Position numbers and translations under genes: made by a program. The notes beneath the pieces are model-generated. The model did no database searches. It saw only the letters and a list, made by a program, of their open reading frames with translations, and was not told the origin of the DNA. From Nitrospirales bacterium (GTDB lineage: Bacteria > Nitrospirota > Nitrospiria > Nitrospirales > UBA8639), in contig BQIW01000012.1 of assembly GCA_021604105.1 (NCBI GenBank), positions 1 to 64,000 on the forward strand: 64,000 nt of DNA, written 5' to 3'. This document shows positions 1-64,000 of the stretch, one piece after another. The stretch's first letter is position 1, and each line of letters opens with the position of its first letter.

Positions 1-208
1 CTATCGGCCGCAGTTTTATTTCCGGACGACGGATGTCACGGGCGTGGTGCAATTAAACCCGGGGGTCGAGATGGTGATGCCGGGGGATAATGTGTCGTTT
101 GAGGGGGAGCTGATCTCCCCGATTGCGATGGAGCAGGGGGTGCGATTTGCAGTGCGAGAAGGGGGCCGAACGGTCGGAGCCGGGGTGGTCACGGAAATCG
201 TCGCGTAA
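1..208 (+). CDS. tuf: Elongation factor Tu, C-terminal fragment
   Basis: The window opens inside a reading frame (codons from base 2) that ends with TAA at 206-208. The visible 68 residues are the last beta-barrel domain of EF-Tu: the start [14 protein letters not shown] and the later MVMPGDNV and [11 protein letters not shown] are hallmark stretches that contact the acceptor end of aminoacyl-tRNA. EF-Tu delivers aminoacyl-tRNA to the ribosome as a GTP complex. It lies 33 bases upstream of rpsJ, the usual order str operon to S10 operon. The N-terminal GTPase domain is outside the window. Confidence 0.97.
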
Positions 209-241
209 GAAATACTGGTGAAGTGGAAAGGGTAGGTTTTT

Positions 242-553
242 GTGGATCGAGACCGCAGAATACGAATTCGATTAAAAGGGTTTGACTATAGGGTATTAGA
301 TCAATCTCTTCGTGAAATTGTGGATACCGTTCGTCGGAGTGGAGCTCGCATTGCCGGTCCTGTGCCTTTGCCTACGAGAATTGAAAAGTGGACGGTGCAG
401 AGATCGACTCACGTTGATAAAAAATCAAGGGAACAGTTCGAGATTCGGACTCATAAGCGATTGCTGGACATAATGGAGCCAACGCCTGAAACTATGGACG
501 CTTTGATGAAACTCAATTTGGCGGCGGGGGTGGATGTAGAAATAAAGCTATAG
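242..553 (+). CDS. rpsJ: 30S ribosomal protein S10
   Basis: This 103-residue protein has the normal S10 length and the family pattern [16 protein letters not shown] near the N terminus and [14 protein letters not shown] in the middle. S10 sits in the 30S head and also pairs with NusB in transcription antitermination. The start is GTG at 242, preceded by GGAAAGGGTAGG. It heads the S10 cluster, and no terminator separates it from tuf or from rplC downstream. Confidence 0.97.
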
Positions 554-612
554 GTTGTGTGGTCAAGGCTTCTTTTAGGTACAGTCAACTTAATTTAGGT
601 AATTTTTCAATT

Positions 613-1230
613 ATGGTTAAAGGGTTGATAGGTAAAAAATTAGGTATGGTCCAGGTCTTTGATGAGGCGAGACGCCTAATTCCTGTTACGGTTATTGAAG
701 CTGGACCTTGCGGAATTGTGCAAGTGAAAAAAAAGAGTACAGATGGTTATGATGCCGTGCAGATTGGGTTTGGTGAAGTTCCAGAACGAAAGCAGACGAA
801 ACCTCAGTTAGGGCATTTGAAGAAAGCCGGAAATAAGGTTTGGCGTCATTTGAGGGAGTTTAGCTCCGCCGGAGAAGCGGAGGTTGGTTCCCTGGTTGAC
901 GTAAATTTATTTTCAGAAGGTGAATCAATTAATGTTCAGGGCGTTTCTAAGGGAAAAGGATTTCAGGGAGTGATGAAGCGGCATAATTATGCGGGTGGTC
1001 CAGCATCCCATGGTTCAATGTTCCATCGAGCCCCTGGGTCCATTGGGTCCAGCTCTTTTCCTTCAAGAGTTTTAAAGAATAAAAAACTACCCGGTCATAT
1101 GGGAAATAAACGAATCACTGTGAGAGGTTTAACGGTTTTTAAAATAAAAGCTGAAGAAAATATCCTCTTAGTTGAAGGTTCCGTCCCTGGTCCGGTTGGA
1201 GGGGTGGTCCTCGTAAGGAAGGTCAGCTGA
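613..1230 (+). CDS. rplC: 50S ribosomal protein L3
   Basis: L3 binds 23S rRNA near the peptidyl-transferase centre and nucleates 50S assembly. The segment VSKGKGFQGVMKRHNYAGG with the following GSMFHRAPGSIG is diagnostic. A longer frame is open from a GTG at 559, but the conserved N terminus MVKGLIGKKLGM begins at ATG 613. That start gives 205 residues, the usual length. The stop TGA (1228-1230) overlaps the rplD start by one base, so the two genes are probably translationally coupled. Confidence 0.96.
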   Translation: MVKGLIGKKLGMVQVFDEARRLIPVTVIEAGPCGIVQVKKKSTDGYDAVQIGFGEVPERKQTKPQLGHLKKAGNKVWRHLREFSSAGEAEVGSLVDVNLFSEGESINVQGVSKGKGFQGVMKRHNYAGGPASHGSMFHRAPGSIGSSSFPSRVLKNKKLPGHMGNKRITVRGLTVFKIKAEENILLVEGSVPGPVGGVVLVRKVS

Positions 1231-1859
1231 TGCAATCTATTGATGCTTTTCCTGTATTAGGGCAAGACGCCCAGCCTGTAGATAAAATTGATTTGACTGA
1301 TGGGGTTTTTAGTTCGGCCGTTAAGGGTTCATTGGTCCACCGTGCTGTCGTTATGCAGAGGGCAAGTACCAGGCAGGGTACAGCATCTACACTTGGGCGT
1401 GGGGAGGTAAGAGGCGGCGGTAAGAAGCCATGGAAACAAAAGCACACGGGTCGGGCAAGATCAGGATCAAGTCGTTCTCCAATTTGGAGAGGAGGAGGTA
1501 CTGTTTTTGGCCCCAAGCCTAGATCATACTCGTCCGCATTGCCCAAGAAAATGTATAGGGCGGCTTTGAGGGGGGCTTTGACGGCCAAAGCTGGTGATGG
1601 GTTGTTGGTATTGGGCGATCTGGTTCTCCCTGAAATGAAAACTCGTGAATTGGTGAAAACGTTAAACAATGTCGGAGCGAGGGGGAAAGTCCTTTTAGTT
1701 ATTCATGAGGAACTGGCTGATCTTATCCGTATTGGAAAGAATGTAAGGAATCTTAAAGTCATTCATGGTAAAGACCTTAATGTATATGACGTGCTTTGGT
1801 GTGAAAAATTGGTTGTAACCAAGGCAGAACTAGAGCAAATTCAAAAAATTTGGGTGTAA
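1230..1859 (+). CDS. rplD: 50S ribosomal protein L4
   Basis: L4 is an early assembly protein lining the exit tunnel, and in proteobacteria it also represses its own operon. The 209 residues match family length. The basic tunnel loop GRGEVRGGGKKPWKQKHTGR (about residues 55-75) is unmistakable. ATG at 1230 overlaps the rplC stop. No L4-type attenuator can be judged because the S10 leader would lie in tuf, outside or at the edge of the window. Confidence 0.96.
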   Translation: MQSIDAFPVLGQDAQPVDKIDLTDGVFSSAVKGSLVHRAVVMQRASTRQGTASTLGRGEVRGGGKKPWKQKHTGRARSGSSRSPIWRGGGTVFGPKPRSYSSALPKKMYRAALRGALTAKAGDGLLVLGDLVLPEMKTRELVKTLNNVGARGKVLLVIHEELADLIRIGKNVRNLKVIHGKDLNVYDVLWCEKLVVTKAELEQIQKIWV

Positions 1860-1860
1860 T

Positions 1861-2148
1861 GTGAATCCACATGATGTTTTAATCCGTCCTTTGTTAACGG
1901 AGAAAATTACTGCGATACGCGAGACAAAGAATGGTATTGCGTTCTCCGTTCATCGTCAGGCAACTCGAATTGATATTCGAAGAGCCGTGGAGAAGGTTTT
2001 TAACGTTAAGGTAGCTTCAGTGAATGTCATGAACGTTAGGGGCAAAAAAAAACGACAAGGGCGTTTCACTGGAAAGAGATCGGATTGGAGGAAGGCATTC
2101 ATTACCTTAAAAGAAGGTGAAAAAATAGAATTGTATGAAACTGCGTAG
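1861..2148 (+). CDS. rplW: 50S ribosomal protein L23
   Basis: L23 sits at the tunnel exit and is the docking site for trigger factor and SRP. The protein is 95 residues with the typical N terminus PHDVLIRPLLTEK and the C-terminal rRNA-binding segment VRGKKKRQGRFTGKRSDWRK. The GTG start lies one base after the rplD stop, so coupled translation is likely. Confidence 0.96.
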   Translation: MNPHDVLIRPLLTEKITAIRETKNGIAFSVHRQATRIDIRRAVEKVFNVKVASVNVMNVRGKKKRQGRFTGKRSDWRKAFITLKEGEKIELYETA

Positions 2149-2194
2149 CAGAAAATTTATTTTTGTCCATTACTGAAATAGAGAAAATTAGGTT

Positions 2195-3034
2195 ATGCCA
2201 ATAAAAGAATTTAATCCTACGTCACCTGGCCGAAGGGGAATGTCGGCCGTCACGGGTGAGGGGTTGTCCCCTAAAAGACCGGAAAAAGCTCTAACTGTCT
2301 TTAAATCTAAGTCTGGTGGGAGAAACAACTCGGGGAGAATTACTTCTCGATTTAAGGGTGGTGGGCATAAGCGCCTCTATCGGAAGATTGATTTCAAACG
2401 GAACAAATTTAATATTAAAGGCAAGGTTGCCAGTATTGAGTATGATCCTAATCGGTCGGCTCGAATTGCACTTTTGCATTATGCAGATGGAGAAAAACGC
2501 TATATCTTGGCTCCTTTGGGTTTGAAAGTTGGTGATTCTGTTCAAGCTGGCGCTGGGGTTGATGTGAGAGTGGGAAATGCTTTACCCCTTATGGAAATGC
2601 CTCTGGGAATAGTGGTGCACAATGTTGAGTTAAAGCCAGGCAAGGGTGCTCAGTTAGTAAGGAGTGCCGGGGCTTCAGCTCAGGTAATGGGACGGGATGA
2701 GGGTTATGTGCAGATTCGGTTAACGTCCGGTGAAATGAGAAAGATCCTCGGAACGTGTATGGCTACGATCGGTCAGGTTGGGAATGCCGACCATAATAAT
2801 GTCACTATTGGGAAAGCGGGCCGGTCGCGATGGTTGGGGCGTAAGCCGCATCAACGTGGAGTGGTGATGAATCCGGTTGACCATCCCCATGGCGGTGGTG
2901 AAGGAAAGTCCGGTCAAGGGAATCCTCATCCGGTTTCACCATGGGGGCAGCCGACAAAGGGTTTTAAGACACGGAAGCCGCGAAACCAAAGCTCGCGTTT
3001 TATAATTGTAGGTAGAAGGAAAAAGTCTCGTTAA
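2195..3034 (+). CDS. rplB: 50S ribosomal protein L2
   Basis: L2 is a primary 23S-binding protein needed for subunit association and peptidyl-transferase function. The 279-residue product carries the near-invariant C-terminal signature [14 protein letters not shown], including the functional histidine, and the basic tail [20 protein letters not shown]. The N terminus [17 protein letters not shown] is typical. A 46-base gap separates it from rplW, the usual S10-operon position. Confidence 0.97.
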
Positions 3035-3049
3035 AATAAGGGGAAATCG

Positions 3050-3337
3050 ATGCCAAGGTCGGTGTATAAAGGTCCATTTGTCGATGACCACATTGCAAAA
3101 AAAGTTGACAAGGCTAGGGAGGGAAGAGAGTCCAAGGTTATAAAAACTTGGTCCAGGCGGTCGACTATTATACCAGATATGATCGGTTTGACTTTTGCGG
3201 TTCATAACGGGAAGAAATTTATCCCAGTTTTTATCACCGACAATATGGTTGGGCATAAATTAGGTGAATTTGCTCCAACCAGATTTTTTAAGGGACACGG
3301 TCATGCCAGGAGTGAGAAGGCAGTTGCGTTAAAGTAA
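3050..3337 (+). CDS. rpsS: 30S ribosomal protein S19
   Basis: S19 lies in the 30S head in complex with S13 and contacts A-site tRNA. The 95 residues show [34 protein letters not shown] and [13 protein letters not shown], all family signatures. ATG 3050 follows rplB by 15 bases with AAGGGGAAA as ribosome binding site. Confidence 0.97.
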
Positions 3338-3391
3338 GGAAAATAAACGGATCTCGTAAGTCATAAGTAATTGAGCAAGGTATAAAAAGAA

Positions 3392-3730
3392 ATGGCGGAA
3401 GCTAAAGCAATTCTTCGACATGTAAGGCTGGCACCCCGTAAAGCACGGTTGATTGTTGATATGGTAAGGGGGAGGAATGCGGCGGAAGCATTAACCATAT
3501 TGAAGTATACCCCAAGGTCAGCTGCAAGGGTTGTTGAGCAATTACTCTTTTCGGCAGTATCAAACGCCGGTTTGAAAGATTTGGGTGACCCGGAAAACCT
3601 TAAAATAGCCAGAGCCTATGTGGATGGTGGTCCAATTTATAAGCGTTTTCGTCCTCGTTCAATGGGAAGGGCTAATCCTATCCAAAAGAGAACGAGTCAT
3701 ATAACGATTGTGGTAAGTCCGGCTAGTTAA
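3392..3730 (+). CDS. rplV: 50S ribosomal protein L22
   Basis: L22 lines the exit tunnel with its long beta hairpin. The product is 112 residues with the family motifs ARLAPRKARL-like (VRLAPRKARLIVDMVRG) and the C-terminal hairpin RFRPRSMGRANPIQKRTSHI. The order rpsS-rplV-rpsC is canonical. Confidence 0.97.
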   Translation: MAEAKAILRHVRLAPRKARLIVDMVRGRNAAEALTILKYTPRSAARVVEQLLFSAVSNAGLKDLGDPENLKIARAYVDGGPIYKRFRPRSMGRANPIQKRTSHITIVVSPAS

Positions 3731-3778
3731 TAGGGCCTTTATTTTCAATACGTGGAAGTGAGGGGGGAGAAAGAATAG

Positions 3779-4444
3779 ATGGGTCAAAAGACGCACCCGT
3801 ACGGTTTCAGGTTAGGTTATACCCGAACATGGCATTCCCGATGGTATGCAAAAAAAGATTTCGCCAACTTGCTCCACCAAGATTTGTCTATTAGGGGCGT
3901 GGTTAAAAAACGATTGTATCATGCAGGCATTTCCAGTGTAGAAATAGAGCGATCTGGAAATCAACTTAAATTAATTATTCATACTGCCCGTCCTGGGATT
4001 ATCATAGGTAGGAAGGGAGCTGAGGTTGATAAATTGAAAGCCACTCTTGAAAAAGAGTATGGCAATGAAGTTTTTGTAACCGTGAAGGAAATAAAAAAAC
4101 CTGAATTGGATGCTCAACTGGTTGCCGAGAACATTGCCACCCAATTGGAAAAGCGGGTTTCATTTCGTCGGGCGTTGAAGCGAAGCGTTGCTTCTGCTCT
4201 AAGGCTTGGTGCCTTAGGTATTAAAGTATACTGCGCGGGTCGGCTGGGTGGACATGAAATTGCCAGAACCGAATGGTATCGAGAGGGTCGAGTTCCGCTT
4301 CATACTCTTAGAGCTGACGTTGAATATGGATTTGCAGAGGCAAAAACAGCCATGGGCCAAATAGGAGTGAAAGCTTGGATATTTAAAGGGGATGCACAAA
4401 TTCCTTCTATGGAAAAGTCGGAACCTTCATTAGGTTTTTTATAA
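3779..4444 (+). CDS. rpsC: 30S ribosomal protein S3
   Basis: S3 forms the mRNA entry tunnel with S4 and S5. The 221-residue product starts [13 protein letters not shown], as in most bacteria. It contains the type II KH domain with its GxxG loop in [16 protein letters not shown] (about residues 65-80). It ends soon after the conserved VKAWIFKGD, so it lacks the long acidic or basic tails seen in some species. The start is ATG 3779 after GGGGGAGAAAG. Confidence 0.97.
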
Positions 4445-4481
4445 AAGCTGGAATGATTTAAGTGATTGGAGTATTTGCAAG

Positions 4482-4904
4482 ATGTTAGCTCCGAAAAGGG
4501 TTAAATTCAGAAAGGTTCAAAAAGGTCGGATGCGTGGGAAGGCCTACCGTGGTGGGGAAATCTCCTATGGGGTATTTGGCCTTAAAGCCATGGAGCCTGG
4601 AAGAATTACGGCCAGACAAATCGAAGCAGCTCGTATCGCGATGACTAGACATGTAAAGAGGGGTGGTAGGATTTGGACCAGGATTTTTCCTGATAAGCCA
4701 ATTACCAAAAAGCCTGCTGAAGTTCGAATGGGGAAAGGAAAGGGAAACCCGGAATATTGGGTTGCCCCGGTAAAGTCAGGAAGAATTTTGTTTGAAATGG
4801 ATGATGTTACGCAAACCGTTGCGGAAGAGGCGTTGCGTTTAGCAGGGCATAAATTACCTGTCGCCACAAAATTTGTTGTTCGTGGAGAAATTCCGGTTTC
4901 GTAG
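4482..4904 (+). CDS. rplP: 50S ribosomal protein L16
   Basis: L16 organises the A-site region of the 50S subunit. The 140-residue protein has the family block [20 protein letters not shown] followed by [14 protein letters not shown], covering the arginine usually hydroxylated in Escherichia coli. The start [11 protein letters not shown] is typical. It is followed directly by rpmC. Confidence 0.97.
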
Positions 4905-4913
4905 GTGTTGGAT

Positions 4914-5102
4914 ATGGAAATGAATGAATTGAAAAATTTAGATAAAAGTGAATTGTTGGAAAAAATAAATAAATTGAAACAGGAATTGTTTCATTTTAGG
5001 AGTCAATTGGCATTAGGTCGTATGGAAAATCCAATGCGAATACGTGAGACAAGAAGAAATATCGCCAGAGTTCAAACTGCTCTTCGCGAGAATACTAAAT
5101 AG
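4914..5102 (+). CDS. rpmC: 50S ribosomal protein L29
   Basis: L29 is a small helical-hairpin protein at the tunnel exit beside L23. The family core ELFHFRSQLALGRMENPMRI and RRNIARVQTALRE is clear. The frame is open from a GTG at 4905, but ATG 4914 has the better-spaced binding site (TAGGTG at 4902-4907) and gives a normal 62-residue protein. ATG 4920 is also possible. Confidence 0.93.
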   Translation: MEMNELKNLDKSELLEKINKLKQELFHFRSQLALGRMENPMRIRETRRNIARVQTALRENTK

Positions 5103-5135
5103 TCACCCACGCCTTTGAAGGAAAGTTTTTCAATT

Positions 5136-5402
5136 ATGACACAGAATAGGGCTCGGCCGCGATCACTGACGGGGAAAGTTGTTAGTAATAAAATGAAAAA
5201 AACCGTTGTGGTTGAAGTTGTTCGCATAGAGCGCCACTCCCTTTATGGGAAAGTGATGAGAAAAAAAACGAGGGTAAAGGCCCATGATGAAGTGAATCAA
5301 TGCCAGATAGGAGACCAGGTCAATATTGTTTATGCGCGACCTTTAAGTAAAACAAAGCATTGGCGTGTTTCCGGGGTCTTAACCAAACGAGTAGCCTCAT
5401 AG
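5136..5402 (+). CDS. rpsQ: 30S ribosomal protein S17
   Basis: S17 is an OB-fold primary binder of 16S rRNA helix 11. The core LTGKVVSNKMKKTVVVEV and RKKTRVKAHDE is diagnostic. An upstream TTG at 5115 keeps the frame open, but ATG 5136 preceded by GAAGGAAAG gives 88 residues, the usual size. It follows rpmC by 33 bases. Confidence 0.94.
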   Translation: MTQNRARPRSLTGKVVSNKMKKTVVVEVVRIERHSLYGKVMRKKTRVKAHDEVNQCQIGDQVNIVYARPLSKTKHWRVSGVLTKRVAS

Positions 5403-5460
5403 AATTACTGAATGATGTGTTTAAAATATTTCTTCGGTTTATAAGAAATAGAGTTAACTA

Positions 5461-5829
5461 ATGATACAAAATTATACTTATTTGGATGTGGCTGATAATT
5501 CAGGCGCAAAAAATGTGATGTGTTTTCATGTGCTGGGTGGAACGAAGCGTCGGTATGGATCTTTAGGGGACATCATTGTGGTGGCCGTAAAAGAGGCAAT
5601 CCCAAAGGCATCGGTTAAAAAAGGCGACGTCATGAAGGCCGTCATTGTGCGAACGAAAAAGGGTCGTCGAAGGGAAGATGGTTCACACATAAAATTTGAC
5701 CGGAATGCTTGTGTTTTAGTTAATGCTCAGGGAGACCCTGTTGGGACTCGTATCTTTGGGCCGGTTGCAAGAGAATTAAGAAAGAAGAAGTATATGAAAA
5801 TTATATCTCTGGCTCCAGAGGTCATTTAG
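5461..5829 (+). CDS. rplN: 50S ribosomal protein L14
   Basis: L14 lies at the subunit interface, forms bridge B8 and is the docking site of the silencing factor RsfS. The 122 residues match the strict family length. The start [17 protein letters not shown] and the block [17 protein letters not shown] are conserved. The first gene of the spc half of the cluster follows rpsQ by 58 bases with no visible terminator. Confidence 0.97.
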
Positions 5830-5840
5830 GGTAGGTAAAT

Positions 5841-6173
5841 ATGGCTGATAAATTTCGTATAAAAAAAGGCGATATGGTGATGGTTATCGCTGGCAAGGAG
5901 CGTGGGAAAACGGGTAAAGTCCTGCAGGTTCAATCAAAAGATGCCAGGGTCACAGTTGAAAAGCTTAATATAATAAAGCGTCATACAAAGCCAAACGCAA
6001 AAAATAAGCAGGGGGGGATCCTCGAGCGGGAAGGCTTTATGGCGATTTCCAATGTCATGGCTTTTTGTGAGTCGGTTAAAAAGCCTTCAAGGATTAAAAT
6101 GAAAACTTTTGATGATGGACGAAAAGTCCGTGTTTATCAAAAAGCTCCAACTGAAGTTTTGGATAAAAGCTGA
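5841..6173 (+). CDS. rplX: 50S ribosomal protein L24
   Basis: L24 is one of two assembly-initiator proteins of the 50S subunit. The N-terminal KOW motif is visible as [20 protein letters not shown]. The central [12 protein letters not shown] and the following GGILERE are conserved. The product has 110 residues, and its stop overlaps the rplE start by one base. Confidence 0.96.
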
Positions 6174-6799
6174 TGAAATCAAAATCTGTCACGAAGCAAG
6201 CAGTTAAAGCAAAAGAAAAAGGCGGAGGTTCATCCGCGGTCCAACCAAAGGATTATATCCCACGGATTAAGGCAATGTACCATGAAAAGGTTATCCCTGC
6301 CATGATGAAGGAATTTGGGTATAAAAACCCAATGCAGGTTCCTAGAGTGGAAAGGATTGTCCTAAATGTTGGAATGGGGGAAGCAGTACAGAATGTCAAA
6401 TTGTTGGAAAGTGCAGCCGCGGAGCTTGAACAAATCTCCGGGCAAAAGCCCGTTTTGACGAGGTCAAAGAAAGCAATCGCGGGATTTAAATTGCGAGAAG
6501 GAGTTCCGATAGGAGCAAAGGTTACATTAAGGGGCGCAAGGATGCATGAGTTTTTAGACCGGTTGGTATCCGTGGCTTTACCCCGAATTCGTGATTTTCG
6601 GGGGATTTCCCCAAAAGCTTTCGATGGGAGAGGGAACTATACGCTCGGCTTAAAGGAACAGCTGGCGTTTCCTGAAATAAAATATGATGATGTTGCATCA
6701 ATCCATGGGATGGATATCACGTTTGTGACTACGGCTCAACGGAATGATGAAGCCAAATCTTTATTGGCCCACTTGGGAATGCCTTTTCGAAAACCCTAG
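6173..6799 (+). CDS. rplE: 50S ribosomal protein L5 with basic N-terminal extension
   Basis: L5 binds 5S rRNA and P-site tRNA. The conserved protein begins around [17 protein letters not shown] and includes [16 protein letters not shown] and the later [20 protein letters not shown]. The ATG at 6173 overlaps the rplX stop and adds about 30 Lys/Ser/Gly-rich residues before the family core, making 208 residues against roughly 180 in most bacteria. An internal start at ATG 6272 would remove the extension. The overlap with rplX favours the long form. Confidence 0.95.
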
Positions 6800-6817
6800 G
6801 ATGGGAAAGGAGCGAAT

Positions 6818-7003
6818 GTGTCAAGGTTAGCACTCAAAAATAAGGCTAAGCGAAAGCCCAAATTCCCATGTCGCCACTATAATCGTTGTCCACTTTGTGG
6901 GCGTGTGAGAGGGTTTTTGCGCCGTTTCCTTATGTGTCGAATCTGTTTTCGTTTCCTTAGTTTGCGTGGGGGTATCCCTGGTGTAACCAAATCCAGTTGG
7001 TAG
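6818..7003 (+). CDS. rpsN: 30S ribosomal protein S14, zinc-binding type
   Basis: This is the short (61-residue) zinc form of S14. Two CxxC pairs, CPLC and CRIC, make the zinc knuckle in the 16S-binding core, ending with the family tail [11 protein letters not shown]. The start is GTG 6818 preceded by GGGAAAGGAG. It sits between rplE and rpsH, the standard spc order. Confidence 0.95.
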
Positions 7004-7065
7004 CCTGCTTGTGGTGAATAGGTTTATTTAGTAATTGGCAAATATTTCAATACGAGGTTATTAGG

Positions 7066-7473
7066 ATGTCGATGACTGATCCTCTCGCAGATTTATTCGT
7101 GCGAATTCAAAATGCGGGACGCCGTGGCCACGATTTAGTTAAAATCCCATCTTCTCGGGTAAAAAATGATATCTTGCGAATTTTCAAGGAAGAGGGATTC
7201 ATTCGTGACTATAAAGCAGCTACGGGCTCCAATGGGCATCCAGTTATTGAAGTTTCACTTCGATATGCTCCTGGACGCCAAAAAAAATCATTTATAACTG
7301 GGATAAAACGGATCAGTAAGCCTGGGTGTAGAGTTTATGCCGGGAAGGAAGATCTTCCACGAGTGATGCGGGGATTGGGAATGGCAATTCTGACTACTGA
7401 TCGTGGATTATTAACCGATGAGCAATGCCGGAGTTCCAAGGTGGGCGGTGAAGTTTTGTGCCATGTTTGGTGA
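7066..7473 (+). CDS. rpsH: 30S ribosomal protein S8
   Basis: S8 is a primary 16S-binding protein and, in Escherichia coli, the translational repressor of the spc operon. The N terminus MSMTDPLADLFVRIQNAGRR and the C-terminal block VGGEVLCHVW are conserved. The product has 135 residues. No S8-binding mRNA site was modelled around rplX-rplE. Confidence 0.96.
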   Translation: MSMTDPLADLFVRIQNAGRRGHDLVKIPSSRVKNDILRIFKEEGFIRDYKAATGSNGHPVIEVSLRYAPGRQKKSFITGIKRISKPGCRVYAGKEDLPRVMRGLGMAILTTDRGLLTDEQCRSSKVGGEVLCHVW

Positions 7474-7518
7474 TTTTGGATACCATTTTTATTTGGATTT
7501 TTAATTAATAGGTTAATC

Positions 7519-8058
7519 ATGTCGAGGATTGGACGAAAGCCAATATCAATTCCTAAAGGCGTCGAGGTGCGGGTCATTGATGGGAACGTTTTAGTGAAAG
7601 GGCCCCTGGGGCAACTCCAGTGGGGTCTGAACCCTGGAATTGAGGCCAGTGTAGAAAAGGAAGAAGTTTCACTATCCAGAAATAACGATTCAGCAAAACT
7701 TAAAGCGCTACACGGACTAACAAGGGCTGAACTCGCTAATCAGTTAAAGGGAGTAAAAGAGGGTTTTCAGGAAACCCTAGAGGTGATGGGAGTTGGGTAC
7801 CGAGCACAAATTCAAGGAAATGAATTAAGCTTCGCTGTCGGGTATGCCCATCCTGTGTCAATAAAATTGCCAAAAGGAGTCGAGGCGTCTGTTGACAAGC
7901 AGACATCAATTTCTCTTAAGGGAATTGATAAACGAATGGTTAGCCTGGTGGCCGCTCAAATCAGAAGTATGAAAGTGCCGGATGTGTACAAACAAAAAGG
8001 TATAAAGTATGTTGGTGAAATCCTTCGGAAAAAAGCTGGGAAAGCCGGCAAAAAATAG
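7519..8058 (+). CDS. rplF: 50S ribosomal protein L6
   Basis: L6 is a two-domain protein near the GTPase centre. The 179-residue product starts MSRIGRKPISIPKGVEV and carries the C-terminal signature PDVYKQKGIKYVGE followed by a Lys-rich tail, both typical. The start is ATG 7519 after AATAGGTTAATC. Confidence 0.97.
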   Translation: MSRIGRKPISIPKGVEVRVIDGNVLVKGPLGQLQWGLNPGIEASVEKEEVSLSRNNDSAKLKALHGLTRAELANQLKGVKEGFQETLEVMGVGYRAQIQGNELSFAVGYAHPVSIKLPKGVEASVDKQTSISLKGIDKRMVSLVAAQIRSMKVPDVYKQKGIKYVGEILRKKAGKAGKK

Positions 8059-8067
8059 GTCTAAATT

Positions 8068-8433
8068 GTGAATATACTGGAAAAACAAAAAAGATTGGAT
8101 AAGCGGAGTCGGCGGGTGCGGTTGCGCATCGTGGGATTATCTTCTCGTCCACGATTAAGTGTATTTAGGAGTAATTCTCATATTTACGCCCAAATTATTG
8201 ATGATGTGGAGGGTCGTACCTTGGTTTCCGCATCATCTTGTGACCCTGGGTTAAAAGGTAAAATAAAATCTGGTGGGAATATTGAAGCAGCGAGGATGGT
8301 GGGACAAGCAATTGCTGAACGGGCGAGGGCTATACCTATTGAACTAGTGGTATTTGATCGAGGTGGCAGATTATATCATGGCCGGGTAAAGGCATTGGCG
8401 GATGCCGCTCGTTCAGGTGGGTTGAAATTCTAA
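8068..8433 (+). CDS. rplR: 50S ribosomal protein L18
   Basis: L18 binds 5S rRNA together with L5. The 121-residue product has [20 protein letters not shown] in the core and ends with [19 protein letters not shown], the usual C terminus. The GTG start lies 9 bases after rplF. Confidence 0.96.
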
Positions 8434-8477
8434 TCTGGTCCAGCCTCAAAATTTGCTAAAGGGAAGGATTCACTTCT

Positions 8478-8972
8478 GTGAGGGTTAATGTTGAGGAGCT
8501 CAATTTAAAGGATAAACCGGTTGTAATTAACCGTGTGGCCAAAGTGGTAAAGGGGGGGAAACGTTTTTCCTTTTCGGCTTTGGTGGTTGTGGGCGATGGC
8601 GATGGTTGGGTAGGTGTGGGAAAAGGAAAAGCAACCGAAGTTCCATCTGCCATAGCGAAGGCCGTGGCTCATGCAAAAAAAAATCTTATCAGGATTCCCC
8701 TTAAATCTAATACCATACCCCATGAGGTGCATGGTTATTTTGGGGGAGAGCACATTGTTCTGAAACCGGCAAAACAGGGTACGGGTATCATTGCCGGGGG
8801 AGCAGTCCGTTCGTTATTGGAGGTGGCTGGTGCTCAGAATATCGTTGCGAAAACCCTTGGTCGTGGGAATCCATTTAATGCCGTGAGGGCAACTATTGAA
8901 GGCTTGAGCCAATTACGGGATCCATCTGAAGTAAGAGAGATGCGTCGAACGGTCGTGGGGATGGAAGATTAA
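8478..8972 (+). CDS. rpsE: 30S ribosomal protein S5
   Basis: S5 takes part in decoding accuracy and helps form the mRNA entry site. The double-stranded-RNA-binding domain is visible as INRVAKVVKGGKRFSFSALV followed by GDGDGWVGVGKGKA. The C-terminal half has GGAVRSLLEVAGAQNIVAK. The product is 164 residues from a GTG start after GGGAAGG. Confidence 0.97.
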   Translation: MRVNVEELNLKDKPVVINRVAKVVKGGKRFSFSALVVVGDGDGWVGVGKGKATEVPSAIAKAVAHAKKNLIRIPLKSNTIPHEVHGYFGGEHIVLKPAKQGTGIIAGGAVRSLLEVAGAQNIVAKTLGRGNPFNAVRATIEGLSQLRDPSEVREMRRTVVGMED

Positions 8973-9009
8973 TTGATTTTAAAATAACCAGTGAGGAAAC
9001 CTGGAAATC

Positions 9010-9195
9010 ATGGTGGCACCAACCAATCTCTCAATCACATTGAAACGAAGCACAATAGGCCATCCAGATAAGATGCGTGTGGTGTTATTGGGGCTTGGAC
9101 TTAGGAAAATCGGACAAACTGTCAGTCGTCCGGATACGAAACAAGTACGTGGTTTAATTTATAAGGTTAGGCATCTTATTGAGGTTGCTGATTAA
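9010..9195 (+). CDS. rpmD: 50S ribosomal protein L30
   Basis: L30 is a small protein near 5S rRNA that is absent from some phyla. The 61 residues contain ITLKRSTIGHPDKMR and LGLRKIGQTVSRPDT, both family motifs. Its stop overlaps the rplO start by one base. Confidence 0.95.
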   Translation: MVAPTNLSITLKRSTIGHPDKMRVVLLGLGLRKIGQTVSRPDTKQVRGLIYKVRHLIEVAD

Positions 9196-9644
9196 TGAAA
9201 CTACACGATTTACATCCCTCTCCAGGTTCAAAAACCAAGAAAAAACGCCTTGGACGTGGCCCTGGTTCGGGGTTAGGGAAAACAGCCGGGAAAGGTCATA
9301 AAGGGTTATTAGCCCGTTCTGGTCGGGCTAATCAAGCAGGTTTTGAGGGAGGGCAAATGCCACTTGCCCGCAGATTGCCAAAACGTGGGTTTACAAATAT
9401 TTTTCGAATACAATATTCGGTGATAAATCTTAAGGATCTGGTTTCTCAGGTAAAAACATTGAATTTTAACCCAACAGTTTTTAAGGAAATTGGGTTAACT
9501 AAAGGGCGAAACACACTTGTCAAAATACTTGGTACTGGTGAAATAGATCGCCCGATTGTTGTGGAAGCACATAAATTTAGTGATACGGCCAGACAAAAAA
9601 TTGAGAATGCCGGTGGGCAAGTAAAGGTGATCGGCCGTGCTTGA
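9195..9644 (+). CDS. rplO: 50S ribosomal protein L15
   Basis: L15 is a late-assembling protein with a long unstructured Gly/Arg-rich N terminus. KRLGRGPGSGLGKTAGKGHK near residues 15-35 and GFEGGQMPLARRLPKRGF after it are diagnostic. The 149-residue product overlaps secY by 8 bases, as expected for the spc operon. Confidence 0.97.
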   Translation: MKLHDLHPSPGSKTKKKRLGRGPGSGLGKTAGKGHKGLLARSGRANQAGFEGGQMPLARRLPKRGFTNIFRIQYSVINLKDLVSQVKTLNFNPTVFKEIGLTKGRNTLVKILGTGEIDRPIVVEAHKFSDTARQKIENAGGQVKVIGRA

Positions 9645-10950
9645 GCGGCTTATCACGAGCCTTCAAAATATTTTTAAAATTCCGGAGTTGCGTAGCCGGG
9701 TAATATTTACCTTGTCTATGCTCGCTGTTTATCGGATTGGGGCTCATGTACCCACCCCCGGAATTAATAATGAAGAACTTTTCAAATTTCTTACCGAAAG
9801 AGGTGGAGCCCTCATGGGGTTCCTTGATATTTTTTCGGGAGGAGCTTTATCAAGGCTCACAATTTTTGCCTTGGGCATTATGCCCTATATTAGTGCTTCG
9901 ATTATATTACAGCTTCTCACGGTCGTTGTTCCGCATCTATCGAAATTAGCAAAAGAAGGAGAGCGAGGAAGAAAAACTATCATTCAGTACACCAGGTATG
10001 GAACTATCTTAATTGCCTTGATTCAAGGATTTGGTATTGCTCTTGGTTTGGAAGGAATGAATGATGGAGCCTTTGTTCTTGACCCTGGTTGGTCTTTTCG
10101 ATTGATGACAGTGATTACCTTGGTAGCTGGAACGGCTTTCCTGATGTGGTTAGGAGAGCAAATAACTGAACGGGGTGTTGGAAATGGAATTTCTCTTATA
10201 ATTTTCTCCGGCATAGTTGCCAGCCTCCCAAGTGCAGTGGTTCAAACTTTTGATTTATATCAGGTTGGGCAAATCAGTCTCCTGTTATTAATAATACTTG
10301 GTATTGTTATGCTGGCAGTAATGGGAGCAATTGTTTTTTTAGAAAGTGGACGAAGGAAAATTGCGGTGCAATATGCAAAGCGAATAGTTGGTCGACGGGT
10401 ATATGGGGGGCAAAATACCCATATTCCTTTGAAAATAAATACGGCCGGTGTTATCCCTCCCATTTTTGCTTCCTCAATTATTGCATTTCCAGCTACGATA
10501 GCCAGTTTTATACAGGTGCCATGGGTTCAAAGCATCGGGTCTCAACTAGCCCCAGGTTCCTTACTTTATACAATGTTATATGTTGGAATGATTATTTTTT
10601 TCTGTTTCTTTTATACAGCGGTGGTTCTTAATCCTGTCGATATGGCTGACAATATGAAGAAATATGGTGGATTTATACCAGGAATACGACCTGGGCAAAA
10701 AACGGCTGATTTTATTTACAAGGTATTGACCAGAATTACATTTGCTGGGGCTATTTATTTAGCTATCGTATGCGTTATTCCAGAATTGCTGATTTACCGA
10801 CTCAATATGCCTTTTTATTTTGGAGGTACCTCCCTTTTGATTGTCATTGGGGTGGGGTTGGATACGGCTCAACAAATAGAAAATCATATGCTCATGCGGA
10901 ATTATGAAGGTTTTCTGGGAAAGGGCTCATTAAAGGGGAGAAGTGGGTAA
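9637..10950 (+). CDS. secY: Protein translocase subunit SecY
   Basis: SecY is the channel subunit of the SecYEG translocon in the inner membrane. The 437-residue product has about ten hydrophobic segments. It shows the family motifs YRIGAHVPTPGI near the first TM, GVGNGISLIIFSGIVA in the middle, and GFIPGIRPG in the loop before TM9. The GTG start lies inside the end of rplO, so translation of the two is probably coupled. It is followed by adk, the common secY-adk-map-infA order. Confidence 0.98.
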   Translation: MLERLITSLQNIFKIPELRSRVIFTLSMLAVYRIGAHVPTPGINNEELFKFLTERGGALMGFLDIFSGGALSRLTIFALGIMPYISASIILQLLTVVVPHLSKLAKEGERGRKTIIQYTRYGTILIALIQGFGIALGLEGMNDGAFVLDPGWSFRLMTVITLVAGTAFLMWLGEQITERGVGNGISLIIFSGIVASLPSAVVQTFDLYQVGQISLLLLIILGIVMLAVMGAIVFLESGRRKIAVQYAKRIVGRRVYGGQNTHIPLKINTAGVIPPIFASSIIAFPATIASFIQVPWVQSIGSQLAPGSLLYTMLYVGMIIFFCFFYTAVVLNPVDMADNMKKYGGFIPGIRPGQKTADFIYKVLTRITFAGAIYLAIVCVIPELLIYRLNMPFYFGGTSLLIVIGVGLDTAQQIENHMLMRNYEGFLGKGSLKGRSG

Positions 10951-10954
10951 CAAG

Positions 10955-11605
10955 ATGAGGGTTATTTTTCTTGGTCCTCCTGGAGTTGGAAAAGGGACCC
11001 AGGCCGATTTTGTTGCCAAAAAGTTTAGTATTCAAAAACTTTCAACAGGAGATTTGCTGCGAGAAAGCGTTGAAAGGGGTACCAAGCTTGGAAATGAAGC
11101 GAAGATTTTTATGGAACGAGGTGAATTAGTTTCTGATAATGTTGTGATTGGGTTAGTTGAAGAAAAACTGGGTTCTTCTGAATGTCGAAATGGTTTTTTG
11201 TTAGATGGATTCCCTCGAACGGTAGCTCAAGCAAATAAGTTGTCTTCATTTTTAGAAAAGAATGGGGAGGCCATCGACCGTGTTGTATATTTTTACCTTC
11301 CCATAGCGGACATAATTGAACGAATAAGCGGGAGACGAAGTTGCCCAAAATGTAAGGCCGTATATCATCTTAGGTCCATCCCACCCAAAAAAGATGGGGT
11401 ATGCGACGTATGTGGAAATACCCTTATTCAGCGAAATGATGATAAGCCGGAAACCATTCAATCCCGATTGGTGGTATATCAAAAACAAACCGAGCCCTTA
11501 ATCCAATATTATAAGGACAGGGGAATTCTTTCCGAATTGGATGGATCAGGGCCAGTGTCTGTGGTTCAGGATAGGTTGATAGCCCTCCTAACGCAATCGG
11601 GATAG
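10955..11605 (+). CDS. adk: Adenylate kinase, zinc-LID type
   Basis: Adenylate kinase interconverts ATP + AMP and 2 ADP. The P-loop GPPGVGKGTQ follows a first strand MRVIFL, the NMP-binding region contains STGDLLRE, and FLLDGFPRT is conserved. The LID domain carries four cysteines (CPKC and CDVC), the zinc-binding form. A GTG at 10943 overlaps the secY end and could start the protein four residues earlier. ATG 10955 behind GGGGAGAAG gives 216 residues with the family N terminus. Only the start is in doubt. Confidence 0.96.
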   Translation: MRVIFLGPPGVGKGTQADFVAKKFSIQKLSTGDLLRESVERGTKLGNEAKIFMERGELVSDNVVIGLVEEKLGSSECRNGFLLDGFPRTVAQANKLSSFLEKNGEAIDRVVYFYLPIADIIERISGRRSCPKCKAVYHLRSIPPKKDGVCDVCGNTLIQRNDDKPETIQSRLVVYQKQTEPLIQYYKDRGILSELDGSGPVSVVQDRLIALLTQSG

Positions 11606-11606
11606 A

Positions 11607-12353
11607 ATGATCATCATCAAAACGGCTGAGGAAATTGAACTCATTGCTCGTGCCGGTAAAATTGTTACCCAATGTCATCAATTACTGGTTCATGAAGTGA
11701 AGCCCGGTATAACCACATTGGAGCTAGATAGACTTACAGAGGAATGTATTCTTGATTTGGGTGGAATTCCGGCATTTAAAGGGTATAGGAACTATCCCAA
11801 TAGCCTCTGTGCATCCATTAATGAAGAAGTGGTGCATGGAATTCCTTCAAAACGAGAATTGAAGGATGGGGACATCATTGGGTTGGATGTGGGTGCCATT
11901 GTTGATGGTTTTTACGGTGATGGAGCGGTGACGGTTCCAGTTGGGGCGGTGACAGAGATTACTCAATCATTGATTTCAGTCACTCGAGAAGCATTACATG
12001 AAGGAATTGAACAGGCTGTTGTGGGTAATCGCCTTTCAGACATTTCATTTGCTATTCAAGCCCATGTAGAAAAACATGGATATTCAGTTGTCCGCGATTT
12101 TGTTGGCCATGGAATTGGGCGTCAGTTGCACGAGGAACCGCAGGTTCCAAATTATGGAAGACCAGGCCAGGGCCCACGTTTAAAGCCTGGGATGGCACTT
12201 GCTATAGAGCCGATGGTAAACCTAGGAGGACCTGCAGTCAAAGTCTTAAAAGACGGGTGGACGGCAGTCACTTGCGATAAATCCCTTTCTGCTCACTTTG
12301 AGCATACCATCACAATCGAGGCAAATGGTCCACCTCGCATTTTAACAGGATAG
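11607..12353 (+). CDS. map: Type I methionine aminopeptidase
   Basis: This enzyme removes the initiator methionine from nascent proteins when the second residue is small. The product has 248 residues with the pita-bread fold motifs. Metal ligands are in LDVGAIVDGFYGDG (two Asp), the His in GHGIGRQLHEEP, and the Glu residues in LAIEPMV and HFEHTITI. It begins two bases after adk in the usual operon order. Confidence 0.96.
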   Translation: MIIIKTAEEIELIARAGKIVTQCHQLLVHEVKPGITTLELDRLTEECILDLGGIPAFKGYRNYPNSLCASINEEVVHGIPSKRELKDGDIIGLDVGAIVDGFYGDGAVTVPVGAVTEITQSLISVTREALHEGIEQAVVGNRLSDISFAIQAHVEKHGYSVVRDFVGHGIGRQLHEEPQVPNYGRPGQGPRLKPGMALAIEPMVNLGGPAVKVLKDGWTAVTCDKSLSAHFEHTITIEANGPPRILTG

Positions 12354-12383
12354 TCTTAGGTTGGAGGTCAAGTAAATTTCCTC

Positions 12384-12602
12384 ATGGGGAAAGAAGATAT
12401 TATTGAAGTTCAAGGATCGGTTACTGAAACTTTGCCGAATGCAATGTTTCGAGTTCAGTTGGACAATGGGCATAAAATCTTAGCTCATATTTCTGGGAAG
12501 ATGCGAATGCATTTTATAAGAATTTTGCCAGGGGATAAGGTGACAGTGGAATTATCTCCATATGACCTGACTCGTGGACGGATTACCTATCGGTTTAAAT
12601 AG
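12384..12602 (+). CDS. infA: Translation initiation factor IF-1
   Basis: IF-1 is an OB-fold protein that binds the 30S A site during initiation. The product is 72 residues, the standard size, with [20 protein letters not shown] and [18 protein letters not shown]. It lies between map and rpmJ. Confidence 0.97.
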
Positions 12603-12613
12603 AGGTTGTTAAC

Positions 12614-12727
12614 GTGAAAGTCAAATCATCAGTGAAACCTATTTGTGTTAAATGTAAAGTCATTCGCCGCAAAGGGGTAGTAAGGGTGCTCTGTACAAAC
12701 CCCAAACATAAGCAGCGACAAGGCTGA
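12614..12727 (+). CDS. rpmJ: 50S ribosomal protein L36, zinc type
   Basis: This 37-residue gene starts with GTG at 12614 and ends with TGA at 12725-12727. The product begins [20 protein letters not shown] and shows the zinc set CxxC...C-x4-H (CTNPKH). L36 is the smallest large-subunit protein and is always found between infA/secY and rpsM in this cluster. RBS: GAGGTTGTTAAC. Confidence 0.95.
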
Positions 12728-12786
12728 GATGCGTTGATGTTTGGTTTGGGACTGAAAGTCAGTCCCCAAAGAGAGGAAAGTAAGCA

Positions 12787-13158
12787 ATGGCTCGAATCGC
12801 AGGGGTAGAATTGCCGGTAGGAAAACGGATTGACGTCGGATTAACCTATATTTTTGGAATTGGGCCGGCCAGTTCGCGAGATATATTACGAAAGACAGGA
12901 GTGTCTCCTGCAACGAGGGTAAAGGATCTGCAAGAAGATGAGGTGGTCCGTTTACGTGAAACCATTGATAAGGATTACGACGTAGAGGGTGACCTAAGGA
13001 AAGAGGTCACGATGAGTATTAAGCGTTTGATGGATATTGGCACTTACCGCGGGTTACGCCATCGGAAAGGTCTACCTGTGAGAGGGCAAAGGACTAAAAC
13101 AAATTCACGAACGAGAAAAGGACGACGTGGAGCGATTGGCGGAAAAGCTAGGAAATAA
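12787..13158 (+). CDS. rpsM: 30S ribosomal protein S13
   Basis: S13 forms head bridges to the 50S subunit and contacts P-site tRNA with its tail. The 123 residues start [10 protein letters not shown]. They carry [20 protein letters not shown] (helix-two-turn-helix region) and the basic C-terminal block [18 protein letters not shown]. It is the first gene of the alpha part, after GAGAGGAAAGTAAGC. Confidence 0.97.
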
Positions 13159-13178
13159 GCTGCTGAAAGGGATCTTTC

Positions 13179-13562
13179 ATGAGTGTTAAAAAGGGAAAAA
13201 AGAAGGAAAGAAAAGTTCTGCAAGTTGGGATCGTGCATATCATGGCTTCTTTCAATAATACCATCGTGACGATCACGGATATGACCGGTGGGGCTGTAAC
13301 CTGGGCTAGTGCGGGTAGCCAAGGATTTAAGGGTTCCAGGAAGAGCACTCCTTTTGCCGCTACGCGTGCGGGTGAAGTGGCTGCAAAAAAGGCTATGGAG
13401 TTTGGCCTTCGACAAGTGGATGTCTATGTGAATGGCCCTGGATCTGGACGTGAAGCCGCAGTGAGGGCACTTCAGTCGGCTGGCTTGCGGGTCAATCTTA
13501 TTCGTGATGTGACACCGATTCCCCATAATGGGTGTCGGCCTCCTAAACGAAGACGAGTGTAA
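13179..13562 (+). CDS. rpsK: 30S ribosomal protein S11
   Basis: S11 lies on the 30S platform beside the mRNA exit. The 127-residue product shows [18 protein letters not shown] in the core and ends [18 protein letters not shown], the classic S11 C terminus. It is tightly linked to rpsM (20-base gap). Confidence 0.97.
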
Positions 13563-13626
13563 TTTTTTAAAGGGATCTGTTCAAATTATCGGTATTTCGT
13601 GAACTGGAGATAGGGGGAGAAAGTCC

Positions 13627-14256
13627 ATGGCCAAATATACTGGTCCTGTGTGTCGGTTATGTCGGCGTGAAGGGGTAAAATTGTTTTTAAAAGGGACTAG
13701 GTGTATGACTGAGAAATGCGCGATTGAGCGCCGAAGTTATCCGCCTGGGCAGCACGGGCAGTCGCGGCGAGGGCGTGCGACGGAATACGGTACTCAGCTT
13801 AGGGAAAAGCAAAAGCTTCGACGTGTGTATGGTATGCAGGAACGACAATTCCTCAATACCTACCATCGAGCTGTTCGCCGAAAGGGTGTTACGGGGGAGC
13901 ATTTGTTGAGCCTGCTTGAACGCAGACTTGATAACGTGGTGTATCGACTGGGTTTTGCTTCATCCCGTGGTCAAGCCAGGCAATTGGTCAATCATGGCCA
14001 TGTGATGTTGAATCGCCGAAAAGTCACAATCGCTTCGGTGACTGTGAACATTGGGGATATTATCGAAATTAAGGAAAAAAGTCGTCAGCTGGTGCCGGTC
14101 CAAGCCGCTCTAGAAATTACTAGTGGCCGAGGAGTGCCGAATTGGTTAGAGATGGAGCGAAATTTATTAAAGGGTACCGTCCAGGCCATTCCCACTAAGC
14201 AGGACATTGATGTATTGGTCAATGAACAAATTGTAGTGGAGCTGTACTCACGGTAA
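13627..14256 (+). CDS. rpsD: 30S ribosomal protein S4, cysteine-containing type
   Basis: S4 nucleates 30S assembly and, in Escherichia coli, represses the alpha operon. The N-terminal domain contains four cysteines (CRLC and later C-x4-C in RCMTEKC), the zinc-binding C+ form, followed by RRSYPPGQHG. The S4 RNA-binding domain is seen as LERRLDNVVYRLGFASSR. The 209-residue length is normal. The start is ATG 13627 after TAGGGGGAGAAAG. Confidence 0.97.
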   Translation: MAKYTGPVCRLCRREGVKLFLKGTRCMTEKCAIERRSYPPGQHGQSRRGRATEYGTQLREKQKLRRVYGMQERQFLNTYHRAVRRKGVTGEHLLSLLERRLDNVVYRLGFASSRGQARQLVNHGHVMLNRRKVTIASVTVNIGDIIEIKEKSRQLVPVQAALEITSGRGVPNWLEMERNLLKGTVQAIPTKQDIDVLVNEQIVVELYSR

Positions 14257-14335
14257 TTATTGCCGGAGATAGAGCGGATGATGCGAATTGATTACTTAGA
14301 TGGCCTTGCGACCAAGAAAGGGAGACGCGATCCTT

Positions 14336-15322
14336 ATGATAAATAGCATGAAGGATTTCCAAATACCAACGAAGCTGGAATTGGAAAAGGACACTGCTTC
14401 ATCTACTTATGGCAGGTTTACCGCTGAGCCATTTGAACGAGGCTTTGGAACCACCATGGGGAATTCCCTCAGGCGGGTTTTACTCTCTTCGCTTCCTGGT
14501 GCAGCTGTTACCTCCGTAAAAATTGAGGGAGTGTATCATGAGTTTTCGACCATACCCGGTGTGACCGAGGATGTTACTATTCTCATTTTGAACATTAAGG
14601 CATTGCGGTTGCGTTTACATTCCGATAAGGCTAAAGCTATCCGTTTGAAAAAGAAAGGGCCTGGCGAAGTGTTAGCCTCAGATTTGTCTGTAGACCCGGA
14701 TGTGGTAATCTTGAACCCAGATTTTCATATTGCTACTTTAGATAAAGATGGAATATTAGATATTGAACTCATTGTGAAGCCAGGACGTGGGTATGTACCC
14801 GCAGAACGAAATAAAGAAGAGGGATTGCCAATAGGGGTCATTCCGGTAGACTCGGTCTTTTCTCCAATTAAGCGGGTTAATTTTAGTGTTGAAAGTGCTC
14901 GGGTTGGACGGATTACCGATTACGATAAATTGATTTTGGAGGTGTGGACGGACGGAAGCATATCTCCACAAGATGCTGTCACCGCCGCAGCTGGAATTCT
15001 TCGCAACCATCTGGATATTTGCCTGCCATCTGAAGAGAGGGGTGAGCCAGCGCAAGAAGAGGGTGGAGATGAGAATAAGTTGTTGATTAATCAACATCTG
15101 TTTCGAAGTGTCAATGAATTAGAGCTTTCGGTCCGTGCTGCAAATTGCCTAAAAAATGCTAATATTAAATCTATAGGTGATTTAGTTCAAAAAAGCGAAA
15201 ATGAAATGTTGAAAACCAAAAACTTTGGTAAAAAATCCTTAAATGAAATTAAGGAGGTCCTAGCGGAAATGGGGTTGGCCTTAGGAACCAAAGTGAGTGA
15301 AGTAACAGAATCCCAAACCTAA
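14336..15322 (+). CDS. rpoA: RNA polymerase alpha subunit
   Basis: Alpha dimerises to start RNA polymerase assembly, and its C-terminal domain contacts UP elements and activators. The N-terminal domain shows [20 protein letters not shown] and [20 protein letters not shown]. The CTD shows [20 protein letters not shown] and [20 protein letters not shown]. The frame is open from ATG 14300. I prefer ATG 14336, because AAAGGGAG at 14317-14324 is well placed, and it gives 328 residues. ATG 14348 is also possible. It sits between rpsD and rplQ as usual. Confidence 0.96.
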
Positions 15323-15344
15323 CTTTTTTCAAAGGACGTGTATT

Positions 15345-15743
15345 GTGCGTCATCGAAAATTCGGAAGACAATTAGGACGAAATAGCAAGCATAGGTTGGC
15401 CTTATTCAGAAATTTGGTGACATCGCTCATGGAGCATGAGCGAATTGAAACCACGGAAGCCAAAGCGAAAGAGCTACGTGGTATCACCGACAGGTTGATC
15501 ACGCTAGGGAAGCAGGGAACTCTTCAATCCAGACGGGGAGCCTTGCGTGTGTTAAGGACCAAGCAAACTGTTCAAAAGCTTTTTGATGATGTTGCCAAGC
15601 GTTTTCCTGAACGGAACGGTGGGTATACCAGGATTATTAAAACTCGACAACGACCAGGCGATGCTGCAAAGCTGGTGGCCATTGAATTTGTTGAAAAAGG
15701 TAGTGAACCTGAGAAAGTGGTCGTTCCTTCCCCATCCAGTTAG
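15345..15743 (+). CDS. rplQ: 50S ribosomal protein L17
   Basis: L17 lies near the tunnel exit and closes the alpha operon here. The 132-residue product begins MRHRKFGRQLGRNSKHRLAL, an almost invariant N terminus, and has GGYTRIIKTRQRPGDAA towards the end. The start is GTG 15345 after AAAGGACG. I see no strong hairpin terminator in the 187 bases before lptC. Confidence 0.97.
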   Translation: MRHRKFGRQLGRNSKHRLALFRNLVTSLMEHERIETTEAKAKELRGITDRLITLGKQGTLQSRRGALRVLRTKQTVQKLFDDVAKRFPERNGGYTRIIKTRQRPGDAAKLVAIEFVEKGSEPEKVVVPSPSS

Positions 15744-15930
15744 AAAAGTACAGGACTAAGTCTTTTAGAATTTAATTTCTCACTGCTTCCGTTTCCCCAA
15801 CATCGCTTCTTAACTCCACCTTCGCTATTTCACAGGGTTAAGGTCTTTTATTTACTTGGCCTGGACCCTGTGTTATTCTTTTTTATGGGTTTTTTACCCT
15901 AAGGGTGGTCTTTCGACCTAACAAGCATTA

Positions 15931-16509
15931 ATGCAATTTTTTGGTACGAGGGCCATTTTAACTCTACTTGTTTTAGGTATGGCCGTATTTATCGGATACC
16001 GTGTGGTGAGCCACATGCAAACACGGAGCCAAGATACCACTTCCGTAACCTTAGAGGAACAGCAAGGCGCGGATGCTTGGATTCAGGGGTTTACATACCG
16101 CCAAACTCGATCTGGATCCACAAAATGGGTCGTAAATGCGAATCAGGCTAAGGTGTTTGAAAAAGAGCATATAGCTAAGTTGGAGACAGTCCAGGTGCGG
16201 CTTTTCGATAGTGCATTTCAGAAAGAACAATTGCGGATTACCTCTGAAGAAGGTGTGATGAATACCTCCAATAATGACTTTGAGCTCGTAAGCAAAAATG
16301 AGAAAACCGTTATGACCTTTGAGTCTGGTTACCAAGTATTTTCAGATAGCCTGACTTGGAACGAACAAGCACGGCAGATTTATACCACGGATCAAGTGAC
16401 AATTAAGGGAGATGGGTTAATCATTACTGGAACAGGTTTGGAGGGAGACGTGGATAAGAATGAATTTCATTTGCTGAAGAATGTTCGTGCTGAGGTGGTG
16501 TCGCCATAA
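15931..16509 (+). CDS. lptC: LPS export protein LptC
   Basis: LptC is the bitopic periplasmic subunit of the LptB2FGC lipopolysaccharide transporter, passing LPS to LptA. The 192-residue product has an N-terminal membrane anchor (about residues 7-25, ILTLLVLGMAVFIGY) followed by an all-beta OstA-like domain containing WVVNANQAKVFEKEHIAKLE. lptA and lptB follow in order, which supports the call. Sequence conservation in LptC is weak, so context counts. Confidence 0.85.
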   Translation: MQFFGTRAILTLLVLGMAVFIGYRVVSHMQTRSQDTTSVTLEEQQGADAWIQGFTYRQTRSGSTKWVVNANQAKVFEKEHIAKLETVQVRLFDSAFQKEQLRITSEEGVMNTSNNDFELVSKNEKTVMTFESGYQVFSDSLTWNEQARQIYTTDQVTIKGDGLIITGTGLEGDVDKNEFHLLKNVRAEVVSP

Positions 16510-16538
16510 AAGTTTCGTCGCTGATCTCATTTGGGCGG

Positions 16539-17030
16539 TTGATATTCGGGATAATTTTGGTTTTTGGCCCCACCGTAGGAAGAGGAGAAGGAACGACTTC
16601 TACGGTCATTACTTCTAAAACGATGACGGCCAGTAGCGAAAAAAATCAAGCTATCTTTCAGGGGTCGGTCAAAATGGTTCAAGACGAACTGGTAGTATAT
16701 TCAGATGTGATGATTGTGTATTTTAAAGAAAAGTCACCCTCAGATCATTCTCCCGCCACAACTTCAGAAGCCAAATCAGAATCCGGAAAAGAAATCAGTT
16801 ACATTGAAGCGAAGGGGAAAGTTAGAATTGAAAAAGGGGAGAGTCGAGCTACTAGTCAACATGCTTTGTATTTCAAAGCAGAGGAAAAAGTTGTATTGAC
16901 GGGATCTCCGGTGGCCTGGCAGGAAGGGACTAGGATTAGTGGCCCCAAGATGACCATGTTTTTAAAAGAAAATCGGAGCGTGGTAGAAGGAGGAACCCAA
17001 GTGATTATTAAAGAATCAGACCAAAATTAA
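16539..17030 (+). CDS. lptA: LPS transport periplasmic protein LptA
   Basis: LptA polymerises into the periplasmic bridge that carries LPS to LptDE. The product has a hydrophobic N terminus, then the OstA/LptA beta-jellyroll with repeats such as ITSKTMTASSEKNQAIFQGS and EAKGKVRIEKGESRATSQHA. A Ser/Glu-rich insert lies near residues 65-82. The best standard start is TTG 16539, which leaves a short signal peptide. The frame is open back to 16494, and an ATA at 16506 overlapping the lptC stop would give a fuller leader beginning with Lys. It is followed by lptB. Confidence 0.85.
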   Translation: MIFGIILVFGPTVGRGEGTTSTVITSKTMTASSEKNQAIFQGSVKMVQDELVVYSDVMIVYFKEKSPSDHSPATTSEAKSESGKEISYIEAKGKVRIEKGESRATSQHALYFKAEEKVVLTGSPVAWQEGTRISGPKMTMFLKENRSVVEGGTQVIIKESDQN

Positions 17031-17239
17031 AGACCGCCAAAAATATTAAATTGAATTCATTGGGTCGTTCAGAGTTTTTCTTCGTGCTCAGAATAAATAT
17101 CTATAAGATTGTGATTGATTCGGCGGGTCAATCAATTTATGGTTTAATCGAACTGGTAGGATGCCTACTGGTTGATTATCCCGTTGAGCCCCAGGATTCG
17201 CTATAATTAATAACAGCAAGGTTGATTTAAGGGATTCCA

Positions 17240-17992
17240 ATGGCTGAAGCACTGGCGAAGACTCTTCACAAAATTTTCGCCAAAGATTTAAAAAAGAGTT
17301 TTAAAGGCCGTCAAGTTGTTAGAGGCGTCAGCTTGGAGTTGTTGGGAGGAGAAGTTGTTGGCCTACTTGGTCCTAATGGGGCTGGTAAGACTACAATCTT
17401 CGATATGGTTGTAGGCCTCTGTCAACCAGATCATGGGGGCATATTTCTCAATAACCATGAAATCACTGCATTTCCGATGTACAAGCGGGCGAGGAAAGGA
17501 ATTGGTTACTTGCCCCAAGAAGCTTCAATCTTTCGGCGGCTTTCTGTTGAGGATAATGTGTTAGCTGTCTTGGAAACATTAGATCTTTCCACCTCTACCC
17601 GAAAGGCCAGATTAGATGAATTGTTAGAGGAATTGGGTCTGACTCGGCTTCGTACCCATGGTTCCTATACTCTCTCAGGTGGAGAACGTCGACGCTTGGA
17701 GATTACCCGAGCGTTAGCGACGAACCCAAAGTTTTTACTCTTAGATGAGCCTTTTGCCGGTATTGATCCAATTGCGGTGGGAGATATTCAAGATATTCTG
17801 ACCAGTTTAAAAAAGAAAAATATCGGCATTCTGATAACAGACCACAATGTTCAAGACACGCTTTCCATTACCGACCGAGCCTATATAATAAGCGAAGGAA
17901 CGATTTTGGAAAGTGGTCCACCTGATCTCATTGTAAATAGTCCAAAAGCTAGGGCTGTCTATCTGGGCGAACGCTTCAAAATGTTCCAATAA
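17240..17992 (+). CDS. lptB: LPS export ABC transporter ATPase LptB
   Basis: LptB is the cytoplasmic ATPase that powers LPS extraction with LptFG. The 250-residue product has Walker A GPNGAGKTT, the Q-loop GYLPQEASIFRRLSVEDN (the LptB-typical form), signature LSGGERRRLEI, Walker B FLLLDEPFAGIDP and the switch His in LITDHNV. lptF and lptG are not in the window. It precedes rpoN by 20 bases, a very common lptAB-rpoN order. Confidence 0.96.
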   Translation: MAEALAKTLHKIFAKDLKKSFKGRQVVRGVSLELLGGEVVGLLGPNGAGKTTIFDMVVGLCQPDHGGIFLNNHEITAFPMYKRARKGIGYLPQEASIFRRLSVEDNVLAVLETLDLSTSTRKARLDELLEELGLTRLRTHGSYTLSGGERRRLEITRALATNPKFLLLDEPFAGIDPIAVGDIQDILTSLKKKNIGILITDHNVQDTLSITDRAYIISEGTILESGPPDLIVNSPKARAVYLGERFKMFQ

Positions 17993-18012
17993 AGAGGAAG
18001 TGGGTTTCTGCA

Positions 18013-19530
18013 ATGGATCTTCGGTTAGACCTTCGGTTATCTCAAAAGTTGGTGATGACCCCCCAACTGCAACAAGCGATTAAGCTGTTGCAACTCTCTC
18101 GTTTAGAACTTCAGCAAGTGCTGGCTCAACACTTAGTAGAAAATCCTCTCTTAGAAGATTTGGCATTGGAATCCCTGGATGAAGAACATTCGGTGGGAGA
18201 AGAGCAAGCAGAGCCGCCGAAAGGGTCTGATGCCGATAGTGAGGCTTCAGGTGAGATCGCAGAGGCTCAACCAACTGTTAAGGAGGGTGAGCCATTAACC
18301 TCCGAGGAGTGGGACAATATTTTAGGGAATGACTGGCGGCCTGCTCAGCGGGATGAAGCCTATTCAGGAGATGAAGAATTTCCTTCATATGAACAAACTC
18401 TCACAAAACCGACTTCGCTTGAAGAGCATCTAGATTGGCAACTTCGTCTCTCTTCTCTCGCAGGTGATGACCGGGATATTGGTCGAATGATAATTGGGAA
18501 TTTGGATGAAGACGGGTATATGCGCGTGCCTCTTCCCGAATTAGCTGAAGACGCCAAATGCTCTGTTGACCATGTTGAGGAGGTGCTTCATCAGATTCAG
18601 CAGTTTGATCCTCCAGGAGTTGCGGCTCGGGATTTAGCCGAATGTTTATTGATCCAACTGAAGCATCTACAACATGATGAGACTGAACTCACCTCCCATC
18701 TGCATGCTGCGGTACCGATGAATGTGGTGGCTGCTATTTTGAAAGATCATTTAGTCGATCTTCAGAAAAAGCGGTATCATTCTGTGGCCAAAACATTGAA
18801 CGTGACCCTGGATGAAGTCTATGAAGCTGTTCGGGTGATAGAGAGTTTAGAGCCGAAACCTGGGCGTCCCTATTTTTCGGATAGTAACTCGATAATTATT
18901 CCGGATGTCTATGTTGTGAAGTATGAAGGAGAGTGGGTCGTGCTGTTGAATGATGATGGTCTCCCTCGGTTGAGAATTAGTCCATATTATCGGAGACTCC
19001 TTTCCCATTCTGGAGAAGATGCCGGGAATACCAAAAACTATCTTGAGGAGAAATTGAAAGGTGCGCAATGGATTATTCGGAGCATTGATCAGCGGAACAA
19101 AACGATTGTGAAAGTTGTCAAAAGCCTTGTGAAGTTTCAGGAAGCGTTTTTGGAAAAAGGAGTTCAGTATCTTCGGCCATTAGTCTTGAAGCAGGTAGCC
19201 GAAGATGTGGGTATGCATGAGTCAACCATAAGCCGGGTAACGACCAATAAATATTTGCATTGCCCGCAGGGCATTCTTGAACTGAAATTCTTTTTTAATG
19301 CAGGGATTCAGCGTGCTGACAACCGTGGAGAGGATATGTCCTCTGTGACTGTTCGTGAAATGATTCGGGAAATGGTGGCACAAGAAGATGTAGCCAATCC
19401 CTTGAAAGATCAGGAGATCGTCTCAAGACTCCGTCATAAGAATATTTTGATTGCTCGTCGTACTGTCGCTAAGTATCGGGCTGAATTACATATTGCTTCT
19501 GCTAGCCAACGAAAACGAATTCCCACATAA
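18013..19530 (+). CDS. rpoN: RNA polymerase sigma-54 factor
   Basis: Sigma-54 directs RNA polymerase to -24/-12 promoters and needs enhancer-binding ATPases. The 505-residue product shows region I (LSQKLVMTPQLQQAIKLLQL), an acidic region II (about residues 55-110), the core-binding domain with DEDGYMRVPL and QQFDPPGVAARDLAECLLIQ, the helix-turn-helix, and the C-terminal RpoN box ARRTVAKYR. The neighbours lptB and rapZ fit the standard arrangement, but hpf and ptsN, often between rpoN and rapZ, are missing. Confidence 0.97.
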   Translation: MDLRLDLRLSQKLVMTPQLQQAIKLLQLSRLELQQVLAQHLVENPLLEDLALESLDEEHSVGEEQAEPPKGSDADSEASGEIAEAQPTVKEGEPLTSEEWDNILGNDWRPAQRDEAYSGDEEFPSYEQTLTKPTSLEEHLDWQLRLSSLAGDDRDIGRMIIGNLDEDGYMRVPLPELAEDAKCSVDHVEEVLHQIQQFDPPGVAARDLAECLLIQLKHLQHDETELTSHLHAAVPMNVVAAILKDHLVDLQKKRYHSVAKTLNVTLDEVYEAVRVIESLEPKPGRPYFSDSNSIIIPDVYVVKYEGEWVVLLNDDGLPRLRISPYYRRLLSHSGEDAGNTKNYLEEKLKGAQWIIRSIDQRNKTIVKVVKSLVKFQEAFLEKGVQYLRPLVLKQVAEDVGMHESTISRVTTNKYLHCPQGILELKFFFNAGIQRADNRGEDMSSVTVREMIREMVAQEDVANPLKDQEIVSRLRHKNILIARRTVAKYRAELHIASASQRKRIPT

Positions 19531-19625
19531 TTTTTTACAGCGGACTTCAGGGTTTAACCCCAATTGTGGATATTCCAGATAAATGTTCTGATTGAGTTTC
19601 TGGTTGCTGCTAACTTTGTAAGCTA

Positions 19626-20582
19626 ATGAGAAAGTTCATTCCCGATGATTGTGAAAGCGTACTGATGCCGAATGAAATACCGGAATCTTCTTCGAATAAC
19701 GATCCGTTGCCTCTTCAATTGATGATGGTGACGGGGACATCGGGGTCTGGCAAGACCCAAGCCTTGAAGTGTTTGGAAGATTTAGGATTTTTCTGTGTGG
19801 ATAATCTTCCCCCGGCTTTATTTCAAAAATTCACCGAATTGTGTATTCAGCCCGACAAAGATGTGAAGAAGGTGGCCTTGGGAATTGATATTCGTGAGCG
19901 GGCTTTTTTTGAAGATTTATTGAGCAATCTCGAAGCCTTGCAAAGTGATGGCTGTCACGTTGAATTGCTCTTTTTGGAGGCACATGATGATATTCTAGTC
20001 AGGCGTTTTTCTGAATCACGGCGTCCGCATCCATTACTCCCACATCGGCCCATTATTGAGGGCATTCAATTAGAGCGTGAACGGCTTCAAAGTCTTCGGG
20101 CTAGAGCCCATCGTGTGTTGGATACCTCAGAATTTTCCGTCCACGACCTTAAAGCCTGGATCATTAAACATTATCGAGAGCGGGGTGAAGGACAAGCCCT
20201 GAAAATTAGTCTTATGAGTTTTGGTTATAAATTCGGGGTTCCCTTCGATGTGGACATGGTATTTGATGTTCGATTCCTTCGCAATCCTCATTTCGTTCCT
20301 GACCTTCAGCCATTAACGGGGGAACACGCCGATATTCAACGCTTTGTCTTGGACACGAGAGAGGCTAAGGTCTTTCTCGAGCACTTGAAGGAATTATTTA
20401 CTTTTTTGTTGCCATTGTTCGAAAGGGAACAACGTAGTTATGTCACCGTTGCTTTCGGGTGTACGGGAGGGCGACATCGTTCAGTGGCGATCGTCCTATG
20501 CATGAAAGATACTTTGAAAACATTGGGATATGACGTCACGATTCACCATCGAGAAATTACAAAAGAGGCGACACCAAGCTAG
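19626..20582 (+). CDS. rapZ: RapZ/YvcJ family nucleotide-binding protein
   Basis: RapZ-family proteins bind nucleotides. In enterobacteria RapZ presents the sRNA GlmZ to RNase E to control GlmS, while the role in this lineage is unknown. The product has the P-loop VTGTSGSGKTQALKCLEDLG and the C-terminal signature FGCTGGRHRSVAI. It is 318 residues, about 30 longer than usual because of a poorly conserved N terminus. ATG 19665 or a start near the LMMVTG stretch could be the real one. It stands 95 bases after rpoN. Confidence 0.9.
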   Translation: MRKFIPDDCESVLMPNEIPESSSNNDPLPLQLMMVTGTSGSGKTQALKCLEDLGFFCVDNLPPALFQKFTELCIQPDKDVKKVALGIDIRERAFFEDLLSNLEALQSDGCHVELLFLEAHDDILVRRFSESRRPHPLLPHRPIIEGIQLERERLQSLRARAHRVLDTSEFSVHDLKAWIIKHYRERGEGQALKISLMSFGYKFGVPFDVDMVFDVRFLRNPHFVPDLQPLTGEHADIQRFVLDTREAKVFLEHLKELFTFLLPLFEREQRSYVTVAFGCTGGRHRSVAIVLCMKDTLKTLGYDVTIHHREITKEATPS

Positions 20583-21113
20583 TTTCCCTTCTTCCTTGAA
20601 TCGACATCTCGTCTGGGTTTATTCCTACCATTTTAGTGTTTTCTGTATTTGACCTCTTATTTTTTCCGTAGTCTTTTCCTGAAACAGAAGAATCTGACCC
20701 CTCATTAAGTATTCCTGATCACCGTGCCATTCCTAATGGGTCTGTTGAAAAAAGCCGCCAGCGGCGTTCTCGCCATTTTTCCGTGCTCCCGTATTAAATG
20801 TACGCTCGGCGCGTAAAAACGGCTGCGGCCTTGCTGGACGGACTTTTTTGAACCGACACGGAGCCTTTGATGAGTAATCTTATCCTGGGCAAATTTGCCC
20901 TAGAACATCTTTATTGTTCAACACTCCCCTAATATAAAGAGAATGCGACTCGCGGGGTCCTGGGATCAAATCGTGAGTGTCTCTGGAGAAAACGATTAAC
21001 AAATCTAGGTAAAAACATGACATCATATTGGGGGATGGCATTTTCAGGGAGAATCCCGATAAAACCCAATTGAGGTCAAGGGTCCTTGGCCGATTATTGT
21101 TGGACTGAAAAAG
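20583..21113 (+). other. Gene-free stretch between rapZ and pilM
   Basis: No convincing gene is seen on either strand. The stretch contains the repeat element described at 20741-20858. The remainder is unassigned and presumably includes the promoter of the pil genes. Confidence 0.6.
20741..20858. repeat. Intergenic element with imperfect terminal inverted repeats
   Basis: The left end GTCTGTTGAAAAAAGCCGCC and the right end, read in reverse complement as GTCGGTTCAAAAAAGTCCGT, match imperfectly, and both continue into CCAGC plus a GC-rich tract. The interior has GTACGCTCGGCGCG. From memory, similar elements (TTGAAAAAG...CCAGCGGCGTTCTCGC...TTGCTGGACGG...TTTTTGAA) recur between genes in Nitrospira genomes. 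No second copy was found in this window. It could fold into one long hairpin and may be a MITE or a REP-type sequence. Confidence 0.6.
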
Positions 21114-22184
21114 ATGCACCAGGTCTGGAGAGCCATTGCAGAAAAAGTCAGAGGATATTCGTGGAAAAGCCAGAATGTAACAGGCGTGGATGTGGGGTCT
21201 CGAGTGTTGAAGGCGGTGACTCTACAGCCGGGCCCTACCTCCCCTATCCTAAAGGGTATTGTGTTTGAATCGCTTCCCTTTACACCTATTCCAAATTCTC
21301 AAACAGATCTGGAGGATGACCGACAACTAGTCCAATTTCTTCGAAGACAGTTATCCCCTTTTCCCCGTGCGGTGGGGATTACGGTTTCGAGTCCCCACGT
21401 CTTGTTAAAGAGACTGGCACTTCCCTATATGTCGGAAAAGGATCTTCGAGAACACCTAGCTTTGGAGCTTGACCGGTATATTCCTCTTGATGGTCAAGGT
21501 GCGGTTTGGGACGTGTATCGACACAAAGATTCTGATGCCCTGGACAACGAAAAAAATCAGCCAGTTCTCGTCGTAGCAAAAAAAGAATTCATAGAGGCGC
21601 GAATGCGGCAATTTGAAGGGCAAGGGATGCACGTCCGTTTTGTCGATGTGGATGCCTTTTCACTGGTGAATATGGTTGCTTACAACTATGGCCGTGAAGG
21701 AACGTGGATGATTATTCATCTAGGACCAACCGGCATTCTCTCGGTGATGATGGAAGAGGGGCGTCTTGTGCATATGCATCAAGTATCCTACGAGGTCGAG
21801 TGGTATGGAGACCTGCTTGACAGGGTGCAAGCGGCTTTAGCATCGGCGGATGATGGATTTAAGTTAGGTGCCTCGGAAACTCTACTTCTTGAACAATTTT
21901 TCAAGGAAACGATTCAGCAGGTCATCGAAAGTATCAAGTATGCTTCAGAAGGAACTGACATGGAAATGGTGCAGGGCGTGTTCCTATCAGGAGGATATTC
22001 GATGCTGGAGGGACTTCAATCGAGACTCGCTGATTCCTTGCACGTCCCTGTAACCCTGGTTAACCCGTTTAAAAAAATCAAAGTCCCTCAGGAGATGCAA
22101 CAGGATTCTTGCTTTCAAAAAGCTTTGCCGTTATTTGGTGTTGCGGTTGGAGCGGCATTGCGTGGGACAATCCCTCATGATTGA
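21114..22184 (+). CDS. pilM: Type IV pilus assembly protein PilM
   Basis: PilM is a cytoplasmic actin-like ATPase that binds the N-terminal tail of PilN and links it to the pilus motor. The first phosphate loop appears as GVDVGSRVLKAVTL (about residues 25-38), and the second-domain motif as VFLSGGYSMLEGLQSRLAD near the C terminus. LKRLALPYMSEKDLREHLALE is typical of the family. The 356 residues fit. The gene overlaps pilN by 8 bases. Confidence 0.93.
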   Translation: MHQVWRAIAEKVRGYSWKSQNVTGVDVGSRVLKAVTLQPGPTSPILKGIVFESLPFTPIPNSQTDLEDDRQLVQFLRRQLSPFPRAVGITVSSPHVLLKRLALPYMSEKDLREHLALELDRYIPLDGQGAVWDVYRHKDSDALDNEKNQPVLVVAKKEFIEARMRQFEGQGMHVRFVDVDAFSLVNMVAYNYGREGTWMIIHLGPTGILSVMMEEGRLVHMHQVSYEVEWYGDLLDRVQAALASADDGFKLGASETLLLEQFFKETIQQVIESIKYASEGTDMEMVQGVFLSGGYSMLEGLQSRLADSLHVPVTLVNPFKKIKVPQEMQQDSCFQKALPLFGVAVGAALRGTIPHD

Positions 22185-22740
22185 AATTAATTTGGCTCGT
22201 TCACTTCAGCGGCAAGTTAATCCCCATGAGAATTCACGACTGTTTTGTTGGCTAGTGGGTGTGGCGGTGTTTGTGGGATTTGGAGTGGCGAGTTGGTGGT
22301 GGACGCAATCTTTGCAAGAACAAGTTGATGTCTTGTTTCAAGAAAAAACAATCAAAATGCAGGATCTTGCCCAGAAAAAGGAAAGTCTCGATAAATTGCA
22401 GCGTTTTAATGAACAAAAAGTCCTCCTTATGACCTTTATCGAGCAGCTCAGTGATCAGGAGAGAGAAAAGGCTTGGCCGGTGAAATTGCTGAATGGAGTC
22501 AGTCGAAATGTTGAAAAGCTTGATATCTGGTTGGAGCGGGTACAACTTGAATCACGGGTGGTGGAATTGCGGGGACAATCATTGGCACTTGAAGATATCG
22601 GTAAATTTATGGAGGGATTGGAGAATGATGGAATTATCGTGCGTTTACCTGTGGTGGAAATTCTTGATCACCCAGGAGGAGAATCAGACGTTTTTCCCTT
22701 TCTGATTCGTTTTGTATGGGATCAACAGGTGACTACATGA
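22177..22740 (+). CDS. pilN: Type IV pilus inner-membrane protein PilN
   Basis: PilN is a bitopic protein of the pilus alignment complex. The conserved MIEINLARS N terminus, which inserts into PilM, starts at ATG 22177. That start overlaps the pilM stop and is preferred to an upstream in-frame codon at 22135. One membrane segment follows (about residues 28-48, LVGVAVFVGFGVASWWW), then a coiled coil and a ferredoxin-like periplasmic domain. The protein has 187 residues. Confidence 0.92.
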   Translation: MIEINLARSLQRQVNPHENSRLFCWLVGVAVFVGFGVASWWWTQSLQEQVDVLFQEKTIKMQDLAQKKESLDKLQRFNEQKVLLMTFIEQLSDQEREKAWPVKLLNGVSRNVEKLDIWLERVQLESRVVELRGQSLALEDIGKFMEGLENDGIIVRLPVVEILDHPGGESDVFPFLIRFVWDQQVTT

Positions 22741-23330
22741 TGGCACAGTGGAAGTCATTATCCCTTTGGGGTCGATTCGGTTTTCTGGTTGGAATAATGT
22801 TGGTCTGTCTTTTGGGTATTCACTTCGTGATGTGGGATACGATGAATAACTCGATTAAGCAGTTGCAGGAGGAAGTTTCTCGTCTAGCTCAGGAGAGTCG
22901 AGGACTCACCAAAAAAACAGAATCACTGAATACTATAGAGAAGGAAGTCAACAGCTTGCGTGATGATTTAGCCACTCGAATTCAACAATTTCCTGAAAAT
23001 ATTGAATCAAGGATTTTTCGAAGGGATGTCATCGAAATTGCGAAACGAAGGAATGTGACTGTTCGGGTGTGGAAACCTGAACGTCCTTTGCCCGAGCTTC
23101 CGCATTCTGAATTTTCGATACCCATTGCACTTAGAGTAGAAGGAAATTTCCAGGGGACCGTTCAATTTTTGGATGACTTGCGACAGCTTGCATGGGTGGA
23201 ACGTATTCCTTCCATTACCCTGGCCGGAAGGCCAGACAACGAACATTCACCTCTCGTCAGCACGAATCTGGTGATGCACGGGTTAACTCCCTTAGGTATT
23301 GAACATGTTCAGCAGCTACTTAAAACTTAA
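22737..23330 (+). CDS. pilO: Type IV pilus inner-membrane protein PilO
   Basis: PilO dimerises with PilN. The product (197 residues) has an N-terminal TM (about residues 12-32, FGFLVGIMLVCLLGIHF), a coiled coil with repeated Leu/Glu, and a C-terminal ferredoxin-like domain containing GNFQGTVQFLDDLRQLAWVE. ATG 22737 overlaps the pilN stop, and ATG 22740 is an equal alternative. Longer frames upstream lie inside pilN and are less likely. Confidence 0.92.
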   Translation: MMAQWKSLSLWGRFGFLVGIMLVCLLGIHFVMWDTMNNSIKQLQEEVSRLAQESRGLTKKTESLNTIEKEVNSLRDDLATRIQQFPENIESRIFRRDVIEIAKRRNVTVRVWKPERPLPELPHSEFSIPIALRVEGNFQGTVQFLDDLRQLAWVERIPSITLAGRPDNEHSPLVSTNLVMHGLTPLGIEHVQQLLKT

Positions 23331-23916
23331 TCGATCTCCTCAATGTCAATCGGGATTGCGAATTTTGGGAGCCATAGATACTCGAAGCAGGGTCTCCACA
23401 ATCTCTGCCTACTTGAGAGGATTTGGGTGCTACTCGATTTGTGTTTGGATTGTGCTTAATTGGTGGGGGGGGATGGGAGTGGTGGCTGCGGAAGGCACCT
23501 CCTCATCGACTTCTTACCTAAACAGGCAAGTTAGCCCCAGCCTAATTGAGGACAATTCCCGACGGAATGACGGGAGTCGTCGAGACCCTTTCAAGCGGAT
23601 ACCTCAGCCGCGTCTGTCAACTCCTAAAGTTACGGCGCCATCCGAAAAGGATTCGAAAATTGTTCCCTTGCTGAATAATCCAGATTGGAGACTTCTCGGT
23701 GTGATTCATGGCCGAGATGGGCACCAGGCAATCATTCAAATATCTCCATCGAAGCGAGTTCTGGTCCAAACGGGATCTGAACTCGCTCGATCAGGCTGGA
23801 CGATTAAGACCATCAGTGAGGAGGAAGTGATACTTGAGGACCTTTCCTCAGCCGCCTCATTAAAAGGGGCCTCCCCGCCAAAAACCTTCATTCTTTCTTT
23901 TCCCACCATTCAATAG
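23305..23916 (+). CDS. pilP: Pilus assembly protein PilP-like
   Basis: PilP is usually a lipoprotein that bridges PilNO to the secretin PilQ. The C-terminal part, NNPDWRLLGVIHGRDGHQAI followed by VLVQTGSELARSGWTIKTIS, matches the PilP beta-sandwich (temperate-length HR domain). The N-terminal 60 residues include a hydrophobic stretch (CYSICVWIVLNWWGGMGVVAA) that looks like a signal or anchor rather than a clear lipobox. The start is uncertain (TTG 23299 or ATG 23305). It overlaps the pilO end. No pilQ follows. Confidence 0.78.
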   Translation: MFSSYLKLNRSPQCQSGLRILGAIDTRSRVSTISAYLRGFGCYSICVWIVLNWWGGMGVVAAEGTSSSTSYLNRQVSPSLIEDNSRRNDGSRRDPFKRIPQPRLSTPKVTAPSEKDSKIVPLLNNPDWRLLGVIHGRDGHQAIIQISPSKRVLVQTGSELARSGWTIKTISEEEVILEDLSSAASLKGASPPKTFILSFPTIQ

Positions 23917-24161
23917 CCATTATGAATATTCTGGTTGAGAAAGCCTGAAAAAACCTTCATAATCTGTACTCTAAAAATCTGGGGGGGACTCTTTGACCCA
24001 TTCATGCTCAGTGAGATCCATTGATGGATCATTCAACAATATCCAGATTCCAAGATTGTAGCTACAGGCTTGGGCAGACCGTCCTGGTCAGTAAGATTTG
24101 GAACATCTTAAGAGGGAACATGCTAACGGCATGAATAATTAATGAGCCAAAAAGGAAAGCC

Positions 24162-25322
24162 ATGTTGCGATATTTAAATGCGGGGGAATCTCATGGAAGA
24201 GGTCTAATGGCTGTGGTTGAAGGGGTTCCATCTGGTTTGCCGGTCACAGCCGAAGGGATTAATGTGGATTTGATCCGCCGCCAGGGCGGATATGGGCGTG
24301 GCGGTCGGATGCGAATTGAAAAGGACCGGATTGAGTTTATCTGTGGAGTTCGAAAAGGGAAAACGTTGGGAAATCCGCTAGGACTGTTGATCTGGAATAA
24401 AGATTGGGAAAATTGGAAGGATATCATGGCACCTGAACCTGGTCCCCCTTCCACTGAACGAGTGGTGACTCGTCCACGGCCGGGCCATGCAGATTTGGTT
24501 GGAGCTATTAAATATGGTCATAGCGATATCCGCAATGTGCTGGAAAAGGCCAGTGCCAGGGAAACAGCGATTAGAGTTGCCATTGGTGGTGTGGCGAAAT
24601 CGTTGCTAGCCGAGTTTGACATGCGAGTGGTCAGTTATACGATGGACATTGGAGGGGTTGCAGCTCCCAGTCCGAATGATCCGTTGATGGCGTATGAACA
24701 GGCGGAACAATCTGAGGTACGATGCCACGACCCTGAGACCGCAAAAAAAATGGTTGAACAGATTCGGACGGCCAAGCATAAAGGAGATTCCTTAGGCGGC
24801 ATTTTCGAGGTTGTGGTCACGAACGTTCCAATCGGGTTGGGAACCTATGCTCAATGGGACCGGCGCCTAAGTGCTCGCTTGGCGTTTGCTGCGATGAGTA
24901 TTCAAGCGATGAAGGGTGTGGAAATTGGGATGGGATTTGAGTCGGCCAGACGTTTCGGATCTGAAGTGCATGACGATATTTATTTTGACAAAGCCACAGG
25001 ACAATTTACCAGGAAATCGAACAATGCCGGTGGGTTGGAAGGCGGCATTACCAATGGGCAACCGATTGTTCTACGAGTAGCCATGAAACCTATCGCGACG
25101 CTTTATACTCCCAAAGACAGTGTAGACATCGAAACGAAAGAGCCGTTTGAGGCCACGGTAGAGCGGTCGGATATTTGCACTGTTCCGGCTGCCGGGGTTG
25201 TGGGCGAAGCTGTGATTGCTTATGAAATGGCCAACGCCCTGATTGAAAAATTTGGTGGAGATACGTTGGATGAAATGAAAAGAAACTTTGAGGCTTATCA
25301 AGAGTATGTCCGTATGTTTTAA
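24162..25322 (+). CDS. aroC: Chorismate synthase
   Basis: Chorismate synthase converts 5-enolpyruvylshikimate-3-phosphate to chorismate, the last shikimate-pathway step, using reduced FMN. The 386-residue product has MLRYLNAGESHGRGLMAVVE at the start, RPRPGHADLVGAIKYGHSDIR in the middle (active-site loop) and GGLEGGITNGQPIVLRVAMK later. All are family signatures. It is next to aroB. The preceding 245 bases after pilP show no gene. Confidence 0.98.
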   Translation: MLRYLNAGESHGRGLMAVVEGVPSGLPVTAEGINVDLIRRQGGYGRGGRMRIEKDRIEFICGVRKGKTLGNPLGLLIWNKDWENWKDIMAPEPGPPSTERVVTRPRPGHADLVGAIKYGHSDIRNVLEKASARETAIRVAIGGVAKSLLAEFDMRVVSYTMDIGGVAAPSPNDPLMAYEQAEQSEVRCHDPETAKKMVEQIRTAKHKGDSLGGIFEVVVTNVPIGLGTYAQWDRRLSARLAFAAMSIQAMKGVEIGMGFESARRFGSEVHDDIYFDKATGQFTRKSNNAGGLEGGITNGQPIVLRVAMKPIATLYTPKDSVDIETKEPFEATVERSDICTVPAAGVVGEAVIAYEMANALIEKFGGDTLDEMKRNFEAYQEYVRMF

Positions 25323-25401
25323 TCCTCATGTCCTGGGTTCCTTTCGTGGCAGGTTTCTATTGTTTCCTGGAATAAGACCGCTTTGTGGTGACTTCCGCTA
25401 G

Positions 25402-26568
25402 ATGAAGAACTCTGATCTCTCGAAACATGTTCTGGTTTCTTTGGGCGATCGGAGTTATCAAGTCCTTATTCAACCCCAGATTTTGCCTCAAATAGGCCGT
25501 GTGCTTCAGGATGTTGGATTATCGGGGCGAGTGGCCATTGTAACCAATCCAGTCGTCAATGAGCTCTACGGACGGGTAGTTGTCCGGGCCCTAAAGCGGT
25601 GTGGGTTTTCTCCATTTCTTGTGGTGATACCCGATGGGGAAAAGGCCAAATCCATGTATTGGTTGTCAAAAATACTGGATGAACTCGTCACGCAACGACT
25701 GGAACGCCAGGAAGTGGTGTTGGCATTAGGTGGAGGGGTTGTGGGAGATGTGGCGGGGTTTGCGGCCTCTGTTTATCTGCGCGGTGTTTCATTTGTCCAG
25801 GTGCCGACGACATTGGTGGCTCAAGTAGATTCAAGCGTGGGTGGAAAAACAGGGGTCAACCATCCAATAGGGAAAAATTTGATTGGGGCGTTTTATCAGC
25901 CACGTGTCGTGGTTGTCGATCCGCAGACATTGCAATCTCTTCCAAAACGTGAATGGGTCGCAGGGTTAGCGGAGGTCATTAAATACGGCATGATTGCGGA
26001 TTCGAAATTTTTTGAATATTTAGAACAACACGTTGATGACTTACGAGAACAAGCAGAAGATGTTATTCCGACCGTCATTCGGCGGTGTTGTGAAATTAAA
26101 GCAGAAGTCGTGGGTGGAGATGAACGGGAATCCGGCCGCAGACGCATTTTGAATTATGGTCACACTGTAGGCCATGCGCTGGAAACCTGGGGTCGTTATA
26201 AAACTTGGATTCATGGAGAGGCTGTGGGAATTGGCATGGTGCAGGAAGCCGGAATCGCGCGATTTTTAGGGATGTGTACTAAGGAGTTGGTAGAGCGGCA
26301 GCGCGACTTGATTCAGGATGTTGGGTTGCCTATTGCCATGCCTTCCATGTCTTTTGCGGAACTCTGGGGGGCCATGCAACACGACAAAAAGGTCGTAAAG
26401 GGTCAAATCAATTGCGTGGTGCCCACCGCAATCGGGAAGGTTCAGGTCGTTCCTCTGTTTCAACAACGTATTCGTCAATGGTTTATAGCCAATCAGGCCT
26501 TTCGCGTGAAACGATTGGATCCTGTCCGGCAGGGTGTGGGCCGTCCACGTCTTTCCAAGAAAAAATAA
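25402..26568 (+). CDS. aroB: 3-Dehydroquinate synthase
   Basis: AroB cyclises DAHP to 3-dehydroquinate with NAD and zinc, the second shikimate step. Family motifs are IPDGEKAKS, ALGGGVVGDVAGFAASVYLR, VPTTLVAQVDSSVGGKTGVN (phosphate/carbaphosphonate binding), and the zinc histidines in NYGHTVGHALE and HGEAVGIGM. The product has 388 residues, with a short basic C-terminal extension. It is followed one base later by the GAF-ANTAR gene. Confidence 0.97.
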   Translation: MKNSDLSKHVLVSLGDRSYQVLIQPQILPQIGRVLQDVGLSGRVAIVTNPVVNELYGRVVVRALKRCGFSPFLVVIPDGEKAKSMYWLSKILDELVTQRLERQEVVLALGGGVVGDVAGFAASVYLRGVSFVQVPTTLVAQVDSSVGGKTGVNHPIGKNLIGAFYQPRVVVVDPQTLQSLPKREWVAGLAEVIKYGMIADSKFFEYLEQHVDDLREQAEDVIPTVIRRCCEIKAEVVGGDERESGRRRILNYGHTVGHALETWGRYKTWIHGEAVGIGMVQEAGIARFLGMCTKELVERQRDLIQDVGLPIAMPSMSFAELWGAMQHDKKVVKGQINCVVPTAIGKVQVVPLFQQRIRQWFIANQAFRVKRLDPVRQGVGRPRLSKKK

Positions 26569-26569
26569 C

Positions 26570-27823
26570 ATGGCTCCGATCCGTCCTTCGACAATAGAAG
26601 ACCTCAAGCATATGGTGCGGGAGCGGACCCGTGAAGTGCAGATTCTTCACCGAATCAGCGAATCCATTAGTAGTACCTTGGAGCTGGAAACGGTGTTAAA
26701 GCAGATCGTGGAAGTGGTTGTGGAAGTGACGAAGGGGGATGCCTGTCTGTTGTATTTGATCTCTGAAACAACAGACGAGCTTATTTTGCGCGCATCGAAA
26801 AATCCTCACCCTCGTCTCATCGGGAGGATATCGATAGGTTTGGGAGAAGGAATTACCGGATGGGTGGCACGAGAAAAAATTCCTGTGGTGATTCCTCGCA
26901 ATGCAAGTGATGACGCCAGATTTAAGTTTTTTCATCGTTTGCCAGAAGATCGCTATCAGGCGTTTGTATCAGTTCCCATTACGAGTAAGGGGAAAATGGT
27001 CGGTGTCATCAATGTTCAGCATAAGCGGTCAAAGCGGTATGCTGAAGAAACGCTTGCGCTCTTGCTGACCATTGCCAATCAAGTCGGCGCGGCCATTGAC
27101 AATGCCAGATTGTATGATGATATGCGGCAAAAAGCGCGGCGACTTGAAACCCTTTCTCAAGTATCGGAAACAGTGGCCTCCAATCGACTGATAGAGGATG
27201 TGCTGCAATTGATTGTCACCATGACGGCTCAGCTGATGAATTCAAAAATTTGCTCGATCATGCTCGTCGACCAGGCTTCTGGGGAACTTCGTATTGCAGC
27301 CACTCAAAGCCTGAGTGAGGCGTACCGTCGGAAGCCACCGTTGAAGGTTGGGCAGAGCATGAGCGGCCGCGCGGTGCAGGATCAACATCCGGTGTATGTC
27401 CAGGATGTGAAGGCAGAAGATGGGTATTTTTATCGGGATTTGGCAAAGCAGGAAGGGTTGCATTCTTTATTATCCATTCCCATGCTCATGAAAGAAAATC
27501 CGATTGGGGTGATTAATGTCTACACTTCCAGTTATCATGCGTTTTCAGATGAAGAGATTACCACACTTCAAGCCATTGCGAATCAATCCGCCGTCGCCAT
27601 TGAGCACACTCGGCTTATGGAAAAATCGTTTGAAATGCAAGAGGCTCTGGAAGTGCGAAAATTGGTAGAGCGTGCTAAAGGGTTTTTAATGTCGTCTAGG
27701 GGATTGTCAGAGCCTGAAGCATTTCGCCTTATGCAGCGTCAAAGCATGAATCTTCGAAAATCCATGAGAGAAATTGCCGATGCGATTATTCTCGCGGAGG
27801 AACTACAACGGGCGACTCAATAA
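26570..27823 (+). CDS. GAF-GAF-ANTAR RNA-binding antiterminator
   Basis: The 417-residue protein has a short N-terminal coiled coil, two GAF sensor domains (about residues 35-180 and 200-345) and a C-terminal ANTAR domain (about 355-410). The ANTAR core is LVERAKGFLMSSRGLSEPEA followed by FRLMQRQSMNLRKSMREIA. ANTAR proteins bind dual-hexaloop RNAs and stop terminator formation. Here no receiver domain is present, so the signal is presumably a ligand of the GAF domains. The start is ATG 26570, right after aroB, and an upstream in-frame codon inside aroB is unlikely. The next sequence downstream is the leader at 27909-27994, which has exactly the expected target shape. Confidence 0.93.
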   Translation: MAPIRPSTIEDLKHMVRERTREVQILHRISESISSTLELETVLKQIVEVVVEVTKGDACLLYLISETTDELILRASKNPHPRLIGRISIGLGEGITGWVAREKIPVVIPRNASDDARFKFFHRLPEDRYQAFVSVPITSKGKMVGVINVQHKRSKRYAEETLALLLTIANQVGAAIDNARLYDDMRQKARRLETLSQVSETVASNRLIEDVLQLIVTMTAQLMNSKICSIMLVDQASGELRIAATQSLSEAYRRKPPLKVGQSMSGRAVQDQHPVYVQDVKAEDGYFYRDLAKQEGLHSLLSIPMLMKENPIGVINVYTSSYHAFSDEEITTLQAIANQSAVAIEHTRLMEKSFEMQEALEVRKLVERAKGFLMSSRGLSEPEAFRLMQRQSMNLRKSMREIADAIILAEELQRATQ

Positions 27824-27873
27824 GCATCTCTAGGATGGTTTATTCTTGAAATAGGAATTTGATGAGAGGTTCT

Positions 27874-27902
27874 TTGAACGGATTCTCCAATGCTTGTATA
27901 AT
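27874..27902 (+). promoter_or_regulatory. Promoter of nadE-glnD
   Basis: The -35 TTGAAC (27874-27879) and a perfect -10 TATAAT (27897-27902) are 17 bases apart. Transcription would start near 27909, directly before the first hairpin of the ANTAR leader. Confidence 0.75.
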
Positions 27903-27908
27903 ACCGTG

Positions 27909-27994
27909 AAGGGCGACAACGACGTCTTCCCGTATATGTTTGTTCAAAGGACAATGGCGTCCTCGGTTCCGGTGGGACAGAGGACGTTTTTTTT
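27909..27994 (+). promoter_or_regulatory. ANTAR dual-hexaloop leader with overlapping terminator
   Basis: Hairpin P1 has arms 27911-27917 and 27924-27931 (GGG-C-GAC / GTC-TT-CCC) and the hexaloop AACGAC (27918-27923). Hairpin P2 has stem AGGAC/GTCCT (27948-27952 / 27959-27963) and hexaloop AATGGC (27953-27958). Both loops have A at position 1 and G at position 4, the ANTAR recognition rule. The terminator stem CGTCCTC (27958-27964) / GAGGACG (27980-27986) is followed by eight T (27987-27994) and shares its 5' arm with P2, so P2 and terminator exclude each other. The 3' arm also contains GAGGA, the likely ribosome binding site of nadE. The ANTAR gene lies immediately upstream. Confidence 0.85.
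27980..27994 (+). terminator. Leader attenuator terminator (3' arm and T-tract)
   Basis: GAGGACG pairs with CGTCCTC at 27958-27964 around a 15-base loop, and a run of eight T follows up to the nadE ATG. It is a textbook intrinsic terminator placed before, not after, a gene, which indicates attenuation. Confidence 0.85.
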
Positions 27995-29788
27995 ATGATG
28001 ATGCTTCGATTAGCGATGGTGCAGATGAATGCGGTGGTTGGGGATCTAGAGGGGAATACCCGCACCATTTGCGGATGGATTCGAGAGGCGAGGAAAGCCA
28101 AAGCCGATGTGGTTGTCTTTCCGGAGTTGGCCGTGTGTGGATATCCTCCGGAAGATCTGCTCCTCATGCCGAAGTTTCTTTTCGATATTAGTCGGATGCG
28201 GGATCGAATAACCAAAGTCACGACGGGGATTATGGCCGTAGTGGGAAGCGTGATTGAATCTGATCATGCTTCCCAAGATCTCCCCTGGAATCGCAGGCAG
28301 GATCGAAGGAAGCCGTTGAATGCGGCGTGGGTCCTGGTCAATGGTCAGGTAAAAAGATCATATGCCAAATGCAAGCTCCCCAACTATGGGGTGTTTGATG
28401 AAGAACGGTATTTTCAACCGGGACGAACCAGTCCGGTCTACTGCCTAGGCCCGTTACGAATCGGAATCAATATTTGTGAAGACATATGGTTTGCTGATGG
28501 TCCGGCCAGCCGGCAAGCCGTATATGGGGGTGCTCAACTGGTTCTCAACATGAATGCCTCCCCTTATCACGTCGGGAAAACTCACAATCGTGAACACATG
28601 TTAGCCCTTCGGGCAAAGGCTAACAATGTCATAGTCAGTTATACCAACATGGTCGGAGGGCAGGATGAATTGGTCTTTGATGGGAATAGTCTCGTCATGG
28701 ATTCCACGGGTGTGGTTCTTGCGCGAGCAAAAGCCTTTGAGGAAGATCTCTTGCTGACCGATCTTCAGATTCCTTCAACACAAAATGGTAAATCGAAGAG
28801 GCCGGGAAACGCATCTGAAGTTGATGGTGATCATGTTCGGATTCCGATGATCCGCATGGGGTGGACACCGAGGTGGCCGAAGTCTGGAGCTCCAGGTATC
28901 AGAAGAGTCACACCGGGCATAGGTGAGTTAGAGGAGATATACCGGGCACTTGTGCTAGGCGTGAAAGATTATGTGAGGAAGAATGCCTTCTCAAGGGTTC
29001 TTGTCGGTATCAGCGGAGGGATCGATTCGGCTTTGACTGCCGTGATTGCCCGAGATGCCTTAAGCGGGTCCAATGTGATGGGTGTAATGATGCCATCTCC
29101 CTATACCTCTAGGGAAAGTCGTGAGGATGCTCGTCAACTAGGGAGAAAATTAGGAATCGAGATGCGGCATCTTTCAATAACGAGGGTGTTTAAAGCTTTG
29201 CTTCAGGTGTTAGGCAAGTCATTTCAGGGTTGTCAGCCTGATACGACCGAGGAAAATCTGCAAGCTCGCATCCGGGGGACACTGCTGATGGCTCTTTCCA
29301 ATAAGTTCGGGTATTTAGTCCTGACTACGGGAAACAAAAGCGAAATGAGTGTGGGCTATGCCACCCTTTACGGGGATATGGCTGGTGGGTTTGCCGTTAT
29401 CAAAGACATTCCCAAAACAAAGGTGTATCAGCTTTCTCGATGGCGAAGTGATTATAGAGGCCCTGATTTCGATCGAGTGATTATTCCTGAAAGAATTCAG
29501 ATGCGTGCTCCTTCCGCTGAGTTGAGGCCCGATCAGATGGATCAGGATACTCTCCCTCCCTATTCGGTATTAGATGCCATTCTAGAAGCTTATGTTGAGG
29601 ACAATGAGTCAATGGGCAGTATTGTGAAAATGGGCTATGATTCTCATGTTGTTCGAACGGTTTTGGGAATGGTGGATCGGAGCGAATACAAGCGTCGGCA
29701 AGCGCCGGTAGGTATTAAAATTACCCCGAGAGCGTTAGGAAAAGATCGGCGCATGCCTATTACGAACCGATATTTTTCGGGAGCGTAA
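27995..29788 (+). CDS. nadE: Glutamine-dependent NAD+ synthetase
   Basis: This enzyme amidates deamido-NAD to NAD using ammonia from glutamine. The N-terminal nitrilase-type glutaminase domain (about residues 1-260) shows catalytic Glu in VVFPELAVCGYPPEDLL, Lys in YAKCKLPNYGVFDE and Cys in GINICEDIWF. The C-terminal synthetase domain has the PP-loop LVGISGGIDSALTAVI and TTGNKSEMSVGYATLYGD. The 597 residues are normal for the fused form. Three consecutive ATG codons start the frame, with the ribosome site inside the leader hairpin. glnD follows after 8 bases. Nitrogen status could therefore be read through glutamine at both genes. Confidence 0.97.
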   Translation: MMMLRLAMVQMNAVVGDLEGNTRTICGWIREARKAKADVVVFPELAVCGYPPEDLLLMPKFLFDISRMRDRITKVTTGIMAVVGSVIESDHASQDLPWNRRQDRRKPLNAAWVLVNGQVKRSYAKCKLPNYGVFDEERYFQPGRTSPVYCLGPLRIGINICEDIWFADGPASRQAVYGGAQLVLNMNASPYHVGKTHNREHMLALRAKANNVIVSYTNMVGGQDELVFDGNSLVMDSTGVVLARAKAFEEDLLLTDLQIPSTQNGKSKRPGNASEVDGDHVRIPMIRMGWTPRWPKSGAPGIRRVTPGIGELEEIYRALVLGVKDYVRKNAFSRVLVGISGGIDSALTAVIARDALSGSNVMGVMMPSPYTSRESREDARQLGRKLGIEMRHLSITRVFKALLQVLGKSFQGCQPDTTEENLQARIRGTLLMALSNKFGYLVLTTGNKSEMSVGYATLYGDMAGGFAVIKDIPKTKVYQLSRWRSDYRGPDFDRVIIPERIQMRAPSAELRPDQMDQDTLPPYSVLDAILEAYVEDNESMGSIVKMGYDSHVVRTVLGMVDRSEYKRRQAPVGIKITPRALGKDRRMPITNRYFSGA

Positions 29789-29795
29789 CCTGAAT

Positions 29796-32537
29796 GTGCA
29801 ATATGGTCAGGATTGGCGGGAGTCGTCCTCGATGAGTGAAGGCGTTTCATTGCCCCCTACCGGTTTGACGGAACAGAAGGACTCCTCTCTGGGCCTTCAT
29901 ATTCTCCAGTCCCAGCGTGAGGTTCTTCGACAACGCTTATTTGAAGGGGCGACCGGCAGTGAGATCACCCAGGCTTTTTCGGATTTTATGGATGCTTTAC
30001 TGATCGCGCGGTTTCGGGAGGTCATTCAGCAAGGCAATGCAGGTGTGCGAGCTGGATGGCCGCAGTGTTGCTTGGTAGCCATGGGAGGGTATGGGCGGCG
30101 GGAGTTAGCTCCATATTCCGACATCGATGTGATGATTCTCACTCAGGGCAATCAAAGAGAGGCCGCTGAGGCACTTTCTACCGGAGTCTTTCACCGGCTT
30201 TGGGATCTTGGGTTTCAAGTTGGGCATAGTGTGCGGACCCTCACAGAATGTCTGACGATTGCAGAGGCCGATCTGGCTGCCTGTACCTCACTGATGGAAT
30301 CACGATTTCTCATTGGCAGTGCTCCAGTGTTTCAGGAATTTCACCGAAAATTCGAACGGCGGATTATCAAAAAACGGGCGCAACGGTTTGTCCTGGATAA
30401 AATTCAAGAGCGCGAGAGAGAGTATGCCAAATTTGGTGAGACGGTCTTTATGCTGGAACCGAATATTAAAAAAAGTAAAGGTGGGCTCCGGGATTTGCAT
30501 TTGCTGCAATGGGTTGGCCAGGCTCGATATGGAGTAGGGACGATTCAAGAACTCTCGAATCGGGGAATAATAGCTATTCAGGATTATCAGGTTCTGCAAG
30601 AAGCGCAGGAATTTCTTTGGCGAGTTCGGTGTTTTTTACATTTTGAAGCGGGGCGGGCTCAAGATATCCTCACATTCGACGATCAGGTTCGGCTCTCTGC
30701 ACTTTGGGGATTTGTGGATCACTCTCATTTGTTGGCTGTTGAGCAATTTATGCAGGTGTATTTCCGTCATACGACGGGGTTGTTTGACCGCGGGCGGCGA
30801 TTCCTTGATCAAGCCAGAAAGGAATCCTGGTTGGATCGGATCCGCCAATGGTGGCCTCCTCCGTTAATCGAGGGACACTTCCGAATTCTGGAAAACCGAC
30901 TGACAATTCAGACGGATAAGCTGCTTGAGGTAATGGAAAGCCCCATGTTGCTCCTGAGGTTATTTGTGATTTCTCATCGTCAAGCCGTCCCTATCGATTC
31001 ACGTATTCTCGATGAATTGTCTCAGCACATGAGAACCTTACCCAATGAGGAGTTTCATACTAAGCCGGTGAGTGGACTTTTTCGATACATTCTGTCAAGC
31101 CCCGGTCGAATAGCTCAAAATCTTGAGGCCATGCATCAGGCCGGTCTTCTGGAAAAACTTGTGCCGGCTTTCTCTCGGGTACGTGGCCTCATGCAGTTCA
31201 ATCAATATCATAAATACACCGTCGATGAGCATAGTCTGCTCGCAGTGAGGGAAGCCGAACGGCTTCAAACTCATCAAGGGATCATAGGGGATGTCTACCG
31301 AAACATCCCTGATAAAGACATTTTGCATTTGGCGTTGTTGCTGCACGATTTAGGCAAAGGGCGTCCTGGAGATCATAGTGAAGTGGGTCAGGAGATTGCT
31401 CACTTAACGGCCGATCGGTTGGGTTTAGCTGAGAAGGAACGGCAGACTCTCGCTTTCCTGGTTCGCCATCATTTAAAGATGTCTCATACGGCTTTTCGTC
31501 GAGATCTCAACGATCCCAAAACAATTGTCACGTTTGCCCGGTTGGTGAAAACGGTCGGGATGCTTCAAAAGCTGTTTATCCTGACTATTGCAGATATATC
31601 AGCGGTGGGACCTGAGGTGATGACGAAATGGAAAGGGTCCTTATTAGGCGAGCTGTATTCCCTGACCTACGCAGAGCTCGCCGGGGATGAAGGTCCATCG
31701 TATTCCGGTGATGGGAGTCAGAATGTTTCGACCGAAGCGCGAGACAGCCTTATCAAGATTTTAAGGTCCTATCGAAGCGAGGAAAATTCTCCTGAACCCG
31801 ACTGGGCGGAATGGGTGAATGCCAATCTTCAACAACTTCCCAGCCGGTACGTTCAGTCGACACCGGTAGATCAAATGGCGGCGTATCTCTTAGCCATTCG
31901 CTCTCTCCCTGTAAAGCCGACTCATGTGGAGGCCAGATTTAATCAGGCAGCAGGTGTTTCGGAGTATGTCCTGATCACCCGTGAACAGACCAAACCGGGT
32001 GTTTTTATGCAAATGGCCGGTGTGTTAGCCGCCATGGGTTTGCAGGTATTGGAAGCACAAATTATGACACTGAAGGATGGCACGGTGTGGGATGTGTTTT
32101 CGGTTCATGATTCAGATTTTGAGGGACCGCCATCTGCCGTGCGCCTAGAGGAGGTGGCAAAGGAAATTCATGAGGTCGTGGAGGGAAGACAATCAGTTCA
32201 CCAATTGGTCAAGCGACGACGGCGCATGGCCTTTGGTCGTCCCTTTCCTACAGGCCGGCATCCCACCGAAGTCCATATTGATCATGGGGTCTCGGATTCC
32301 TTTACAGTGATTGACGTGTTTGCCGATGACAAGCAAGGGTTGCTCTTTGTGATCGCGAAAACGCTGGTGCAATTGAATCTCTCAATTCATATGGCAAGAA
32401 TCGGGACCAGGTTAGATCAGGTGGCCGATGTCTTTTATGTGAGCAATTCTGAGGGAGAAAAAATTCTTTCCGGTGAAGACTGTGAGCAAATTCAACAGAC
32501 TCTTCACGCCGCTGTTGATCAATTTCTGGATGAATAA
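29796..32537 (+). CDS. glnD: [Protein-PII] uridylyltransferase / uridylyl-removing enzyme
   Basis: GlnD senses glutamine and uridylylates or de-uridylylates PII proteins, the top of the nitrogen-control cascade. The 913-residue product has the nucleotidyltransferase motif GGYGRRELAPYSDIDVMIL (about residues 100-118), the conserved KSKGGLRDLHLLQW, the HD hydrolase motif ALLLHDLGKGRPGDHSE (about 510), and two C-terminal ACT domains (about 730 to the end). GTG 29796 is the longest start. ATG 29832, with GGGAG nine bases upstream, is a strong alternative. It shares the ANTAR-controlled transcript with nadE. No glnB or amtB is in the window. Confidence 0.97.
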   Translation: MQYGQDWRESSSMSEGVSLPPTGLTEQKDSSLGLHILQSQREVLRQRLFEGATGSEITQAFSDFMDALLIARFREVIQQGNAGVRAGWPQCCLVAMGGYGRRELAPYSDIDVMILTQGNQREAAEALSTGVFHRLWDLGFQVGHSVRTLTECLTIAEADLAACTSLMESRFLIGSAPVFQEFHRKFERRIIKKRAQRFVLDKIQEREREYAKFGETVFMLEPNIKKSKGGLRDLHLLQWVGQARYGVGTIQELSNRGIIAIQDYQVLQEAQEFLWRVRCFLHFEAGRAQDILTFDDQVRLSALWGFVDHSHLLAVEQFMQVYFRHTTGLFDRGRRFLDQARKESWLDRIRQWWPPPLIEGHFRILENRLTIQTDKLLEVMESPMLLLRLFVISHRQAVPIDSRILDELSQHMRTLPNEEFHTKPVSGLFRYILSSPGRIAQNLEAMHQAGLLEKLVPAFSRVRGLMQFNQYHKYTVDEHSLLAVREAERLQTHQGIIGDVYRNIPDKDILHLALLLHDLGKGRPGDHSEVGQEIAHLTADRLGLAEKERQTLAFLVRHHLKMSHTAFRRDLNDPKTIVTFARLVKTVGMLQKLFILTIADISAVGPEVMTKWKGSLLGELYSLTYAELAGDEGPSYSGDGSQNVSTEARDSLIKILRSYRSEENSPEPDWAEWVNANLQQLPSRYVQSTPVDQMAAYLLAIRSLPVKPTHVEARFNQAAGVSEYVLITREQTKPGVFMQMAGVLAAMGLQVLEAQIMTLKDGTVWDVFSVHDSDFEGPPSAVRLEEVAKEIHEVVEGRQSVHQLVKRRRRMAFGRPFPTGRHPTEVHIDHGVSDSFTVIDVFADDKQGLLFVIAKTLVQLNLSIHMARIGTRLDQVADVFYVSNSEGEKILSGEDCEQIQQTLHAAVDQFLDE

Positions 32538-32970
32538 TTTATTAGGTTGTTTCTGCGTATTTGTACCATTATACCGGCGTGGTGAGTTGTGGGAGATGGC
32601 ATTGGCTTGGACGAGGGTATTTCAGCCGAAAGCCAGTCTTTGGCCATTGCGCATTGTCCCACGGCATCGAAAATTTAAATGCACAGGAGAGGGTTTCGGA
32701 AATACCCTGATTGTCAGGGTTGGATTTGAATGATTGACGGCATTGCCTGCCATCCCTCCTTAAGTTCACCCGGTTGGGCATCAGATTTAGCCCAAACAGC
32801 TGAGGGGTGCCAATGTTATTCCACGGGAACGTTTGGGGATATAACCAATAAATGAAAAAAGTCGTGGCTAGGTATTGGCCCATTCCGTAAGCGTGCAAGA
32901 GTCCGCTGTGGCTCAATGGTTGCGATGCCCTCACCCTCTATTCAATAACCTACTTTCGTCAAATAAAGCA
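32538..32970. other. Gene-free stretch after glnD
   Basis: No gene or clear terminator is recognised. Short frames here lack ribosome binding sites and family resemblance. It separates the plus-strand nadE-glnD operon from minus-strand genes converging on it. Confidence 0.5.
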
Positions 32971-33144
32971 TTAGCCGATCTTTTGGAGGGGGTGAGCCTG
33001 CCGATGGCCTCTGGTTTTGACTGATTCCCTGAGGACGGCTAGGGCCTGGGAAGTAATAGCAGATCCGCAATTCGTACAGCACCAAAAGGCTCCGGTTGGC
33101 GCAAGTGTACTGTTCTGGCATTGAGGACAACGTTGGAATGACAT
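32971..33144 (-). CDS. Small zinc-ribbon protein
   Basis: A 57-residue protein starts at ATG 33144 (reverse strand) behind a strong binding site AGGAAAGGA. It has two cysteine pairs in RCPQCQNSTLAPTGAFWCCT and the following NCGSAI, a classic zinc ribbon, then a basic tail. A longer frame upstream (to 33228) lacks such a site. The function is unknown, and such ribbons often bind nucleic acid or act as small adaptors. It is downstream of the PIN-TRAM gene on the same strand. Confidence 0.7.
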   Translation of the reverse strand: MSFQRCPQCQNSTLAPTGAFWCCTNCGSAITSQALAVLRESVKTRGHRQAHPLQKIG

Positions 33145-33172
33145 TGTTGATTCCTTTCCTAAGGTGATTTGG

Positions 33173-33346
33173 TTAAAAGCCAGCATCAAAGAAAGTAGGG
33201 AGCCCAGGAGTGCGGATGGGCTCCCCACTAGTTAGGAGAAGGGAAGAGCCCTCTCCCGGATAGGCTGACAGTTTGGTTTGTGAAGACTTCCAGGTTAAAA
33301 AATACTGATGCTGTCTCATATAAACGTGTTTGGGTAGTTCTGCCAT
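33173..33346 (-). CDS. Small hypothetical protein
   Basis: A 57-residue frame from ATG 33346 begins MAELPKHVYMRQHQYFLTWK and ends TPGLPTFFDAGF. The sequence GAGGACGGACAA before the ATG is a plausible binding site. It starts 11 bases after the stop of the PIN-TRAM gene, so it would be part of that transcript. No family is recognised and no TM or signal is visible. It could also be non-coding. The next gene downstream, the zinc ribbon, is on the same strand. Confidence 0.45.
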   Translation of the reverse strand: MAELPKHVYMRQHQYFLTWKSSQTKLSAYPGEGSSLLLTSGEPIRTPGLPTFFDAGF

Positions 33347-33356
33347 TTGTCCGTCC

Positions 33357-34526
33357 TCATCCATGATCTTCCACGAGGCTGTGAGTGTATCCCGATATCA
33401 CCTCCGAAATTTTGGAGGATGGTTGAAGATTGACAAGCAAGGGAGAGGTTTTGGACTGGGGAGTTGAGAAAATCATTCTACCCGTGCTGGTTTGCATGAA
33501 CCGGGTTACCACCACTTCAATCGCTTGCCCGACCAGAGTGGCACCGTGGTCGACGACCACCATCGTGCCATCATCAAGATGCGCAATCCCCTGCTCTTGC
33601 CCCTGCCCCTCTTTGTGAATGAAGACGCGTATGGTTTCTCCAGGCAATACCAAGGGGCGTAATTGGTATGTTAACTCATTCACGTTGAGAGATGGCACAC
33701 CTTGAAGCGCTGCGACTTTTGCCAGATTCCAATCATTGGTTACGATCTTGGCTTCACGGTTTTTGGCTATGGCGATCAGTTGATGGTCAACTTCTGATAT
33801 ATCGGGTTCCCAATCCTCGATTACCACCACTTCTGTACCTGGAAGCTGCTGTAGTTGGGATAAAATATCCAGGCCACGCTTCCCCTTGGTTCGTTTGGAG
33901 AGGTGCGCTGAGTCCGCTAATGTCTGGAGTTCATGCAAAATAATTTTGGGAACGATGAAAGGACCCTCCAGGAAGCCTGTGGTGCAGAGTGGCAATATTC
34001 GGCCATCGATTATGGCGCTGGAATCCACCAATTTTTGAACGGTTTTCGATGGAGGGAGGGAAGTGTGGGGAGAGGAATCTGTTGGTAATTCCGCGACTGA
34101 GGTCGGCGACAGTGTCTTGGAGATGTGAATGCCGACCATCAGCCCTATATAGGGACAGAGAAGAAACGCAGGCAACCCGATCCAGGGGGTAAGAGAAGAG
34201 ATCTGGAGCAGCCCCGTCCCCATTCCCATGATCAAGACAAAACCGATCCCCGCCAAGGCAACGATGAGGCCAAGACTACCTCCAATCAAGGTAGAGCGGT
34301 GGCATGCCGTCAAAAGTCGTTCTACCCACAGAGCCAGGCAACCGATTGCCAAACCTGTGACTCCCCACAGAACAAGGTCTGGAATGGCCTCTGTCCATTG
34401 AGAAGGAGCCTGTGCAAGACCGGCATACATCCCCACGAATAGACATAAGAAGAGATACAGCCATTGGTGAATGGAAAGAAATAGCGTTTTTGAAACGGGG
34501 GATAACGCGGAGGCTGGCGCAATCAT
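33357..34526 (-). CDS. Membrane-anchored PIN-TRAM protein (YacL-like)
   Basis: The 389-residue product has four hydrophobic segments in the first 150 residues (for example WLYLFLCLFVGMYAGLA and LIVALAGIGFVLIMGMG). A PIN domain follows (about 165-285) with acidic residues in KLVDSSAIIDGRIL, VPKIILHELQTLAD and AKIVTNDWNLAKVAAL. A C-terminal TRAM-like segment has GETIRVFIHKEGQGQEQGIA and DDGTMVVVDHGA. PIN domains are metal-dependent RNases, and the YacL-type family is membrane bound and of unsettled substrate. The architecture is complete and nothing suggests a toxin-antitoxin pair. Confidence 0.88.
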   Translation of the reverse strand: MIAPASALSPVSKTLFLSIHQWLYLFLCLFVGMYAGLAQAPSQWTEAIPDLVLWGVTGLAIGCLALWVERLLTACHRSTLIGGSLGLIVALAGIGFVLIMGMGTGLLQISSLTPWIGLPAFLLCPYIGLMVGIHISKTLSPTSVAELPTDSSPHTSLPPSKTVQKLVDSSAIIDGRILPLCTTGFLEGPFIVPKIILHELQTLADSAHLSKRTKGKRGLDILSQLQQLPGTEVVVIEDWEPDISEVDHQLIAIAKNREAKIVTNDWNLAKVAALQGVPSLNVNELTYQLRPLVLPGETIRVFIHKEGQGQEQGIAHLDDGTMVVVDHGATLVGQAIEVVVTRFMQTSTGRMIFSTPQSKTSPLLVNLQPSSKISEVISGYTHSLVEDHG

Positions 34527-34578
34527 AGAGTTTCTCCTTCAAAGGTTGCTACAGAATTCGATTGATGGAGGAGGAGTT

Positions 34579-35106
34579 TCAGCCTGTTGGAGCCTCAAAT
34601 GATGAAGATTGTGGCAGAAAGTGGTCGTTGGTTAGCCCCGATTGGAGACCACCTGCAGATCTTCGACAAAAATCACTTTCTGCAACCTCTAGCACTGTAG
34701 TGATGCCTCGGAGGTTCAGATCATGGAACAGGCGAAATTGCAGGCAGCAGCGTTGGTCAAAAAATAAGGTTTCGCATCGATGGGGCGGTAAGGAGGCTGA
34801 GAGATGCAGGGTACGTCCCAAACGATTGAGGTGATCAGTCAAAAATGGAAGACCAAAGTCCTGAGGAGGGCGACTCCAGGGATTTTCAAGAAAGGCATTA
34901 TCCGGTCCTAAGACCGCGAGCACGATCCCTCCTGCCTGAAACCTGTTGACCTGTTGTTCTAGCAACCAGGCATCCTTTTCAGCAAAGGCAGGTAGGCAGC
35001 ACAGCACAAATTGGGTCCCTTGAAACGCTGTCAGGGGAAGGTATTGCCATCTGCCCTTAAGCAGACATGGGGTTTTCCACATTGGTGCGCGTGTTCCGAT
35101 CTTCAT
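34579..35106 (-). CDS. Peroxiredoxin-like thioredoxin-fold protein, active cysteine replaced
   Basis: The 175-residue protein starts at ATG 35106 behind AAGGAGGG, which is better than the longer frame to 35136. It resembles AhpC/TSA peroxiredoxins: an N-terminal APMWKTPCLLKGRW strand-turn, FVLCCLPAF where peroxiredoxins have the strand before the active site, and PFLTDHLNRLGRTL in the C-terminal half. At the place of the peroxidatic Cys it has FAEKD, whereas the paralogue at 38634-39185 has LEFCD. A catalytic peroxidase is therefore doubtful. A Fur-box-like site lies about 130 bases upstream, suggesting iron control. Confidence 0.6.
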   Translation of the reverse strand: MKIGTRAPMWKTPCLLKGRWQYLPLTAFQGTQFVLCCLPAFAEKDAWLLEQQVNRFQAGGIVLAVLGPDNAFLENPWSRPPQDFGLPFLTDHLNRLGRTLHLSASLPPHRCETLFFDQRCCLQFRLFHDLNLRGITTVLEVAESDFCRRSAGGLQSGLTNDHFLPQSSSFEAPTG

Positions 35107-35238
35107 GGTGTTCCCTCCTTGGTATTCAGTAAGCATCTTTTGGGTCTGAGCAATTCAGATATTGGCAATGTTGTGTCCCGACGTTTGGGAGCATTCGGGT
35201 TGGAGTGCCTAGATTTTGCTTGTTGATATTCATGATTT

Positions 35239-35253
35239 TGATATCCATTATCA
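35239..35253 (-). promoter_or_regulatory. Fur-box-like operator
   Basis: TGATATCCATTATCA matches the 7-1-7 Fur consensus TGATAATNATTATCA at 12 of 14 defined positions, within an AT-rich tract that continues as further GAAAATGATA-type hexamers. It is upstream of the minus-strand peroxiredoxin-like gene. Confidence 0.6.
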
Positions 35254-36338
35254 TTTTCATTTATGATATACAAAATAGGAAATAATTGTCAATAATGCTG
35301 ATCCTCATATGAAAAAGAATCAATTTAATCGGTAAAACAAGGCCGGTGAAAATAGGTGAATGAATCACTGAATAATTAAAAGGGATAGCGGGACTGGATG
35401 CGGCGCGACTTTATAGAAGATCGATGAATAAGACTTCCACTTATAGTCAGGTTTTCAAGGCAAGTGGTTGCAGCTGTGTCCTCCCTCCAAACAGTTTCCA
35501 ATTTCCTGCACAGGTATTTTTCTCCTTTTTCGCATATTTCATATGTTGAAATTAGGCTTGGCAATATCCAACCCACTCTTTGCAGGTAACACCATGTGGC
35601 AGGATCACTGCGGGCCGGGATGGCTGATCGCTCATGTCCGTTTCATATTGAGGATTGGGAGGGTATAAAGTTGAGAATGTGAGAACCTTCCGATGACCCA
35701 GCAGTTAGTTTCATGAAAGAATCCTGCTTACGATATTGGGGTAGGCAAGGGAGCGCCTCCCCTGATTTTTCCCGCGCCACGGGTTACCCATTGACTGATC
35801 AGACCATGATTGCGAAAAACCTTCCTCCTTTTTGTGGTTCGTTTGGTTTCGACATGGCGTTTGATCGTGTTTGCAACCGCCAATGGTAAAAATTTCAACA
35901 GCAGATTTTCGCAGGTCGGCTTGAGATGGTGGAATGCTGACACGTTACTGGGCCGTGCCTTTTGAGCCATCTACCGACCTGTTTGGTTGAGAGGATTGCC
36001 AATCCATACAGGAATCGGCCGGGCAAAGGGGACGCATTGATTCTGGTCATATCTACAATCAAGATCCGGTTGAAATATTGTCACAGACCTGCCGCCACCT
36101 TTTCCCCCTTCTTCAATCCATTCCAAATGGTCATATTGCCTTATGAGCAGTATGCTTCTAGGCCATGCCCAAAAGAAAAAAAGCGGTTTGTGGTATCTGG
36201 TATGGCCATGTAGATCAATGTAAGTCGGAACTGGTTTTGATGAATGTGAATGAAAGGCCATGGTCTGATGTTGAGTTCTCCTTTCATTGAAGTTGATATC
36301 GAGTTTCACTTATAAGTATTATAAACTAGTAATTTATA
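35254..36338. other. Gene-free stretch of about 1.1 kb
   Basis: Only short frames without binding sites or family likeness are present on both strands. No tRNA, repeat array or transposase remnant was recognised. It may hold degenerate DNA or a small RNA, but nothing specific can be supported. Confidence 0.5.
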
Positions 36339-36368
36339 TTGACGTAAGTGGGAGAAGAAGGAGATAAT
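36339..36368 (+). promoter_or_regulatory. Putative promoter of the bacterioferritin pair
   Basis: TTGACG (36339-36344) and GATAAT (36363-36368) are separated by 18 bases and lie about 100 bases before the first bacterioferritin gene. AT-rich sequence just upstream (36310-36340) may bind regulators, but no good Fur box is seen there. Confidence 0.5.
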
Positions 36369-36464
36369 ATTCAAACTAGCGACTGTTGCATAACGTGACA
36401 GTGAGGCCCACAGAGGTCCCGCCTCTTATACGTCTTATTATTTTCAATTAAAGGGAGGTGAGCG

Positions 36465-36941
36465 ATGAAAGCAAAAAAGGGGGTTGTGGATTTTCTGAAT
36501 CAAATTTTAACGGAGGAACTGACGGTTATTAACCAATATTTCCTCCATGCTAAAATGTGTGCCAATTGGGGGTATGAACGGTTGGAGAAAAAAATACGGG
36601 AACGAAGTTTTAGTGAGATGAAAGATGCCGACAAAATCATTGAACATATTCTGTATCTTGAAGGCGTGCCCAACGTTCAGCGTCTGGGGACGGTGAAAAT
36701 CGGCGAGACCGTTCCCGAGCAGTTGAAGTTGGATTTAAAGAAAGAACAAGAGATGGTCACCCTCCTGACTGAGGCCATCCAACATTGTTCAAAGGTTGGA
36801 GACTTCACGACGCGGCATCTGTTCGAAGATATGGTGGCAGATGAAGACGAACATATTGACTGGATTGAAACTCAGCAGGAAACAATTAAGCAGGTTGGCC
36901 TCGAGAATTATTTGAGCGAACAAATCAAGAATGAGTCGTAA
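36465..36941 (+). CDS. bfr: Bacterioferritin, haem-ligand subunit
   Basis: Bacterioferritin stores iron as a 24-mer with a di-iron ferroxidase centre and haem between subunits. The 158-residue protein aligns along its whole length with Escherichia coli Bfr. It has Glu18 in LTEELTVINQYF, Glu51 and the haem ligand Met52 in SEMKDADKIIEHIL, Glu94, and Glu127/His130 in DEDEHIDW. The ferroxidase ligand His54 is replaced by Asp. The start is ATG 36465 after AAAGGGAGGTGAGCG, a very strong site. The next gene is a diverged paralogue 84 bases downstream. Confidence 0.95.
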   Translation: MKAKKGVVDFLNQILTEELTVINQYFLHAKMCANWGYERLEKKIRERSFSEMKDADKIIEHILYLEGVPNVQRLGTVKIGETVPEQLKLDLKKEQEMVTLLTEAIQHCSKVGDFTTRHLFEDMVADEDEHIDWIETQQETIKQVGLENYLSEQIKNES

Positions 36942-37025
36942 GATGCCAATCATGAGATGTCGGGCGAACAAGTGGGGAATGTTCCCATTTGTCCACGGCC
37001 CTTTCTCATCAATAAGGAGAGGATC

Positions 37026-37502
37026 ATGAAGGCCAAAGAGGGAGTTCTGGAATTTCTCAATAACATTCTAACGGCCGAGTTGACCGCTGCACATCAATAT
37101 ATTGCGAATGCGGCCATGTGCGGCAATTGGGGATATGATCGGTTGCACCATACGATCCAGGAGCGTGCGTTAGAGGAAGTGACTCATGCGGGAGGCATTG
37201 TTGAGCATATCCTCTACTTAGAAGGAAAGCCGGACATGCAGCGGTTAGGAACGGTCAATGTTGGCCAAACGGTTTTGGATCAGTTTAAGAGTGATTTGAA
37301 ACTTGAAATGGCTGATTTGCAACTTCTGCGCGAGGCCATTGGTCATTGCGATAAGGTTGGAGATTATACGACCCGGCACAAGCTGGAAGAGATGAGTGTG
37401 GATACCGATGAACACATTGACTGGCTGGAAACTCAAATGGAAACAATCAGGCAAGTTGGTCTCGAAAATTACCTAAGCGAGCAGATTAAAAAAGACGGCT
37501 GA
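37026..37502 (+). CDS. bfr: Bacterioferritin paralogue lacking the haem Met and one ferroxidase Glu
   Basis: This 158-residue paralogue of the upstream gene keeps Glu18 (LTAELTAAHQY), Glu51 and His54 (EEVTHAGGIVEHIL), Glu94 and His130. It has Val at haem position Met52 and Thr at Glu127 (VDTDEHIDW). It starts at ATG 37026 after AATAAGGAGAGGATC. The two proteins lose different ligands, as in hetero-oligomeric bacterioferritins of some proteobacteria, so mixed 24-mers are likely. ATG 36957 opens a longer frame but without conserved sequence. Confidence 0.93.
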   Translation: MKAKEGVLEFLNNILTAELTAAHQYIANAAMCGNWGYDRLHHTIQERALEEVTHAGGIVEHILYLEGKPDMQRLGTVNVGQTVLDQFKSDLKLEMADLQLLREAIGHCDKVGDYTTRHKLEEMSVDTDEHIDWLETQMETIRQVGLENYLSEQIKKDG

Positions 37503-37617
37503 AGTGAAAAGTGGGAAGGTTGGAGTAAGAAATACGGAATGAGAAAAAACAGAGGGTTGCCCTGACTTCTCTTCGGGTTCTCACTCTTTTTTTTCTTCTC
37601 ACCTCTGCATCTAGGTG

Positions 37618-37652
37618 GGGCGAAGTGCCTGTAACAAACAGACACCTCGCCC
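37618..37652. repeat. Long inverted repeat / possible bidirectional terminator
   Basis: GGGCGA-A-GTG-C-CTGT pairs with ACAG-A-CAC-C-TCGCCC around the loop AACAA: 13 base pairs with two mismatches. It lies between the convergent bacterioferritin genes and the minus-strand cupredoxin remnant. No long T-tract follows on either side, so the terminator role is inferred from position. Confidence 0.55.
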
Positions 37653-37745
37653 TTAAGGGAGGGAGCAATCTTCTTTGCCTCTCTCATACGTCAACCGGCA
37701 CTTTTCCTTCTGAGTGATATGAAAATATTTCCCAACCGAGAACCT

Positions 37746-38268
37746 TCATTCTCTTCGTCCTCGCCGAAAATCCGTTGACAAACTCTGCCTGGAGGATATC
37801 TTCGCTTTTCTGTCGCATGGGACATGGAATGAAACAGACATCTCTTCGTCCTCATGCTCCGGGACGTTGCAGTAAAGTACATATGGATCTTGGCAGAAAA
37901 GAACCTTTGTTTTCCTGACGTTGTCATCAGAAAATTCCTCTCCTTCTTCCATTAACTTCACGGGTACATGTCCGTCGTGACCGATGTGACCTGTGACAGG
38001 TCCTGTATGAACGTTCTCCTGTATCTGGAAAGGTGGCCGGAATCAGGTCAGTACGGAGGAACACCAATTCATGCAGTATCGTTCCGGCATGCACCGCTTG
38101 AAAGGTGATCCAGTCTGCGTTGGCCGTTGTGTGGTTGGGACGCACAGTGAAATCTTGGAGTATGACGTCCATCCGTGATTTTGTATGAGTGGATTGAAAA
38201 AGGATTGGTTGGCCACATCCAAAAATGTCCAGGTCAACGGCAAGGGGAATAAACCTGCGGCCCCTCAT
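37746..38268 (-). pseudogene. Cupredoxin-like gene broken by a frameshift
   Basis: Reading right to left, one frame (38268 down to about 38010) gives a cupredoxin N-terminal half, with DVILQDFTVRPNHTTANADW and VHAGTILHELVFLRTDL. The copper His would be in HELV. The frame then runs into nonsense. The C-terminal half continues in another frame (about 38010-37746) with GHIGHDGHVPVKLMEEGEEF and YVLYCNVPEHEDEEMSVSFH, supplying the Cys, His and Met copper ligands. Type 1 copper proteins of this group read YVLICNLPGHYKAGM here. The break lies near the segment encoding LIPATF. The N terminus has no clear signal peptide and the C terminus runs past the domain, so more lesions are possible. Confidence 0.68.
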
Positions 38269-38384
38269 GTATGAAATCTTGTGTTCCGGTATGTCATCGC
38301 TGGAGATGTTCTTTTGATCCTTCCAGATTATGGGTCATCAAGTACGTTTTCTGGATTGTACTTGATGGATGCCGAATGTGTTCC

Positions 38385-38591
38385 TCAATGACAGATGGTG
38401 GTTTCTGCGTCAATGAGGCCGGGTGCCTTTCGAACCCCGGCGGTGTCTGATACGTGAGCGGCCATTCTGGCCAATTGCATGGCATAGGTGAGGAACTCTT
38501 CTTTCTCGAAATGAAGGGTGATCGACCCATAGGTGAGATGAATACGACTACAATCACAGACGTTCAGCTTGAGTTGTTGATTTGATGACAT
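38385..38591 (-). CDS. Small hypothetical protein (68 aa)
   Basis: A 68-residue protein starts at ATG 38591 after CAGGAGACACCT. It has CDCSRIHLTYGSITLHFEKE and FLTYAMQLARMAAHV, with a Cys-x-Cys near the start and an amphipathic helix. I have the impression of a small family seen beside iron/copper genes in related bacteria but cannot name it. It sits between the peroxiredoxin-like gene and the cupredoxin remnant, all on the minus strand behind one Fur-box-like site. Confidence 0.65.
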   Translation of the reverse strand: MSSNQQLKLNVCDCSRIHLTYGSITLHFEKEEFLTYAMQLARMAAHVSDTAGVRKAPGLIDAETTICH

Positions 38592-38633
38592 AGGTGTCTC
38601 CTGAGTGGTGTGAGGTTGATTTGTGAGGGAGTA

Positions 38634-39185
38634 TTAGCAAAGGGTTGGGTTCAAATCCTGTTCAGCAAACATGAAATTGGCGGGGACAGGATTATCGATT
38701 CGTTCTTGAGTCGGCTGAGTCGAAAAGTCCTGACATTGTTTCAATAGTCCCAAAAGAAGAGTCATGCCATGCCAGTTGAACAAATGGCTCAGTCGGTCTC
38801 TGATTACTCCCTCCGGGTCGAAGATGAAGGTTTGGCATTGGTTTAAGCGAGGTTCCCTCCATACGCCCAAGGCTCGACCTAAGCGGTGTGTGGAGTCAGT
38901 TAACAAAGGGATGGAAAGAATTTTGGTTGTGGGGTGGTGTGCACCGACCAACGAATGAGCGGGGTGTTGCATCCCCAACAGGAGGGCGCCCTGTTTTTGG
39001 ACGGTTCTCCGAAACTGATTGAGAAACACGGCATCGCAAAATTCAAGTTGGGGAAGGCAACATAATATGCCCCATCGTCCCTCCAGGCTCGCGAGATCCA
39101 AATCGATCATATTTCCCTTCAGCAGGGCAGGAACTCTCATGTGTGGCAAAGTGGAATGTCCTATGTTCATGGGGATAGCCTCCAT
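38634..39185 (-). CDS. Peroxiredoxin-like thioredoxin-fold protein with candidate active Cys
   Basis: The 183-residue product is a paralogue of the gene at 34579-35106. Shared features are an N-terminal RVPALLKGNMIDLDL, the strand WGILCCLPQLEFCDAVFL and PLLTDSTHRLGRALG. LEFCD places a Cys where peroxiredoxins have the peroxidatic Cys, although the usual TxxC context is absent. Starts at 39185 (after CGGAGGA) or 39170 (after GGAGG) are both credible. Fur-box-like DNA lies about 150 bases upstream. It probably heads an operon with the small protein and the cupredoxin remnant. Confidence 0.62.
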   Translation of the reverse strand: MEAIPMNIGHSTLPHMRVPALLKGNMIDLDLASLEGRWGILCCLPQLEFCDAVFLNQFRRTVQKQGALLLGMQHPAHSLVGAHHPTTKILSIPLLTDSTHRLGRALGVWREPRLNQCQTFIFDPEGVIRDRLSHLFNWHGMTLLLGLLKQCQDFSTQPTQERIDNPVPANFMFAEQDLNPTLC

Positions 39186-39328
39186 TGGTTATGTCCTCCG
39201 GCTAAAAAGAAAGGTTGGCGCTCCGGAGGAGAAAAAGAGGCCCAACCTTTTTGGGCGGGTATGGGGTAGCACGCCCTTGAATAGTGTTCGTGTTTAAAGA
39301 TTTGATGTGTTTGTGACTTCAAATATAA

Positions 39329-39343
39329 TGATAATGAAATTCA
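39329..39343 (-). promoter_or_regulatory. Fur-box-like operator
   Basis: TGATAATGAAATTCA has a perfect left half (TGATAAT) and 4 of 7 matches in the right half of the 7-1-7 consensus, with ATAATGATAATGAAATTCATT around it. It is upstream of the minus-strand peroxiredoxin-like operon. Confidence 0.58.
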
Positions 39344-39470
39344 TTTGTATTTTCAAGATAAAATTAAAAAAATATGTTGACCATTGCCGATTCATGGTTT
39401 TTGGTGACTTTTTGTTCACGGTTGTCCGGGTAGTGGGAGCGATACAAGCTTCTTGCAAGAGGAAGTCGTC

Positions 39471-39509
39471 AAAAAAACAAGCCCACGGGGAATGTCTCCC
39501 CGTGGGCTT
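39471..39509 (-). terminator. Intrinsic terminator of the di-haem cytochrome gene
   Basis: AAGCCCACGGGGA (39479-39491) pairs perfectly with TCCCCGTGGGCTT (39497-39509) around a five-base loop. On the minus strand the hairpin is followed by G and seven T (39471-39478 complement). It lies 73 bases after the stop of the cytochrome gene. Confidence 0.92.
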
Positions 39510-39581
39510 AATGATGTGCGATTTCGTTCAGTTGTTAGAAATCGGTGAGTACGTTTTTCCTTGAGACGCGATGTCCCTTGT

Positions 39582-41417
39582 TTACTCGTAGTCTTCGTTT
39601 AACGATCGTAGGAATGCCGTTAAGGCCGGAATGTCTTCTTGAATTAAGGCAATGTTTTTCATTTCGGAATCCCCATTGCGAAGCATTCCCTTTCGCGCTA
39701 AATCCGAATTGATAATATACCCTTGAATCACATCTTTAAGAGTATCGGCGATACCGGCGTGACTATAGGGAGCTGAATGACTCAAATCCCGGAGGTCGGG
39801 AGTTTTGAATGCGCCAATAGCTCTCGGGAGGAGTCGATCCGGTCGACAGGCTTGGAAGCCACGAAATACCCCAAAGTGTTCATTGAGGGCGTCCTCGCAG
39901 AGAATTGACCAAATGGGTAGCTGGGATTCGGGGAAATCAGGATTCCAGAAAATGTTCCAAATTCCCAGATCGGTCCATTGGGCGTTGTCCGTCGAGGGAA
40001 TAGCGCGGAATGGTTCTTGAGCATGAGGATGCTTTCCTGTGGCAGGCAGGTAGGCTTCGATATGACTATTTCGTTGATACAATGCGGGTATTTCCAGCAT
40101 GGAAAACGATTCGGGGCCGTGAATGCGTTCATACTCCATTTGGGCGATTCCCGTGTTGTGAAAACGGAAGTCGGTAAAATTTGGTGGCGTATGACAGGCA
40201 ATGCAATTCCCAATTCCTCCCTTGGCTTGGTCACTGGGCCGAATGTGATGGCCTTTATGGCGATCCTTGTGTCGACCCGGTTGGGTGAAAAAGATTTTCA
40301 GCCCTGCTAATTCTTCAGGCCCAAAAGTGAACGGTTGGTCATGGAATTGAAATTGGCCGTCTGCCGTATGGGGATTCTTCTCAACGAATTGCAGAGTCGG
40401 GCCATCGGTAGAAGAGGACGAGGGCCATCGGGAGTAATCGTCCGGATCGTATGATTCGAGAAATCGAATCTGTTTGAGCAATCGACGGGTATATGACCTG
40501 GGAGATTCCCACTTATCAGGTTGACGGGGCAAATCGTTGATTTCAAGAAAGACGTCATAGGGAGAAAGATTGAAACTTCCATCCTCGTCTTGTGAGAAGA
40601 GGAGTTGGTCCGTATAGGCGGCGATGAGTTGTGAAACGGCCTGGACAAGTTCCCGGTCGGTGGCTTGAGAAACCTCTACACGAAATTCTTCAGGAATCAG
40701 AAATTCTTGAGGAATAGATGGATCGGTTCCGGTGAACATGACTCCATAGGACAGCCCGCCAAACTCCTGCGCCAGATCTCCGGTTCCCGAGTCTTCTCGA
40801 ATAATTCTGGCAATATGTGAGATGGCAGCTTCCTGTTCGTCGGGAAGCCATCCAAAGTTCCGTCCGGTGAGTGTGCCTTTAACCAAATCTACCATCGTCG
40901 GGAACTCAGCATCGGCATGAAGAAAAAACATTTGTCGAGGAAGAGCGGCATTAACGAGCGGTGGCGCGTTTCGGACCGCGGTGAGTTTTCCATCTTCCCG
41001 GGCTGGAATAGGACTCCGTCGTGCAAAATCCGAATAGGTATTCATTCCGTAGTTCGGAATATCGAGAAGTTCGTCTACAAAGTGGCAACTCCGGCAGTTT
41101 ATCGATTGACCGGCAAACGGGCCATCGGCAAATTGATCGGGTGGGAGTTTGGCATTCGCCACGTTGTCGAGGGCGGAATCACCTTGCGTCAAGGGATCAT
41201 TTACATCGCCCCCGTCATCCAGAAAAATTTTAAATAATTGAGCAAATCGGGTTTCCAGAAACAATCGTTCACCGTTGGTGACTTCCGGAGGATCAGCCTC
41301 TTCGGCTTCCTGGGCGAACACCAGAGGTGCATTGACGAAAAAGGATAGAGTTGAGGTGAGGACGGCAATACAAAAGACCTGAGCGAAAGAGAAAAGAATA
41401 GATGTTTTGACGTTCAC
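39582..41417 (-). CDS. Di-haem cytochrome c peroxidase / MauG family protein, large
   Basis: A 611-residue exported protein with a signal peptide (about residues 1-35, ending VFAQ). It contains two c-type haem motifs, INCRSCH (about residue 103) and GNCIACH (about 406), and the family C-terminal segment LRDLSHSAPYSHAGIADTLK. Peroxidases of this family reduce hydrogen peroxide, while MauG-like members oxidise protein residues. It is nearly twice the size of classical CcpA-type enzymes, with a long domain before and between haems. It stands alone with its own terminator. Which reaction it catalyses cannot be read from the sequence. Confidence 0.88.
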   Translation of the reverse strand: MNVKTSILFSFAQVFCIAVLTSTLSFFVNAPLVFAQEAEEADPPEVTNGERLFLETRFAQLFKIFLDDGGDVNDPLTQGDSALDNVANAKLPPDQFADGPFAGQSINCRSCHFVDELLDIPNYGMNTYSDFARRSPIPAREDGKLTAVRNAPPLVNAALPRQMFFLHADAEFPTMVDLVKGTLTGRNFGWLPDEQEAAISHIARIIREDSGTGDLAQEFGGLSYGVMFTGTDPSIPQEFLIPEEFRVEVSQATDRELVQAVSQLIAAYTDQLLFSQDEDGSFNLSPYDVFLEINDLPRQPDKWESPRSYTRRLLKQIRFLESYDPDDYSRWPSSSSTDGPTLQFVEKNPHTADGQFQFHDQPFTFGPEELAGLKIFFTQPGRHKDRHKGHHIRPSDQAKGGIGNCIACHTPPNFTDFRFHNTGIAQMEYERIHGPESFSMLEIPALYQRNSHIEAYLPATGKHPHAQEPFRAIPSTDNAQWTDLGIWNIFWNPDFPESQLPIWSILCEDALNEHFGVFRGFQACRPDRLLPRAIGAFKTPDLRDLSHSAPYSHAGIADTLKDVIQGYIINSDLARKGMLRNGDSEMKNIALIQEDIPALTAFLRSLNEDYE

Positions 41418-41636
41418 GGGGGCACCTCGCTTTAAAAAGAATGAATGAATGGTCGGAGAAATCCTCTTTGATCTCCCTTATGGATGAATGGTGAACGTAA
41501 CCTCACACGTCATGTGTTGAGGCGGAGCGAGGCGAGGGGGACAGGAGGAGGCCCACCCCCTCGCCTACATGAGGATGAATGAAAGGGTATTCATCCTCGG
41601 GATATATGAAGAATCAGGGCATGGCGTTCCTTGATC

Positions 41637-41677
41637 ACAAAAAAAGCCCATGAGCATGCACTGGCAGCTCATGGGCT
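41637..41677 (-). terminator. Intrinsic terminator, minus strand
   Basis: AGCCCATGAGC (41645-41655) pairs with GCTCATGGGCT (41667-41677). On the minus strand the stem is followed by a run of T (complement of the A-run ending at 41645). It lies just after the remnant at 41723-41810 and could serve the operon that ends with the lipoprotein at 41891. Confidence 0.85.
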
Positions 41678-41722
41678 CTGGACTCTAAAAGTCTCGGGCC
41701 TTAGGAATCTGGTGAGACGTAC

Positions 41723-41810
41723 TTAGTCGTCAGACTCTGGCATGATCAGTTTCCCTATTTGACACCGCATTTCATTTATGGATATGACGAACATCATAAA
41801 AAGTCTGCGG
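41723..41810 (-). pseudogene. Degenerate partial copy of the four-TM membrane protein C terminus
   Basis: The minus strand encodes FMMFVISINEMRCQIGKLIM followed by PESDD and stop. This parallels the end of the intact gene at 42363-42875, which reads FVIPMYEMWWQKSAFMMPDSDD in two parts. Nucleotide similarity is also obvious over about 85 bases (for example TTTCATTTATGGATATGACGAACAT against TTTCATACATGGGTATGACGAACAT, compared piecewise). No start codon or upstream part is present. It shows a past duplication or partial deletion beside the operon. Confidence 0.8.
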
Positions 41811-41890
41811 TTGATTCGAAGATCCTCAGGTAATACGTTAAGGTACACTCGGACAACATCCGGGAATTAAGTTAATGCAAAGGTCGGAAT

Positions 41891-42271
41891 TTATGGCTTT
41901 TGAGCCAAAAACCAGCCTTTGCTGTTCATGCATTTCGCCAAGGCCTCATCAGTTATTCCTTTGCTGAATGGGTTCAATGAGGTCTCGGAATGAACGTCAT
42001 CGATGAGGATGCCACGACATGAGCGCAGATCCTGCTCGAATTCCTTCTCACCGGCGTCTGGCTTTGCCCAATACAAATCTGAAGCACAGGCAGAAAGAAA
42101 GACGGAAAAAAGGCTGATACCTACCCATGCCCCATAGCCATGGTGAGGAGGCCTTGACCTGGCCGATGTGCGATGTGGCCGATGAGCCTGCCCCTTTCTC
42201 ATGAAAGCCTGGTCGTCTGAATCGATTGAGTGAGGAGGGTCGTGTCGCATTCCATTCAAAAGATCACGCAT
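41891..42271 (-). CDS. Predicted lipoprotein
   Basis: The product carries a hydrophobic segment and lipobox (WVGISLFSVFLSAC), then a mature domain of about 65 residues with DLRSCRGILIDD and ALAKCMNSKGWFLAQKP, a two-Cys pattern found in many small outer-membrane lipoproteins. The long N-terminal region suggests that the real start is inside, for example ATG 42202, which would give a 103-residue precursor. It is the last gene of the probable operon 44060-41891 (lipoprotein, FMN-binding, four-TM, lipoprotein). Confidence 0.65.
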   Translation of the reverse strand: MRDLLNGMRHDPPHSIDSDDQAFMRKGQAHRPHRTSARSRPPHHGYGAWVGISLFSVFLSACASDLYWAKPDAGEKEFEQDLRSCRGILIDDVHSETSLNPFSKGITDEALAKCMNSKGWFLAQKP

Positions 42272-42362
42272 TCATTTCAAGCCAACCGGGTGGTCGAAGT
42301 GACCCGAGTTTCGGCATGGGTCCGGGCACAGAATGTTCTTCAAACTGGAGAAAGGACATAAG

Positions 42363-42875
42363 TTAATCATCCGAATCTGGCATCATAAAGGCGGATTTTT
42401 GCCACCACATTTCATACATGGGTATGACGAACATGATGAGAAATCCTACGACCATCAGGATGTCTCCGGTCAACATGGTAATGGTAAAGATTGGGGATAC
42501 ATACGCAATCAGCCAAGGTGAAATCAAATCCAGGGTAACCCCGACAAAGGCCATCCATGTCGTAACCACTTTTAGTGTGGGGCTGACCATTGTGAGATAG
42601 AGCACATGCACCAAAATCATGAATGTGACCGGCATGGTAAACAGATGAAAATGTGTGGTCTCGGCCAGTTGACCAAACGGCATTGGTTCACCAAATGTCG
42701 CATCAGACCCACGGTAATGTTCGGCAAGACCTTTGAGACTTAATTCGGTCATGCTATGAGCCCAGAAGAAGGTGAATATAAATCCTGCAAGCATGAGCAG
42801 GAGAAACCAGGTATAGACTAAGCGGATATGGCGGTCGGTATCACGAAGCCGGAAGCGGGCATTAAAATTTCGCAT
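42363..42875 (-). CDS. Four-TM inner-membrane protein, possible b-type haem carrier
   Basis: The 170-residue protein has four hydrophobic helices (about 20-40, 76-96, 104-124, 133-155). It has conserved-looking histidines at the second helix (ETTHFHLFTMPVTF) and HVLYLT, and an N-terminal basic DTDRHIRLVY. The histidine spacing would allow haem binding, but this is inference. It follows the FMN-binding protein by 16 bases and precedes a lipoprotein, suggesting a membrane electron-transfer module. A degraded copy of its 3' end is at 41723-41810. Confidence 0.65.
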   Translation of the reverse strand: MRNFNARFRLRDTDRHIRLVYTWFLLLMLAGFIFTFFWAHSMTELSLKGLAEHYRGSDATFGEPMPFGQLAETTHFHLFTMPVTFMILVHVLYLTMVSPTLKVVTTWMAFVGVTLDLISPWLIAYVSPIFTITMLTGDILMVVGFLIMFVIPMYEMWWQKSAFMMPDSDD

Positions 42876-42891
42876 TCCATTCTTGCAGTAG

Positions 42892-43578
42892 TTAGAACCC
42901 CAGCAGGGACTCCAAAAAGCTTTTGTCCGATCGGCTGGCGGTATTCATAGAGGAGCCGTGACTCTGGGTGTGTAAGTAGAGTTCATGGGCCAGGACCAGG
43001 GCGCGTTTAACCCCGGCACTCATGGACCGCACCGACATGGTGGCGCCGGAAATGTTGATGATATCCCGGTTAATCCGAATGGGGTCTTCAACTGTTTTTC
43101 CTTGGTATTGGTAATTGAATCGTTTTTTTCCCACTTCGCTTCCCCGTGATTCTCGGTATACCAATACTTCAACGTTGGTGACTTCTCCATTGGGGTCAAC
43201 GCCTACCATGTAGGTCATCGCCTTATGCTTACCGATTGTATTTTGGATGAAGCCCCATCCATCAATTTGTCCATTGGTTTCTCCAATGAAGCATTCAAAG
43301 GTCGATTCCGGAAATTGCCATCCAATTCGTTCCTCAATGAGTCGCTTCTGATCCTGGGTGAGATTGATGACCTCCATGCGTATGGAATGGGATTCAGGAA
43401 ATGTCAATTTTGCGGCTTCTTCCGGAGTCAGATAGACGTCTTCTTGAACCATTTCTTGGGGGGTGAGGTATCGGTTCAAATCCTGATCCCAAATTCGCTC
43501 CTCTTGGGCCTGGCCCAATGAGGTCAGGCCAATAAAAAGAAGTGTATTGAGGAGGGTAATCAGGATTCGATGAAACAT
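42892..43578 (-). CDS. Exported FMN-binding domain protein
   Basis: The 228-residue precursor has a signal peptide (residues 1-24, ending GQAQ). It carries an FMN-binding domain of the NqrC/RnfG type, with GKHKAMTYMVGVDPNGEVTN and the flavinylation-like motif INISGATMSVRSM, where the Thr of SGAT accepts FMN through a phosphoester. ApbE, the transferase that performs this attachment, is encoded at 46864-47868. The protein probably passes electrons in the periplasm, with the four-TM protein as partner. It overlaps the upstream lipoprotein gene by 19 bases. Confidence 0.85.
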   Translation of the reverse strand: MFHRILITLLNTLLFIGLTSLGQAQEERIWDQDLNRYLTPQEMVQEDVYLTPEEAAKLTFPESHSIRMEVINLTQDQKRLIEERIGWQFPESTFECFIGETNGQIDGWGFIQNTIGKHKAMTYMVGVDPNGEVTNVEVLVYRESRGSEVGKKRFNYQYQGKTVEDPIRINRDIINISGATMSVRSMSAGVKRALVLAHELYLHTQSHGSSMNTASRSDKSFLESLLGF

Positions 43579-44060
43579 CCTTCAGCCTCAAGTTTTTCGG
43601 TTAAGTTGTGTAAAATGTGATTGACGGCTTGTTGTGATGGTTCGACCGGATACCAATCATAAAGTCTGGCGCCCCCACGGAATCCCCAATGTTGCCGCCG
43701 TTCGGCAATTTGGAGTCGCACGGCATTAGAGTCGAGGGGCTTCAAGGTCAGGGTCAGTTGCGACCGTTCCTTGTCCCCCATGCCTTCCCGTTGGAAAAGA
43801 CCATACTTGGCGCCTTCCACATATTCCACCCGCCACCCGGTTTCGATTACTCCGTTGGACTTGTCTTTCTTCGTTACGGGGTAGGCCCTGAGGGTTTCCA
43901 GGGAGGAATTCCATACGGAATCAATTGGGCAGGCCATGTATCGATCGACAATCAGGTCTTGACCGGAAAGGAAAGCGCAGCCCAGAAAAAACAGTGGGCA
44001 TACAAAAATTGAGATCCCACGAATCAGGGAAGAAAAAGAAAGGGTCAACATAAAAACCAA
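43560..44060 (-). CDS. Predicted lipoprotein (166 aa)
   Basis: The N terminus is hydrophobic with lipobox FFLGC (Cys about residue 28). The mature part has VDRYMACPIDSVWNSSLETL, KSNGVIETGWRVEY and RLQIAERRQHWGFRGGARLY, a pattern like small BamC/NlpB-type or DUF lipoprotein domains, but I cannot name the family with confidence. The start could be ATG 44060 or 44051. A Fur-box-like site is 60-80 bases upstream. It probably leads the operon with the FMN-binding protein. Confidence 0.72.
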   Translation of the reverse strand: MVFMLTLSFSSLIRGISIFVCPLFFLGCAFLSGQDLIVDRYMACPIDSVWNSSLETLRAYPVTKKDKSNGVIETGWRVEYVEGAKYGLFQREGMGDKERSQLTLTLKPLDSNAVRLQIAERRQHWGFRGGARLYDWYPVEPSQQAVNHILHNLTEKLEAEGCFIES

Positions 44061-44123
44061 TATGAAAGAAAGATCGAGATGGATGAATTAAAAAACGAGA
44101 ATGATTTTCGATTTATTTGAATA

Positions 44124-44138
44124 TGATTCTCATTATGA
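44124..44138 (-). promoter_or_regulatory. Fur-box-like operator
   Basis: TGATTCTCATTATGA matches the 7-1-7 Fur consensus at 11 of 14 positions and is extended by GAGAAATAATG. A second partial copy (GAGAATGATTTTCG) is at 44097-44110, closer to the gene. It is placed just upstream of the lipoprotein/FMN operon on the minus strand. Confidence 0.65.
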
Positions 44139-44238
44139 GAAATAATGCCAAATTGTATCACCCGATGTTCAAGGCGGTCAACCGGTATGGTCTTTGAACT
44201 CTGATCTGATGTGGTCCATATATTTCGAGACTGGTTGA

Positions 44239-44281
44239 AAATAAAAAACAGAGAGAAAAGGCGTAGCCTTTTCTCTCTGTT
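44239..44281 (-). terminator. Intrinsic terminator of the porin gene
   Basis: AACAGAGAGAAAAGGC (44247-44262) pairs with GCCTTTTCTCTCTGTT (44266-44281) around a three-base loop. On the minus strand a T-rich tract (complement of GAAAATAAAA) follows. It lies 26 bases after the porin stop. Confidence 0.9.
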
Positions 44282-44306
44282 TCCCTGTCCCCTTTATAGA
44301 GAACTC

Positions 44307-45704
44307 TTAGAAATACGTGGCCCAGGATGCCACAAACGCCGTATCGTGTATACGTTCATTCCCATCACGACCGACCGGAGTGTATTGGAAGTCGGCTTTA
44401 AAGACGGTATCCTCCGTGGGACGGAAGTTTAGGCCGAAGGTCCAGCGTTGCCATTCCCCCAATTTTCCGGCTTCGGTGTTGTCATTTAAGTCCTGTCCCA
44501 GATTCATTTGTTCCCAGCGGACTATAGCCGTGAAGGTAGAAACTTCCTGCTTGAAGTAGCTGGGGGCCATTCTGGTTAGCCATTCCGGAAGGAAATGGTA
44601 ATTCCCTTGTAAATAATACCCCTGCATTCTGCGTGGATTGCCGTTCTGGGTTCCGTCTTGATTGATATTATTGTCCTTGACGTAAGCCCAGGCACTTTCT
44701 CCGATGAATTCAAAGGGGCCTCGTTGGAAGGTCCAATCCAGAGCCCAAATGGCCAATTGATTATCATCATTTGAGCCATAATTTCCATAAAATCCCGAAC
44801 CACCGATTTCCACCCCCAAAACGGGGCTGAACGCGACACGTCCCATTAGGGATTTGCCGTTATTATTGTCAAAGTTGGTGTTGCTTGAGCGAGCCGAGCG
44901 TATTCCGTTGGTTTGGTTGATATTGGACGTGTTGTCAGGATTTCCGTTTCCTCCAAAGGCATTGGTGAATCCATTGGTGACGTAGAATTCATAATCCAGC
45001 TTTGAGAGAGAGGTGGGATAGAACGTGCCGTAAGCTCCAACGCCAGGTTGGTGAAGCGTTGTTGGGATGATCCGTTGGTTGACGAGTGGGCGTTCGGTGA
45101 GATCACGGAGTGGGGCGTCATGCAGGAGGTTGAATTTTCCAAGTGGAACGAGGATGATGCCCGCCCGCAAGTTAATGGGTTCTTGTAAGAGATAGTCGAT
45201 GGTGGCAAATTCCACCTTAATGTCGTTGGTTCCATGCTCGAATTCAATTTCCGCCGCGAATTTCACGCGCTCACTGATGTCCCCGTATATGAAGGGTACC
45301 AACCGGTGTTGATCAAAATAGCTGTTTCCCTGATTGGCCCGGTTAAAGTACTCGATGTCCATGTAACCGCCGACGATGGCCTTGGGAGAAGAGACGAAGG
45401 GACGGGCATAGATCAGACCTCCTGACCCTTGCATGGAGGAATCGGCTTTTTGACGCTTCCCTTTAACCGTGCCAAGGTCCTGAAGGTTTTTCCCCGAATC
45501 GACTGGGTCCGGGGCGGTTCCTGGTTGGGCCATCGGTGGCCGGACTGCCTCTGGGGTCCCGCGCCCTTTCAGATAGTCTTGGACTGCTTGTCGAACCGCC
45601 TCCTGTTGAGCCGGCGTCAGTTCTTCTTCACCTGAGGCGGAGAAGGCCGGAGAAAACGAAAACACAGAGAGGCCCATAAGGACCCCGATTGTGAACTTCT
45701 TCAT
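44307..45704 (-). CDS. Outer-membrane porin, phosphate-selective porin O/P-like
   Basis: The 465-residue protein has a signal peptide ending PAFSA, a helical stretch (LTPAQQEAVRQAVQDYL), a Pro-rich linker, then a beta-barrel of alternating strands. Recognisable parts are SPKAIVGGYMDIEYFNRANQ, EFEHGTNDIKVEFATIDYLL and INLRAGIILVPLGKFNLLHD, typical of the OprO/OprP-like group. It ends FVASWATYF with the C-terminal Phe needed for BAM recognition. The binding site AGGAGGTATTC lies before ATG 45704. The substrate cannot be inferred. It may serve iron or anion uptake in this Fur region. Confidence 0.85.
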   Translation of the reverse strand: MKKFTIGVLMGLSVFSFSPAFSASGEEELTPAQQEAVRQAVQDYLKGRGTPEAVRPPMAQPGTAPDPVDSGKNLQDLGTVKGKRQKADSSMQGSGGLIYARPFVSSPKAIVGGYMDIEYFNRANQGNSYFDQHRLVPFIYGDISERVKFAAEIEFEHGTNDIKVEFATIDYLLQEPINLRAGIILVPLGKFNLLHDAPLRDLTERPLVNQRIIPTTLHQPGVGAYGTFYPTSLSKLDYEFYVTNGFTNAFGGNGNPDNTSNINQTNGIRSARSSNTNFDNNNGKSLMGRVAFSPVLGVEIGGSGFYGNYGSNDDNQLAIWALDWTFQRGPFEFIGESAWAYVKDNNINQDGTQNGNPRRMQGYYLQGNYHFLPEWLTRMAPSYFKQEVSTFTAIVRWEQMNLGQDLNDNTEAGKLGEWQRWTFGLNFRPTEDTVFKADFQYTPVGRDGNERIHDTAFVASWATYF

Positions 45705-46186
45705 GAATGAATACCTCCTAATATATAGGATTGGGACGCGGAGGTCCTCAGGAAAGGAGTCGGGGACTCAGGGTCCTCAATGGAGGGAACGATATGATGA
45801 TCTGTGAATCGGAACGCAACGCATTTTCAGGAGTACACTCAATTGAAGGGTCAACCCCGTCATTAGTCGCTCAATACGGTAAATGGAATGAAAACAAGAC
45901 GCTTGCAGCGTTTGCATTTCAATTCCACTCCATCTTTTTTTAGGATGGCCATCAGCTGCCCGCAATGACAGCGCGCCTCTGTGGCAGTTGTACATGGAGA
46001 AGCTATAACTGTTTCCTGAGTCATCTTTGATGTTGAAAGTAATTATTATTAATTTTGAAATTGATAACTGTTCTTAACAGGGCTCTTAATACCGCATAGG
46101 TTTGGCTTGTGTCAAGAAGGTTCCGTTTTTTTCGTATATTTTAATGTGTGAGACTTTGAGAAACTAAAGCGGTATATAATGACTTG
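45705..46186. other. Divergent intergenic region
   Basis: Apart from the 53-codon Com-like frame, this region carries AT-rich DNA between the minus-strand porin side and the plus-strand lipoprotein. TATAAT at 46175-46180 lies only seven bases before ATG 46187, which hints at leaderless transcription if it is a real -10 element. No matching -35 is visible. Confidence 0.4.
45863..46024 (-). CDS. Com-like small zinc-finger protein (53 aa)
   Basis: ATG 46024 to TAA 45863 on the minus strand encodes a 53-residue protein whose core is ARCHCGQLMAILKKDGVELK followed by CKRCKRLVFIPF. The spacing of CxC and CxxC around a basic hairpin is that of the Mu Com family, which bind mRNA or act as small zinc fingers. 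No good Shine-Dalgarno is seen, and the A/T-rich DNA upstream (46035-46075) looks regulatory. It is transcribed towards the porin gene. Confidence 0.6.
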   Translation of the reverse strand: MTQETVIASPCTTATEARCHCGQLMAILKKDGVELKCKRCKRLVFIPFTVLSD

Positions 46187-46798
46187 ATGGCTATACGGAC
46201 TGCTCTTGCTTGCTGTCTAGGGTTTTTAGGGCTTCTTGTTGGCATGAGTATGGGATGCGCGCATCAGCTTCCCTCTCACCCCTCTCAAGAAGACCTCACG
46301 GAGCCCCTTGTTTTCGGACACATTCACGTGTGGCAGGAAAAGCCGTCAGGAAGAATGTACCTCCCTGAATTAGCCTCACTTGAATTCAGCTCCAGGGATG
46401 GTCAACGGCGGTATCGTGTGGAAATCGAGGCGGCTTCCTCCTATTTTTTTCTGTCATTGAAGCCAGGGCAGTATCAGGTGAATCGAGTCGTCATTCAGGA
46501 AGGGGAGTTTCGATCCAGTGCGGAAGTTCCGTTAACTTTTGAGGTTCCTGATCGAGGAGTGGTGTATCTTGGCGGTTGGCGAATACAGGTTGATCCTCCG
46601 AATTATACAAGAGAGTTAGAGGTAACCATAGTCTCCGAATCCGTTGAAGCCATCGCGGAAATGATGGTTCGTTATCCATCTCTTTCTTCACATGTGGTCC
46701 TGTCCTCTCTGGCGGAACCTCCGTTATTACGGGCGCGATTGTTTGAAGTCACACCCTACCCCAGATTCCGATATTTCAATCGTCATAATTCCACATAA
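46187..46798 (+). CDS. Predicted lipoprotein (203 aa)
   Basis: The N terminus TALACCLGFLGLLVGMSMGC is a lipoprotein signal with lipobox SMGC. The mature part is beta-rich, with VFGHIHVWQEKPSGRMYLPE, RRYRVEIEAASSYFFLSLKP and GVVYLGGWRIQVDP, resembling carboxypeptidase-regulatory or PEGA-like folds. No specific family is recognised. ATG 46187 is preferred to the adjacent TTG 46184. It is followed 65 bases later by apbE on the same strand, so both may act at the envelope. Confidence 0.7.
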   Translation: MAIRTALACCLGFLGLLVGMSMGCAHQLPSHPSQEDLTEPLVFGHIHVWQEKPSGRMYLPELASLEFSSRDGQRRYRVEIEAASSYFFLSLKPGQYQVNRVVIQEGEFRSSAEVPLTFEVPDRGVVYLGGWRIQVDPPNYTRELEVTIVSESVEAIAEMMVRYPSLSSHVVLSSLAEPPLLRARLFEVTPYPRFRYFNRHNST

Positions 46799-46863
46799 AT
46801 TCTTTCAATCGGAACTCCAGCTGTTCTGAAATCAACGTGTGTGTTGAGGATAGGAGAGTAATC

Positions 46864-47868
46864 ATGGGGCGAATGCAGAATATTCTTGGACTGTGCTTGT
46901 TCATGCTCTTCCTGGCGGGATGCCAGGGCACGCCTCATTTGGTGAAGCGCAGTCAGATGCTGATGGGAACCGTGGTGTTTGTCACCGCAGTTGGAGCAGA
47001 TGAGATGATTGCGCAGGGAGCGGTCCAGGCGGGACTTGATGAAATCCGGCGGTTAGAAGAGTTGTTGAGCACCTGGATTCCAACCAGTGAGTTATCACAG
47101 GTGAATGCGGCGGCGGGACGGGAACCCATACAGGTGAGTCCGGAAACCTTTGAAGTCCTCACTCGATCCCTGGAGGTGGCGAAGCTTACCCACGGAGGGT
47201 TCAATATCGCCCTGGGTCCAGCGGTGAATGCATGGAATGTCAGCGGGGAAGGGCAGGTTCCCTCCCAGGAAGATCTGGAAGCGCTTCGCCCCCAGATGGA
47301 GTTATCGGACATGCAATTAGATGAAAACGCGCGCAGTGTGTGGTTGCGTCGTCCTGGGATGTCTATTGATGTTGGGGGGATCGGGAAAGGGTATGCGGCT
47401 GACCTCGCTGCCAGAGTGATGCAGAGATCAGGGGCGATAGCAGGCGTGGTCGCTTTGTCGGGGGATATTAAAACGTTCGGACGTATGCCGGATTCCCAAC
47501 GCTTTGTTTTTGGAATCCAGCATCCCCGAAAGCGGCAGGGCGAAATCCTAGGGCGGATCGAGTTGGAGGATGAAGCCGTCTCCACAGCAGGAGATTATCA
47601 ACGGTATTTTATGCAGGACGGGGTTCGCTTTCACCATATCCTTGATCCCAAGACCCTTCATCCCGCTCGAGGATGTCAAAGTGTCACAGTCATAGCCAAG
47701 GAGGGTGTGATGGCCGATGGGTTGGATACCGGCGTGTTTGTCATGGGTCCTGACAAAGGCATGGCCCTAATTGAGGCTTTGCCGGATGTTGAAGGGGTGA
47801 TTGTCGATCAGGAAGGAGCGGTGGTTGTCTCATCCGGTCTCAAGAGTCGCTTCAGTCCTGAGCCGTAA
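46864..47868 (+). CDS. apbE: FAD:protein FMN transferase ApbE
   Basis: ApbE is a periplasmic Mg-dependent enzyme that transfers FMN from FAD to Thr/Ser of target proteins. The 334-residue precursor is a lipoprotein (LFMLFLAGC). It shows QMLMGTVVFVTAVGADEM, MSIDVGGIGKGYAADLAA, ALSGDIKTFG, HHILDPKTLHPARG and VMADGLDTGVFVMG, all family signatures. ATG 46864 behind AGGAGAG is chosen over GTG 46837. Its likely target here is the FMN-binding protein at 42892-43578. Confidence 0.95.
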   Translation: MGRMQNILGLCLFMLFLAGCQGTPHLVKRSQMLMGTVVFVTAVGADEMIAQGAVQAGLDEIRRLEELLSTWIPTSELSQVNAAAGREPIQVSPETFEVLTRSLEVAKLTHGGFNIALGPAVNAWNVSGEGQVPSQEDLEALRPQMELSDMQLDENARSVWLRRPGMSIDVGGIGKGYAADLAARVMQRSGAIAGVVALSGDIKTFGRMPDSQRFVFGIQHPRKRQGEILGRIELEDEAVSTAGDYQRYFMQDGVRFHHILDPKTLHPARGCQSVTVIAKEGVMADGLDTGVFVMGPDKGMALIEALPDVEGVIVDQEGAVVVSSGLKSRFSPEP

Positions 47869-47888
47869 CAACGTGTTCAACCCCACTC

Positions 47889-47921
47889 AAAAAAAAGGAG
47901 GCATGAAGCCTCCTTTTTTAT
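47889..47921. terminator. Bidirectional intrinsic terminator
   Basis: AAAAAAGGAGGC (47891-47902) pairs with GCCTCCTTTTTT (47908-47919) around a five-base loop, giving T-tracts on both strands. It lies between the convergent apbE and the Spy/CpxP-like gene. Confidence 0.93.
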
Positions 47922-47941
47922 TAAGCAGAGAAGAGGGCTGC

Positions 47942-48601
47942 TTAGCTTTTTTTGTCCTTGGAATGGTGAGAATACCCGCCTGGATGACCTTTCGTCATCC
48001 CGCCCTTCTGGTGGGCATTGATGCGATCATGGACCGCTTTCATGCGAGAGCGTTGCTCGTCCGTTAATACGGCCTTGGCGTCGCGCCCGGCTTTGACTGA
48101 TGCCAGGTACAGGCCGGCACGAATTTCATAAAGACTCTTCAGCTTCGATTCCACAGCACCCAAATCCCCTTGGTCATTCCGCAACAACTCGTGCAAGTCC
48201 AAGCTGGTCAGTTGCATGTCCGCTTTCATTTTAATTTTGTTTTTTTCAAAATTGGTTTTTATCGTCTGAAGTTTTGCCACCTGGTCTTCGGTAAGGGCCA
48301 TGCCTTCTTTGAATTTCAAAATGTGTTCGATGAATTCAGAGGCACTTTGATGAGGACCATGTCCTGATTTGTGGGGGCTTCCTCCTTTGTCATAGCCTCC
48401 CGACATGCTTGCACCATGATGCGTGTACCCGTGGCTATAGGCTCCTGTTCCGTGGGGGGACGTGTTGTATCCGGAGGGGTGGTGCGCATCTCCTCCATAG
48501 CCCGTCGCTAAACCCATGGCGGGGAACCCCAGAATTAAGGATAAGACACCGGACCAAAGTGGAATCATTCGTTTGTGGTGGGATTTGCCTTTAATAGTCA
48601 T
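47942..48601 (-). CDS. Spy/CpxP-like periplasmic protein with His/Gly-rich N-terminal region
   Basis: The 219-residue precursor has a signal peptide (residues 8-33, ending GLATG). A stretch of about 60 residues rich in His, Gly, Tyr and Ser follows (HHPSGYNTSPHGTGAYSHGY and more). The C-terminal helical domain carries LTXXQ-type repeats: ALTEDQVAKLQTIK and VLTDEQRSRMKAVHDRI. Spy/CpxP proteins act as periplasmic chaperones or stress sensors, and the His-rich part suggests metal binding (copper, zinc or nickel). A weak Fur-like ATTAT half-site lies at 48685-48699 upstream. Confidence 0.8.
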   Translation of the reverse strand: MTIKGKSHHKRMIPLWSGVLSLILGFPAMGLATGYGGDAHHPSGYNTSPHGTGAYSHGYTHHGASMSGGYDKGGSPHKSGHGPHQSASEFIEHILKFKEGMALTEDQVAKLQTIKTNFEKNKIKMKADMQLTSLDLHELLRNDQGDLGAVESKLKSLYEIRAGLYLASVKAGRDAKAVLTDEQRSRMKAVHDRINAHQKGGMTKGHPGGYSHHSKDKKS

Positions 48602-48925
48602 GTGAACAGCCTCCTTTCGCGATAAAAAACCCTATGGTGTAAAAAATGAGAGGACAAGTCATGTGATCAGTGAGTTTCCTGAACCAATTCTCATTATACA
48701 CAGGAATGCGGAAAATGTAGCGCGTGAGCCCCTATCTTATCTCAAAAATTCAAGAGGTTACACAACCCCACTGGGTTGAGACCCTGCTCGGAACTCAAGG
48801 AAGGCGGGTGCGCACGTGGGATGGAGTTTTTGGATCGGGAAGGGATCGAACCACAGTCCATTTGGGAAGCATCCGTTATCAAAAGGAAAAAGCTGTGGAC
48901 AAAGGGGAAGGGGAAGCCGTCCGCA
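48602..48925. other. Gene-free stretch between the Spy-like gene and fur
   Basis: No gene is supported. A GGGATCGAACC motif near 48840 resembles the end of a tRNA in reverse orientation, but no cloverleaf can be built around it. Confidence 0.45.
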
Positions 48926-49360
48926 TCAGGCATTTTTGCAGGTATTGCAGAGACCGTACAGTTCCAGCTTATGGGTCTGAATGGTAAAGCCGTTTTTTCT
49001 CGCCACTTCTTCTTGTAAGTTTTCGATTTGGCAATTTTGAAATTCGACTATTTTTCCGCAGGAGGTGCAAATGAGGTGATCATGATGACCCTTATGGGAC
49101 ACATTATCGAACTGCGTTTGTGAGCCGAAATGGCGTTCCTGGGCCAGGTCGGTTTCACAGAATAATTTGAGCGTGCGATAGATGGTGGCCAGGCCAATAT
49201 GCGGGTCTTTTTTAGCGAGGATATGATATAACTGCTCGGCAGTGACATGCTCCATTTTGAGAAAGGTCGTCAGGATTAACTCGCGTTGACGAGTCAGTTT
49301 GAGGCTGTTTTTTTGGAGATGATGCTTGAGTGTTTCGAGTTCTTTGACCGGTTTAGCCAT
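48926..49360 (-). CDS. fur: Ferric uptake regulator, Fur family
   Basis: The 144-residue regulator has the winged-helix N terminus (LKLTRQRELILTTFLKMEHV, ATIYRTLKLFCETDLAQE) and the metal-binding dimer domain with HKGHHDHLICTSCGKIVEF and a second Cys pair GLCNTC near the end. Fur represses iron genes when Fe(II) is plentiful. The Fur-box-like sites at 35239, 39329 and 44124 are its probable targets. Discrimination from PerR or Zur is not secure from sequence alone, but the HHDHLIC and CxxC arrangement and the iron-gene context favour Fur. Confidence 0.9.
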   Translation of the reverse strand: MAKPVKELETLKHHLQKNSLKLTRQRELILTTFLKMEHVTAEQLYHILAKKDPHIGLATIYRTLKLFCETDLAQERHFGSQTQFDNVSHKGHHDHLICTSCGKIVEFQNCQIENLQEEVARKNGFTIQTHKLELYGLCNTCKNA

Positions 49361-49473
49361 GGTGAAATCTTCCTTAAGATAAGAAGAAGATGGTTATTAA
49401 ACCTCAATTATCCAAGGTAATCAAGAATTATTTTGTCGTTTTTGGTATTGGTGGAGAAATTTAGGGAGTACCT

Positions 49474-50034
49474 ATGAGAAAACCCTCAGAAGTGACCGGT
49501 GACCGCGCTTTGCTGATTTATACGTTGCATTTGACCGAATCCATGGGACTGATGAGTGACGTGAAACTTCAACAATTATTATTCCTCTGTGAATTGCAAA
49601 TGTTGGGGAAAGGATTGAAAGGGTTGCATTTTGAATTTGTCCGATTTCCCTATGGGGCCTTTAGCAAGGACGTGGATAACGATTTGCTCTTCTTGCGTAG
49701 AAAGGAACGGATAGAGAATTTTGATGTCACGGAACAGGCTGAGGGGGTTGTGGGCTTGGTTGAGAAGATCATGAAGGAACCCGAAGCCAATCAACAGGTC
49801 ATGGAAATTATTCAGACGGTGGTTGAGAAATACGGGCCAATGGATACCAGCGCCATCATGAGTGCCGTGGAGGCCGTGGAATTAGGCCCGGCTGATAATC
49901 CTGAGCAAAAACTTGCTATCCGGGATATTTCCTTCCATACCATTATGCTGGTGCCCTCGCGGATTGAAGCGACCGAAGCTATCACGCTGTCACCTGCACA
50001 GGTAAAAACCTTAAATACGGCGATGGGGTATTAA
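49474..50034 (+). CDS. Panacea/SocA-like domain protein
   Basis: The 186-residue protein has VKLQQLLFLCELQMLGKGLK followed by FEFVRFPYGAFSKDV. This resembles the Panacea (DUF4065, SocA/GepA) domain with its KLQKLLYLA...YGP pattern. The following residues are helical. Panacea proteins often act as antitoxins or adaptors for proteolysis, and no toxin gene is next to it. The start is ATG 49474 after TTTAGGGAGTACCT. I am moderately sure of the family. Confidence 0.55.
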   Translation: MRKPSEVTGDRALLIYTLHLTESMGLMSDVKLQQLLFLCELQMLGKGLKGLHFEFVRFPYGAFSKDVDNDLLFLRRKERIENFDVTEQAEGVVGLVEKIMKEPEANQQVMEIIQTVVEKYGPMDTSAIMSAVEAVELGPADNPEQKLAIRDISFHTIMLVPSRIEATEAITLSPAQVKTLNTAMGY

Positions 50035-50158
50035 GGCCCCATCGACATCCGGATGACGGTGTATCTGACTGTACAAATATTAAAGTGAAAGCGAGAATGA
50101 GAGGACCTGAGGCCGAACAGGGGTCCGGCCTCGGTCTTGTGAATTGAAAAATCCGGGA

Positions 50159-50485
50159 TTACTTGGTAAGCGAGGCTTCTTCAGGAGAAGCTGTTGAGCC
50201 GACGGTAAAGGTATCCCTCAGTGCTTCCAGTCTGACCTTCCCCACGCCCTTCACTTTCCCCAGATCATCGAATGATTTAAAGGCGCCATGATCCTTTTTG
50301 TAGGCGAGGATGTTGTGGGCGATATCCTGTCCCACGCCTTTGACGGCTTCGAGTTGTTCAAGACTGGCAGTGTTAATGTCAATCTTGTTCACGGTAGCTT
50401 CTGCCCAGGACATGGGGAACAACAGGCCAACGGAAAGAACCAGAGCAAACATGAAGACCGAAACTTGTTGTGAATGAATCCTCAC
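50159..50485 (-). CDS. ComEA-like helix-hairpin-helix exported protein
   Basis: The 108-residue precursor has a signal peptide (VFMFALVLSVGLLFPMSWAEA) and a pair of helix-hairpin-helix motifs: NTASLEQLEAVKGVGQDIAH and FDDLGKVKGVGKVRLEALRD. ComEA-type domains bind DNA without sequence specificity and help DNA uptake. GTG 50485 sits behind AAAGGAG with correct spacing, whereas the TTG six codons upstream overlaps that site. No competence operon is adjacent, although pil genes occur at 21114-23916. Confidence 0.85.
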   Translation of the reverse strand: MRIHSQQVSVFMFALVLSVGLLFPMSWAEATVNKIDINTASLEQLEAVKGVGQDIAHNILAYKKDHGAFKSFDDLGKVKGVGKVRLEALRDTFTVGSTASPEEASLTK

Positions 50486-50650
50486 GGCACACACTCCTTT
50501 CAAAATGGTTGAAACGCCTCGTTGCTGTTCTTCCCTTTCATGGGGAGAAGGCCACGAATGAATGAGTGAGGCTAGGGAGTAGGACGATTGAAGGGCAATC
50601 TGTCGAAGGTGCTATCTTGGAAGTGTTAATAGCCCAATAAATGTGAAAAT

Positions 50651-52213
50651 TTACTGAGGGGAAGACGGAGGAACGGTTGTCGGAAATTGATACAAGGTGC
50701 CGAATTTCTGTCTGAGGTCTTGAATGAAGGGTTCAGGAGTCAGGGCCTGCCCTGTGACGCGGATGAGTAAATCGGCTGCCGTGTACTGTCGTCCCCAACG
50801 ATGCACCTTATCGTTCAGCCAGCCTTTCAAAGGAAGCAAGTTACCTTGGCTGATGGCCTGCTCGAGGTCCGGAAGATCCTTGTGTGCCTGCCGAAAGAGC
50901 ATGGCCGCATACAGATTCCCCAGTGTGTACGTGGGGAAATAGCCAAAGGCCCCAAAGGACCAGTGCACGTCCTGCAGCACACCTTCTGCGTCGGAGGAAG
51001 GAGTAATCCCCAGGTAGTCCTGGATTTTAGCGTTCCAGATATCCGGCAGATCATCAACGTGCAAGCGGCCTTCAATGATCTCCAGCTCAATTTCAAATCG
51101 CACCATGATATGCAGGTTGTACGTCAGTTCATCGGCTTCGACCCGGATTAAAGACGGAGTCACCCGGTTGATCGCCAGGTAGAAATCTTCCGCACTGACT
51201 TTCCCCAACTGTGTCGGAAAAACCTCCTGAAGTTTCGGATAAAAATATTGCCAAAAGGCCCGTGATCGCCCCACGCAATTTTCCCATAATCGGGATTGGC
51301 TCTCATGAATACCCAGAGAAATGGCCTCCCCTAATGGTGTGCCATATTGCTGTGCAGGTAATCCTTGTTCGTACAGGCCATGCCCTCCTTCGTGAATACA
51401 GCTAAAGAGACAGGAGGGCAGATCCGTTTCGAAGACGCGCGTGGTCACCCGCACATCGGTTGGATGGAACGCCGTCGTAAACGGATGCTCCGACAAATCC
51501 AGGCGTCCGCGTTGAAAATCATAGCCCATGTGCTTAAGCACAAGCCGGCCAAAATCCATTTGTGGGGTTTGCTCATACGATTGCGTCAGGAGTTGGGTAT
51601 TGGGTTGGACAGGGGACTGTCGAATGTGGTCCAGCAGGCGAATCAGCTCCGTCCGCAAGGTGGCAAAGAGTGGACGTAATTGAGCCACGGTCGATCCCGG
51701 TTCGTAGGTGTCGAGTAAGGCGTTATAGGGAGAATCCACGTAACCCAAATAGTCCGCCTCTTGTTGCTTCAGGTGCACGATTCGTTGCAGATTCGGCAAA
51801 AACCGTTGGAAGTCATTCGTCTTTCTGGCTTCCGCCCATACTTGTTGCGCTAAAGAGCATTCCCGCTCAAGCTGGTTGACGAAAGCCGACGGCAATTTTT
51901 TCGCACGGGAAAAGTCCCGCCAGGTCTCGCGAAGGAGAGCGTGTGAGGGTTCGTCCAAGGCAGACGCGTGCTGAGAATGAATCGTTCCGGTGGGGAGATC
52001 CACAAACGTTCCAAGCAGGGATTCCATCTCAGGTGAAACAAATTGGTCATGGGCCAGCGTTTGAAGAGTGGCCAGTTGTTCCGCGCGAACCGCTCCACCT
52101 CCTGGAGGCATATAGGTTTCCTGATCCCAGGAGAGCACGGCTGCGGCATCCTGCAGGTGATGGATCTGTCGCAAGGTCTGTTTCAGCGGGTCAAGCGCAG
52201 CGTCAGCGGACAT
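50651..52213 (-). CDS. Carboxypeptidase Taq (M32 family metallopeptidase)
   Basis: M32 enzymes are zinc carboxypeptidases that trim C-terminal residues. The 520-residue product has the metal-binding HEGGH motif in SCIHEGGHGLYEQGLPAQQY, the upstream VLSWDQETYMPPGG and the downstream HESQSRLWENCVGRS and DELTYNLHIMVRFEIE, all family marks. ATG 52213 follows GAGGGA, and the TTG five codons upstream is less likely. It is cytoplasmic, with no signal peptide. It is flanked by unrelated genes on the other strand. Confidence 0.95.
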   Translation of the reverse strand: MSADAALDPLKQTLRQIHHLQDAAAVLSWDQETYMPPGGGAVRAEQLATLQTLAHDQFVSPEMESLLGTFVDLPTGTIHSQHASALDEPSHALLRETWRDFSRAKKLPSAFVNQLERECSLAQQVWAEARKTNDFQRFLPNLQRIVHLKQQEADYLGYVDSPYNALLDTYEPGSTVAQLRPLFATLRTELIRLLDHIRQSPVQPNTQLLTQSYEQTPQMDFGRLVLKHMGYDFQRGRLDLSEHPFTTAFHPTDVRVTTRVFETDLPSCLFSCIHEGGHGLYEQGLPAQQYGTPLGEAISLGIHESQSRLWENCVGRSRAFWQYFYPKLQEVFPTQLGKVSAEDFYLAINRVTPSLIRVEADELTYNLHIMVRFEIELEIIEGRLHVDDLPDIWNAKIQDYLGITPSSDAEGVLQDVHWSFGAFGYFPTYTLGNLYAAMLFRQAHKDLPDLEQAISQGNLLPLKGWLNDKVHRWGRQYTAADLLIRVTGQALTPEPFIQDLRQKFGTLYQFPTTVPPSSPQ

Positions 52214-52495
52214 GAGCGGTTCCCTCAAAGAGTGGTAAAGAGTTCAGGTGGATGACGGGGCCACTGTAAGTCAGCTCTTGAGAAATTGGCAAGAAGCATT
52301 CGCCGATGAGTGAAGAGAATGGACCAGGTGTGAAAGCCTGCCACGATTTGACGGAACACGCAAGCACATTCAAATGAGAGAGAGAGAAGAAGAGAAAAGA
52401 CGAATTACCTTGCGGCAGGAGCATGGAGAGAAGGACAATGTGGGTCATTAAAGATCAATCGTGAGGCGATGAATGGACCGCAAAGGGGGTACAAC

Positions 52496-53185
52496 ATGAA
52501 ATCCTTGGTGTTGCCGGATATTGAAGCCTATGCCGAAGCGCACTCCTTGCCGGAATCGGAGGTGTGTCGCCGACTTCGGGAGGAAACGTATCGAAGTATG
52601 GACTGCCCGCAGATGGTCGTCGGTCCATTGGAAGGCGCCTTTTTAAAGGTCATGGCGTTGAGTGTGGGAGCCAGGCGGGTGTTGGAAATCGGAACGTTTA
52701 CCGGCTACAGCGCCCTCTGTATGGCGGAATGCCTACCGGATGATGGAACCGTCGTCACGTGCGATATCGATCCTGAATCCACAGACATGGCCAAGCGGTA
52801 TTGGGGTCAGAGCCCTCATGGGACAAAGATCCATCTCCGACTCGGTCCCGCCCTGGAAACGTTGGCGACATTGACGGGAACATTTGACCTGATCTTCATC
52901 GATGCCGACAAAGCCAATTATGTGAATTATTTTCTTCAGGCATTACCGTTATTATCGGATCATGGCGTCATGCTCATTGATAATGTGTTGTGGAATGGGG
53001 ATGTGCTGATACATCCTGCTCCGGATAGCCATACGGCGGCCATTCAGGAACTGAACCAAGTGGTGCATGCCGAGCCGAGGGTCTCAGCGGTGCTGCTGAC
53101 CATTCGCGATGGGATTTTCTTGATCAAGTTGCGACCATCCCCCAACGCCAATGCTCGGACGGCGCAACAACAGGCACAGCAATAA
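52496..53185 (+). CDS. SAM-dependent O-methyltransferase (family 3, caffeoyl-CoA OMT-like)
   Basis: The 229-residue protein shows motif I RVLEIGTFTGYSALCMAECL, the acidic CDIDPE after it, DLIFIDADKANYVNYF (metal/catalytic region) and VMLIDNVLWNGDV. Members methylate catechol-type hydroxyls with a divalent metal. The bacterial substrate here is unknown. ATG 52496 behind AAAGGGGG is preferred to ATG 52469. A Gln/Ala-rich tail ends the protein. It is the last housekeeping-like gene before the accessory region. Confidence 0.93.
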   Translation: MKSLVLPDIEAYAEAHSLPESEVCRRLREETYRSMDCPQMVVGPLEGAFLKVMALSVGARRVLEIGTFTGYSALCMAECLPDDGTVVTCDIDPESTDMAKRYWGQSPHGTKIHLRLGPALETLATLTGTFDLIFIDADKANYVNYFLQALPLLSDHGVMLIDNVLWNGDVLIHPAPDSHTAAIQELNQVVHAEPRVSAVLLTIRDGIFLIKLRPSPNANARTAQQQAQQ

Positions 53186-53386
53186 GAACTTCCACAGCAC
53201 CGGTTCTCGCCAACGTTCATGAGTCAATCCACCGGCCTTTTTTCGTCTCTTTCCGCCCATACGAATCGGGAGGAATATTCCGCATGCCCGGTCAGTTGAT
53301 TCTATTATTCTTTAGAATTAGGCTATGGCCGGATTGGTGACAACCGTGCGGAAGGAAGAAAAGAGCGATGACAGAAGGGATGAGGC

Positions 53387-55363
53387 ATGAAGCCACATGC
53401 GTTTGTCGCGATGCCGTTCGGCGTGAAGAAAGATCGCCAAGGCACCGAGATTGATTTCAATCGCGTCTATGCTGAATTGATCAAGCCTGCCCTTGAGGGG
53501 GTGGGCCTGAATGTTTTCCGTGCGGACAAAGAGGAACGCGCCGGTGACATCCGCACGGACATGTTCCAGGAACTTCTTATCGCCGACCTCGTGTTGGCCG
53601 ACCTCACTATTGATAACCCCAACGTCTGGTACGAACTGGGCGTGCGCCATGCGCTGCGGGCGCGCGGGGTGGTCCTGGTCTGTGGCGGCCAAATGACGAT
53701 GGCCTTCGATCTGTATACCGACCGCAAACTTCGATACAGCATCAAAAACAGTGGACCCGATCCGGCGACATTAGAGCAGGACCAGAAGAACCTTTCGGAC
53801 ATCGTCAAGGCCACCATGGAGTCGTGGCACGGGCGCAAGGTGAGTCCGGTCTATCAACTGATGCCCAACCTTCAGGAGCCGGACTGGAAGTCGTTGCGCA
53901 TCGGGAATGTACGCGAATTCTGGGAACAGCATGAGGCATGGGAAAGCCGCGTCGAGGTCGCGCGTAAGACGGGATATATCGGCGATGTCCTGGTTCTGGC
54001 CGACGAAGCACCCATTGCCGCCTTTCGGTCGGAAGCATGGATCAAGGCCGGCGGCGCATTGCGAAAAGCCGAACACTTCGACTTTGCATTGGAACAGCTC
54101 GACCGTGGTCTGACCATCGATCCGCTTCATCTCATTGGTCTCCGTGAGCGGGGTATTTGCTTACAGCGACTGGCCTTGGCCAAAAACCCCGGCCATTCAT
54201 TGGATCGGACGCGTGCCCACTACCGCAAGGTCTTGGATCTGTATCCACAGGATTCTGAGACCTGGGCATTGCTCGGCCGTGTCGACAAGGATGCCTGGAT
54301 TGCCGCGTGGCGTCAGCCGGGCAAACTGCCAGAGCAGATGCGAGACGAAGCAGCCTATGAAGACGCTTTGTTGCGCGCGGCAATCGACAGTTATGCCAGA
54401 GCCTACCGCCGCAACCCCAGTCATTACTATTCCGGCATCAACGCCCTTACCTTGATGCATCTCTACCGTCATTTAACCGACGACACCCGCTATGACGGGG
54501 ACCAATCCAGTATGGCCGGGGCTGTACGATTTGCCGCCGAATGTGAACCGGATGAGCAGCAGTGGTTCTGGTCCAAAGCGACGCTCGGCGATCTGGAAGT
54601 GTTGATCGGCACGCCGGAGACGACGAAGGCGGCTTATAAGGAAGCCATCGCCAGGAACGAGAAGGACTGGTTCGCGCTCAAATCCAGCTGCGCGCAATTG
54701 CAACTCCTCAAAGACCTGGATTTCCGTCAGGACACCGTCGGTGCAGGTCTGGCTACCTTCGACCGCGCATTACAGAAGCTGGAGAAACCGGATGACCGCT
54801 GGCGACCCCGGCAGGTGTTCCTCTTTAGTGGGCACATGATTGATGCACCGGGGAGACACCCCCCGCGTTTTCCTGCCGAGAAAGGGGCCGTGGCTGCCCA
54901 GAAAATCGCAGAGGTCTTGGAACAACTGGGCGCCGGCCCGGAAGATCTTGCACTCACGCAAGGTGCCTGTGGTGGAGACCTGCTGTTCACAGAGGCTTGT
55001 CAGCACCGCAAAGTGTTCGTCCAGTGGTTGCAGCCGTTCGATGAACCGGAGTTCATTCAGAAATCCGTCATCTGTAGAGGCGAAGGCTGGCGCACTCGAT
55101 ACCTGGGGGCAAAAGCCACACTCACACGGGGAGTGCGCTCCGCACCGGAACAACTCGGCCCACCTCCAAAAGGCGTGGACCCCTTTGAACGGTGCAATCT
55201 GTGGTTGCTCTACACCGCGCTGGCGTATGGCGTGGAAAAGGTACACTTCATCTGTTTGTGGGATGGCGGCGGAGGTGATGGGCCGGGCGGGACCGCGCAC
55301 ATGTATCAGGAAGTGAAGGGCAGAACAGGAAACGTCACCTGGATTGACAGCCGAAGTCTCTAG
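53387..55363 (+). CDS. TIR/deoxyribosyltransferase-like + TPR (DUF4071-like) + SLOG-like protein
   Basis: The 658-residue protein has three parts. Residues 1-110 are a Rossmann-like domain with HAFVAMPFG, DIRTDMFQELLIADLVLADL and NPNVWYELGVRHAL, the pattern shared by nucleoside 2-deoxyribosyltransferase-like and TIR-like domains of conflict systems. The catalytic Glu would be in YELG. Residues 180-460 are helical repeats resembling the TRAF-binding/DUF4071 region (FDFALEQLDRGLTIDPLHLI). Residues 470-658 have a second Rossmann-like domain, VFLFSGHMIDAPGRHPPRFP and LTQGACGGDLLFTEACQ, that looks like a SLOG nucleotide-sensing domain. It probably starts a three-gene operon with the patatin and the TIR-receiver gene. 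It is visibly GC-richer than upstream DNA. Confidence 0.7.
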   Translation: MKPHAFVAMPFGVKKDRQGTEIDFNRVYAELIKPALEGVGLNVFRADKEERAGDIRTDMFQELLIADLVLADLTIDNPNVWYELGVRHALRARGVVLVCGGQMTMAFDLYTDRKLRYSIKNSGPDPATLEQDQKNLSDIVKATMESWHGRKVSPVYQLMPNLQEPDWKSLRIGNVREFWEQHEAWESRVEVARKTGYIGDVLVLADEAPIAAFRSEAWIKAGGALRKAEHFDFALEQLDRGLTIDPLHLIGLRERGICLQRLALAKNPGHSLDRTRAHYRKVLDLYPQDSETWALLGRVDKDAWIAAWRQPGKLPEQMRDEAAYEDALLRAAIDSYARAYRRNPSHYYSGINALTLMHLYRHLTDDTRYDGDQSSMAGAVRFAAECEPDEQQWFWSKATLGDLEVLIGTPETTKAAYKEAIARNEKDWFALKSSCAQLQLLKDLDFRQDTVGAGLATFDRALQKLEKPDDRWRPRQVFLFSGHMIDAPGRHPPRFPAEKGAVAAQKIAEVLEQLGAGPEDLALTQGACGGDLLFTEACQHRKVFVQWLQPFDEPEFIQKSVICRGEGWRTRYLGAKATLTRGVRSAPEQLGPPPKGVDPFERCNLWLLYTALAYGVEKVHFICLWDGGGGDGPGGTAHMYQEVKGRTGNVTWIDSRSL

Positions 55364-55449
55364 CGCACGTTTTTTGTGCAATGTGAATGTCGCAGAAACC
55401 AGCGAATCTGAAACCGCCCACTGAGAGATACCAAGACGCCGGAGATCAC

Positions 55450-56619
55450 ATGAATGAGCCATTGATCGCCCGAATACAATCTCCCGGCCCTAAGAAAATC
55501 CTGGCCTGTGACGGTGGCGGAATCCTTGGACTGATGAGCGTAGAAATTCTGGCCAAGGTGGAGGCAGATCTTCGTACACATCTCGACAAACCGACCATGG
55601 TTCTCGCGGACTGGTTTGACTTTGTCTGCGGGACCAGCACCGGAGCCATCATCGCCGCCTGCATCTCGGCGGGGATGTCCATGGACACGATACGGGCCTT
55701 CTATGTGAGTAGCGGGGAACAGATGTTTGACAAGGCCTCGGTGTTCAAGCGACTGCGCTATAGCTATAACGATGAACCGCTGGCGGCGAAACTGCGGACC
55801 GAACTCAACCGGGCGCTCGGCTATCCTGACGATGCAGCACCCGCCACCCTTGGTGATCCGGGATTACGAACGCTGCTGATGATGGTGCTGCGCAATCACA
55901 CCACGGATTCACCATGGCCGGTATGGAACAATCCACACGCAAAATACAATCAACCGGACCGCAAGGACTGCAACCTCCATTTACCGCTGTGGCAGATGGT
56001 GCGCGCCAGCACGGCGGCGCCGACGTTCTTCCCGCCTGAGGTGGTCATCTTCGCTCCGGGAACGTCGAATGAGTATCAATTCATCTTTGTCGACGGTGGT
56101 GTGACCACGTACAACAATCCGGCGTTCCTGGCCTTTCAGATGGCGACGACCGCCCCGTACAAGGTCAACTGGCCCACTGGTACGGATCAGTTGTTGATCG
56201 TATCCATCGGGACAGGTGGTGTGGCCAAATCACGTCCCGATCTTCAGGCGGATGATCTCTGGCTACTGGATCATGCGAAAAATATTCCCGGGGCTTTGAT
56301 GAATGCGGCCAGCGCGGGGTGGGATATGGCCTGTCGCATGTTGGGGGAATGCCGGTTCGGCGCACCGATCGATCGTGAAATCGGCGACATGTTGGTGCCG
56401 GATGGGACCACGATGAACTGGACCGGACCCAAACAGTTTACCTATGTGCGCTACGACCCTGATGTCAGCCGGACCGGTCTCGATGCGTTGGGGCTCGAAA
56501 CCGTGAAGGCGGAGAATGTGCAAGTCATGGACTCAGTGACCTACATCCCCGACATTCAGCGGGTGGGTGAGGCCTACGCGAAGAACTATGTGAGCCTGAG
56601 CCATTTTCATCCATTCTAA
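55450..56619 (+). CDS. Patatin-like phospholipase
   Basis: The 389-residue protein is a Ser-Asp lipid acyl hydrolase. The oxyanion loop is KILACDGGGILGLMSVEIL, the nucleophile elbow DFVCGTSTGAIIAACISAG (Ser in GTSTG), and the catalytic Asp is in FIFVDGGVTTYNNPA. The same fold serves as the CapV effector in CBASS, destroying the membrane on activation. ATG 55450 behind GGAG gives the compact protein, while ATG 55387 adds 21 non-conserved residues. The gene lies between two TIR-type genes, so it is a candidate effector of that module. Confidence 0.88.
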   Translation: MNEPLIARIQSPGPKKILACDGGGILGLMSVEILAKVEADLRTHLDKPTMVLADWFDFVCGTSTGAIIAACISAGMSMDTIRAFYVSSGEQMFDKASVFKRLRYSYNDEPLAAKLRTELNRALGYPDDAAPATLGDPGLRTLLMMVLRNHTTDSPWPVWNNPHAKYNQPDRKDCNLHLPLWQMVRASTAAPTFFPPEVVIFAPGTSNEYQFIFVDGGVTTYNNPAFLAFQMATTAPYKVNWPTGTDQLLIVSIGTGGVAKSRPDLQADDLWLLDHAKNIPGALMNAASAGWDMACRMLGECRFGAPIDREIGDMLVPDGTTMNWTGPKQFTYVRYDPDVSRTGLDALGLETVKAENVQVMDSVTYIPDIQRVGEAYAKNYVSLSHFHPF

Positions 56620-56653
56620 ACGAGAGGGCATAATCCACGGAGGGAAGAAGGGA

Positions 56654-57781
56654 ATGGAACCAGTCGATCTTTTTTATAGTTATGCCCATGAAGATGAGTC
56701 GTTGCGGGAAGAATTGGCCGGGCACCTGAAGATTATGGAGCGCCGTGGTGTGATTCGGCCATGGCATGATCGTTGTCTGGCTCCCGGACAGACGTGGGAT
56801 CAGGAGATTAACACGCAATTGGCGGCAGCAGACCTGGTCCTGCTTCTGGTCAGTGCCGATTTCATTAATTCGGATTATATCTGGGGAAAAGAACTGGATG
56901 TCGCCATGAAGCGGCATGCGAGTAAGGAAGCCAGCGTGGTGCCGGTGATGCTCCGCGCCGTGGATATCACCGACGCGCCCTTTGCCGCGTTGCAGGGTCT
57001 GCCAACGGACCTGCGGCCCGTGACCTCCTGGCCGAACCGGGATGAAGCGTGGACCGATGTGGCCAAAGGGATCCGGCGTACCGTGGAACAGATTCAGGCT
57101 GGATGGATTGAAAAGCCGCCACCGAGGCCTGCGGCGGTGGGTTTTACAAGAGGCGGGAGCGCAACCCCGTCAAGGCCATCGGGAACATCCGACGGCATAT
57201 CGAGCCCGAATTTGGGATCGGGCGACATGGTTCCTCCAGGGGTCGGAGAGCCTGCCTCCGACCCGATCCTCGAACGCGTACTCAGAGAGGTGTCAACCCA
57301 GGTCACAGAGGCTGCGAGAGCGCGAGGAGCCCGCGACATCGACCCGGCCAAGGCTCAACGGTATGCCCTGACACTGATCGACGCACCGGACCAAAAGCGC
57401 ATCCTCTGGGTCGATAATCGTCCGGCCAATAACCGGTTCGAGACTGCTGCCCTTGCCAAGCTTCAGGTCGAGGTGGTGGCGGTCACCAGTACCGACGCGG
57501 CATTGGCGCGGATCGCTTCGGACCCGGAGCCGTTCGACCTGGTGTTGTCAGATTGGGAGAGACCTGAGCTGCATCTCGACACGCTGAATGCGGGAATCCA
57601 CCTCCTGCGTCAATTGCGGGCGCGTCATCTGACCATGCCAGTCCTGTTCTATCATGGGAGTTCCAACGAGCGGGACCGGACCGCCCGCCGTGAGTTAGCC
57701 CTTCGCGAGGGCGCGTTTGGGGAAGCGGTCATGCCGGATGAGTTGCTTGGCCTGGTGATCAGCGCATTAGGCTTGGATTAA
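56654..57781 (+). CDS. TIR domain fused to a receiver-like domain
   Basis: Residues 1-125 form a TIR domain: DLFYSYAHEDESLREELAGH, AADLVLLLVSADFINSDYIW and the putative NADase Glu in GKELDVAM. A Pro/Gly/Ser-rich linker (about 150-200) leads to a C-terminal Rossmann domain (about 245-375) like a response-regulator receiver: RILWVDNRPANNRFETAALA, DLVLSDWERPE and MPVLFYHGSS. The phosphoacceptor-like Asp (LSD) is present, but the acidic pair is reduced and the late Lys is missing (GAFGEAVMPDEL), so phosphorylation is doubtful. The start is ATG 56654 after GGAGGGAAGAAGG. It is the third gene of the putative defence operon. Confidence 0.85.
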   Translation: MEPVDLFYSYAHEDESLREELAGHLKIMERRGVIRPWHDRCLAPGQTWDQEINTQLAAADLVLLLVSADFINSDYIWGKELDVAMKRHASKEASVVPVMLRAVDITDAPFAALQGLPTDLRPVTSWPNRDEAWTDVAKGIRRTVEQIQAGWIEKPPPRPAAVGFTRGGSATPSRPSGTSDGISSPNLGSGDMVPPGVGEPASDPILERVLREVSTQVTEAARARGARDIDPAKAQRYALTLIDAPDQKRILWVDNRPANNRFETAALAKLQVEVVAVTSTDAALARIASDPEPFDLVLSDWERPELHLDTLNAGIHLLRQLRARHLTMPVLFYHGSSNERDRTARRELALREGAFGEAVMPDELLGLVISALGLD

Positions 57782-57833
57782 GGCACGCCTTTATCAACGC
57801 CAGAAAAATCCTTTGGTAGAGCTATAACGGCTT

Positions 57834-58727
57834 CTAGGGGGCTATTCGGATTGTTTTGTCTCCTGCCGCCGGCTTGGCAAATTCGAATTTCAATTCATTG
57901 ATTTTTGCCAGGTAATGGCTCACGTTGTGGTCGCCGCACCGTTGATTGCGGGTCAGCCGGAGTCCGCGTGCGGCATAGGCGCGGCCGGCTCCCGCTCCAC
58001 AGAGGTGAATCACGGCGGCCAGATTTTGCTTTCGCTGGAGCGTGACCTTGCCGATCCGCTTCGGTCCCAACGTCTGGGTGACTTGGCGATCGAGCAACGC
58101 CGCCGTCAACTCGATGGCATGGCTCGGCAGGATGCGGGTATAGAGGCTGTTGAACCAGCACGATTTCCAATCGTGCCAGGGGCCGTCCTCGACCACCTCG
58201 TGGTCGTGGATACAATAGCGCTTCGCCTCGCTGAAGGTCCCGTCGGTAATCTGGTACATGCCAACCGCGCTCGAAGCCGGCTTGAACAGCTCCAAAGGAT
58301 TCCATGTCAATTGCCACCGCCAGTAGGTCCGTGCCACGGGATTGCCTCCGCCCTCGACCTGTGCCAGCGCAGACAGAAACTCCGGAGTGATGACCGCAGT
58401 CGCATGCTCACGGAAAAGCGATTCGTATTCCCTCCACGTCTCGACCGGGCTCTTGTTGAGTGATTGATCCAAGGGAAAGAAGATTTCGGTAGGTTTTTGG
58501 AAGGTATGAAACGCCCAGTTGACGCCGAGCCATAGAAGAAACAGGAAGGTCGGAATCACGACCACCCGAATGATCGGATGGGAGGCCAGCACTGCCCTCA
58601 TGATCGCACGGACCACTCGCCACCCTTGGCGCACGAAACCCCAGAGCAGAGTGAATGTTAGTCCACGCTTGCGCCTCGTCCGTGGGTGAGATTGTTTGGA
58701 AGTCAGTCGTTTGGGCTTCAACCCCAT
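57834..58727 (-). CDS. Membrane-anchored lytic transglycosylase-like protein
   Basis: The protein has a basic N terminus and one TM (about residues 55-75, IIRVVVIPTFLFLLWLGVNW). A soluxble-type SLT domain follows with the catalytic Glu in FLSALAQVEGGGNP and the motif SSAVGMYQITDGTFSEAKRY. Two C-terminal motifs, LAAVIHLCGAGAGRAYAARG and LKFEFAKP, follow. Such enzymes cut peptidoglycan between MurNAc and GlcNAc. ATG 58727 (297 residues) is preferred to a start at 58817. It is on the opposite strand between the two defence gene groups and is flanked by compositional changes, so it could have come with either. Confidence 0.75.
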   Translation of the reverse strand: MGLKPKRLTSKQSHPRTRRKRGLTFTLLWGFVRQGWRVVRAIMRAVLASHPIIRVVVIPTFLFLLWLGVNWAFHTFQKPTEIFFPLDQSLNKSPVETWREYESLFREHATAVITPEFLSALAQVEGGGNPVARTYWRWQLTWNPLELFKPASSAVGMYQITDGTFSEAKRYCIHDHEVVEDGPWHDWKSCWFNSLYTRILPSHAIELTAALLDRQVTQTLGPKRIGKVTLQRKQNLAAVIHLCGAGAGRAYAARGLRLTRNQRCGDHNVSHYLAKINELKFEFAKPAAGDKTIRIAP

Positions 58728-58969
58728 AAGTTTACTATAACCGATACAGAGGGGGAGAGGGCCTGGTCGGTTCCCTCTAACACGATAAAGCGGTGGTCGC
58801 TTGATTGATGCGCGCAATCAGGCATAGATCCAGACTAATCTTCGCGGGGAAGTAGGGGGAAGCTCAGGCGGACTGAAGTAGTATTGATATTTAGATTTAC
58901 ACAAGCCGCCTATAATGATCGTATTTTGTTGAATAGTGAGTTGACACAAATTTTACCAAAACGTAGTCT

Positions 58970-59619
58970 ATGCCAAATTTCCCTCTATTGAAACTGAAAA
59001 TACCCACACGCTCTTTGGTTTTGTTATTCAAAGGCAAGCAAAAAAAAGTGAAGGGACTAACGTCCTAGTTCTTGTTAGCGGGGGAATTGACTCAGCTGCC
59101 TGTGTGAATTTCTATTGCTCTCGAGGCGTGAAAGTTAGAGGGCTGTTTATAGATTATGGACAACTTTCGGCGAAAAGAGAGCTAAAGGCTGCCAGGCAAA
59201 TATGTACTCACTATGGCATTCAAATAACAGAGGTAGCATGTAGCGGATGCTCTGATAAGACTGAAGGAATTGTTCAAGGACGGAACGCGTTTCTTTTGTT
59301 CGCTGCCCTAATGGAATTCGGTAGACCGAGCGGGATTATAGCCCTGGGTATTCATGCCTGCACGCCCTATATTGATTGTTCTTCAGAATTCATTAAAGCT
59401 ATTCAGTCGACTTTTGATGACTACACTGACGGTAGAGTAAGACTTAGTGCTCCTTTTGTAGAGTGGAAAAAACAAGATATATGGCTCTATTGTCAAGAAA
59501 AACAAGTGCCGGTAAAGCTTACTTATAGTTGTGAAAAAGGATGCAAACCGCCGTGCGGGCGATGTCTGTCTTGTCTTGATAGAAAGGCCTTGTATGCTTT
59601 ACCGAAGCACGACGATTAG
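58970..59619 (+). CDS. QueC-like enzyme of type IV CBASS (Cap9-like), needs a -1 frameshift
   Basis: QueC makes preQ0 from carboxy-deazaguanine with ATP. The QueC-like proteins of type IV CBASS are remodelled relatives. The ATP loop VLVSGGIDSAACV (about 59062-59106) and the zinc site CEKGCKPPCGRCLSC near the C terminus are clear. The frame containing them has no ATG or GTG start before the loop. The neighbouring frame opens at ATG 58970 (MPNFPLLKLKIPTRSLVLLF) and runs to an A8 tract at 59040-59047. A -1 shift on CAA AAA AAA joins KGKQKK to SEGTNVLVLVSGG. Without it the shortest ORF starts at GTG 59104 and lacks the loop. The gene overlaps the TGT-like gene by 26 bases. Confidence 0.82.
59040..59047 (+). 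promoter_or_regulatory. A8 slippery tract, candidate -1 frameshift site
   Basis: In the frame of ATG 58970 the tract reads CAA AAA AAA GTG. Slipping back one base gives CAA AAA AAA AGT, entering the QueC-like frame. A AAA AAA is a known class of slippery heptamer, and A-runs of eight or more also cause transcriptional slippage. A simple one-base deletion or a base-calling error cannot be excluded. Confidence 0.6.
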
Positions 59620-60607
59620 GCACCCCTCTGGTGTCAGCTTAAAAACCCCCCTTCTCGTCCCCTCATTTTCGAGCAGGGGTTTTCGTTTTGATAAGAAGGA
59701 TAGGTCCGAAATACGCGATGTGTTTATCAATACTGCGGAGATACTCACTGATTCGATGTTAGTTAGCGCCTATGATATTGCGCACGGGCACCTGCCAAAA
59801 CCAGAAAGATTTCCATGCACTCCTTTTTTGACTATTGTTGATAGTGGAGGCTATGAGACCGGTGCCGATCACGATTTTTCTTCAATATATAAACATGCCC
59901 CTAAAGCGGAAGCGTGGAGCCTGAAGCAACTCCAAAAAGTCTTGGATACCTGGCCAGCTCGGATTCCTGCGGTCTTTGTTAATTATGATAGAGACAGTGT
60001 AGGCCAATCCCTGAGCAGGCAATTGACTAATGCGACCAAACTTTTTTCTCGGTATCCCAACCAGATGCATAATTTTCTGCTCAAGCCTACGTCCCGATGC
60101 AAAGGCCTGCTGCGTAATACCGTAAAGCTGTTGGAGCCTGTAGTTAAGGAGTTCGGTGCCTTTTCAATAATTGGCATAACTGAAAAAGAACTGGGACATA
60201 CGATGCTAGATCGAATGGAAACCGTAGCATCGCTCCGAGGCATACTGGATAAGGCTGGGAATAAATCTCCAATCCAGGTCTTTGGTGCCCTTGATCCCCT
60301 ATCATCGTGCCTATACTTTCTGGCTGGCGCAGAAATCTTTGATGGCCTTACATGGTTACGATTCGCTTATGCTGGAGGGCAATGTGTTTATCCACACAAT
60401 TATGGGGTTCTATCTGCTGGAGTTGAAGGTCACGACGATTTCATTCAGTCCAAAATGTTTTCTGATAACTATAGTGAGCTGAGAAAACTGCAGCTTGCGA
60501 TGCGAGACTTTGCCAGCACAAACAATTTCGCAAAGCTGAAACCTCATGAGAATTTCCTACATGAAGCTTACGATTCATTAGTTGGACGAATCGGAGGAGG
60601 TGCTTAA
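59594..60607 (+). CDS. TGT-like transglycosylase of type IV CBASS (Cap10-like)
   Basis: The 337-residue product belongs to the tRNA-guanine transglycosylase superfamily: TIRHPSGVSLKTPLLVPSFS, the catalytic-Asp-like FLTIVDSGGYETG and IQVFGALDPLSSCLYFLAGA with WLRFAYAGGQCVY. Such enzymes exchange a nucleobase for a 7-deazaguanine. In type IV CBASS a TGT-like protein accompanies the QueC-like one. Its length is shorter than bacterial Tgt, and the usual four-Cys zinc site is not evident. ATG 59594 behind AAAGG is chosen; a start at 59531 overlaps the QueC-like gene deeply. Its stop overlaps the CD-NTase start by one base. Confidence 0.82.
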   Translation: MLYRSTTIRHPSGVSLKTPLLVPSFSSRGFRFDKKDRSEIRDVFINTAEILTDSMLVSAYDIAHGHLPKPERFPCTPFLTIVDSGGYETGADHDFSSIYKHAPKAEAWSLKQLQKVLDTWPARIPAVFVNYDRDSVGQSLSRQLTNATKLFSRYPNQMHNFLLKPTSRCKGLLRNTVKLLEPVVKEFGAFSIIGITEKELGHTMLDRMETVASLRGILDKAGNKSPIQVFGALDPLSSCLYFLAGAEIFDGLTWLRFAYAGGQCVYPHNYGVLSAGVEGHDDFIQSKMFSDNYSELRKLQLAMRDFASTNNFAKLKPHENFLHEAYDSLVGRIGGGA

Positions 60608-61545
60608 TGGGTGGTTCGGGTGGGGGAGGAATTTTTTCTGGGAGAAGCAGTCCGGGAGATTTGCGTCGCCAGGTCCGTGATTCAGAAAATCGTGCGACTA
60701 ATGAAGAATTCGCTACACAAGTTGCTCAGCTGATAGATGCTGAGTTAGGTACTATAAATCAACGAGACAAAGAGGCCATTGGACGACATATCGAAGAGAT
60801 AAAGAGGGCTTTTGGCCATGAAATTGAAGGGTCTCTAAGTCTCTTATTTGGGGGGTCGATTGCCAAGCGGACCTATGTCAATGGTCTAAGTGACGTGGAC
60901 TCAATCGTTATCTTAAACAAATCTGAGTTAGTAGATATGAGCCCAATAGAGGTGAAGAAATACTTTGCTAGGCAATTACAAAGACGGTTCCCAAATACAC
61001 CAGTTGAGATAGGCAACCTAGCTGTCACGATTAAGTTCAGGGATATCGAAATACAATTGTTGCCAGGCGTGAAGGCTGGTCAAGGTGTCCGAATATCTGC
61101 TCCAGATGGATCCAAATGGTCCTCGGTTATCAGGCCAGACAAGTTTGCTACTAAACTGACTGATTTAAACAGAAGCATGAATGGTAAATTAGTTCCCACC
61201 ATTAAGCTTACGAAAAAAATTCTTTCGAAGCTTCCTGAAGATCAACAACTGAGCGGTTACCATGTTGAGTCACTGGCAATAAAAGCCTTTGAGTCTTATG
61301 GGGGGAGCAAGACGACGAAAGAAATGCTGAGGCATTTTTTTGCTAATGCCTCTGAACACATCAAGCTGCCTTTAAGAGATTCTTCAGGGCAGTCCATTCA
61401 TGTGGATGACTACCTTGGGGGCGCAGGGAATTTGAAGCGTCGAATCATAGGGGATTCTATCGGAAGGATTTCGCGTAGCATGCAAAATGCAGACGGAGCG
61501 CAATCGACGGATCAATGGGCGGATATTTTAAACATTGAACTGTAG
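60607..61545 (+). CDS. CD-NTase (SMODS-type cyclic-oligonucleotide synthase)
   Basis: CD-NTases make cyclic di- or oligonucleotide alarms on phage infection. The 312-residue protein has the nucleotidyltransferase GS motif and Asp pair in LLFGGSIAKRTYVNGLSDVD (about residues 78-97), and the third Asp-like residue in FRDIEIQLLPGVK. The C-terminal helical part has TIKLTKKILSKL and HVESLAIKAFESYGG, as in OAS-like enzymes. The N terminus is strikingly Gly-rich (MGGSGGGGIFSGRSSPG). ATG 60607 overlaps the TGT-like stop and follows GGAGGAGG. It is the alarm synthase of the CBASS operon. Confidence 0.9.
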   Translation: MGGSGGGGIFSGRSSPGDLRRQVRDSENRATNEEFATQVAQLIDAELGTINQRDKEAIGRHIEEIKRAFGHEIEGSLSLLFGGSIAKRTYVNGLSDVDSIVILNKSELVDMSPIEVKKYFARQLQRRFPNTPVEIGNLAVTIKFRDIEIQLLPGVKAGQGVRISAPDGSKWSSVIRPDKFATKLTDLNRSMNGKLVPTIKLTKKILSKLPEDQQLSGYHVESLAIKAFESYGGSKTTKEMLRHFFANASEHIKLPLRDSSGQSIHVDDYLGGAGNLKRRIIGDSIGRISRSMQNADGAQSTDQWADILNIEL

Positions 61546-61548
61546 ACA

Positions 61549-62121
61549 ATGAAACCAGAGGAAATAGAGCGACGGTTTCGCGTTGCAGATCAGATGGTCA
61601 CCATGTACACAGTATTACGCGATCGATACCTGGCAAGAGCAACATGGCTAACTCTAAGCATAATGGGATCATCCGTTATCCTATGTGCGTGTACCTTTCT
61701 GCAAGATAATGCGCTCGTATTGGTTGGTCTATCTCCACAGGGAAAAAAGGTTGTACTTGGAGTCTTCTCAAGCTTAATTCTCTTTCTTTCAATCGCGGAG
61801 CTTAAGGTGGATTGGAAACAGCGCTCCAGCCTTTACAGAGAAGCCGCTAAGAATGTGGCTGGCTTAAAGGCACAGTACCGAAATGTGAGAAATTCAAACG
61901 AACATCTATCCTCCGAGATGATTCATGAATTGGCTAATCAATACAATTCTATCATGGCTAATTTGCCGGGTGTGCCTGACTTGCAGTTTGCAAAGCTGAA
62001 GGCGTATCACCTGAAAAAAATAAAGTTGAGCAAGATGATAGACCTGAATCCAGGATGCCCGCTATGGTTTCTAAGATTAAAGTTGATGTGGGAGGGAAGT
62101 TCTGGGAAGAGGAAGGACTAG
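61549..62121 (+). CDS. Two-TM SLATT-type CBASS effector
   Basis: The 190-residue protein has two central hydrophobic helices (about 33-53, TLSIMGSSVILCACTFL, and 66-86, VVLGVFSSLILFLSIAEL). They are flanked by helices containing FRVADQMVTMYTVLRDRYLA and DWKQRSSLYREAAKNVAGLK. This is the SLATT layout (SMODS and SLOG-associating two-TM effector). Such proteins are thought to form pores when bound by the cyclic nucleotide. It begins three bases after the CD-NTase stop. Confidence 0.82.
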   Translation: MKPEEIERRFRVADQMVTMYTVLRDRYLARATWLTLSIMGSSVILCACTFLQDNALVLVGLSPQGKKVVLGVFSSLILFLSIAELKVDWKQRSSLYREAAKNVAGLKAQYRNVRNSNEHLSSEMIHELANQYNSIMANLPGVPDLQFAKLKAYHLKKIKLSKMIDLNPGCPLWFLRLKLMWEGSSGKRKD

Positions 62122-62166
62122 CTAACCTCAAGGTTCTTTTATGAGAGCCAAATATAAATATACCCC

Positions 62167-62808
62167 ATGACTGCAACCTTCCCAATAAAGCTGGCAAGTG
62201 CATACTTGACCGCGAAAGAAAAAGTAATTGCCTTAGGGTTTGCTCCTGAGATCGATTGGCAACATAACCTTTCCTTCAAGGACCTGACTGAAACTCTCTT
62301 TCTGGGAGAAGCTGCTTGGGTAATTCTGTCTTCCGGCATGAGAGAAACAGTAATTAGAGCAAAGTTTCCTGCTGTTTCAGTAGCTTTTTGTGGGTGGGAA
62401 AGCGCACGGATGATTGTTACTCGCAAAGCTGCATGTAGACAGAAGGCCCTCTGTGTATTTGCTCATACAGGAAAAATTGAATCAATTTTTCAGGTGGCAG
62501 AAGAGGTGTATCAGAAGGGCTTTTCAGAGGTTAAAAGGCTGTTGGCAGTATATGGGGTTGAGTATATAAACAGGTTTCCGTACATGGGCCCAGCAACTTC
62601 TCTACACCTTGCCAAGAACATTGGCCTCCCTGTGGTAAAGCCTGATCGTCATATTTTGCGCGTTACAAAGGTGACTGGCTATAACACCCCCGAAGATATG
62701 TGCAATGCGATAGCTGGAGTTATTGGAGATAAAATATCGGTCATTGATCTCGTTATCTGGCGATACGCAACCCTAAATAAAAATTATCTCTCCCTTTTTT
62801 CCATTTGA
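62167..62808 (+). CDS. HhH-GPD glycosylase-like protein (Cap11/OGG-like)
   Basis: The 213-residue protein has the helix-hairpin-helix region INRFPYMGPATSLHLAKNIG and the GPD-like segment LPVVKPDRHILRVTKVTGYN, ending with VIDLVIWRYA. This is a DNA glycosylase-type fold, and the Asp of KPDRH would be the catalytic residue. It lacks the usual Lys before the hairpin, so lyase activity is uncertain. An OGG-type protein (Cap11) is an optional part of type IV CBASS. It follows the SLATT gene by 45 bases. Confidence 0.8.
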   Translation: MTATFPIKLASAYLTAKEKVIALGFAPEIDWQHNLSFKDLTETLFLGEAAWVILSSGMRETVIRAKFPAVSVAFCGWESARMIVTRKAACRQKALCVFAHTGKIESIFQVAEEVYQKGFSEVKRLLAVYGVEYINRFPYMGPATSLHLAKNIGLPVVKPDRHILRVTKVTGYNTPEDMCNAIAGVIGDKISVIDLVIWRYATLNKNYLSLFSI

Positions 62809-62982
62809 ATTCAAACGTAGAGTTTTGACCTTTTTGGCTCGTCCGTGCGGCCTTGGGAGAAAACTCGTGCAGAAATTTCGTCTCGCATAGGGCGTTTCGG
62901 CGGTGTCGCAGATCATTAGCGAGGAAATATTCTTGATCTGGCCGCGAGCTTGGCGAAGCATCTGGCCAAGGAGAGCGGGGTT

Positions 62983-63025
62983 GGCTGGGCTTAGATCTTT
63001 CGGTTCACCCAAGATGACAATTTTT
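62983..63025. repeat. Imperfect direct repeat, copy 1
   Basis: GGCTGGGCTTAGATCTTTCG then GTTCACCCAAGATGACAATT recurs with few changes at 63399-63440. The two copies bracket about 370 bases containing the inverted repeats. Confidence 0.75.
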
Positions 63026-63111
63026 CTCGGATATGTTTTTTTCAATATCTTTTGTTTCCTTAGGGTTGATTGGTCATTGCCTCTGCTCCGACGCCTTCCG
63101 GCTGGCCCACA

Positions 63112-63190
63112 GGAGGGACGCTCTTCTCAGTTGGCGGGCCTTGTTTGAGCCTTGCGAGTTGGACCGCCTCCTCATAATTAGCGTCCCTCC
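63112..63190. repeat. Inverted repeat with nested stem
   Basis: GGAGGGACGCT (63112-63122) is the perfect reverse complement of AGCGTCCCTCC (63180-63190). Inside, GGCGG (63133-63137) pairs with CCGCC (63164-63168). The arms are 57 bases apart. The element may be a small mobile or REP-like sequence. Confidence 0.65.
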
Positions 63191-63226
63191 GCTCTCATGA
63201 AGCCAGACGGGGCGTCCATGGTTTTG

Positions 63227-63277
63227 GGCCCTTTTGCCGAAACAAAAGGGCCTCGTCTGCCGGGGCGAAACCCGGCA
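63227..63277. repeat. Two adjacent perfect hairpins
   Basis: GGCCCTTTTG/CAAAAGGGCC (63227-63236 / 63243-63252) has loop CCGAAA, and TGCCGGG/CCCGGCA (63258-63264 / 63271-63277) has loop GCGAAA. Both loops end in GAAA. Such paired stems are typical of structured intergenic repeats rather than terminators, because no T-tract follows. Confidence 0.7.
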
Positions 63278-63398
63278 ACACAGAACATCACGAGGACACG
63301 AGAGTGCGTACACACCATGAATGTGTGTACCTGCCAATACGATTTACGGGCAAAACTTAAGAGGGATTCTCAACGATGGAAAACGCGAGTGTGATGTA

Positions 63399-63440
63399 GG
63401 CTGGGCTCGGATCTTTCGTTTCACTCAAGATGACAAATTT
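63399..63440. repeat. Imperfect direct repeat, copy 2
   Basis: GGCTGGGCTCGGATCTTTCG then TTTCACTCAAGATGACAAAT matches copy 1 at 62983-63025 with about five differences over roughly 40 bases. Confidence 0.75.
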
Positions 63441-63482
63441 TAGGGTACGCTTTTCCCACATTCTTTTAGGGTTTGGTAAATT

Positions 63483-63686
63483 TTATGGGACTACTGGCAG
63501 TTCAATGTGGGATGGGCGAGCGGCAGTGTGCCACACCTCCCATAAAGGTACCGGCCCATCCAAGTTTTGGAAATGATGGTTGTCGGCTCCTGCCAGGGCG
63601 ATGCGGATGCGATGTCCTTTCTTGAATTGGTAGGACGTGGGAAGGCTCTCGACTAGCAGAAGCTTGAGGTTAGCTCTCCCAACCAA
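63483..63686 (-). pseudogene. C-terminal remnant of a CocE/NonD family hydrolase
   Basis: The minus-strand frame encodes about 67 residues: LVESLPTSYQFKKGHRIRIA followed by LAGADNHHFQ and HTAARPSHIELPVVP. This is the end of the X-Pro dipeptidyl-peptidase/CocE-NonD hydrolase beta-jellyroll domain (in intact members: PF-HVFRAGHRIR-SIAGAD...PS-I-LPVI). The catalytic alpha/beta-hydrolase part is absent, and the sequence upstream turns into unrelated DNA near 63690. It is best seen as a truncated gene. Confidence 0.72.
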
Positions 63687-63738
63687 TATCTAGAAATTTC
63701 ATCGTGGGTGATGGCGATTCCTTCTCGCTTCTTATGCT

Positions 63739-64000
63739 TCAGATCTGGCGGTTTGCCGTGACGGCGAGGCGAAATCCTAACGCGTGGAGGAGGGCATCGA
63801 GGCTTTTGAGTTCAGGATTGCCCCGTTCGGAGAGTATTTTGTACAAGCTTTCGCGGTTGAGCTTGGCCTTTTCGGCCAGTTGGGCCACCCCCCCCTGAGC
63901 TTCCGCCACATTCCTTAATGCCAGCAAGAACAATTCGGGATCGCCCTCCTCCAGCGCCGCGTTCAGATATTCTCCGGCCTCACCGGCATCACGTAGACTT
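63739..64000 (-). CDS. HigA-type addiction-module antidote protein, partial
   Basis: The frame ends at 63739 (minus strand) and is open to the window edge. It reads EYLNAALEEGDPELFLLALR, then NVAEAQGGVAQLAEKAKLNR, ESLYKILSERGNPELKSLDA and LLHALGFRLAV. This is the COG3636 family of helix-turn-helix antidotes. The N terminus and any RelE/HigB-like toxin would lie beyond base 64000, since the toxin gene usually precedes the antidote. It neighbours the CBASS region. Confidence 0.85.
   Translation of the reverse strand, partial: SLRDAGEAGEYLNAALEEGDPELFLLALRNVAEAQGGVAQLAEKAKLNRESLYKILSERGNPELKSLDALLHALGFRLAVTANRQI

Follow-up and report, generated by a model that had tools for sequence, protein, structure and literature searches.

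A dual-hexaloop leader before nadE-glnD in Nitrospirales, a probable ANTAR antitermination RNA of a nitrogen-assimilation regulon

In the EutV/eutP system of Enterococcus faecalis, the leader RNA carries two hexaloop hairpins that follow the A1/G4 rule, the second of which (P2) overlaps an intrinsic terminator, and EutV requires both hexaloops in vivo (PMC8934654). Antitermination of a nitrogen-related operon by a sensor-ANTAR protein is also described for NasR at nasF of Klebsiella and for AmiR at amiE of Pseudomonas. ANTAR regulons were predicted by Ramesh et al. 2012, whose main text describes genomes, e.g. that of Desulfotomaculum acetoxidans, with several such leaders each, placed ahead of genes for ammonium transporters, PII, nitrite and glutamate (PMC3369931).

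In the window, meaning the whole stretch of 64,000 nucleotides analysed, a leader of this layout lies before nadE and glnD (Table 1). Judged from its sequence, it is very probably a dual-hexaloop ANTAR antitermination RNA of a nitrogen-assimilation regulon, with nadE-glnD, on the best reading, as the regulator-linked member. The promoter with 17-base spacing, the P1 loop AACGAC, the P2 loop AATGGC and the T8 terminator, which an earlier note on this DNA had described, were all found at the positions it gave. TTGAA(C/G)-17-TATAAT is present in most nadE leaders of the same genus.

Table 1. Positions of leader elements and genes at the nadE-glnD locus of the window.
Feature	Positions	Strand	Evidence
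GAF-GAF-ANTAR protein, presumed antiterminator	26570..27823	+	Pfam GAF_2 7.8e-44, PF03861 E 1.1e-20
ANTAR domain coding region	27635..27790	+	PF03861; EutV RNA-contact residues mostly kept
-35 TTGAAC	27874..27879	+	sequence
-10 TATAAT	27897..27902	+	sequence; 17 nt from -35
P1 hairpin	27911..27930	+	hexaloop AACGAC 27918-27923; covariation among relatives
P1-P2 linker, 17 nt	27931..27947	+	sequence
P2 antiterminator hairpin	27948..27963	+	hexaloop AATGGC 27953-27958; GGAC/GTCC stem nearly invariant
Intrinsic terminator	27958..27994	+	arms CGTCCTC 27958-27964 / GAGGACG 27980-27986, T8 27987-27994
nadE, glutamine-dependent NAD synthetase, N-terminal CN_hydrolase	27995..29788	+	PF02540 5.1e-71, PF00795 2.8e-28
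glnD, PII uridylyltransferase	29796..32537	+	TIGR01693 E 2.5e-213, above cut-off

P2 and the terminator are mutually exclusive: GTCCT is common to both stems, in line with the shared 5' arm that the earlier note had recognised, and T8 comes after the terminator stem. The terminator stem starts at the final P2 loop base and takes up the entire P2 3' arm; the folding energy of 27959-27994 is -16.5 kcal/mol, that of P2 by itself -6.3. Both loops, AACGAC in P1 and AATGGC in P2, have A1 and G4, as had been claimed. Hairpin P1 is present and covaries in relatives, but in the window it is weaker than the earlier note suggested: a C.U mismatch separates the three Watson-Crick pairs next to the loop from an outer part made of G.U and two G-C pairs. 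Taking at least three pairs as a stem, P1 has three contiguous pairs and three more past the mismatch, and P2 has five. The linker falls inside the range of 2-25 nt used for actinobacterial ANTAR RNAs (PMC8164766). The window was scanned on both strands for A1/G4 hexaloop hairpins with P2 overlapping a terminator and P1 upstream; the nadE leader was the single match, where 0.05 were expected per Markov-simulated window.

T8 abuts the first ATG of nadE (27995). In the closest relatives the conserved start is more often the second ATG, and by this comparison the conserved start in the window may be 27998. The nadE product scores above the cut-off of NF010588, and the gap between nadE and glnD is 7 nt. 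Further along the window, two adjacent similar genes (36465-36941 and 36957-37502) have, by eye, the look of bacterioferritin paralogues.

The gene directly upstream of the leader, correctly called GAF-GAF-ANTAR in the earlier note (GAF_2 and PF03861 matches), holds the sole ANTAR match found in the genome, which carries both protein and leader RNA. In an alignment with EutV (6wsh), for which the residues in contact with RNA were taken from PMC8934654, six of the ten contacts are identical (R142, K143, K149, E160, N173 and R175), two are conservatively replaced (K147 to R, Y164 to F) and two are changed (R168 to Q, R177 to S). Phe thus stands in place of the G4-stacking Tyr, and Rv1626 likewise has Phe. 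The first of the two GAF domains most resembles those of PtsP and NifA. Since GAF domains of PtsP/NifA-type proteins are reported to bind glutamine (PMC4848567) and 2-oxoglutarate (PMC8219145), it is reasonable to guess at a signal of nitrogen status, and the GAF domains here probably read nitrogen status as one of these two compounds.

A strict P2 plus terminator pattern was searched in 84,980 species genomes and matched 56 stretches, every one of which lies in a record with Nitrospira, Nitrospirales, Nitrospiria, Nitrospiraceae or Nitrospirota/Nitrospirae in its title; covariance-model matches outside the order were marginal. The window's genome has a second leader (C49:29326-29417, E 1.5e-5 with the covariance model), before genes for a BBP2 porin and the ammonium transporter AmtB. 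Its P1 (AACGAC) and P2 (AATGAA) obey A1/G4, and its terminator overlaps P2. Weaker model matches in this genome (E 0.3 and above) were set aside on reading, as the paired hexaloops were absent. Congeners have a third leader before a formate/nitrite-family (FNT) transporter and nirA; in the window's genome the contig ends inside or near the transporter gene upstream of nirA. Regulon operon genes lie downstream on the same strand in 32 of the 39 non-nadE leaders fetched, counting transport or assimilation genes, or the regulator or porin of those operons. The targets are porin-amtB, FNT-nirA, cyanase, an NMT1-family ABC transporter, a urea-type binding protein and a sigma-54 regulator, and some operons are preceded by two leaders in tandem. 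With leaders before ammonium, nitrite, cyanate and urea genes across the order, this looks like a nitrogen control system.

Several leader variants were seen. At least two ANTAR leaders stand close together, mostly in tandem, at L186, L187, L192, L193, L195, L198, L202 and L204. A seven-base P2 loop (AANGNNC) occurs in L166, L167, L168, L173, L175 and L178, which belong to nitrite-transporter, nirA or sigma-54 regulator operons. The leaders at L186, L190 and L193 precede a lipoprotein-like gene; the protein at L190 had no Pfam match.

From this arrangement we infer protein binding, termination, the direction of control and the signal as follows. Transcription would begin a few bases 5' of P1. 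In the default state the P2 3' arm would pair downstream to form the terminator, and the transcript would stop at the T run before nadE. The active GAF-GAF-ANTAR protein would be recruited by P1 and hold P2, blocking the terminator so that transcription runs on into nadE and glnD. This protein would also act on the leader before the porin-ammonium transporter operon of its own genome and, in relatives, the ANTAR protein would act on leaders of nitrite, cyanate and urea assimilation genes. A NadE search of the window's genome gave no second close match among the matches listed, and an essential role is expected for nadE. The terminator must therefore leak, or the ANTAR protein stay partly active; the switch should modulate nadE expression and not abolish it, and strict on/off control is implausible.

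The earlier note had linked an ANTAR protein to NAD synthesis. The nadE-glnD leader is conserved, but the link is not isolated, being one member of a nitrogen regulon. More broadly, one GAF-GAF-ANTAR protein may be the main regulator of nitrogen assimilation in Nitrospirales, an order of nitrite oxidisers and relatives. By antitermination it would control nadE-glnD as well as the operons for ammonium, nitrite, cyanate and urea, and would couple NAD synthesis to nitrogen status; we consider the case for this evenly balanced. Deliberate NAD-nitrogen coupling is a weaker claim than ANTAR control of the nadE-glnD operon, because glnD alone could explain the control. It is a serious though tentative alternative that the switch serves glnD and nitrogen control only, with nadE as a passenger and NAD supply not the regulated quantity: the remaining targets are nitrogen assimilation genes, and glnD modifies PII. 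Against this, nadE comes first in the operon, its leader is kept in distant families, and the enzyme itself uses glutamine. This alternative is compatible with ANTAR antitermination of the operon and competes with the NAD part alone.

In 118 sampled genomes of the order nadE was located, and for many of them the sequence before it was compared. Almost every sampled species of the genus and family has P2 and terminator ahead of nadE, as do species of other families; in family f3 the leader stands before many nadE genes. Loss of P2 or the terminator in relatives, which the earlier note had named as evidence against it, is rare in the window's family, where nearly every complete nadE examined is preceded by a P2 that has G4 and by a terminator overlapping it. 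The exceptions include L111 and L027, in whose nadE leaders no intact GGAC-N6-GTCC P2 was found. Among automatic calls, P2 position 4 is G in 79 of 79, and position 1 is A in 60 and G in 19. P1 is present in nadE leaders of the window's genus and several other genera. The P1 hexaloop is missing at nadE in the small-genome genus g2, in g3 and g4 and in some more, and these P1-less leaders, set against the need of EutV for both hexaloops, are a point against ANTAR antitermination at nadE, as is the weak P1 of the window's own leader. Leaders with P2 and terminator and without a P1 hexaloop were seen at L094, L100 and L110 (g2), L123, L124 and L101; some genomes with such a nadE leader retain P1 in their other leaders. 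In family f2, the nadE leaders L102, L104, L125 and L126, recognised by eye in four genomes, consist of three hexaloop hairpins and two successive terminators, and position 1 of their hexaloops is mostly G, not A.

The arrangement at the nadE start also raised the question of translation. An ANTAR RNA might act partly or mainly there, as the 3' arm of the terminator holds GAGG and formation of P2 would also free the ribosome site. GAGG, 11-14 nt 5' of the candidate ATGs, is the one sequence close ahead of nadE that resembles a Shine-Dalgarno site, T8 abuts the start codon, and translational ANTAR control has been proposed for actinobacteria (PMC8164766). The spacing from GAGG to ATG is long, though, the eight-T run indicates transcription termination, and in other families a long distance separates the terminator from the nadE start codon; we regard this explanation as unlikely.

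Covariation argued for the paired structure of P1. In 46 aligned leaders, 33 both-sided changes were counted, all in P1, versus 8.8 in shuffles. A second alignment of 83 leaders, fitted to the covariance model, had 162 both-sided changes versus 50.8 in shuffles and far lower values in slid controls, in pair counts that lean toward structure because of that fit; the 46-leader count is less circular. In the 83 leaders the P1 covariation score was 0.456, where shuffles gave 0.147, and all seven P1 pairs covaried. The GGAC/GTCC stem of P2 is almost invariant and is therefore silent on pairing.

A covariance model, the check proposed in the earlier note, recovered the second leader of the window's genome and matched in 80 of 92 genomes with ANTAR versus 1 of 26 without (Fisher p 1.6e-15, with shared ancestry ignored). 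Genus g12 has both kinds of genome, and the leader was found in 4/4 with ANTAR versus 1/22 without. ANTAR loss should be tolerated only together with leader loss, and the g12 genomes read agree with this. No leader of this kind was seen in the ANTAR-less genomes whose nadE upstream region was read. Eight of the 12 ANTAR-bearing genomes without a model match are from family f2, in which inspection by eye showed divergent leaders in four genomes. Genome G090, which lacks the ANTAR gene, has a leader (L184) that no nitrogen gene follows; this leader is probably a relic.

These data bear on two further explanations. A plain terminator of the aroB-ANTAR transcript next to a nadE promoter, with hexaloops by chance, would fit a strong terminator ~135 nt past the ANTAR gene stop, but is scarcely credible given that P1 covaries, that A1/G4 loops recur before unrelated operons, that leaders vanish with the ANTAR gene and that the promoter precedes the terminator, so that every nadE transcript from that promoter must cross it. 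A riboswitch that works without protein and senses NAD, glutamine or some other nitrogen metabolite would suit a leader before a biosynthetic and nitrogen-control operon, but is highly improbable, as Rfam scans gave no match at gathering thresholds for the leader and otherwise chance-level matches only, a pair of small hairpins whose A1/G4 loops are conserved agrees with an ANTAR RNA, and the distribution tracks the ANTAR gene.

Little is known of nitrogen-assimilation control in nitrite-oxidising and comammox Nitrospira, and a compact, conserved RNA switch with an identified protein is a direct, testable candidate for it. The natural leader variants (P1-less, seven-base P2 loop, tandem, and three hairpins with two terminators) are material on why ANTAR needs two hairpins. 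Searches of the open literature joining ANTAR with Nitrospira or nadE found nothing relevant, and within the papers covered the Nitrospirales ANTAR regulon and its NAD-synthetase target seem to be undescribed. The main text of Ramesh et al. does not mention Nitrospira or NAD synthetase, and neither cyanase nor a Nitrospirales GAF-GAF-ANTAR protein was found in its account (PMC3369931). The nitrogen theme is not new, because that work already showed it, PII genes included, and the antitermination mechanism is of a known kind (PMC3369931, PMC8934654). NasR and AmiR differ from the protein described here in their sensor domains and have one known locus each, versus several operons here. With EutV/eutP the window's system shares the A1/G4 dual hexaloop, the overlap of P2 with the terminator and an ANTAR domain with mostly conserved RNA contacts; it differs in having a GAF-GAF sensor where EutV has a REC domain, in its nadE-glnD target, in its phylum, and in the loss of P1 at nadE in some relatives.

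Follow-up and report, generated by a model that had tools for sequence, protein, structure and literature searches.

The genes at positions 42363-47868 of the window (the whole stretch of 64,000 nucleotides that was analysed, from contig BQIW01000012.1 of a Nitrospirales bacterium) are, on balance, best explained as a flavin-based ferric reductase that is under Fur control and serves iron assimilation, with the small protein TM4 as its putative membrane electron donor. We favour this reading because of the gene content and its conservation, the natural fusions of ApbE with its substrate, the iron neighbourhood, the enrichment of Fur boxes and the invariant histidines of TM4. New here are the link to iron and Fur, and TM4 as an unnamed partner of an otherwise known kind of flavin module.

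All six ORFs named in the initial annotation are present. The strand reading gives two divergent gene sets rather than a single operon: ORF53, porin, LPa, FMN_bind protein and TM4 follow each other on the minus strand, and LPb and ApbE lie on the plus strand. An Rfam search of 38000-50000 gave no matches. The relevant features are:

36465..37502 (36465-36941 and 36957-37502), plus strand: two ferritin-like (bacterioferritin-type) genes, PF00210
42363..42875, minus strand: TM4, membrane protein of 170 residues and four helices, possible b-type cytochrome and candidate electron donor to the flavoprotein
42892..43578, minus strand: FMN_bind protein, PF04205, carrying a signal peptide and the SGAT motif for flavinylation
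43560..44060, minus strand: LPa, lipoprotein, weak DUF3576
44096..44138, no strand: three overlapping or adjacent Fur-box-like sites 5' of LPa (44096, 11/14; 44118, 12/14; 44124, 11/14)
44307..45704, minus strand: porin, predicted 16-strand outer-membrane barrel of OprP/OprO-like fold with N-terminal extension
45863..46024, minus strand: ORF53, 53 residues, Cys4 (CxCG...CxxC), heading the minus-strand set, weakly Com-like
46034..46076, no strand: two Fur-box-like sites (46034 and 46062, each 11/14) between ORF53 and LPb-ApbE, directly 5' of the former
46184..46798, plus strand: LPb, lipoprotein 5' of ApbE, without family
46837..47868, plus strand: ApbE lipoprotein (FAD:protein FMN transferase), PF02424
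48926..49360, minus strand: Fur-family regulator gene adjoining the module, PF01475 (E 2.5e-36)

The contig scan retained 80 of 146 relatives, all of Nitrospirota type apart from one labelled 'Nitrospinota' (L153) and one labelled 'Nitrosospira' (L189). Conservation of the neighbourhood, a check set beforehand, was clearly found. The gene immediately upstream of TM4 is FMN_bind in 104/105 distinct loci with enough flank, which is more than chance. The porin is present in 86/88 distinct loci, LPa in 89/102 and ApbE in 69/77, while in 79/86 ORF53 precedes the porin on its strand at a distance below 900 bp; since the loci are related to each other, these counts are not independent. The gene set extends to other Nitrospirota orders.

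The FMN_bind domain was identified by Pfam profile search (PF04205, E 1.4e-10, 42.1 bits against a cut-off of 22). Its translation contains SGAT, an instance of the [ST]GA[TS] acceptor motif whose Thr we take to be the FMN acceptor, and [ST]GAT[ML]S is found in the FMN_bind proteins of 27/27 Nitrospirales sequences. The fold and the acceptor motif are common to RnfG/NqrC-type proteins, RnfG being the nearest solved relative; in contrast to those, the window contains no adjoining Nqr or Rnf genes, and the scores of the NCBIfam RnfG models fall well short of their cut-offs. ApbE is assigned with E 1.4e-81 (PF02424), and ADxxxT and D[VI]GGIGKG, its metal-site and glycine-rich motifs, are kept in 22/22 relatives. 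Lipobox cysteines are seen in the sequences of ApbE, LPa and LPb. A genome-wide search returned a single ApbE and a single FMN_bind match in the window's own genome, which bears out the original proposal of a module for flavin-based electron transfer that has an ApbE of its own. Extra copies in the second-cluster loci L095 and L096, which were read whole, belong to an Nqr-like operon, named by gene order and lengths. Consequently, where such an operon is missing, ApbE should serve the FMN_bind protein of the module. In 7 of 12 outgroup loci, which also carry TM4-FMN pairs, ApbE is fused to FMN_bind via an internal Tat-type signal, and all seven fused proteins contain SGA[TS]. This natural fusion makes the enzyme-substrate pairing, and where in the cell flavinylation happens, directly testable.

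For TM4, hydropathy and the AlphaFold model agree on four membrane helices and a short loop helix. Tyr54, Gly56, Glu72, His75, His77 and His90 are invariant in 112/112 distinct sequences; Glu72 and the three histidines share one helix, with a spacing of 13 residues between His77 and His90. His75, His77 and His90 are possible haem b ligands. Invariant histidines are a requirement for a b-type cytochrome, not proof of one. The initial annotation had expected a distinct membrane partner, and this agrees with profile searches of Pfam, NCBIfam and PDB sequences, in which TM4 matched no family. Among 27 members, PepSY-like, MsrQ-like, NapH-like, DsbD, NQR/RNF-like and ferric-reductase Pfam families were absent at E values up to 1; all but the last of these were likewise absent from six outgroup TM4s. 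Kinship with Urate_ox_N (weak matches in 3/27, best E 0.014) and with Ni_hydr_CYTB (1/27, E 0.98) was considered and dropped. The fold search with the TM4 model returned middling matches to unrelated helical proteins only and says nothing for or against a cytochrome fold, and a search among plasmids gave no matches. In a sister group of TM4 a CxxCH motif follows helix 1 and precedes helix 2, as would suit an electron-transfer fold.

Comparable partners are known. In Meheust 2021 (PMC8238504), PepSY-like (FoxB-type) and MsrQ-like cytochromes are likewise encoded with FMN_bind and ApbE, and PepSY-like clusters are tied to iron genes and Fur; the words Nitrospir and porin are absent from its main text. 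TM4 differs from these cytochromes in having four helices and no PepSY, MsrQ or ferric-reductase profile match, and the partners and the porin differ as well. In Huang 2024 (PMC10979944, PMC11334425), where neither text names Nitrospirota, DUF4405 is a small His-bearing membrane cytochrome co-located with apbE, and FezC is a small His-bearing, iron-linked membrane protein modelled as a homodimer holding haem b. TM4 shares with DUF4405 the small size, the histidines and the proximity to apbE, but the DUF4405 profile matched neither TM4, nor the 27 members, nor the six outgroup TM4s. With FezC, TM4 has in common the small size, the histidines and the iron context.

Among the 71 distinct module loci that span at least 12 kb, 52 have iron genes nearby (Fur, FbpA, FbpB, ferritin, FTR1 or FeoB), compared with 0/7 paralogue loci and 0/20 control regions, the latter hand-picked from the same genomes rather than drawn at random by program. 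Speaking against the iron reading, thirteen of the 71 loci are without any iron-linked gene sought, ExbBD/TonB included. For the neighbouring ABC transporter the best NCBIfam models are of phosphonate or polyamine type and below cut-off. The FbpA-like binding protein found next to the module in relatives is similar to Fe(3+)-binding proteins whose structures are solved (E down to 8e-48), and this PDB comparison points to iron as the substrate.

Upstream of ORF53 a Fur box of at least 12/14 was found in 55/80 loci and in 0/252 control upstream regions. At a threshold of at least 11/14 the numbers are 71/80 and 10/252, and the window's own sites score just 11-12 of 14, the lower value being one also seen in those 10 controls. 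Within 300 bp before the porin, a box of at least 12/14 is present in only 4/88, because ORF53 sits in between. These promoter sites suggest that the module falls in the Fur regulon. ORF53 itself has its Cys4 motif in 81/82 sequences. Together with its relatives it matches Com-type profiles (PHROGs) weakly (E 0.0017-0.016; Pfam score below cut-off). In contrast to Com of phage Mu, a zinc-ribbon translational regulator, it is chromosomal and lies within a putative iron operon. The initial annotation did not mention the link to iron and Fur, ORF53 or the ApbE-FMN_bind fusions.

The LPa ORF opens with TTG and contains an in-frame ATG at 44051, so that its start is uncertain; the lipobox Cys and two further cysteines are invariant. 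LPa barely passes DUF3576 (29.4 bits against a cut-off of 25, across 31 residues only), and neither the LPa profile nor the porin profile gave a significant match to PDB sequences. For LPb, tblastn matches were found in 12/32 loci (L095-L126). The porin model has a mean pLDDT of 63.6. OprP and OprO are its nearest folds (the two best matches have Z 26.8, with rmsd 4.4 over 329 aligned residues, and Z 26.6) and are anion porins, likewise 16-strand barrels. The module porin differs in its Fur-linked context and has at most 17% identity over the aligned part.

Three other explanations have to be weighed. Membership of an inner-membrane, a periplasmic and an outer-membrane set kept order-wide would suit a respiratory or extracellular electron chain towards an acceptor such as Fe(III) or Mn(IV), running from the inner to the outer membrane via the lipoproteins and the porin. 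The initial annotation had proposed such a membrane-spanning route as plausible, and this part of it did not gain support, in contrast to the module, its own ApbE, the unmatched partner and the co-conservation. The LPa, LPb and porin genes of the scanned loci contain no CxxCH motif, the model of the porin is a plain OprP-like barrel better read as a diffusion pore, and Fur boxes and iron-uptake neighbours favour assimilation. We therefore consider such a chain improbable. To much the same degree we doubt a periplasmic reductase for copper, peroxide, disulfide or methionine sulfoxide with merely co-located iron genes: MauG-like di-haem proteins (12/33 loci) and LTXXQ/Spy-like proteins (11/33) do adjoin the module, but they are rarer than the core genes, and the Fur boxes recur across distant lineages.

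Slightly less improbable, yet still unlikely, is that TM4 is not a cytochrome but a ferrous-iron permease or metal-binding chaperone, in which Glu72, His75, His77, His53 and His90 form a metal path and the FMN protein supplies Fe(II) using another electron source. The invariant Glu72, His75, His77 and His90 in one helix could indeed bind metal. Moreover, searches of the window's own genome, which is 96% complete, gave no FbpA (searched for without a positive control), FTR1 or Nramp, and the two top-scoring FeoB_N hits there are GTPases of Der and MnmE type. Hence no importer for reduced iron was identified there among these families, which speaks against the favoured reading and leaves room for TM4 in this role. 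However, relatives with adjoining FbpBC, FTR1 or FeoB still keep TM4 or its FMN partner, and in the sister proteins this fold includes a c-haem motif. In addition, an FMN_bind protein on its own depends on a donor of electrons in the membrane, and TM4 is the only conserved candidate beside it.

For the favoured ferric reductase, we infer haem in TM4, a quinol donor, a TM4 dimer, ferric iron as acceptor and the direction of flow. Under iron shortage, Fur repression would be lifted, and the ORF53-porin-LPa-FMN-TM4 operon and the divergent LPb-ApbE genes would be expressed. ApbE would join FMN to the SGAT Thr of the exported FMN_bind protein. TM4 would probably be a homodimer in which His77 and His90 (and His75) hold haem b. 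It would draw electrons from the quinol pool and carry them over the inner membrane to the FMN protein, which may dock at the conserved periplasmic loop of TM4. Ferric iron would enter via the OprP-like porin and be reduced by the FMN protein for import.

Going further is tentative. TM4 might be the first of a new class of membrane donors linked to flavinylation, a b-cytochrome in minimal, homodimeric form, and the module might be the chief way in which nitrite-oxidising Nitrospira reduce iron. In sister lineages the flavin transferase might act within the cytoplasm, in cis, on the substrate at its own C-terminus, and this substrate would then leave pre-loaded via the internal Tat signal. Nitrospira are key nitrite oxidisers, comammox strains are complete nitrifiers, and this lifestyle is iron-demanding. 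Their iron acquisition is little described in the searchable literature, and searches of open-licence PMC articles returned no paper on this module. The family of membrane proteins to which TM4 belongs has had no name and keeps three histidines invariant, and the module is a concrete, order-wide candidate for iron acquisition in Nitrospira.

The module lies on both strands of the window, with iron-related genes and candidate Fur sites around it (families scored against Pfam and NCBIfam):

45863–46024, minus strand: ORF53, an open reading frame of 53 aa
44307–45704, minus strand: porin, no match
43560–44060, minus strand: lipoprotein LPa, DUF3576 passed with 31 residues covered
42892–43578, minus strand: FMN_bind protein, above the Pfam cut-off
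42363–42875, minus strand: TM4, a four-helix membrane protein, no match
46184–46798, plus strand, divergent: lipoprotein LPb, no match
46837–47868, plus strand, divergent: ApbE, above the Pfam cut-off
46034 and 46062: Fur-box-like sites before ORF53, 11/14 each
44096, 44118 and 44124: Fur-box-like sites before LPa, 11/14, 12/14 and 11/14
48926–49360: Fur
36465–37502: two ferritin-like genes

In the window LPa and the FMN_bind ORF overlap at the 3′ end of LPa, with TM4 a short way downstream; the single FMN_bind match and the single ApbE match of this 4.9-Mb genome both lie inside the module. That these genes are conserved together, as the initial annotation presumed, was confirmed in 112 distinct loci including the window (loci with identical TM4 DNA and those of CxxCH-containing sister proteins were left out; gene counts are limited to loci with enough upstream sequence). 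FMN_bind is found directly 5′ of TM4 in 104/105 loci; LPa is present in 89/102, the porin in 86/88 and ApbE in 69/77 (divergently oriented in 63 of these, co-oriented in 6). The one locus lacking FMN_bind, L141, apparently belongs to the same genome as L118, where a truncated FMN_bind adjoins TM4. The gap between FMN_bind and TM4 is at most 50 bases in 100 of the 109 distinct loci with both genes, 10 of these 100 overlapping. Among 59 genomes sampled from the order, our own counted, TM4 is present in 55, the porin in 54, FMN_bind and ApbE in 52 each and LPa in 51; phylum-wide, TM4 occurs in 103 of 295 genomes if the longer sister proteins are included. Three loci (L095–L097) carry a second FMN_bind copy, and L095 and L096 also a second ApbE copy, within an Nqr-like six-gene cluster named by gene order and lengths.

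ApbE and FMN_bind form a single ORF of 501–596 aa adjoining TM4 in 7 of the 12 loci from outside Nitrospirales (L213–L218 and L220). BLAST detected the porin in six of them, the exception being L215, whose sequence stops near the fusion. In all seven fusions no clear signal peptide is seen on the ApbE half, whereas the linker between the halves carries a twin-arginine motif and, after it, a hydrophobic stretch; NCBIfam scored a Tat signal there in L216, the sole fusion submitted. The same linker and FMN half are visible in L219, an eighth locus cut by the contig end. In the other four (L221–L224) FMN_bind adjoins TM4, with no ApbE detected within the available stretch. Judged from this architecture, the fusion ties ApbE to the FMN_bind protein of the module as its predicted substrate, and the internal Tat-type signal suggests flavin attachment in the cytoplasm, ahead of export, in these lineages. 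Alternatively, translation may possibly start internally at the Tat signal.

Iron genes recur around the module. In Nitrospirales relatives its neighbours are an FbpABC-like ABC transporter, whose binding protein resembles Fe(3+)-binding proteins of solved structure (best E 8e-48), ExbB-ExbD-TonB and ferritins; in outgroup loci Fur, FeoB and an FTR1 accompanied by a cupredoxin protein are also present. Of the 71 distinct module loci that span 12 kb or more, 52 contain Fur, FbpA, FbpB, ferritin, FTR1 or FeoB. None of these genes is present in 20 control regions (15 kb each, chosen by hand within the same genomes) or in seven sister-protein loci. With ExbB, ExbD and TonB added, the counts are 58/71 and 2/20 (Fisher p 5.7e-9, uncorrected for relatedness of the loci), and 13 of the 71 contain none of the iron genes sought.

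Upstream of ORF53 (245 bp, 80 loci), sites scoring at least 12/14 against the Fur-box pattern TGA[TG]AATNATT[AC]TCA are found in 55 loci versus 0 of 252 control upstream regions, and sites at 11/14 or better in 71 versus 10. One exact site, TAATAATCGTTCTCA, is common to many loci at varying distance from ORF53, and distant loci show different sequences with the same pattern, e.g. TGATAATGATTCTCA in L217. Since 12/14 is expected by chance about once per 64 kb, the Fur-box assignment is drawn from the set of loci and not from the window by itself. ORF53 is a Cys4 protein (CxCG...CxxC in 81/82 sequences) with no signal peptide recognizable by eye and weak matches to Com-type regulators. In 79 of the 86 loci, which span the phylum and include the outgroups, it lies on the same strand as the porin and less than 900 bp before it. 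The protein may regulate the operon by binding RNA or metal.

Six of the TM4 residues checked (Y54, G56, E72, H75, H77 and H90) are invariant across the 112 sequences. H53 is retained in 108; H40 is retained in 98, its losses falling mainly in the 12 outgroup sequences. Because six arginines precede helix 1, the positive-inside rule predicts a cytoplasmic N-terminus and a periplasmic H53–E72 loop. H75 and H77 would then sit towards the periplasmic end of helix 2, with H90 13 residues deeper than H77. Histidines spaced like this within a single helix are typically found where two haems b are stacked across a membrane. Haem b held by TM4 in this way would require a homodimer. In this respect TM4 would parallel FezC, which has been modelled as a homodimer (PMC11334425). 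With a mean pLDDT of 76.3 the AlphaFold model of TM4 is moderate in quality, and its fold matches were uninformative. The sister proteins (243–271 aa, with CxxCH, a c-haem motif, between helices 1 and 2) retain the HxH pair, with Gly or another residue at the position of H90, and their genes are not near FMN_bind or ApbE. Flavin and iron genes are absent near this family (L226–L232); in L229 a gene resembling, by eye, a NiFe hydrogenase large subunit precedes the sister gene.

The 3′ end of TM4 recurs in degenerate form at 41726–41842 (minus strand; blastn 39/48 bases, tblastn E 2e-5), and similar fragments occur in genomes G012 and G001. A MauG/MbnH-like di-haem protein with two CxxCH motifs is encoded at 39582–41417 (minus strand), and such a gene is found downstream of the module in 12/33 loci. 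Neighbouring genes at 53387–61545 encode TPR-S, patatin, TIR and SMODS-like nucleotidyltransferase domains, around which G+C is raised (52–58 kb); this region is a possible defence island.

The module probably serves iron assimilation, and TM4 acting as its haem-b electron donor is the role we favour with some reserve. TM4 could instead be a ferrous-iron permease. We retain this rival, unlikely as we judge it, because the genome gave no match to FbpA, FTR1 or Nramp, and its two top-scoring FeoB_N hits are, judged by sequence, Der and MnmE.

With TM4 as electron donor, the predicted working resembles that of known iron-linked flavinylation systems with PepSY, MsrQ or DUF4405 partners, as described in the parts consulted of PMC8238504 and PMC10979944. 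However, TM4 fits none of these three families by sequence, which bears out the distinct membrane partner proposed initially. As the searched text of both papers also makes no mention of Nitrospirota or porins, we count the module as a new variation on a known sort of flavinylation system. Loosely read, a Fur-controlled, flavin-based ferric reductase for iron assimilation with TM4 as membrane electron donor is the best explanation, held at slightly better than even confidence.
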